Source: a virus. From it: a DNA stretch of 22,377 nt. Positions 1-22,377 of this stretch are shown in pieces. The first letter of the stretch is position 1. Each line of letters opens with the position of its first letter. A program made the translations under genes and the position numbers. The stretch lies in the IMG/VR virus record IMGVR_UViG_3300028388_003265, positions 1 to 22,377 of that record. One strand, written 5' to 3'. Below the pieces are notes generated by a model that saw nothing but the letters and a program-made list of their open reading frames with translations, searched no databases and had not been told where the DNA came from.

Positions 1-12
1 CTGTTAATCAAA

Positions 13-114
13 TTAATTTACTTTTAAAATCTTTTTGCATGAAGGGCATTTCATTAAGCCGCCTTTATTTAATTCTTTCCATATAATATCAATTATATGA
101 AAGAATTTGATCAT
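13..114 (-). CDS. Possible 33-aa protein with a CPSC knuckle
   Basis: A short leftward reading frame ends in MKCPSCKKILKVN, half of a zinc-ribbon-like pattern (one CxxC pair followed by basic residues). The N-terminal part (IKFFHIIDIIWKELNKGG) is hydrophobic and helical. No good Shine-Dalgarno sequence precedes the ATG, and the frame is closed by a TAG three codons upstream. Small Com-like zinc regulators exist in phages, but only one Cys pair is present here, so this is a weak call. It could equally be chance in AT-rich sequence. Confidence 0.22.
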   Translation of the reverse strand: MIKFFHIIDIIWKELNKGGLMKCPSCKKILKVN

Positions 115-171
115 AACTATCTAATATTACATACCACTTAAAAATAATCAAGAATATAACCTTTTTTTTGC

Positions 172-200
172 TTGACCGACAAGAATACTAAGAATATTGT
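172..200 (+). promoter_or_regulatory. Sigma70-like promoter for the left rightward gene block
   Basis: TTGACC (5/6 to the -35 consensus) at 172-177, a 17-bp spacer and TATTGT (4/6) at 195-200 lie 34 bp upstream of the first rightward start codon at 234. Spacing is optimal and nothing else in the 1-233 gap explains expression of the small genes that follow. Confidence 0.45.
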
Positions 201-233
201 GAAGCCAAGGAAGTCACATAGGGAGTTAATTTC

Positions 234-450
234 ATGGCCAATAATGACTTGGAAAAAAGAATGAGGATTATAGAAGCGAATATTTCGGACCTTCAACAAC
301 ACACATTTACAACATGGAGACAAAGGAAATAATGCGAGAATCTGCCGTGATTCAAAAAAAATGAGGGTGCTATCAACTATAAGTTCAATTTCAATATTTA
401 TTGTAGCAGTAATTTATTTAATCGATTTAATATTTTTTAAGAGGGTTTAA
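234..450 (+). pseudogene. Broken XhlA-like small membrane protein gene
   Basis: A GGGAG Shine-Dalgarno at 220-224 precedes ATG 234. Frame 1 gives MANNDLEKRMRIIEANISDL and stops at 332. A second frame continues with HIYNMETKEIMRESAVIQKK and stops just after an A8 run at 353-360. A third frame continues from 361 with MRVLSTISSISIFIVAVIYL and a short basic end at 450. Read together, the three pieces form one roughly 70-residue protein with an N-terminal coiled coil and one C-terminal membrane helix, the layout of XhlA/holin-accessory proteins. Two shifts are needed, one in the CAACAACACACA tract (295-306) and one in the A8 run. It could be a decayed gene, sequencing error, or two real small peptides (234-332 and 361-450). 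The XhlA likeness is by layout only. Confidence 0.45.
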
Positions 451-452
451 GC

Positions 453-779
453 ATGGGCGTTGAAATGAAACTAGCTTTTCAGCAATTGGCGAATGATTCA
501 ATTTATTCAAATGCTATAAAAAAGGAAGCTTCCAAGCAAGATTCATTTTTAGGATTAAAAAGCATAAAAAATATTTCCGGTTTAGTGGGCGAACACCTAA
601 AAGAGTTGGGTCACCATTTTTCATCCAAGGGGGAAATTGAATTTATAACTACAAATATACTTCATTATTTATATTTTAAAGATAAAAAAGAGCGTGACTC
701 TTTTTCAACCTATCTAGAATTAATGTCAGGCTACAACGGCGAGTTAAGCTATAAAGAAAATTTAGAAAAATTAACATAA
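453..779 (+). CDS. Hypothetical protein, 108 aa
   Basis: Not recognised. The ATG follows GAGGGTTTAAGC, a good Shine-Dalgarno at the end of the preceding membrane-gene fragment, and a second ATG at 465 is a possible alternative. The product is soluble and mixed alpha/charged, without signal peptide or membrane segment. It contains a helical centre (LVGEHLKELGHHF) and ends in a lysine/leucine-rich tail. It sits in a run of rightward small genes (234-1931) that appear co-transcribed, 31 bp before the ribbon-helix-helix membrane protein gene. Confidence 0.75.
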   Translation: MGVEMKLAFQQLANDSIYSNAIKKEASKQDSFLGLKSIKNISGLVGEHLKELGHHFSSKGEIEFITTNILHYLYFKDKKERDSFSTYLELMSGYNGELSYKENLEKLT

Positions 780-810
780 TAGCAATTTTAATATTTAGGA
801 GAATTTAAAA

Positions 811-1215
811 ATGGAAGAACAAACAGAAAAAAGAGCAACATATTTAATTAAATGCGACTTGCTGGACAATATAGATGCACTGGCGACTTATAGAAGAGTG
901 CTGAAAAAAGAGATAGTAAGCCAAGCGATTAAATACTATATGAGAAATCAAGCAGATTTAAAAGATGCTTGGAAATTCAAAATTGAAAAAGAATCAAGGC
1001 TTGATTTGTTAGAAAAAGAAAATATCCAAATCAGAAAGGAACTGGATGACGTAATTTACGAGGCCCATTATATAGTGGAGGCCAATAAGACAATGAAAGA
1101 ACTGGGTGAAAAGGCCTTAAAGAATGAGAAACTACACAAAGGAGCCGCTATATTGTGGTTTATCTTAGGGGTTTTAACATTAATAAGATTTGTGATTGAT
1201 GTGGCTGTTAAATGA
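811..1215 (+). CDS. Ribbon-helix-helix protein with C-terminal membrane anchor
   Basis: The 134-aa product starts with a strand-helix-helix segment (residues about 8-45: RATYLIKCDLLDNIDALATY followed by RRVLKKEIVSQAIKYYM), which fits a CopG/MetJ-type ribbon-helix-helix DNA-binding domain. Residues about 55-108 are a charged heptad-rich coiled coil. Residues about 111-128 (GAAILWFILGVLTLIRFV) are a single hydrophobic helix. The predicted topology is a cytoplasmic DNA-binding head tethered to the membrane by its C-terminus. AGGAG sits 8 bp upstream of the ATG. RHH proteins are normally soluble repressors, so the anchor is unusual. The RHH assignment is inferred from pattern; the coiled coil and TM helix are plain in the sequence. 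Confidence 0.75.
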   Translation: MEEQTEKRATYLIKCDLLDNIDALATYRRVLKKEIVSQAIKYYMRNQADLKDAWKFKIEKESRLDLLEKENIQIRKELDDVIYEAHYIVEANKTMKELGEKALKNEKLHKGAAILWFILGVLTLIRFVIDVAVK

Positions 1216-1283
1216 TTTCAATTTACAAAGGGTAGAAAAAATGGAAGAAAATAAATAGAGAGTTAAAAAGAACAATTAGAGAT

Positions 1284-1508
1284 ATGCTAAACAATTTTAA
1301 TGAAGAGTTTAGTTCTGCACAAATTACATACATGAGGACAGAAATGTTCTTTAGACACGTTTTTCAAGTGTGGAAGGTAGACGAATCAAAATTGATTGCT
1401 GGTCTGAAGTATTCTTTAGAGAGAATTTTAAAATACAAGGCCCCAAGCGACAAAGTGACTTTAGATGATATTTATAAAGAGATGGGGATCTTTATTTCTA
1501 AGAAATAA
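1284..1508 (+). CDS. Hypothetical protein, 74 aa, probably 5'-truncated by a frameshift
   Basis: Not recognised; a small helical protein (MLNNFNEEF to GIFISKK) without membrane segments. The ATG at 1284 has no convincing Shine-Dalgarno. The reading frame is open back to 1236. An ATG with a strong AAAGGG Shine-Dalgarno lies at 1241 in another frame and stops after five codons (MEENK). Removing one A from the A-run at 1248-1251 would join them into MEEINRELKRTIRDMLNNF and onward, a natural-looking start. The real gene may therefore be 1241-1508 with a single-base indel. It lies between the RHH membrane protein and the 123-aa gene. Confidence 0.6.
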   Translation: MLNNFNEEFSSAQITYMRTEMFFRHVFQVWKVDESKLIAGLKYSLERILKYKAPSDKVTLDDIYKEMGIFISKK

Positions 1509-1559
1509 ACGTTTTTTATTTACGAAAAAAATTTGTTTACACCAAAAAGGGCCTTTTAA

Positions 1560-1931
1560 ATGAATAAAGTTAGTAAAAAATTACAGAAAGCAATGAAAGA
1601 AATAGAAGATATCGCAAGGAAAAATGATATAATGGGGGTTATTGCCCTTGCCGACGGTGAGCAACATGGAGAATTTGGAAACTTTATAGACCTTCCCGAT
1701 TGGTCCAATGTTAAATTTACCCATATAGATGATGGAAGCTCAAGAGTAGACATAAAAGTCTATGGAAAATCGATGCCAACGGAGACAAATAAAACTGTCA
1801 ACGCTCTAGTTATTTTAAGGGACATAGTGGGTAATCAATATATGACACTCGATAAGCTTGTTAATATGGTTAAGGAGAAAGTTGATATTCAAGAAGACGA
1901 AGGGGAATTTATCCCAAAGACTGACCTTTAA
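1560..1931 (+). CDS. Hypothetical phage protein, 123 aa
   Basis: Not recognised. The ATG follows AAAAAGGGCC, a good Shine-Dalgarno. The product has a basic N-terminal helix (residues 1-22), a central GVIALADGEQHGEFGNFIDL segment that looks like beta strands and turns, and an acidic C-terminus. No membrane or signal sequence. Its stop codon overlaps the stop of the convergent gene 1928-3010 by 4 bp, so there is no room for a terminator between the two transcription units. Confidence 0.75.
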   Translation: MNKVSKKLQKAMKEIEDIARKNDIMGVIALADGEQHGEFGNFIDLPDWSNVKFTHIDDGSSRVDIKVYGKSMPTETNKTVNALVILRDIVGNQYMTLDKLVNMVKEKVDIQEDEGEFIPKTDL

Positions 1932-3010
1932 ATAATCGCTCTTCTTTTGGGATGCTGAGGGGCCAGAAAAACAAGTTTAACTTGCTCTAGCCCCTTACCG
2001 CATCTTTGCCATCTTACATGCGCCTTTTTATACCAGCTTTTGCCCTGTTCGAATGCCCTGACTTGGGTATAATTTAAATCTAGTTCTTTGTAAGGCAGTT
2101 CTGAAAAATGACTTTTTTCATATTCTCTTTTACTTTTTCTGGAAGAAAATTTAGCTATTTTGTCTTGGATTATCCCATTGCCAGAGGGGTTTGAAATGTA
2201 TGTCAACAGTGTTTCACAAAGAGGTATTATATTAGAAATAGTATTATCATAAAATTTTGTTAATTCGTAGTCTGAATTAACGCCGTCCCTTGGGTAGTCT
2301 GGTGTAAAAACATAAGTACCGCCTTTACAAAGTTTCTCACAATTACAATCATGCTTGTAAATATAGAAATACTCTCCATTCTGATCTACACATATAAAGA
2401 AGATGTCAATCAAGGCCTGAGGGGTTAAGTTATAATATACCCAGCAGTGTTTCATTTTTGAAAGATGGTCCCTGATAAACGCACATATGGGGCTTTTAGT
2501 TTTTAAAAATTCCTTGTTTATTCGATAAGAATCAGCAAACTCCCCTACTTCATTTAATATTTTTATTAAATTAACGCTAGGAATATAATTATACTCCTTA
2601 ATGCCGGCTTCGAGTAAAAGGGTTGCCAGATTAGATATTATATAAAAATTATTTGCATAATCTAGGTTGTCGGTAAATAAATTAGAGAACTTATTATCGT
2701 GATGAAATAAAATTTCAGCAAATTCGATCCTATTCTTTTCTATGTCCCAGAAACCACGCTGAAACTCTTTTTCGCTACTGTAACCGCCATGTTTATCTAC
2801 AAAGCTGGCCGCCACCGATATTGTCGCCGCTAAATCAACCCACTTTTTCCGTCTGTGAGGGGGAATTTTTACCTGATCGTGTCTATAGCTTAGTATTTGT
2901 TCGTGAAAAAATTTAGGAATAAAATTATTGATCATTTTAACCTCGGTTTTTAATTCGAGATTATCATAATGAAATTTATTTAAAATACGCACTAAGTAAA
3001 TAGTGCGCAT
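1928..3010 (-). CDS. Phage hypothetical protein with basic aromatic C-terminal tail
   Basis: A 360-aa soluble protein. The centre holds a Cys cluster (DCNCEKLCKGG) that could bind a metal. The C-terminus WYKKAHVRWQRCGKGLEQVK followed by LVFLAPQHPKRR resembles the HxVRGHWRxxxxGxxxxxxxWI(E/A)P tail found at the end of many uncharacterised phage proteins; that tail is the only recognisable part. Two starts are possible: the long ATG at 3010 has only AAGAAG directly adjacent, whereas an internal ATG at 2935 (residue 26) is preceded by GAGG at ideal spacing and would give 335 aa. It is the last gene of the leftward block but may have its own promoter at 3087-3113. Function unknown. Confidence 0.8.
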   Translation of the reverse strand: MRTIYLVRILNKFHYDNLELKTEVKMINNFIPKFFHEQILSYRHDQVKIPPHRRKKWVDLAATISVAASFVDKHGGYSSEKEFQRGFWDIEKNRIEFAEILFHHDNKFSNLFTDNLDYANNFYIISNLATLLLEAGIKEYNYIPSVNLIKILNEVGEFADSYRINKEFLKTKSPICAFIRDHLSKMKHCWVYYNLTPQALIDIFFICVDQNGEYFYIYKHDCNCEKLCKGGTYVFTPDYPRDGVNSDYELTKFYDNTISNIIPLCETLLTYISNPSGNGIIQDKIAKFSSRKSKREYEKSHFSELPYKELDLNYTQVRAFEQGKSWYKKAHVRWQRCGKGLEQVKLVFLAPQHPKRRAII

Positions 3011-3086
3011 CTTCTTTACGTCGTTCTAAAAAAAATTATCGCTAAATTTCCCATTCAGTTAATATATTTTTTTCAAACACGAGTCT

Positions 3087-3113
3087 TTTATAACTCAAGT
3101 TCTAGTCTGTCAA
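3087..3113 (-). promoter_or_regulatory. Leftward promoter candidate upstream of the 360-aa gene
   Basis: On the minus strand TTGACA (perfect -35, 3113-3108) is followed after 15 bp by TATAAA (5/6 -10, 3092-3087). The spacer is 2 bp shorter than optimal. It lies about 75 bp upstream of ATG 3010 and just beyond the end of the small lipoprotein-like gene, so it could give the last gene of the block separate expression. Confidence 0.4.
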
Positions 3114-3116
3114 ATT

Positions 3117-3281
3117 TTATTTGCTGTAGTTGTGCGTAAAAACTGCGATTATACAGATTGTAATATGTAAATAGAAAACATAATCCTTATATGGATTATG
3201 TTCACTAACGGTCGAGGCCATATAACAAGAAGAAATAAGAATAATCAAGAGAGTAATAAATTTTTTGCCTGATTTTTTCAT
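3117..3281 (-). CDS. Small lipoprotein-like membrane protein, 54 aa
   Basis: Reading leftward from ATG 3281, the product begins MKKSGKKFITLLIILISSC: a basic n-region, hydrophobic h-region and an ISSC lipobox with Cys19 as the predicted lipidated residue. A short polar stretch follows, then a second hydrophobic segment (YVFYLHITICIIAVF, about residues 34-48) and a polar end. AAGGA lies about 10 bp upstream inside the end of the preceding two-TM gene, only 4 bp away, so the pair is probably co-translated. Small phage lipoproteins include Rz1-type outer-membrane spanins and superinfection-exclusion proteins; neither is proven. A 10-bp perfect inverted repeat (3177-3202) lies within the coding sequence. 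Confidence 0.6.
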   Translation of the reverse strand: MKKSGKKFITLLIILISSCYMASTVSEHNPYKDYVFYLHITICIIAVFTHNYSK

Positions 3282-3285
3282 CTTT

Positions 3286-3531
3286 CTATTTCCTTGAAAA
3301 ATAAAATCCTAGTATAAAAGGAAGAAAATTACATATTGCTTGATGTGTCTTCTCGTACACCATTTCACCCTGAGGGTCTTTATTGAATGCGAAAAAAATA
3401 ATTGATATGGAGTATATAACTGCAAATCCTACCATTATTTTATTAGCAAACTCCAATTTTTGAGAGGGACTAACCCTCTCCTGTAAAATTGATTTTTTTT
3501 CCGGTAAGTCTTTATTAAATTCGACAAACAT
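3286..3531 (-). CDS. Small two-TM membrane protein, 81 aa
   Basis: Residues about 32-49 (IMVGFAVIYSISIIFFAF) and 65-79 (AICNFLPFILGFYFS) are hydrophobic helices. The N-terminal 30 residues are charged and cytoplasm-like, and the protein ends in SRK. This size and topology fits a holin, an accessory membrane protein or an exclusion factor, but there is no family-defining motif. The ATG begins directly after the TAA of the upstream 70-aa gene and the downstream lipoprotein-like gene starts 4 bp after its stop, so the three form a translationally coupled set. No endolysin gene is visible nearby, which weakens a lysis interpretation. Confidence 0.7.
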   Translation of the reverse strand: MFVEFNKDLPEKKSILQERVSPSQKLEFANKIMVGFAVIYSISIIFFAFNKDPQGEMVYEKTHQAICNFLPFILGFYFSRK

Positions 3532-3744
3532 TTAGGCCCCACTAGGAAGAGTTAACTCAATTCTCTTTCCGTTGCGAGATTCTATATAGATAGAGTCTCC
3601 ATTCTGTATTTTATTTAATAGCATTTCTCCAAGATTTACACATTGAGCAAGAACAGAACCACAGTCGTTATCTTTTAAGACATGGGAAATATTTTCTAGC
3701 TGGCTTAGTGTTTTTTTTGGTAGCTCTAGTGTTTCGCTATTCAT
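3532..3744 (-). CDS. Hypothetical protein, 70 aa
   Basis: Not recognised. A helical N-terminal half (residues about 8-45, including SQLENISHVLKDND) is followed by a short beta-rich C-terminus (GDSIYIESRNGKRIELTLPS). No membrane segment. Its start overlaps the stop of the upstream 58-aa gene by 8 bp (ATGAATAG) and its stop touches the next ATG, so it is part of a coupled leftward operon. The helix-plus-hairpin shape is compatible with a small regulatory or antitoxin-like protein, but this is only shape. Confidence 0.7.
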   Translation of the reverse strand: MNSETLELPKKTLSQLENISHVLKDNDCGSVLAQCVNLGEMLLNKIQNGDSIYIESRNGKRIELTLPSGA

Positions 3745-3913
3745 AATTTAATCCTTTTTGATTTAGAAAAGTATTTGTTGCGTTAGCTTTTATTTTATCA
3801 ATTTTATCTTGAATTTCCAGATCAGAACTCTCCCAAGGCAAATCATTTAACTCCAACGCATATTCAATAAATTTTATTAACTGTGATTTTTGCCTTTTGC
3901 CTAGGTTATTCAT
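3737..3913 (-). CDS. Hypothetical protein, 58 aa
   Basis: A short gene from ATG 3913 (MNNLGKRQKSQLIKFIEYAL) to TAG at 3737. It overlaps the upstream 210-aa gene and the downstream 70-aa gene by 8 bp each, filling exactly the gap between them, which is strong context evidence that it is real. The product is helical and charged, with one LPWESSDLEIQDKI segment. Not recognised; no signal or membrane segment. Confidence 0.65.
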   Translation of the reverse strand: MNNLGKRQKSQLIKFIEYALELNDLPWESSDLEIQDKIDKIKANATNTFLNQKGLNYE

Positions 3914-4538
3914 AGAAACATTTCCCGATGCTTAAAGAAGGGGCCTCAGTTATTTTTAAATTAGAATGGTCTTCCATGGACTTTATAACCCATTCTTCTT
4001 TATCTTTCAGGGTCGGCAATGGGATATCATCAAGGAGCTTTTTTCTGATACCCTCATTTTTGTAATTATCGTATTTGTCAAAATTTATTAATTGGGTCAT
4101 TCGCCCAGATGCTTCCGTAAGTTCGATATAAGGACTAAATATAAATTTACCGTCTATTTTTTTTACAAAGGAAGATTTTATAAGTTTGTATTTTTCCGAG
4201 GCATAAACAACCATTAGAATAGATTTTTTCTCAAAATGTAGCCTGATTTCCCTGTCAGGGTCTTTTTTTTCCATCGGTAAGCTCCATGACTCACATACTA
4301 AAAAGTATGTTTTAGCTCTAAAAAAGCCCATTAGCATAGATACATATTTTAAATCCTGTTCCTTTTCTTCTTCATTTTTGAAAAATCCTTGGACATGGAA
4401 ACATTTATTGTCAAATGTATTAAAAAGTATCGTCCACGGCATCTGACCATTGATATCCATGTCCACTTTTGCGACATTTAGAACATCGTCTATCTTGTCT
4501 TTTAATTCATCGGGTATTTCTAGCTCTTTCTTTTCCAT
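3906..4538 (-). CDS. Hypothetical protein, 210 aa
   Basis: Not recognised. A soluble alpha/beta protein with an acidic N-terminal helix and a central region of alternating strands (DREIRLHFEKKSILMVVYAS, then KLIKSSFVKKIDGKFIFSPY). AGGTG lies 5 bp before ATG 4538. It starts 7 bp after the Rad52-like gene and overlaps the 58-aa gene at its end. Position next to a single-strand annealing protein would suit a recombination or replication accessory role, but no catalytic motif is visible and no function is claimed. Confidence 0.75.
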   Translation of the reverse strand: MEKKELEIPDELKDKIDDVLNVAKVDMDINGQMPWTILFNTFDNKCFHVQGFFKNEEEKEQDLKYVSMLMGFFRAKTYFLVCESWSLPMEKKDPDREIRLHFEKKSILMVVYASEKYKLIKSSFVKKIDGKFIFSPYIELTEASGRMTQLINFDKYDNYKNEGIRKKLLDDIPLPTLKDKEEWVIKSMEDHSNLKITEAPSLSIGKCFYE

Positions 4539-4545
4539 TGCGCAC

Positions 4546-5271
4546 CTACATATTTTTTAGTTGTTTTAATTGCGTTATTTTTGATCTAACAAAGTCAATA
4601 AATTGTTTTTTCTGGTCAGGGTCCCTTCTGGCAAACTCTCCGATGTCGTTTAGACCCATTTCTTTGCACAACGATACAAGAACTTGGGAATGCTGTTCTT
4701 TTGGGAAATTTTGACGATAAGTATAAATTTGCTTATGCATTTCTTTGTTTAGTTGCTCGGCGTAAGGAATGTTGTTTCTTTTGGTATTGTTATTGGTATT
4801 GTTGTTATTTTTATTGGAATTATTGTTTTTGTTGTAGTTATTATTATTGTTTTTATTGTAACCATTGTTTTTTTGTTTAGAAGGAGCTTGAACATTTCCT
4901 TTATAAACTTCATTTGCCACGCCTAACCAAGATGCGCATTTACTTAGGCAATCTGTTCTTGCCGACTTGTAAACATCTCCAGCATTTGATTTTTTATTCT
5001 CCTTGGGTTCAGCGTATCCAGAATTTTCCACTTGAATAGTTTTGCCACAAATTTCTACTGTTAATTTACCGTGAAACATGACCCCATTGCCTATTTTTTC
5101 ATAGTTTCCCTCTAGTTTCCATGACCCTAGGCCTAAAGCATCATTTAGCCTCTCGACTATATATTGAGCTTTGACGCTTGTTAGAGTAAATCCTCTGCTA
5201 ATGTCGGAGCTTAGCGCCTCTGGTGCGAAGGGAGCTTTTAACTTCTCGTAAACTACCTTTAAATCTTCCAT
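4546..5271 (-). CDS. Rad52/Rad22-family single-strand annealing protein
   Basis: Residues 1-125 match the Rad52/22 annealing domain: the family's N-terminal LKAPFAPEALS entry, an ALGLGSW turn, beta strands through GNGVMFHGKLTVEI, and the diagnostic helix DVYKSARTDCLSKCASWLGV followed by ANEVYKG. Such phage proteins form rings that anneal complementary single strands during recombination-dependent replication. Residues about 135-167 are an almost pure Asn/Lys linker, followed by a C-terminal helical domain (residues 170-241) that probably contacts a partner. AAGG precedes ATG 5271. It is second in the leftward operon, 2 bp after the HTH gene. The RusA-like resolvase at 9374 would complete a recombination set. 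Confidence 0.88.
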   Translation of the reverse strand: MEDLKVVYEKLKAPFAPEALSSDISRGFTLTSVKAQYIVERLNDALGLGSWKLEGNYEKIGNGVMFHGKLTVEICGKTIQVENSGYAEPKENKKSNAGDVYKSARTDCLSKCASWLGVANEVYKGNVQAPSKQKNNGYNKNNNNNYNKNNNSNKNNNNTNNNTKRNNIPYAEQLNKEMHKQIYTYRQNFPKEQHSQVLVSLCKEMGLNDIGEFARRDPDQKKQFIDFVRSKITQLKQLKNM

Positions 5272-5273
5272 GA

Positions 5274-5483
5274 CTATAGCCTTTTAATTTTGTGGTTTAA
5301 ATACGCTTTAAAGTCGATACTAAGACCTTTGCATATTTTCTTAACCTCATCTTCACTAATATTTAACACGCCATTTAGATACATATTGAGGCGTGTATAG
5401 TGCATTTTAACTTTTTTGGCCGCCGCTCTTTGAGTAATTTTTTCCGATACTAAAAAGACTTTTAACAGATGATGATTTTTCAA
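5274..5483 (-). CDS. Cro/cI-size HTH transcriptional regulator
   Basis: A 69-aa protein in which residues about 14-35 (KITQRAAAKKVKMHYTRLNM) form a helix-turn-helix like the HTH_3/Cro-C1 domain, followed by NGVLNISEDEVKKICKGLSI, the typical third and fourth helices. It begins at TTG 5483 with AAAGGA six bases upstream; no ATG is available in frame. As first gene of the leftward operon, with a palindrome over its promoter at 5537-5554, it is likely autoregulatory and may also control the divergent initiator gene at 5794. It lacks a dimerisation or cleavage domain, so it is more Cro-like than cI-like. Confidence 0.82.
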   Translation of the reverse strand: MKNHHLLKVFLVSEKITQRAAAKKVKMHYTRLNMYLNGVLNISEDEVKKICKGLSIDFKAYLNHKIKRL

Positions 5484-5522
5484 TGTTTTTCCTTTGTTTT
5501 GTTTTTAATTATTTCACTGACT

Positions 5523-5551
5523 AATTTATGATTCTGTTATTGATATGTCAA
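5523..5551 (-). promoter_or_regulatory. Leftward promoter of the HTH/Rad52 operon
   Basis: On the minus strand TTGACA (perfect -35, 5551-5546), a 17-bp spacer and TAAATT (4/6 -10, 5528-5523) lie 40 bp upstream of TTG start 5483. The -35 is embedded in the operator-like palindrome, as expected for a self-repressed regulator gene. Confidence 0.55.
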
Positions 5552-5554
5552 TAA
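5537..5554. promoter_or_regulatory. Operator-like palindrome (candidate HTH binding site)
   Basis: TTATTGA-TATG-TCAATAA is a perfect 7-bp inverted repeat with a 4-bp centre, covering the -35 box of the leftward promoter. Size and position match a Cro/cI-type operator. That the adjacent HTH protein binds it is inference. Confidence 0.5.
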
Positions 5555-5669
5555 ACAAGTCAATCAACAATTTAAAAAAAATAAACACAGAAAAACGTGA
5601 CCTTTAAAAGGTATTTTATTTGAGGTTATTTACTTGTTGTGGGGGGGGTGGTAGATAAATAGACCAGTC

Positions 5670-5699
5670 GCCTGCTTGTTCCGCAAAAAACAAGCAGGC
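5670..5699. repeat. Perfect 11-bp inverted repeat hairpin
   Basis: GCCTGCTTGTT (5670-5680) and AACAAGCAGGC (5689-5699) form a GC-rich 11-bp stem with an 8-nt loop, conspicuous in otherwise AT-rich noncoding DNA. On neither strand is it followed by a clean T-run, so a simple terminator is not favoured. It may be a transcript structure, a protein binding site or an origin-associated element. Confidence 0.6.
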
Positions 5700-5793
5700 A
5701 TTGCATAATCACGCCAATGACCATTTCTTTATCTAAAGATAGCATCTTATAAAACAAAGATAAAAAAATGGCAAGGGAAAATAAGGGATTCTC

Positions 5794-6480
5794 ATGTCAG
5801 AAAACTCAACTCTTTTAAGCCAAATAAAAAACAACTTAAAATTAGATATTTTTAAAGATAATAAACTAAGGATATTTTATATAGATATCGCTCTGGATTG
5901 CATTGAGGCAGACAGCGTAAAGGTTAATAGGCGAAAAATGTCGGCAAAATATAAAGAGTTTAGCGACCCGATAACAGAGAGAAACGTAAGAACCTTTATA
6001 AGTAAATTGGAAAAAAATGGCCTTATTAATCAATTTAAAATAGGGAAAGATGTTTTTTTGAGACTAGAGATTATCATTGGAAGCGTCCCAATGAGCGCCC
6101 TGACAAGCGTCCCAACTAAAAACGGCCAGAGTCCAATAATAATAGGCGATTATAAAAATGACGCAAAGAAAAGCGTCCCAACCGCTAACCCAACAAGCGT
6201 CCCAACTAAAAACGGCCAGAGTTCAATGATAATAGGCGATTGTAAAAATAACGCAGATGAAAGCGTCCCAACAATCAACCCAATAAGTGTCCCAACCCAA
6301 CCCAAGACCATTGAAGAGACATACACGGAGCATCAAAGGCCAAAAAAGGCCCGTAGAATTCAGTTCAATATAGATCAAGAAGTTGAATGGTACGACATAA
6401 ATGGGAGAATTATCGTAGAAAACGAAGAAAAAACCGACAAAAACGAACAAACACAGGACAAGCGTAAAAATATATGCTAA
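5794..6480 (+). CDS. Winged-helix replication initiator candidate with in-gene iterons
   Basis: A 228-aa protein with three parts. Residues 1-95 look like a winged-helix domain, including RKMSAKYKEFSDPITERNVR and FISKLEKNGLI (recognition helix) and a FLRLEII wing strand. Residues about 96-170 are a repeat region in which SVPT recurs, encoded by 90-bp DNA repeats. Residues 171-228 are a charged tail. AAGGGA precedes the ATG. Early position, divergence from a repressor-like gene, and repeats inside the coding sequence match the lambda O arrangement, where an initiator binds iterons within its own gene. A replisome-organiser role is inference; a plain wHTH regulator is the main alternative. Confidence 0.65.
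   Translation: MSENSTLLSQIKNNLKLDIFKDNKLRIFYIDIALDCIEADSVKVNRRKMSAKYKEFSDPITERNVRTFISKLEKNGLINQFKIGKDVFLRLEIIIGSVPMSALTSVPTKNGQSPIIIGDYKNDAKKSVPTANPTSVPTKNGQSSMIIGDCKNNADESVPTINPISVPTQPKTIEETYTEHQRPKKARRIQFNIDQEVEWYDINGRIIVENEEKTDKNEQTQDKRKNIC
6081..6296 (+). repeat. Six iteron-like repeats, candidate replication origin
   Basis: The 11-mer AAGCGTCCCAA starts at 6081, 6105, 6171, 6195 and 6261, with a one-mismatch copy (AAGTGTCCCAA) at 6285. Spacing alternates exactly 24, 66, 24, 66, 24 bp, because a 90-bp unit (6105-6194) is repeated (6195-6284) and begins a third time. All copies have the same orientation and encode SVP(T/M). AT-rich DNA with an inverted repeat follows from 6481. The geometry is that of an initiator-bound origin inside the initiator gene; a protein-level repeat is the alternative. 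Confidence 0.6.
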
Positions 6481-6616
6481 AATTCTTTTCATTCTTTCAA
6501 CCTATAAAATAATATATAGGTGGTAGATATAAAAAAAGTAGGGGATGCCGGCGACGCCCCCCAAGCGATCGCAAGGCAATTCCCGTTAAGCTTTTTTCAT
6601 ATGCATCTACACAATC

Positions 6617-6651
6617 AACCCTGAGTTTAGGGGGTTATATTATTTTTTTTT
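6617..6651 (+). terminator. Possible rho-independent terminator after the initiator gene
   Basis: AACCC (6617-6621) pairs with GGGTT (6632-6636), and the stem is followed by an AT-rich stretch with an uninterrupted T-run ending at 6651. The stem is short, so termination would be weak. It lies about 140 bp past the initiator stop codon. Confidence 0.4.
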
Positions 6652-6747
6652 ACTTCAATTCAGTTCTGTGCCTCAAACCAATACAAAACAAAATTTAATT
6701 ATAATTAATTCATAAATGAAAATAAAAAGAAAAAAAGGAGAGTATTA

Positions 6748-6795
6748 ATGATAAAACCTTGTAATTTTATACAGTATAGTGTATATAGGCCATAG
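6748..6795 (+). CDS. Possible 15-aa leader peptide, in frame with the next gene
   Basis: ATG 6748 has one of the strongest Shine-Dalgarno sequences in the window (AAAAAAGGAG, 6731-6740) but the frame (MIKPCNFIQYSVYRP) stops at TAG 6793-6795. After that stop the same frame stays open through DIFVWPRENT into the gene at 6826. It may be a leader peptide, a start region cut by an amber mutation, or a fortuitous ORF; the promoter-like sequence at 6759-6787 inside it argues for the last. Confidence 0.3.
   Translation: MIKPCNFIQYSVYRP
6759..6787 (+). promoter_or_regulatory. Promoter candidate for the 6826-8329 gene cluster
   Basis: TTGTAA (4/6) at 6759-6764, an exact 17-bp spacer and TATATA (4/6) at 6782-6787 lie 38 bp upstream of ATG 6826. 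Both boxes are imperfect and the surroundings are AT-rich, so this is moderate support only. Confidence 0.35.
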
Positions 6796-6825
6796 GATAT
6801 TTTTGTTTGGCCAAGGGAAAACACA

Positions 6826-7098
6826 ATGTTAGAAAAACACGCTTATGAGTCGTTGATGAGAACGTTCTTAAACGATTTTGACGATAAATATACAGAAAGT
6901 AGAATTAGTTTAATCTATTCTATGATTAATAAATTAACACCTAAAGACACAAACGATCTAATGGTAGAATTACTATGCAGATACAACAAGCACCAGCTAC
7001 CAACTCCCAAAGAGTTTATTACACTTGCTTATATTATGTACCCATTCGCTAAAAAAGAATCGAAAAGATTAACACCTCATAAAATAAGAGTTGTTTAA
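6826..7098 (+). CDS. Small early protein, possibly helicase-loader-like (90 aa)
   Basis: A helical 90-aa protein with AAGGGA eight bases before the ATG. The pattern of helices ending in RYNKHQLPTPKEFITLAYIM resembles the N-terminal module of phage helicase loaders such as G39P, in which helices are followed by a (F/L)PPTxxEI(x)xxA segment. Its position immediately after the initiator candidate and origin-like repeats fits such a role. The similarity is a faint pattern and the protein could be unrelated. Stop TAA overlaps the next ATG by one base. Confidence 0.65.
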   Translation: MLEKHAYESLMRTFLNDFDDKYTESRISLIYSMINKLTPKDTNDLMVELLCRYNKHQLPTPKEFITLAYIMYPFAKKESKRLTPHKIRVV

Positions 7099-7334
7099 TG
7101 TATAAATATGAACTAGATGTCTATTTTGAAAAATCGCCATGGTTAGACCCAATAAATACAACAACTAGAAGAAATTATTTATTTCACTTAGTGGAAGAAT
7201 GGGATCTAGACAAATTCAATAAGATAATGCAAAAATGCAAGCCGCTAAAAAAAAACAAAATAAAAGATCTCTTATTAAACGATATTATTAATGAGATAGA
7301 AAAAGTTGGGGCCGGCTATGGATGCAATAATTAA
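7098..7334 (+). CDS. Hypothetical protein, 78 aa
   Basis: Not recognised. The start overlaps the upstream stop (TAATG), implying coupled translation. The product is helical with an aromatic N-terminal half (YFEKSPWLDPINTTTRRNYL) and a lysine-rich centre. The next gene starts inside its last 17 bp, so it belongs to a compact early operon. Confidence 0.7.
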   Translation: MYKYELDVYFEKSPWLDPINTTTRRNYLFHLVEEWDLDKFNKIMQKCKPLKKNKIKDLLLNDIINEIEKVGAGYGCNN

Positions 7335-7596
7335 ATTAAATAAAATACTAATAGAATGCTTTGAGAATCCTCTGGATAAGCACAGAATAGAATTTATCTC
7401 TGGAGAGTTGTCAGGAGAGTCAGAAGATCACTTAAATAAATTATGTAAAGAAATTTTAATTAACTTTGATTACAGCGATACAATCACAACTAGAGATATA
7501 TTTTCTATAAGTGAATCAATTCCAATTACAATAAATCCAGATTACTTAATTGATTTTTCACAAGAACAAGAAAAGGAAGCAACCGCTTCATTTTAA
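7318..7596 (+). CDS. Hypothetical protein, 92 aa
   Basis: Not recognised. The frame is open from TTG 7306, but ATG 7318 is the more likely start and gives MDAIIKLNKILIECFENPLD at the N-terminus. It overlaps the upstream gene by 17 bp. The protein is acidic and helical without cysteine motifs or membrane segments. It is followed 14 bp later by the next start with its own AAGGG Shine-Dalgarno. Confidence 0.7.
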   Translation: MDAIIKLNKILIECFENPLDKHRIEFISGELSGESEDHLNKLCKEILINFDYSDTITTRDIFSISESIPITINPDYLIDFSQEQEKEATASF

Positions 7597-7610
7597 AAGG
7601 GTAGTTTTTG

Positions 7611-7988
7611 ATGATAAAAAGAATTAGCGATATAGACAAAGATTTAAGCAGTAGAATTAGGCAGGCCGCTAATTCTACCGAGTATCACAATTATAATAAT
7701 GCTCTGGCCGACCTACATGATACTGTTAACGACCAAGAAGTTTTTGACTTTATAACCAAAGATATTTTTATAAAATTAATTGCTCGAAGCTCTGTCTATG
7801 AGTACGCAGAGAGTTCGGGAGTTAAAAACCTTGCTATCTTAAAAGAACCTTCTCACAGATTTGAAATAGAAAAAATATTTAAAAGATTTTTTGAGGCCTT
7901 TACTTTAGAAGAAAGTGAGGAAATGATTTCATCCATGATACAGCATGGTATAGAAAAGATGTCCCTTTCCTATAGCAATGATCAATAA
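7611..7988 (+). CDS. Hypothetical protein, 125 aa
   Basis: Not recognised. ATG 7611 has AAAAGGG at good spacing; a TTG one codon upstream is less likely. The product is almost entirely helical (ISDIDKDLSSRIRQAANSTE; later RFEIEKIFKRFFEAFTLEES) and has no metal or nucleotide motif. It lies in the early operon between the 92-aa gene and the VVA0879-family gene. Confidence 0.72.
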   Translation: MIKRISDIDKDLSSRIRQAANSTEYHNYNNALADLHDTVNDQEVFDFITKDIFIKLIARSSVYEYAESSGVKNLAILKEPSHRFEIEKIFKRFFEAFTLEESEEMISSMIQHGIEKMSLSYSNDQ

Positions 7989-7996
7989 ACAGGATT

Positions 7997-8329
7997 ATGC
8001 AAATGAAAGTATACACTACAGAGGAATGGCGAAAAGAGGGTCTAGACCTGTATGGCTCAGATGATATTTTAGAATGGCCTTTGGTCTGTCCAAATTGTAA
8101 TACAGTCCAGAAAGGTAAGGAGCTTATTGATCTAGGTATGTCTAAAAATGAGGTACTGGGGTTTCTTGGCTTTAGTTGTATAGGCAGGTTTAAGGGCGCT
8201 AAAAAGGGGTGTGATTGGACACTAGGCGGTTTGTTCCAGCTTCACGAGGCAGAAATCCACGCAGACGATGACGGAAAGTTAATCAAGAGACAGATTTTTA
8301 AATTTAGTAAAAATGATGAACAAAAATAA
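7997..8329 (+). CDS. VVA0879-family phage zinc protein
   Basis: The 110-aa product matches the layout of the VVA0879 family of small phage/prophage proteins: an N-terminal TTEEW...LYG..DILEWPLV, a first knuckle CPNC (Cys31, Cys34), a DLGM helix, then GFSCIGRF and a second Cys pair (Cys61, Cys72) before DWTLGGLF. The four cysteines probably bind one zinc. The family has no established function. AGGA lies just before ATG 7997, and ATG 8003 is an alternative start. It ends the early gene run; the following 275 bp code for no clear gene. Confidence 0.82.
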   Translation: MQMKVYTTEEWRKEGLDLYGSDDILEWPLVCPNCNTVQKGKELIDLGMSKNEVLGFLGFSCIGRFKGAKKGCDWTLGGLFQLHEAEIHADDDGKLIKRQIFKFSKNDEQK

Positions 8330-8358
8330 ATACATTTAATTTTCATAAACAATTTGAT

Positions 8359-8496
8359 AGGATCTCATAGAAGTTTCCAGACACAACTTCAACCCCTTCA
8401 GGTTCGAGATGGAAGATACAGATTCGCTCATGAGGATGATATCATCGACGCTAGACCCATGCCGTGTAACCAGTCCCTCTTCTGTAGATTAATCCT
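8359..8496. other. Compositionally distinct island, possible structured RNA or gene fossil
   Basis: This noncoding stretch is visibly less AT-rich than its neighbours. On the plus strand, nested complementary segments could close a fold: AGGAT (8359-8363) with ATCCT (8492-8496), AGAAG (8369-8373) with CTTCT (8479-8483), ACAC (8381-8384) with GTGT (8464-8467). There is also a local hairpin GAAGTT/AACTTC (8370-8390) and a perfect 12-bp palindrome GATGATATCATC (8435-8446). No start codon with a Shine-Dalgarno leads a long frame. The minus strand reads as protein-like pieces in two frames (EEGLVTRHGSSVDDII, then ICIFHLEPEGVEVVSGNFYE), so a decayed gene is the alternative. Confidence 0.3.
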
Positions 8497-8549
8497 TTAG
8501 ACAAAATTAAATAAATAATATAGATTGTAGGCTTAGCATGTGAATTATT

Positions 8550-8587
8550 AGAGAGTCTTGTTTTTCATCTTCCTGATAAGGCTCTCT
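8550..8587 (+). repeat. Hairpin of the GAGAGTCT family, before the 72-aa gene
   Basis: AGAGAGTCTT (8550-8559) pairs with AAGGCTCTCT (8578-8587), a 10-bp stem with one G-T pair and an 18-nt loop. It sits 18 bp upstream of the next start codon. The stem sequence is related to the hairpins at 8896, 16850 and 21058. No T-run follows. Confidence 0.45.
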
Positions 8588-8604
8588 GTTTAAGGGGTCT
8601 GGTT

Positions 8605-8823
8605 ATGCCTAGAATCGACGAAATCAATGAAATGCTTCCCGATATAGGCATTGATATAAAAGTCTCCTCAGAGGCAAATTTAGAGGTTATAGAAGAACTT
8701 GTAAAAAAACTAGATATTTTAATGCAGTTTGCTCTAGAAGTTAAAGATTCTGATCATATTCCTACATTCGCCGCCGCAAAGCTTGCTTTATTTAATATAG
8801 ATGAGTATAAATATAAGCTATAA
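8605..8823 (+). CDS. Hypothetical protein, 72 aa
   Basis: Not recognised. AAGGGG lies about 8 bases before the ATG. The product is acidic and helical (MPRIDEINEMLPDIGIDIKV; then ANLEVIEELVKKLDILMQFA) and has no membrane or metal motifs. It stands alone between the island at 8359-8496 and the transposase fossil, separated from both by hairpins, so it may be expressed independently of the neighbouring clusters. Confidence 0.65.
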   Translation: MPRIDEINEMLPDIGIDIKVSSEANLEVIEELVKKLDILMQFALEVKDSDHIPTFAAAKLALFNIDEYKYKL

Positions 8824-8895
8824 GATGCGCTTTTAAGTCTGGTCTCTATATATCACTAAACAAAAATATTTTGACAACAACTTATGCGCATCTTT

Positions 8896-8923
8896 TGGAG
8901 AGTCTTTTAAAACAGACTCTCCA
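8896..8923 (+). terminator. Perfect 10-bp hairpin after the 72-aa gene
   Basis: TGGAGAGTCT (8896-8905) and AGACTCTCCA (8914-8923) form a 10-bp perfect stem with an 8-nt loop, about 75 bp past the preceding stop codon. Only a short T-rich tract follows, so it may be a weak terminator or an RNA-processing structure. It is the best copy of the recurrent hairpin family. Confidence 0.45.
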
Positions 8924-8996
8924 TTTAAGCATAAATTTTGCTCATTTTTTCCAACAAGATACGCTTTTCTTCTCATTTGACACCGCTCCTAAAAAC

Positions 8997-9359
8997 TTAC
9001 ATAAATCTATACATAGGTTTTTTAGGTAATTCGCTCTCTGTTGATGCCAATTTTTTGTATGCAACTAGAGTCATGGAGGGGCGGTCACAACTAAGGCTGC
9101 TAACTCCTCCGTTTGCGGAAAGTCTATTAAGTAAGATTTTATTTATTCATGGGTGTCACGTATAAAGGATGATTTTAGCAAGATCACCTCTGTACTTAAT
9201 ATTAACCGCAGTGTTGGTGTTCCTATCAAATAACATCCCCATTCAGCATGGTAAAACTTATCTCTTTTTCCCCTTCCTTTCAGACGACGAGTTTTTGAAT
9301 CCATTTGTGATGTAAAGGTACAAAACACCAATCACAGACAAGAACATCTTGCCTTTTTT
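8997..9359 (-). pseudogene. tnpB: Decayed TnpB/OrfB (IS200/IS605-type) C-terminal fragment
   Basis: Read leftward in two frames, this stretch reproduces the C-terminus of an IS1341-type TnpB. Frame one, from about 9331, gives FTSQMDSKTRRLKGRGKRDK and FYHAEWG, matching the YTSQxDSRTG...GDxFY segment before the last RuvC motif. Frame two gives FDRNTNTAVNIKYRG (RuvC-III, the usual DRDxNAAxNI), then ILYT-HP-INKILLNRLSANGG with in-frame TGA codons at 9158-9156 and 9149-9147, then STESELP near the TAA at 8999-8997. The N-terminal RuvC-I/II region is absent; the fragment ends at the start of the RusA-like gene. The frameshift near 9235 and the two stops show it is dead. The family match is from memory of the motif order. 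Confidence 0.68.
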
Positions 9360-9373
9360 GCTAAGAGAGAAAA

Positions 9374-9769
9374 TTGTTTAAAGTAATCGACCTTGAAGGC
9401 ATTAAATTAAAATCATTGAATGATAAATTTACGGTTTCACGGAAATCAAAAAATATTTGTTTAAAAAAAGAATATGAAGATTTCAAAAAGATTTTGCTTT
9501 ACTCAATTGGAGAGTTAGAGACACCGCTAGAGCCGCCTTATTTTGTTTACATTTATCTGGAAACTTATTTAGACATAGATAACCCATTAAAGCCGATTTT
9601 GGACACTCTAGAGGGTCCGGCAATTCAGAATGATAAACAGATTAGAAGATTACTAATCGACAAAATACCACGCAAAAGAGGGCATCCGTCGATGCTTCAA
9701 GTTTATGTGGGGACCATGAAGGGGGTGGACCATTGGAAGCTTATTTTTCCTGTAATAAATTTAGCGTAA
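9374..9769 (+). CDS. rusA: RusA-like Holliday junction resolvase
   Basis: The 131-aa product has the RusA signature: an N-terminal LxxLNDKFTVSRKSK strand region, then YLDIDNPLKPILDTLEG with Asp67, Asp69, Asn70 and Lys73 at the positions of the RusA DxDNxxK metal site, and QNDKQI with Asp87 as the third acid (usually DDxQI; here NDKQI keeps the second Asp). RusA homodimers resolve four-way junctions in phage recombination and replication intermediates. It starts at TTG 9374 behind GAGAG, directly next to the TnpB fossil, so the insertion may have replaced its original leader. Its end overlaps the next gene by 37 bp. Confidence 0.85.
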   Translation: MFKVIDLEGIKLKSLNDKFTVSRKSKNICLKKEYEDFKKILLYSIGELETPLEPPYFVYIYLETYLDIDNPLKPILDTLEGPAIQNDKQIRRLLIDKIPRKRGHPSMLQVYVGTMKGVDHWKLIFPVINLA

Positions 9770-10314
9770 GGTTGAAAGCTAAAAACTTTACTCCTAAAGA
9801 AGAGCAAATAATAAGGGAAGCGGCTTATTTTATGTGCTACGCTCTAGGGTCCCCTTACTTTAAAAAGTTTTGCCTTAACTACGAATACAAAATAAAAACT
9901 TGGTACTGGGATGGATTAATTAAGAAATACTATTACAAAAAATATAGAGGATTTCACGAGACTAATGGAAAGTCTCAAGTCGAAGTTTATAACCATTTAA
10001 TGAGTGGTCAGGAGATGAAACCGGAAGAGACGGCCCCAGACCAGGAAGCTGATATGTTTTTAAAAATTGATAGGTCTGATGGGGGCAATGTTATTGGGTA
10101 CACTTATACAGGAAGCATCTGGCAATATATTTATCAGTGGGTTTTAGAGGAAAAAAGCGCCCGGTATGTTGCTGGAAATCTTGCTCACGAGTGGGTTCAC
10201 AAGTGCGGATATTCTCATTCTAAAAATTCACCTACTTTTAGAAAGGCCCACAAATACCATACTGTTAGTTACGCCGTAGGCAGATATGTAAGGGATTTTT
10301 TAAAAAAAAGGTAA
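9733..10314 (+). CDS. HExxHxxGxxH metallopeptidase-like protein
   Basis: Residues 152-162 read HEWVHKCGYSH, an exact metzincin zinc site (HExxHxxGxxH: His152, Glu153, His156, Gly159, His162). The preceding helix SARYVAGNLA fits the active-site helix. No signal peptide is present, so the enzyme would act in the cytoplasm, be packaged, or be released on lysis. The N-terminal 140 residues are rich in Tyr/Trp/Lys and not recognised. The start is probably TTG 9733 inside the RusA gene, behind GGGGGTGG; the next in-frame ATG lies at 9832. A Met-turn typical of metzincins is not evident, so other zincins remain possible. It lies between RusA and the small terminase. Confidence 0.75.
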   Translation: MEAYFSCNKFSVRLKAKNFTPKEEQIIREAAYFMCYALGSPYFKKFCLNYEYKIKTWYWDGLIKKYYYKKYRGFHETNGKSQVEVYNHLMSGQEMKPEETAPDQEADMFLKIDRSDGGNVIGYTYTGSIWQYIYQWVLEEKSARYVAGNLAHEWVHKCGYSHSKNSPTFRKAHKYHTVSYAVGRYVRDFLKKR

Positions 10315-10339
10315 AGATTAAAAAGAGAAGAGCTTAATC

Positions 10340-10738
10340 ATGGAAAAGAAAAAAAAGAAGGTAGGAAAACCGACTAGCTATAAAAAAAGATATTGTAAAG
10401 ATATCATCGATTTTTTCAATATTGAACCGGTAAACAAAAAAGGGCTACCGGTTAAACCGCCCATGTTTGGAGCATTTGCCAGAAAGATCGGTGTTTATCA
10501 CCAAACAATGTTGGACTGGGTAAAAAAGTATCCAGAATTTAACGAGGCCTATAAAGAAGCAAAAAATATGCAACAAGAAATTATAATTGTTGGTTGCTTG
10601 TTAAATGCCTATAGTGCTTCATTTGGTCGGTTCACCATGAAAAATATTTCTGACTGGAGAGACAATATTGATACTCATGTTTCTACAGACAAAGGTGGCT
10701 TTAAATTAGCTTACTCTTTAAAAGAGGGTGCTAAATGA
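10340..10738 (+). CDS. terS: Terminase small subunit
   Basis: The 132-aa product has a basic N-terminus (MEKKKKKVGKPTSYKKRYCK), a helix-turn-helix at about residues 48-73 (FGAFARKIGVYHQTMLDWVK) and the EFNEAYKEAK helix typical of phage terminase small subunits/gp3-like packaging proteins. It recognises the packaging site and recruits the large subunit. The C-terminal part ends in a flexible segment. AGAAGAG precedes the ATG. The stop overlaps the terL start by 4 bp (ATGA), which supports the pairing. Confidence 0.87.
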   Translation: MEKKKKKVGKPTSYKKRYCKDIIDFFNIEPVNKKGLPVKPPMFGAFARKIGVYHQTMLDWVKKYPEFNEAYKEAKNMQQEIIIVGCLLNAYSASFGRFTMKNISDWRDNIDTHVSTDKGGFKLAYSLKEGAK

Positions 10739-12066
10739 TCCCAGCTTTAACAGAATTTGACCCCTATGCTATTAGATGGCAAGGGGAGATTATAAACGAT
10801 ATTAGAAACCAATACGATTATACTAAGGGAACCCACGAGCTTTTATTAAGTGGGTCCGTGGGAAGTGCCAAGAGTGCCTTCATGGCCCATGTTGGAATAA
10901 CACATTGTCTATTTTTCGAAAAAGCAAAATGTTTAGTAACTAGAAGGTCAAGGCCGGATCTAGAAGAAACTTTGTGGCGTGAGTTACTAGATCACATAGA
11001 GGGATGTCTAACAGAGGGTCATGACTATGAAGTAAATAACGCAAAAATGAAAATTTCATTCTCGAATGGTTCGGAAATTATTACCCGAACTTTTGCAGAT
11101 GGGAGATATAAAAAGTTCAGATCGCTAATACTCTCCATGGCATTAATAGAAGAACTTACTGAAAACGATGATATGGAGTTTTATAAAGAAATTAGAATGA
11201 GAGTAGGCAGGGCGGTTCACGTTCCAGAACATTTAATAATCGCCGCCACCAATCCAGCAGATCCATTGCATCCAGCTTACAAGTATTTTATTAAGTCTAA
11301 GAATCCGTTAAGGCACGTTAAATATAGCATTACTTCCGACAATCCTTTTTTACCCTCTAGTTACATAGAAGGTCTTAAAGAGTCTATGAGTCCCAGAGAA
11401 GCGAGAAGAATGCTCGAAGGGGAATGGTTGGAACTCTCCAGAGATGTTATTTATTACAACTATTCTAATGAAAAAAATTTCAGGGATTATAGAAAAGAGA
11501 TAGATCCCAAATACCCAATTGACCTAATGTTTGATTTTAACATTGCCGCAAATAAACCCATGTCGGCCGGTGTCGGGCAGTATATAGATGGTGTATTTCA
11601 CATTATAAAAACATTTATTATAGAAGGTGCTAGGACTCTAGATATTATGGAAGAAATGGAGAGTTATGGAATATTTAACCATAAATCTCTCTACAGGGTA
11701 TTTGGTGATGCGACTGGAAACGCAAGGGATACAAGGAGTAAAAGAAGCGATTATAATATAATTGAGGACTATCTTAGAAATCTAGTGAGGTATCAAATGA
11801 AAGTACCGGCAAGTAATCCGCCGGTAAGAACCAGACATAATTTAATGAATGCCCTTTTTGAGAATGAAAAAGGGGAGATTAGGTTTTATATATATAAAGA
11901 TGCCGAGGAAGCTGATGAGGGTTTTAGACTGACTAAGCTACTGCCTCGGTCTAATTATGTCGAAGACGATAGTTTTAAATTTCAACATATAACAACTAGT
12001 TGCGGCTATATGTGCCATGCCTGTGTTGTGGGGAATACAAGAAAAAGTAGGGTTGTGCAACTTTAG
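10735..12066 (+). CDS. terL: Terminase large subunit
   Basis: A 443-aa ATPase-nuclease that pumps DNA into the prohead. Walker A is GSVGSAKS (residues 40-47), the Walker B/catalytic pair is in LSMALIEEL (Glu139/Glu140), and the coupling motif is IIAATNP (168-174). The RNase H-like nuclease begins with DLMFDFN (Asp267) and has FGDATGN (Asp325). The C-terminal element that normally reads (H)xxDALxY is here QHITTSCGYM, so the third acid of the nuclease is not in its usual place; Asp411/Asp412 just before may substitute. Length is normal. A 165-bp gap with two parS-like sites follows. Confidence 0.92.
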   Translation: MIPALTEFDPYAIRWQGEIINDIRNQYDYTKGTHELLLSGSVGSAKSAFMAHVGITHCLFFEKAKCLVTRRSRPDLEETLWRELLDHIEGCLTEGHDYEVNNAKMKISFSNGSEIITRTFADGRYKKFRSLILSMALIEELTENDDMEFYKEIRMRVGRAVHVPEHLIIAATNPADPLHPAYKYFIKSKNPLRHVKYSITSDNPFLPSSYIEGLKESMSPREARRMLEGEWLELSRDVIYYNYSNEKNFRDYRKEIDPKYPIDLMFDFNIAANKPMSAGVGQYIDGVFHIIKTFIIEGARTLDIMEEMESYGIFNHKSLYRVFGDATGNARDTRSKRSDYNIIEDYLRNLVRYQMKVPASNPPVRTRHNLMNALFENEKGEIRFYIYKDAEEADEGFRLTKLLPRSNYVEDDSFKFQHITTSCGYMCHACVVGNTRKSRVVQL

Positions 12067-12147
12067 ATTGAAGGCTCCCTTTCCTTTATGGTAACTCAGC
12101 ATATTTAAAAGGGGGTGCTTATGCTAACATACAAAAAATATTTCAAG

Positions 12148-12173
12148 TAAAATGTTCCACGTAGAACATTTTA
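12148..12173. promoter_or_regulatory. parS: parS-like site A (26-bp near-perfect palindrome)
   Basis: TAAAATGTTCCAC (12148-12160) is followed directly by GTAGAACATTTTA (12161-12173), a 26-bp palindrome with a single mismatched pair. The core TGTTCCACGTAGAACA (12153-12168) differs by one base from the perfect copy at 12195. Bacterial chromosomal parS sites bound by ParB have the form TGTTYCACGTGRAACA. Confidence 0.78.
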
Positions 12174-12194
12174 TTAATAAATTCACGGTCTTAA

Positions 12195-12210
12195 TGTTCC
12201 ACGTGGAACA
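12195..12210. promoter_or_regulatory. parS: parS site B (perfect 16-bp palindrome)
   Basis: TGTTCCACGTGGAACA is a perfect palindrome that fits the chromosomal parS consensus. Its centre is 42 bp from that of site A, about four helical turns, so both face the same side of the DNA. It lies 22 bp before the portal start codon, in the gap after the large terminase. No ParA or ParB gene is visible in the window. Confidence 0.88.
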
Positions 12211-12231
12211 AATTTTTTAAAGGAATAAAAA

Positions 12232-13629
12232 ATGGCGTTAATAGATGACACTAGAAAACTAACCAGCTATATAAACGAGAATAAGCGATATATTAATTAT
12301 AATTACGAGCTTTTTGACATTTATGAGGGAAATTTAAGACCCTATGTTGAGAAGATTCTTAAAGATAGTTTATCGGAAAACTACTTTAACCAGATAAGGC
12401 ATAGAATTTACCCAATCAATATTCTTAAAAGAATCATAGACAAAATTTCTAAGTCTTATTCACATAAACCTACAAGAGAAGCATCCAGCGACCAAAACAT
12501 TTTAGAGTTTTATGAGACTGCTTATATGTTTGATCAGAAAATGAATTTTGCTGATGAATTTGCAAACTTATTCAAAGGGTATGCATTGGAACCATATATT
12601 CAAAACGGAATTCCATCTTTGAGAGTCCTACCATTTGATAGGTTTCTGGTCCAGAGTGATAATATCATAGACCCCACGGTGATGACTCTTTTTTATAAGT
12701 ATTTGGGCAAAATTCCCAAGAACAAAAACGGCCAGATGGTAAGTGTAGATTTATGGTTCGTATATTCCCCTATGGAATTTGTGGCAATTGATGAAGATGG
12801 GGACATTGTCCCAGATTATATGGTGGATGGCGACGGCAACCCATTAAGCGGTGAGAACCCTCTGGGATTTATCCCTTTCTATTATGGAAATAGATCTTAT
12901 TATAAGATACTACCGACCCAAGACACTGACACTTTAGCGCTTGCCAAATTGCTTCCTGTTCAAATTTCCGATTTAGCTGGAACAATCCTTTTTCAGTGCT
13001 TTTCTATATTTTATGGTGTTGATGTCGATTCCGAAAATATGATTATGTCTCCTAATGCTTTTTGGGGTCTTAAAAGTGATCCCCAGAGTGGACACGCTCC
13101 ACAGGTGGGGACCATTACACCGAGCGCAGACGTTAACAAAGTTCTAGACTTTATCAAAGACGTTTTTAGCACGTGGATGGAGTCCCGAGGGATAAGGGTA
13201 GGGGCAATGTCAAGAACACAGGGCGATTTTAATATGTCCGGTATATCTAAAGTAATTGACGAAATGGACACCTACGAAACAGTTAAGAAGCAAATCGAAT
13301 TCTTTAAAAAAGATGAATATAATTTCTGGCAACTACAAAAAAACATGCATAACTATTGGCTGGAAAGTGGGGAGCTAAAGGGGATGTCTAGGCTACCCGA
13401 TAGCTGGGAGGTCATAACAGAATTTGACGAACCTAAGCCAGTGGTTTCAAGAAATGATGAGATCGATTATACGATAAAAGAAAGGGAAGGGGGGATTATC
13501 TCCCAAGAAACGGCAATAAAAAAACTTTATCCAGACTGGAAAGACAAGGAAGTCAAGGAAGAAATAAATAAAATTAATTCAGAGCAATTTGGAGACATAG
13601 GGGGGACCGATGGCATGGCAGAGGTTTAA
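12232..13629 (+). CDS. Portal protein
   Basis: The 465-aa product has the size, position (directly after terL) and sequence style of SPP1 gp6-like portal proteins. The N-terminus has helices and the conserved NILKRIIDKISKSY segment; it is followed by a FADEFANLFKGYALEPYIQ region, strands with LRVLPFDRFLVQSDN, and a helical stem/crown region toward the C-terminus. Twelve copies form the DNA channel at one capsid vertex and bind the terminase. AAAGGA lies in the loop of a possible T6A/TA6 hairpin 7 bp upstream. The last 20 bp overlap the next gene. Confidence 0.86.
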   Translation: MALIDDTRKLTSYINENKRYINYNYELFDIYEGNLRPYVEKILKDSLSENYFNQIRHRIYPINILKRIIDKISKSYSHKPTREASSDQNILEFYETAYMFDQKMNFADEFANLFKGYALEPYIQNGIPSLRVLPFDRFLVQSDNIIDPTVMTLFYKYLGKIPKNKNGQMVSVDLWFVYSPMEFVAIDEDGDIVPDYMVDGDGNPLSGENPLGFIPFYYGNRSYYKILPTQDTDTLALAKLLPVQISDLAGTILFQCFSIFYGVDVDSENMIMSPNAFWGLKSDPQSGHAPQVGTITPSADVNKVLDFIKDVFSTWMESRGIRVGAMSRTQGDFNMSGISKVIDEMDTYETVKKQIEFFKKDEYNFWQLQKNMHNYWLESGELKGMSRLPDSWEVITEFDEPKPVVSRNDEIDYTIKEREGGIISQETAIKKLYPDWKDKEVKEEINKINSEQFGDIGGTDGMAEV

Positions 13630-14113
13630 AGTCAATCTTAGAAAAGGACTTGGAAAGGCCCAAAGACAGGCGATAGGGCTGGAAATTATCCAGCATATTA
13701 AAAAGAGGACTTCCGAGGGAAAAGACAAGACTGGCAACCCATGGAAGGGCAAAGCAGGGGAATACTCGAAAGCGTATAGAAATAGCTTGGATTTTAAGAT
13801 TGCAAAAAGATCGGGGGGAGTTGTTAACCTAGAACTTTCCTCTGAGATGATGAACTCTATAAAGGTCCTATCGAACAGGTCGGGAGAGTTGTTGATTGGA
13901 TATGATAAAAGCGACTCTAAATTAAACGGAAAAGTAGAGGGCAATCGATTAGGCACTTATGGGCAAAATAAGGCAATTCGGGGCAAAAAAAGGGACTTTT
14001 TGGGCGTAGAACGTGCAAAATTGACCGAAATTCAAGACAAATATGACTTTTCTCGAGAAAAAAGACAGACAGTTCAGGAGAGAATAAATAAAATTAGTTC
14101 AATATTAGGGTGA
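13610..14113 (+). CDS. Virion morphogenesis / head-tail completion protein
   Basis: A 167-aa basic protein resembling phage virion-morphogenesis (gpG/gpS-like) tail-completion proteins: GLEIIQHIKKRTSEGKDKTG with NPWKG after it, strand segments VVNLELSSEMMNSIKVLSNR, a GELLIGYDKS strand, and the family-like RDFLGVERAKLTEI near the C-terminus. These proteins act at the neck or tail end during assembly. The ATG follows AGGGGGGACCG and lies inside the end of the portal gene. The family call rests on motif style and position. Confidence 0.65.
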   Translation: MAWQRFKVNLRKGLGKAQRQAIGLEIIQHIKKRTSEGKDKTGNPWKGKAGEYSKAYRNSLDFKIAKRSGGVVNLELSSEMMNSIKVLSNRSGELLIGYDKSDSKLNGKVEGNRLGTYGQNKAIRGKKRDFLGVERAKLTEIQDKYDFSREKRQTVQERINKISSILG

Positions 14114-14117
14114 CAAA

Positions 14118-14624
14118 ATGTCTATAGAAAAACAACTTAACGACATTATAACAAAGCGCATTGATGCAATATCAAAAAATGCTGTCACAGATCAGGTTTT
14201 AAAAAAAGTCGGGGAAGGAGCAACGCAACAAATTATAAAAAGGACTCGACTAGGTAAAGGAGTCCGGCCGGTAGGGGGGTCAGTTTTTAATTTACTGCCT
14301 CTAAAAAATTCGACTGTGGACTATAGGGACCGATACGATTTTAATCTATCTAACTTCACGACTCCAACTAGATCCAACTTAACAGCAACCGGCCAGCTAT
14401 TAGATAGCATTACCTACAGAGTCTTTAGGGCTGGAGGAATCAAGGGTATAGAACTCTTCTTTAAGGAAAATAGAAGGAGGGAATTAAGTGGGGGACCAGC
14501 GAGGACTACACACAAAGAAATAAACAGGCACGTAGAAAAAGGGGGTAGACCATTTTTCTACTTGGCCGATTTTGAAATAGAAAAATTAAAGGGAATTATT
14601 TTTCAGGAGCTATCAGGAAACTGA
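14118..14624 (+). CDS. Second head-tail completion-like structural protein
   Basis: A 168-aa protein with features of HK97 gp10/virion-morphogenesis relatives: an N-terminal helix, SNLTATGQLLDSITYRVFRA (the L..TGxLxxSI pattern of the family), a beta strand GIKGIELFF, and RPFFYLADFEIEKLKGIIFQ near the end. AGGGTGA precedes the ATG, 4 bp after the upstream stop. It may be a diverged relative of the preceding gene product, making a tandem pair; one could act at the head end and the other at the tail end. Confidence 0.62.
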   Translation: MSIEKQLNDIITKRIDAISKNAVTDQVLKKVGEGATQQIIKRTRLGKGVRPVGGSVFNLLPLKNSTVDYRDRYDFNLSNFTTPTRSNLTATGQLLDSITYRVFRAGGIKGIELFFKENRRRELSGGPARTTHKEINRHVEKGGRPFFYLADFEIEKLKGIIFQELSGN

Positions 14625-14658
14625 TACAAAAGCTAAACAATATTTATTTTGATTTACT

Positions 14659-14676
14659 TTCTAAATGGAGTTAGAA
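14659..14676 (+). promoter_or_regulatory. Shine-Dalgarno in a hairpin loop before the scaffold gene
   Basis: TTCTAA (14659-14664) and TTAGAA (14671-14676) form a perfect 6-bp stem whose 6-nt loop ATGGAG carries the GGAG Shine-Dalgarno. The start codon follows at 14678. The loop would present the ribosome binding site as single-stranded. Confidence 0.45.
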
Positions 14677-14677
14677 T

Positions 14678-15298
14678 ATGAGTGATCCAGTCGATAAAAA
14701 CCAGTTAGGAACTGGCGATGAACCTAATCTTGTAGATAAGGACACAAAGACAAATGATCTTGATCCTGATTCATTAAAGCAAGATGAAACCGTTTCTTAT
14801 AAATCTCATCAAAAATTATTGAATCAGTATAAAAGCACTCAATCGAGACTTAAAGAGCTTGAAGCTAAAGAGCAGGAGCGAGAAGAAAGCGAGCAATTGA
14901 AGCGTGGCGAATATGAAAAGGTGATGCAGTTAAAAGAAGAGAAAATAAAGACTCTCCAAACCACGATTGAGCAAAAGCAGCAAGAAGAGCTAGAGGGCAA
15001 AAAGCTAATGGCCTTTATGGATAAGTTAGGCGGCAAGATATCGGACAACGATTATCTTAGCTTAATAGACATAGATTCTATAGCTGTAGACCCCGATACT
15101 GGCGAATTAGATCAACTTTCTTTGGAAAAAGAGGTTGATAGATTCTCTAAAAAGCACTGGAGAGTAATAGAGAATCAGAAGCCAAAGGCCCCAACAAGTG
15201 TTGGACACCTTGGAGGTCGTCCAAATGCTAAAAGGTCCTTGAAAGAAATGACTAGAGAGGAACTTAGGGCAAATTATATTAAAGGGAATTTTTCATAA
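14678..15298 (+). CDS. Scaffolding protein
   Basis: A 206-aa highly charged protein directly upstream of the major capsid gene. Residues 1-45 are acidic and disordered, residues about 45-115 are a long coiled coil (QYKSTQSRLKELEAKEQERE and onward), and the C-terminal 40 residues are basic (GGRPNAKRSLKEMTREELRA), the usual capsid-binding end. This matches Gp20/DUF4355-like phage scaffolds, which organise prohead assembly and leave afterwards. No protease gene is visible nearby, so scaffold is probably released intact. Confidence 0.82.
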   Translation: MSDPVDKNQLGTGDEPNLVDKDTKTNDLDPDSLKQDETVSYKSHQKLLNQYKSTQSRLKELEAKEQEREESEQLKRGEYEKVMQLKEEKIKTLQTTIEQKQQEELEGKKLMAFMDKLGGKISDNDYLSLIDIDSIAVDPDTGELDQLSLEKEVDRFSKKHWRVIENQKPKAPTSVGHLGGRPNAKRSLKEMTREELRANYIKGNFS

Positions 15299-15306
15299 AT
15301 AATATT

Positions 15307-15323
15307 TATTCAGGGAGTGAATA
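15307..15323 (+). promoter_or_regulatory. Shine-Dalgarno in a hairpin loop before the capsid gene
   Basis: TATTC (15307-15311) pairs with GAATA (15319-15323), leaving the 7-nt loop AGGGAGT with the Shine-Dalgarno. The ATG is at 15325. A nearly identical 17-nt element precedes the tail chaperone gene at 21081. Confidence 0.5.
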
Positions 15324-15324
15324 G

Positions 15325-16167
15325 ATGGCCGATAAAATAATAGATGGAACGGAAGTTTCAGTCACAAGAATGGATTATATTGTCGAAACAGTTCAGAGAG
15401 AACTAGCGGCCCAAGCAAAGGTTAGGCCCCTAGTTACTGATGTTTCTCAATTTGCAGTTAAGGGAAATAGATCAATATCTTTTCCTAAATTAGGGTCTTT
15501 AGAAGTCCAGAAATTGGCAGAAGGACAGGCCGCAGATGCTCAAGCTATTGCCGCCACTGAGGACCAACTTGAGTTAGATCAACTTGCTTCAGTTCAGTTC
15601 ATCATGAAAAAACAATCTGAACTTCAATCAAGATTGATGTTCGAGGAAGCAATGATTTCAAGGGCCGCTTCAGCTCATGCCCGACAAGTTGACATTGACA
15701 TAATTGAAGCTATGGCATCGGGGGGCGCATCGGCCAATGATGTTACATATGATGCAACTGACATTGAAGATAATATCCTTGATGTTGTTACTAAGCTAGA
15801 TGCTGCCAATGCTCCAGAGGAAGGTAGATTTCTTCTTTTTAGACCAGCTCAGAAGAAACTTATTTTAGGAGTTGCCAATTTTGTTCAAGCTGAGCGTTAT
15901 GGCTCAAATATTCCGATCATGCAAGGTGAAATTGGTATGGCCTATGGCATTCGGTTTGTAATGTCAAATATTTCAACAACAACTTTTGTTGACGGTGTTA
16001 TGGTTGGATTTCAAAGAGAGGCCTTGGCACTAGGGTTTCAAATGGACCCCATGGTTGACGAAGAAAAAGATATTAAATGGGGAGCAGGGTCTAAGCGCAT
16101 CGCCGTCGATCAGCTTTATGGCTATAAAACGCTTCAAAGCGGTAATTTAATATCTGTAGTTAGCTAA
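15325..16167 (+). CDS. Major capsid protein (HK97 fold)
   Basis: The 280-aa product follows the scaffold gene and has the expected course of an HK97-fold coat protein: an N-terminal helix, an E-loop-like VKGNRSISFPKLGSLEVQKL with GQAADAQAIAATEDQ, the spine-helix segment SELQSRLMFEEAMISRAASA with HARQVDIDIIEAM, and a P-domain/A-domain part including RFLLFRPAQKKLILGVANFV. The C-terminus KRIAVDQLYGYKTLQSGNLI is the typical closing strand. Codon use is regular and the start is strong. The protein forms the icosahedral shell. Confidence 0.88.
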   Translation: MADKIIDGTEVSVTRMDYIVETVQRELAAQAKVRPLVTDVSQFAVKGNRSISFPKLGSLEVQKLAEGQAADAQAIAATEDQLELDQLASVQFIMKKQSELQSRLMFEEAMISRAASAHARQVDIDIIEAMASGGASANDVTYDATDIEDNILDVVTKLDAANAPEEGRFLLFRPAQKKLILGVANFVQAERYGSNIPIMQGEIGMAYGIRFVMSNISTTTFVDGVMVGFQREALALGFQMDPMVDEEKDIKWGAGSKRIAVDQLYGYKTLQSGNLISVVS

Positions 16168-16178
16168 GGAGTTTTAAT

Positions 16179-16379
16179 ATGTCGGTAGGTTCGAATGTAA
16201 CACCAAGGGCAGTTATTGCCAGCTCCTACAAGGAACTTGAAAGGAGAATGGCGATGATATCGGCCAAGCGTGGGACCTACATTAAATTCCATAGTATTGC
16301 AAGGGACCCTATATCAAAAAAGTGGGTCGCTTGGTTTGATTATGAAAACAAGTTAACAATTTTTAAGGGTGAGGATTAA
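16179..16379 (+). CDS. Small hypothetical protein after the capsid gene, 66 aa
   Basis: Not recognised. AAGGAG precedes the ATG, 11 bp after the capsid stop. The product is short, basic and strand-rich (RGTYIKFHSIARDPISKKWV, then AWFDYENKLTIF). Its place between capsid and decoration-type genes suggests a minor head protein, but there is no motif to support this. Confidence 0.7.
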   Translation: MSVGSNVTPRAVIASSYKELERRMAMISAKRGTYIKFHSIARDPISKKWVAWFDYENKLTIFKGED

Positions 16380-16380
16380 A
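16362..16380 (+). promoter_or_regulatory. Shine-Dalgarno in a weak hairpin loop before the 145-aa gene
   Basis: TTTAA (16362-16366) pairs with TTAAA (16376-16380); the 9-nt loop GGGTGAGGA contains the GAGG Shine-Dalgarno and ATG 16382 follows. The AT-only stem is weak, but the arrangement repeats that at 14659, 15307 and 21081. Confidence 0.3.
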
Positions 16381-16381
16381 T

Positions 16382-16819
16382 ATGGGATATCCAAGGAATG
16401 AGGATTTTCTTATTAAGTATGATTACGATTTTGCCGCCTCTGGGGGGGCAGTCTCTTCAATTTCTCTAAGCTCAGACGTAAATAGTTTGGGCGAAGGGGT
16501 TATTGTTAAGCGGCTACGTGTCATCATGAAGACCGCTTTTACATCGGCCGGTACTCCAACGGTAACAATCGGGAACACGACCGACGTTGACGGCTATATG
16601 GCCGATATTTACGCCCTAGGGGCCGCTAGTGCCGATGCTGTGATCAATTCAAGTGCTGTGGCCGGTGCTTTAATTTGGGATGACACAAATGACCATGAGA
16701 TTTTTTACAGAATTGATTCCACGGCCGCCAATCAGGACCTAGTTTTAACCATTGGAACCGCTGCATTAACTGCCGGTAAGATGGAAATTTATTTAGAATG
16801 TGCTTATGATCCTGACTAG
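16382..16819 (+). CDS. Capsid-associated beta-rich protein, 145 aa
   Basis: A beta-sandwich-like protein rich in Ala, Gly, Ser, Thr and Asp (VKRLRVIMKTAFTSAGTPTV, then DLVLTIGTAALTAGKMEIYL). No signal peptide or membrane segment. Size, composition and place two genes after the major capsid protein fit a head decoration or head fibre protein. This is inferred from style; no family motif was recognised. A strong hairpin follows its stop. Confidence 0.7.
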   Translation: MGYPRNEDFLIKYDYDFAASGGAVSSISLSSDVNSLGEGVIVKRLRVIMKTAFTSAGTPTVTIGNTTDVDGYMADIYALGAASADAVINSSAVAGALIWDDTNDHEIFYRIDSTAANQDLVLTIGTAALTAGKMEIYLECAYDPD

Positions 16820-16849
16820 ACAGAAGTGACAAAAGTGTACTGAAATTGA

Positions 16850-16879
16850 TATAGGGGGAGTTTAAAAACTCTCCCTATA
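16850..16879 (+). terminator. Long intergenic hairpin after the 145-aa gene
   Basis: TATAGGGGGAGTTT (16850-16863) pairs with AAACTCTCCCTATA (16866-16879), a 14-bp stem with one G-T pair and a 2-nt gap at the tip. It lies 30 bp past the stop codon. No T-run follows on the plus strand, so attenuation or RNA processing is as likely as termination. It belongs to the same stem family as 8896 and 21058. Confidence 0.5.
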
Positions 16880-16891
16880 CTTAAAAAAATC

Positions 16892-16914
16892 GGGATTATA
16901 GGGATTATCGGGAT
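16892..16914 (+). repeat. Three GGGAT repeats at 9-bp spacing before a start codon
   Basis: GGGATTATA, GGGATTATC and GGGAT (then ATG) stand in tandem at 16892, 16901 and 16910. The middle copy is at usable Shine-Dalgarno distance from ATG 16915; the last is too close. The repeat may offer several ribosome contact positions or be slippage. Confidence 0.45.
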
Positions 16915-18243
16915 ATGGCGACACTAAAAGACCTCGAATTAAATAAATTCAAGCGAAATTCAGACGCAAGTTTTAAACGAACTCAGTTCGAAAACTCCAT
17001 TGTACTAACCGAAAATTCTAATCATTCAATAGATTCTTTTGGAAGATTAAGAGTCTCCCAGTCCCTAGATGTGTTCGACAATAAAAACATATCTTCAAGA
17101 AATCCATCTAGCTTTAACGAAGTCACCGCTGGGGCAGGGGCGATTGCTTTTAGCTATCAGACGGCCAGCGTATCTTTGTCCATATCTCAGGCCAACAATG
17201 ACCGAGCTTTAAGAGAGTCTAGGTATCTGCCTTACGTTCCAGCTAAGGGGCAAAATATCAATCTGACTGGGGTATTAAGCGAAAATTCCAATGATGATAT
17301 TTATGTTGTTGTACGAACTTCAACAAGTGGGTCCGTGGTAGATTCAAAATCATCGAGGATTAGTTGGATAGACCCAGTTGATGGAAGTGGTTTATCGGGG
17401 GAAGATATAGACTTCACTAAGGCCGGCATTTTTAATATTGATTTCCAATGGCTGGGAGTTGGGAAAGTCAAATTTTCTTTAATTGGCTCAAGTGGTGACC
17501 CAATAGTTATCTATGAAGCTGAAAATTCTTTTCTAAATACTAATGTTTATATGCGCTCGGCCTCTCTTCCTCTCAGATATGAAATTGTGTCTGATGGATC
17601 TTATATTTATAGAAGAATGGGATATTTTAGCGATAATGATGGCCTGTTTTTTGAGAGTCGGGCAGTCGCTAATACTGGGACCTATACATTAAAAGAAATA
17701 TGTTGCTCAGTTGCTACTGATGGAGGGTTAAAACCTGTCGCATTAGAATATCACGCAAACACAAGGGGGAACACTTCAACCGCTACAACCGGCGGTGTTG
17801 ATGTTCTAGTCGTCGGTTTGGCGAATACCTTTAACTCCAACGAAAACAGGAAAACGGCCAGCTTGCTAGCAACTGTTTTTTTTGCTGAGAGTGAAAACAC
17901 AATGTTCGAGGTCTTTAAAGTCGATGGCTGGACAGATACCGGCACAAGCTGGACCAATGTTAATTCTAACTCGGCCTGTCGATATGCAGCCGGTTCGGAT
18001 ATCTCTATCACTATTACCGACTTCCACATGATCGCCTGTAGTGTCGTTGCGGCAAACTCTACAGGGAGTAATGCAAATTCGGGATCCATTGGGACCACGG
18101 CCCCTTTTGAGTTGTTAGACGAAAATAGATTAATAAAACAAAACTATGATTCAACACAGTCGGAATTATTTTTAGTTAAGGCCTATACCATGACAGGAAC
18201 CACTACAGTAGGAAGTGCTTTAACTTGGGTAGAGGAAGAGTAA
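16915..18243 (+). CDS. Phage virion structural protein, 442 aa
   Basis: The N-terminal NHSIDSFGRLRVSQSLDVFD matches the SFGRLRVS...LFD opening seen in several phage structural proteins. The rest is beta-rich with many Gly/Ser/Thr/Asn, including a jelly-roll-like core (IFNIDFQWLGVGKVKFSLIG) and a C-terminal part with TGTTTVGSALTW. No catalytic motif. Placed between the head genes and the tail terminator/tube genes, it is probably a head fibre, neck or decoration protein. A tail fibre is possible, but fibre genes usually lie after the tape measure. Confidence 0.72.
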   Translation: MATLKDLELNKFKRNSDASFKRTQFENSIVLTENSNHSIDSFGRLRVSQSLDVFDNKNISSRNPSSFNEVTAGAGAIAFSYQTASVSLSISQANNDRALRESRYLPYVPAKGQNINLTGVLSENSNDDIYVVVRTSTSGSVVDSKSSRISWIDPVDGSGLSGEDIDFTKAGIFNIDFQWLGVGKVKFSLIGSSGDPIVIYEAENSFLNTNVYMRSASLPLRYEIVSDGSYIYRRMGYFSDNDGLFFESRAVANTGTYTLKEICCSVATDGGLKPVALEYHANTRGNTSTATTGGVDVLVVGLANTFNSNENRKTASLLATVFFAESENTMFEVFKVDGWTDTGTSWTNVNSNSACRYAAGSDISITITDFHMIACSVVAANSTGSNANSGSIGTTAPFELLDENRLIKQNYDSTQSELFLVKAYTMTGTTTVGSALTWVEEE

Positions 18244-18246
18244 TAT

Positions 18247-19083
18247 ATGAGAACAACAAGAGTTATTTATTCAGACGACGGTACCCTAACTGATATAACA
18301 ACCGAAATGGCAAATTTCCACACTGGTAGTTATACTTTTTCAGGCTTTACCGCCGCAGAAGATTATATATATATTGGTAATATTGTCCCTTTCAATCATT
18401 TCTATTTAAAGATGGGGACGGCAAGCGTTGCCTCTTCTACCATGTCCATAGACTACTGGACCGGAGACAGTTGGCAAGCAACTGTTGAAATCGATGACCA
18501 GACCGAAGGGCTTAAACAAGATGGATTTGTAACTTACGTCCCTGATCGGGATCATGCATGGATTGACGGCAATACTAATGGGCAAGGCAGGCAAATTACA
18601 GGACTGACCGACCTAACTATATACGATAAATATTGGATTAGAATATCTTTTTCCAATGACTTAACTGCCGATTCTATTATGAGCTGGATAGGTCAAAAGT
18701 TTTCCAACGATAATGATCTAGGCTCAGAATATCCAGATCTTAATAGATCGACCGTTCTGACCGCTTTTGAGGCAGGGAAAACTACTTGGGAAGAACAGCA
18801 TGTAAGGGCCGCAGAAATAATTGTAAATACCTTAATATCTCAAAAAATAATATATGCAAAAGGGCAAATCTTGGAAAGGTCTTCTTTTATGCTTCCAAGT
18901 GTGTCCAAAGTCGCCGAACTGATTTTTAACTCGTTTGGTGACGATTACGCAGACCAAAAAAAAGACGCTAGAAATGAGTTTGAAAAACGAATGAATAAAT
19001 CGATATACGACGTAGATAGTAATCTGGATGGAGAATTAACAGAAAAAGAGATGGCCGCAAGACAGGGCTTCATGGTGAGATAA
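18247..19083 (+). CDS. Head-tail region structural protein with EF-hand-like loop
   Basis: A 278-aa protein in two parts. Residues 1-150 are beta-rich (YTFSGFTAAEDYIYIGNIVP; DSIMSWIGQKF). Residues 160-250 are helical (STVLTAFEAGKTTWEEQHVR, then AAEIIVNTLI), as in connector/adaptor proteins. Residues 257-268 read DSNLDGELTEKE, an exact EF-hand/dockerin calcium loop (D-x-N-x-D-G-x-L-x-x-x-E). It starts 3 bp after the preceding gene and its stop overlaps the next ATG by one base. Function at the neck is inferred from position; calcium binding is inferred from the loop. Confidence 0.72.
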   Translation: MRTTRVIYSDDGTLTDITTEMANFHTGSYTFSGFTAAEDYIYIGNIVPFNHFYLKMGTASVASSTMSIDYWTGDSWQATVEIDDQTEGLKQDGFVTYVPDRDHAWIDGNTNGQGRQITGLTDLTIYDKYWIRISFSNDLTADSIMSWIGQKFSNDNDLGSEYPDLNRSTVLTAFEAGKTTWEEQHVRAAEIIVNTLISQKIIYAKGQILERSSFMLPSVSKVAELIFNSFGDDYADQKKDARNEFEKRMNKSIYDVDSNLDGELTEKEMAARQGFMVR

Positions 19084-19529
19084 TGAGCAAAATAACAACT
19101 GTTTATGATTTTTACGTTTCAGAATTAGGAATATTATTTTCAGGAAAAACAAGAGTCCCTAACCCCTATTCATTGCAAGATAATTCCATCCATTTTTTAA
19201 AAGATGGCTGGGGGCTAAGAATGGGTGGCCAGAACTTTTTTAGTGCTGAACTATGCTATTTGTCCGACCAGCATAATTTTATTGTTGTCCTATGTCGTGA
19301 AGTAGTGAGGCAGGACCATGACGCTGTTAATTTAGATACGGCAGTCAAGGCGCTTAAAGAAGATACATTTACTTTAAGAGAACATTTCTATGATCAAGAC
19401 AACATGAGTTCAACCATAGACAAAATCGATTTAGGTACGAGTGACCCGATAAGTTTTTTCATAGCTGGAAAAACAAATTTCATTTACTCGGAAACAATAA
19501 TATCTACAGTAATAAGGGAACAATATTAG
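19083..19529 (+). CDS. Putative tail terminator / minor tail protein, 148 aa
   Basis: Not recognised by motif. It is an alpha/beta protein (YLSDQHNFIVVLCREVVRQD strand-helix-strand and a C-terminal DPISFFIAGKTNFIYSETII) of the size of tail terminator proteins and lies directly before the tail tube gene, the conserved siphovirus position. Translation is coupled to the upstream gene through TAATG. A head-tail stopper is an alternative. Confidence 0.65.
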   Translation: MSKITTVYDFYVSELGILFSGKTRVPNPYSLQDNSIHFLKDGWGLRMGGQNFFSAELCYLSDQHNFIVVLCREVVRQDHDAVNLDTAVKALKEDTFTLREHFYDQDNMSSTIDKIDLGTSDPISFFIAGKTNFIYSETIISTVIREQY

Positions 19530-19540
19530 GAGGGTTTGAA

Positions 19541-21049
19541 ATGGCAATACAAAACAAAAGTACGGTTTGCGCAATAGTTCCAGAGGTCACCGAAGGAACA
19601 CCAGTTGCCCCAACTAGCGCAACAGAAGATTATATCGCACTACAAGAGGGCTTTACTGTTGCCCCATCATTCGACGAGCTGGAAAACGCAGAGCTAACAG
19701 GCTCCATTGGAATGTCAAAGAGTGCATTGGGTTTTGAAAATCCTACAGCATCTTTGAGTCATTATTTAAAACACTCAGGGGTGGAAGGTACAGAGCCAGC
19801 ATTCGGATTGTTGATTGAATCTTGTTTAGGAGGAACCGGCGGGCCGGGGGCCGAGTATGACACGGTTGCAGGATCAACAACCAGTGTGGTTAATGTAGAT
19901 TCAGGTGAAGGGGCCAACTATGAGCGTGGGACTGCTTTGCTAGTCAAAGATGCCACTAACGGCTATTCGGTTAGGAATGTTCTTTCTGTTGCAACGGATG
20001 CTTTAACGCTTGCTTTTGACCTTGCAAATGCTCCAGCTTCCGGTGTGAACCTAGGTAATGCTATCCTAAAAAAACCAGCAAATTCAGGCCATCCAACATT
20101 TGCCAAGTGGGTTTATAGAGGTAATGGAGGAGCTACAGAGTTGATTGCTGGATGTCGTGCAACGTCAATGACAATAAATTGTACAGCAGGGGAATTTGTC
20201 AATACAGACTTTGACATTGAAGGAATTGAGTATTTTTGGAATCCCATTGAGATAGCCGCCGCCGATATTTATTTAGATTTTACATCGGACAATGGAACAT
20301 TTGCCGCGGTGATTGCGACTGGGTGGTATAAAAACCCTCATGACCTTGCTGATACTATCGCCGCCGCTCTGGCCGCTCAGGATGGTGCAGAAACCTATAC
20401 TTGTACGTATTCAAATTCTACTGGAAAGTTTACAATAGCAACTTCTACAAGTGCCGTTCTTACTCTCCTGTGGAACACTGGAGCAAATGCCGCCAACACC
20501 ATTGCGGATAAAATTGGTTTCTCGACTGCCGCAGATGATTCAGGAGCGCAGACTTATACAAGTGACAATGCTCAAACTCTATCAAGCCCACAGACGGCGG
20601 ATTATGACGACCTTACCCCTATCGTGTCAAAAAATATACAATTGTTTATTGGTGACTCAACTGAAAACACTTGTGTAGGTGTAAGTGAATTTAGTTTAAC
20701 TGTCACAGGTGAAAAATCTGATTTACTTTCTATTTGTGCAACAAGTGGGAAATCTGGCTCTTTAGTTACCAGTAGGGAAGTCACTGGGACCGCCACTTTA
20801 AGAGTTTCGCAATACGATGCAAAATATTTTGATAAATTTTCCAATAATGAAAATGTTCAACTTGCTTTTACTGCTGGAAATAAAACAGGTGGGAACTGGG
20901 TTGCTGGAGAGTGTGTAAATGTATTTATACCCACTGCAACAGTAAACAGTTTTGAGTTGCAGGACACAGATAATATAGTGGAATATTCTTTAAGCTTTAA
21001 AGGATATGTTGCTGACGGACTTGGAGAGGTCTATATAAATTTTCTATAA
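19541..21049 (+). CDS. Major tail tube protein
   Basis: A 502-aa protein beginning AIQNKSTVCAIVPEVTEGTP, the family opening of long siphovirus tail tube proteins, followed by the YIALQEGFTVAPSFDELENA strand region. The C-terminal FIPTATVNSFELQDTDNIVE followed by YSLSFKGY is the typical tube beta-barrel end. The middle (about residues 235-355, AAADIYLDFTSDNGTFAAVI to QTADYDD) looks like an inserted Thr/Ala-rich surface domain. AGGAGGG lies before the ATG. The product stacks in hexameric rings around the tape measure. Confidence 0.83.
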   Translation: MAIQNKSTVCAIVPEVTEGTPVAPTSATEDYIALQEGFTVAPSFDELENAELTGSIGMSKSALGFENPTASLSHYLKHSGVEGTEPAFGLLIESCLGGTGGPGAEYDTVAGSTTSVVNVDSGEGANYERGTALLVKDATNGYSVRNVLSVATDALTLAFDLANAPASGVNLGNAILKKPANSGHPTFAKWVYRGNGGATELIAGCRATSMTINCTAGEFVNTDFDIEGIEYFWNPIEIAAADIYLDFTSDNGTFAAVIATGWYKNPHDLADTIAAALAAQDGAETYTCTYSNSTGKFTIATSTSAVLTLLWNTGANAANTIADKIGFSTAADDSGAQTYTSDNAQTLSSPQTADYDDLTPIVSKNIQLFIGDSTENTCVGVSEFSLTVTGEKSDLLSICATSGKSGSLVTSREVTGTATLRVSQYDAKYFDKFSNNENVQLAFTAGNKTGGNWVAGECVNVFIPTATVNSFELQDTDNIVEYSLSFKGYVADGLGEVYINFL

Positions 21050-21057
21050 AGTTAATC

Positions 21058-21079
21058 GGGAGGGTCTTAGGACTCTCCC
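21058..21079 (+). terminator. Hairpin between tail tube and chaperone genes
   Basis: GGGAGGGTC (21058-21066) pairs with GACTCTCCC (21071-21079), nine pairs with one G-T and a TTAG tetraloop, 8 bp past the tail tube stop. No T-run follows. It may cause partial termination or protect the abundant tube mRNA end, lowering expression of the chaperones downstream. Confidence 0.5.
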
Positions 21080-21080
21080 A

Positions 21081-21097
21081 TATTCAGGGAGAGAATA
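21081..21097 (+). promoter_or_regulatory. Shine-Dalgarno in a hairpin loop before the chaperone gene
   Basis: TATTC (21081-21085) and GAATA (21093-21097) close a loop AGGGAGA that holds the Shine-Dalgarno; ATG 21101 follows. All but one of its 17 bases equal the element before the major capsid gene. Confidence 0.5.
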
Positions 21098-21100
21098 ATA

Positions 21101-21430
21101 ATGAGAGAATTTAATTTTGATTTAAAAGAGTACAAGGAAATTACTGGTAAGTTAGTTTTAACAATCCCAACATATCGACAGCGATTAAAAATGATTAAGG
21201 ATTGTAATTTTAAAATTAACGAGAATGGCGAAGTAAATACAGGGTTAGACTCACTAGACTCTATTGTAAATTTATTAGATGCCGCCAAACCTCATTTTAA
21301 AAAAATAGATTTAAAATGTGGTGAAATTCATGTCAAGAGTTTTGAGGACATGGAGAGTTACCCAGAATTTGATCAGCTTTTAACGGCCGCCGCCTCATCT
21401 GTATTAAATGCTGGCCGCTTGGGAAAGTAG
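21101..21430 (+). CDS. Tail assembly chaperone, short form (gpG-like)
   Basis: A 109-aa soluble protein between the tail tube and tape measure genes, the fixed siphovirus position for gpG. It begins REFNFDLKEYKEITGKLVLT, a strand-rich opening, and continues with helices. Its last codons TTG GGA AAG TAG contain the GGGAAAG slip site directly before the stop. The protein coats the tape measure during tail assembly and is absent from the virion. The call rests on position and the frameshift organisation. Confidence 0.82.
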   Translation: MREFNFDLKEYKEITGKLVLTIPTYRQRLKMIKDCNFKINENGEVNTGLDSLDSIVNLLDAAKPHFKKIDLKCGEIHVKSFEDMESYPEFDQLLTAAASSVLNAGRLGK

Positions 21431-21675
21431 AACAGAACTTACTTAAGCAACAAGCACAGTGGGCAGTCAAAGGTATGAAAGGGCATAATAAAATGTCTAT
21501 ATATGTAGAAGATTACTTTAATAAAAAAATGCTTTGCAAGCTTGGGTATAGGTTTAGTAGTGAAGATTTAGAAAGTGCCGATGTTGAGGCGTATAGTATT
21601 ATTAGTTCAGTTATACATAAGTATCAAGACGATGAAATGAAAAAATCCAGCAAAGGCAGACCACGGAGAAGGTAA
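21101..21675 (+). CDS. Tail assembly chaperone fusion (gpGT-like) by -1 frameshift
   Basis: A -1 slip at GGGAAAG (21421-21427) lets the ribosome bypass TAG 21428 and continue in the frame that reads VEQNLLKQQAQWAVKGMKGH and ends at TAA 21675, giving about 191 aa. The downstream frame is open from the slip point to its stop, and its first ATG (21475) has no Shine-Dalgarno, so it is not a separate gene. The T part is helical and ends in a basic tail SSKGRPRRR, suited to contact tape measure or tube. In lambda the GT fusion recruits the tube protein. Confidence 0.8.
21421..21427 (+). promoter_or_regulatory. Programmed -1 frameshift slippery site GGGAAAG
   Basis: G GGA AAG in the zero frame, immediately followed by TAG. 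This is the same heptamer as in the phage lambda G-T frameshift, in the correct phase and gene position. The adjacent stop codon may enhance slipping; no strong downstream stem is obvious. Confidence 0.82.
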
Positions 21676-21677
21676 CA

Positions 21678-22377
21678 ATGGCCGATACAATTAAAATCCC
21701 TATAGAAATTATAACTCAAGAAACTTTAGCAGAAATTAAAAAGTTTTCTAAAGAAGTTACTAAAAATTTAAAATTAATTGAAAAAACGGCCGGTGGGACA
21801 ACAAAAACTATTAAGCAAGTCAATCAAGCCACGAAAGATCAAACAAAAATTATTCAGAAAACAAATAAAGAAACTGAGACTTTTACAAAAACTCAAAAGA
21901 TTTTATCTACAGTACTGGCAGGGTTGGGGCTTGCGATAGCTGGCCAATCGGAAGGTTTTAAGGATTTTTCAAAACAATTTATTAGCGTAAACAGTGCATC
22001 CAAGGGGCTTACTTCTCTTTTAAAAATAACTTCTAAAGTTCTAAATGAATTTACAACTTTATCTAGTAAGGCAACTCTTGCCGCTTTTGCTTTTAAGAAA
22101 ATTTTAGAAGCTTTTAATATTGATATAGATAAATTAATTAAATTTTTGCAATTTTTAAACCAGATTGTAGCTAGGTTTGATGGTGGTTTGGCCTCATTGG
22201 CCCAGCAATATATAGATCTTGCATCAAATGGACTTGTTAAGGTAAACGAGTTATCCGAGAAGCAAGAAAAAATATTTGAAATTTTAGAGAAAAGAGTAAA
22301 GATTTTGGCCTCTGGGCTTGCTGGGCTAACAGGTATATTTTTAGCTCAATCGAAGTCAGCAATAAAATTAATTAATT
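21678..22377 (+). CDS. Tape measure protein, N-terminal part (runs off the window)
   Basis: The open frame from ATG 21678 continues without a stop to the end of the window (233 codons). It begins MADTIKIPIEIITQETLAEI, then a long Lys/Thr/Gln-rich coiled coil, hydrophobic stretches (LSTVLAGLGLAIAG; ILASGLAGLTGIFLA) and further helices. This helical style and position after gpG/gpGT define a siphovirus tape measure, which sets tail length and is ejected with the DNA. GGAGAAGG precedes the ATG, 2 bp after the gpGT stop. The C-terminal portion lies outside the window. Confidence 0.88.
   Translation, partial: MADTIKIPIEIITQETLAEIKKFSKEVTKNLKLIEKTAGGTTKTIKQVNQATKDQTKIIQKTNKETETFTKTQKILSTVLAGLGLAIAGQSEGFKDFSKQFISVNSASKGLTSLLKITSKVLNEFTTLSSKATLAAFAFKKILEAFNIDIDKLIKFLQFLNQIVARFDGGLASLAQQYIDLASNGLVKVNELSEKQEKIFEILEKRVKILASGLAGLTGIFLAQSKSAIKLIN

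Follow-up and report, generated by a model that had tools for sequence, protein, structure and literature searches.

A probable in-gene replication origin in an unclassified phage, with a putative DNA-binding domain and its repeats exchanged together in a close relative

The virus record analysed here (IMG/VR IMGVR_UViG_3300028388_003265; all 22,377 nt of it are referred to as the window) contains a 228-aa open reading frame that carries six direct repeats in its interior. We consider it probable that this gene encodes a replication initiator and that the repeats, located in its linker-coding part, are the cognate iterons, which would constitute an in-gene origin similar to those of lambda O and SPP1 gp38, albeit with an initiator matching none of the libraries searched. 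Both DNA binding and origin activity are what we infer from this arrangement. The interpretation is supported by synteny, by constraint on the repeats at the DNA level, by a joint swap of the putative binding domain and the repeats in a sister phage, and by helix-destabilised DNA downstream.

Five copies of the repeat, AAGCGTCCCAA, are exact and the sixth, AAGTGTCCCAA, differs by a single mismatch, with all copies on the same strand and start-to-start spacings of 24, 66, 24, 66 and 24 bp (Table 1). The exact positions, 6081–6295, bear out the sequence-only reading, which had described six same-direction copies, one of them mismatched, in a 24/66 rhythm within the gene. No copy with at most one mismatch exists elsewhere in the record, and at up to two mismatches 10 occurrences were counted versus 4.45 expected, a number reached in none of 100 shuffles. 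As read from the sequence, AAGCGTCCCAA is without dyad symmetry. All six repeats are read in one frame, (xxA) AGC/T GTC CCA, encoding S-V-P. The 24/66 rhythm is partly the product of one duplication event, because 6103–6296 is made up of tandem 90-bp units, and the two full units (6103–6192 and 6193–6282) are 88% identical. Prior to this duplication, the gene would hold four repeats spaced 24, 66 and 24 bp, and the independent facts left after the duplication are the repeat pairs with their diverged 13-bp spacers. The suggestion that the paired spacing reflects dimer-by-dimer loading is not supported, as half of the rhythm comes from the duplication and the sites of the sister phage are spaced 66 and 33 bp.

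Three results agree in indicating that the repeat word is constrained at the DNA level. Firstly, when codons at the six places were resampled according to the phage's own usage, at least 5 column mismatches were obtained in all 100,000 trials (mean 15) versus 1 observed, in a test that treats the copies without regard to the 90-bp duplication; the sixfold identity of the copies is unexpected from codon usage alone. Secondly, changes between the duplicated units occur at 0/22 repeat positions versus 16/68 spacer positions (p=0.009) and, in a second unit comparison, at 1/22 versus 8/14 (p=0.0007), both p values being optimistic, as the repeat boundaries were picked from the same sequence. Thirdly, the codon preceding SVP is GGA, ACA, AAA, ACA, GAA and ATA in the successive copies (G, T, K, T, E and I), with a third base that is always A.

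The strongest new evidence for an initiator with cognate iterons comes from the sister phage, L008, found on a viral contig of 26.5 kb and encoding a terminase 91% identical to that of the window. By blastn, the window and L008 are 93% identical over 1928–5782, 94% over 6374–7597, 91% over 9370–12008 and 97% over 12150–21749, and the first two of these blocks enclose the exchange segment listed in Table 1. The corresponding L008 gene (4107–4721) encodes 204 aa, and BLASTP detects no significant match between the two N-terminal domains. AAGCGTCCCAA is absent from L008 at up to one mismatch; in its place, the unrelated word AAAAAGGTCATGA occurs three times without mismatch in the L008 gene, at 4437, 4503 and 4536 (66 and 33 bp apart). 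These are the only copies in the L008 record, and AAAAAGGTCATGA is absent from the window at the same threshold. This 13-mer contains the palindromic TCATGA, but is not palindromic as a whole. The sequences flanking the three copies are unlike each other, so the L008 repeats are not simple duplicates. This phage, the only close relative, has replaced the entire repeat set, and the putative binding domain and the in-gene repeats were exchanged jointly, as expected for an initiator and its iterons, whereas the 39-aa tail and the downstream DNA were retained across the swap. Scans for a third allele of the gene found none, leaving two known alleles.

Table 1. Coordinates of features in the window.
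Feature	Position	Strand	Evidence or remark
Leftward gene, ERF-like by eye only	4546..5271	-	Formal matches only to a PHROG named 'exonuclease' and to families of unknown function
Divergent Cro/CI-like HTH regulator	5274..5483	-	HTH_3, E=2.4e-7
Structured leader, two stems, upstream of start codon	5640..5785	+	z = -3.4; diverged copy in L008
Exchange segment	5783..6373	+	No L008 DNA similarity (blastn) except 77%-identical leader end; flanks 93-94%
Initiator-like gene (228 aa) with an HTH/winged-helix-like domain at the N-terminus, a linker that bears the repeats and a conserved tail at the C-terminus	5794..6480	+	ORF list
Putative DNA-binding domain, aa 1-94	5794..6075	+	Different domain in L008, 29% identity in forced alignment
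Repeat 1 AAGCGTCCCAA	6081..6091	+	Exact
Tandem 90-bp duplication	6103..6296	+	90-bp period, 2.2 copies, 87% matches
Repeat 2 AAGCGTCCCAA	6105..6115	+	Exact
Repeat 3 AAGCGTCCCAA	6171..6181	+	Exact
Repeat 4 AAGCGTCCCAA	6195..6205	+	Exact
Repeat 5 AAGCGTCCCAA	6261..6271	+	Exact
Repeat 6 AAGTGTCCCAA	6285..6295	+	1 mismatch
Conserved C-terminal tail, aa 190-228	6361..6480	+	34/39 identical to last 39 residues in L008, retained despite N-terminal swap
Second structured element, 3' of gene	6500..6610	+	z = -4.75; -5.2 in L008
Least stable DNA of record, candidate unwinding element	6681..6800	.	Nearest-neighbour stability and AT profile
90-aa gene, helicase-loader position (lambda P / SPP1 gp39)	6826..7098	+	By position only; 99% identical in L008
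RusA-like Holliday-junction resolvase	9374..9769	+	Pfam E=6e-6, above cutoff
Terminase large subunit, anchor for finding relatives	10735..12066	+	91% identical in L008

Consistent with the earlier remark that the protein family was not a recognised one, no significant family was found for the 228-aa protein in Pfam, PHROGs, the phage collection, viral contigs or PLSDB plasmids, and no O-like initiator profile (e.g. phrog_345) from PHROGs or Pfam matched above noise. Residues 1–94 match phrog_428, 'replication initiation protein', weakly (E=0.018). The gene had also been described as winged-helix, a description that is weakly supported by Pfam CggR_N matches, which fall below the cutoff but at the same location in both alleles, and by a weak profile match to a chromosomal HTH ORF. 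However, the structure model of the domain, of moderate confidence (pLDDT 65), is helical (residues 23–39, 46–53 and 62–75) and has no wing, and a fold search against the PDB using this model yielded nothing significant, such that a winged-helix fold is at most weakly suggested. A full-length structure model was discarded (pLDDT 35).

Protein searches for relatives of the initiator found none in phage or plasmid records (PLSDB included), and among viral contigs only L008 itself was recovered, matched by the L008 initiator query. At the DNA level, matches to the leader pattern besides L008 are located in tail-fibre-like genes, a shorter leader pattern gave 41 stretches, none of which but L008 has leader features, and the other two matches of a tail-codon pattern are unrelated. 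In support of the initiator reading, a more distant relative, L012 (TerL 50%), has a truncated ORF that lies upstream of the packaging genes and matches O-like/DnaD-like replication families (7e-14 to 2e-8). A host search via the terminase returned a single match, a Bdellovibrio MAG with 46% TerL identity, which is too distant to name a host and has no related initiator. An HMM of the two domains, run on 369 genomes of the phylum of this MAG, gave one match, a 98-aa HTH-like ORF (E=2.8e-4, for one genome) sitting among chromosomal-looking genes with no repeats nearby. As a separate observation, the Bdellovibrio MAG contig JAGIAF010000036.1 (L023) encodes a 309-aa ORF (811–1740) with a repeated SKLQAGSK peptide mid-protein; it has no family match and is possibly another in-gene repeat arrangement.

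AT-rich DNA had also been noted after the gene, and indeed no 80-bp stretch anywhere in the record is less stable than the one beginning at 6691, and no 120-bp stretch less stable than that beginning at 6681. This unstable DNA lies ~390 bp downstream of the last repeat, and the AT-rich peak is retained in L008 at about 4920–4980. The DNA immediately right of repeat 6 is 52–58% AT. Cumulative GC skew, which the sequence-only reading had proposed as a check, does have a local minimum near 5250–5750, but this coincides with a change in gene direction and is therefore not independent evidence of an origin.

The gene is also flanked by two structured elements, for which an Rfam search gave nothing credible. 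The leader copy adjoining the L008 gene is 67% identical by pairwise alignment, and among the 39 stem pairs compared between the window and L008, 25 are unchanged, 3 have one-sided changes, 8 carry double compensatory changes and 3 are broken, the stems being maintained by compensatory changes between the alleles. L008 carries two tandem leaders (3766–3914 and 3955–4100), the upstream one being of the recipient type with 2 broken pairs. Furthermore, GGTGGTAGATA is common to the leader (5647) and the post-gene element (6519). The leader could function in translation control, in antitermination or as part of the origin. It is conceivable, though doubtful, that the binding domain of an orphan initiator, the in-gene iterons and the structured leader form one exchangeable cassette in a distinct type of replicon, with the leader participating in initiation (e.g. 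as a primer transcript or in copy control) and the tail and unwinding region being shared.

The surrounding gene order is lambda-like, with a leftward operon containing the Cro/CI-like gene, followed by the rightward initiator-like gene, the 90-aa gene, the RusA-like gene and the terminase genes; the initiator-like gene thereby occupies the place of O in lambda. The 90-aa gene has no family match in Pfam or PHROGs, and its comparison with the L012 ORF yielded nothing useful. No other initiator candidate was seen in the window, although both phage records are incomplete, at 22 and 26.5 kb, and another replication module may sit outside. Two further observations concern neighbouring genes. The ERF-like leftward gene includes low-complexity repeats (4787–4876) encoding Asn/Lys runs, and these arrays differ between the phages (about 2906–2958 in L008). 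Between the RusA and terminase genes, a rightward 193-aa ORF (9733–10314) without a PHROG or Pfam match encodes HEWVHKCGYSH, which resembles a metallopeptidase active site.

Gene O of lambda and the Stx phages contains 4 or 6 iterons, with an AT-rich tract next to them (PMC7466680). The window is similar to lambda O/oriLambda and to the Stx phages P27 and 933W in carrying candidate direct iterons midway through the putative initiator gene, in its early-operon place by a repressor/Cro switch and in a helicase-loader position directly downstream (PMC7466680; PMC6022878). The lambda O-like arrangement originally claimed for the window is supported for the in-gene iterons, whereas the unstable DNA is located 3' of the gene rather than directly beside the last iteron, and the repeat is an 11-mer lacking the 18-bp hyphenated dyad of lambda. 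Likewise, the protein has no sequence match to O families and its constant C-terminal part is a short tail only. In lambda O, the N-terminal half sets specificity while the C-terminal part is constant, a trait with which the L008 joint swap would be consistent. Furth and Yates reportedly described lambda/phi80/82 hybrids with changed O specificity in 1978, a precedent for such a swap. SPP1 gene 38 harbours oriL, which comprises direct repeats and an AT-rich unwinding element, and the helicase loader gp39 participates (PMC6316719). By its anatomy, the window shares the direct repeats and would share the in-gene origin and the AT-rich unwinding element, but searches of Pfam, PHROGs and the phage collection did not link the protein to the G38P type by sequence. 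SPP1 also has its own DnaB-type helicase, gp40, and a second origin, oriR, whereas neither such a helicase nor a second array was seen in the window. Among iteron plasmids (RepA/RepE/Pi type), a winged-helix-type initiator binds direct repeats, so the general principle is alike; their repeats lie beside the gene instead of inside it, and no PLSDB plasmid matched. The resemblance to lambda O and SPP1 gp38 is one of anatomy, and membership is not supported by a family match, by a dyad in the repeat or by adjacent unstable DNA.

Other functions were considered for the same features. The protein could regulate early-operon transcription or immunity, with the repeats serving as operators inside its own gene, in which case the swap alters the immunity type rather than the origin type. 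The gene heads the rightward operon and adjoins a divergent Cro/CI-like gene, its weak fold leads are transcription-factor HTHs, and swaps of a domain plus its sites are also typical of immunity regions. However, these sites are about 290–500 bp into the gene instead of at a promoter, inspection of both strands around the repeats revealed no promoter-like site, the window offers no alternative candidate for an initiator, and the unstable downstream DNA is retained in both phages. We regard a regulatory function as unlikely.

The repeats could also exist for the sake of the protein, with SVPT linker units (KKVM in L008) being kept for the protein and the DNA identity left over from a recent duplication. 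The 90-bp tandem duplication is clear and its units repeat at the protein level too, but the fixed third bases where the residue before SVP varies, the divergence of spacers and not of repeats, and the unlike flanks of the three L008 repeats all render this quite improbable. Since partition systems, too, may combine an HTH protein with direct repeats, a centromere-binding protein and a parS-like array of an extrachromosomal prophage might be envisioned. With no ParA-type ATPase found adjoining the gene, and with in-gene sites being unusual for partition, this seems very improbable indeed.

Under the preferred interpretation of an initiator with in-gene iterons, several initiator molecules would load on the iterons, strain the adjoining DNA and help to melt the unstable stretch downstream. 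The C-terminal tail, probably in concert with the protein from the following gene, would then recruit the host replicative helicase. The binding domain and iterons would together make up a specificity cassette that can be exchanged, leaving the tail and unwinding region in place.

This natural cassette swap is the most useful feature of the proposed in-gene origin. Between two otherwise near-identical phages, a putative binding domain and its recognition words have changed together, so that the specificity of initiator for iterons could be tested directly by swapping the two alleles. The lock-and-key exchange appears to be of the kind known from phage lambda, here built from unrecognised parts in an unclassified phage, and the proposed in-gene origin would belong to a lineage with replication proteins that match no library. 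The pair also bears on why phages exchange origins, for example as an escape from incompatibility or from prophage-based inhibition.
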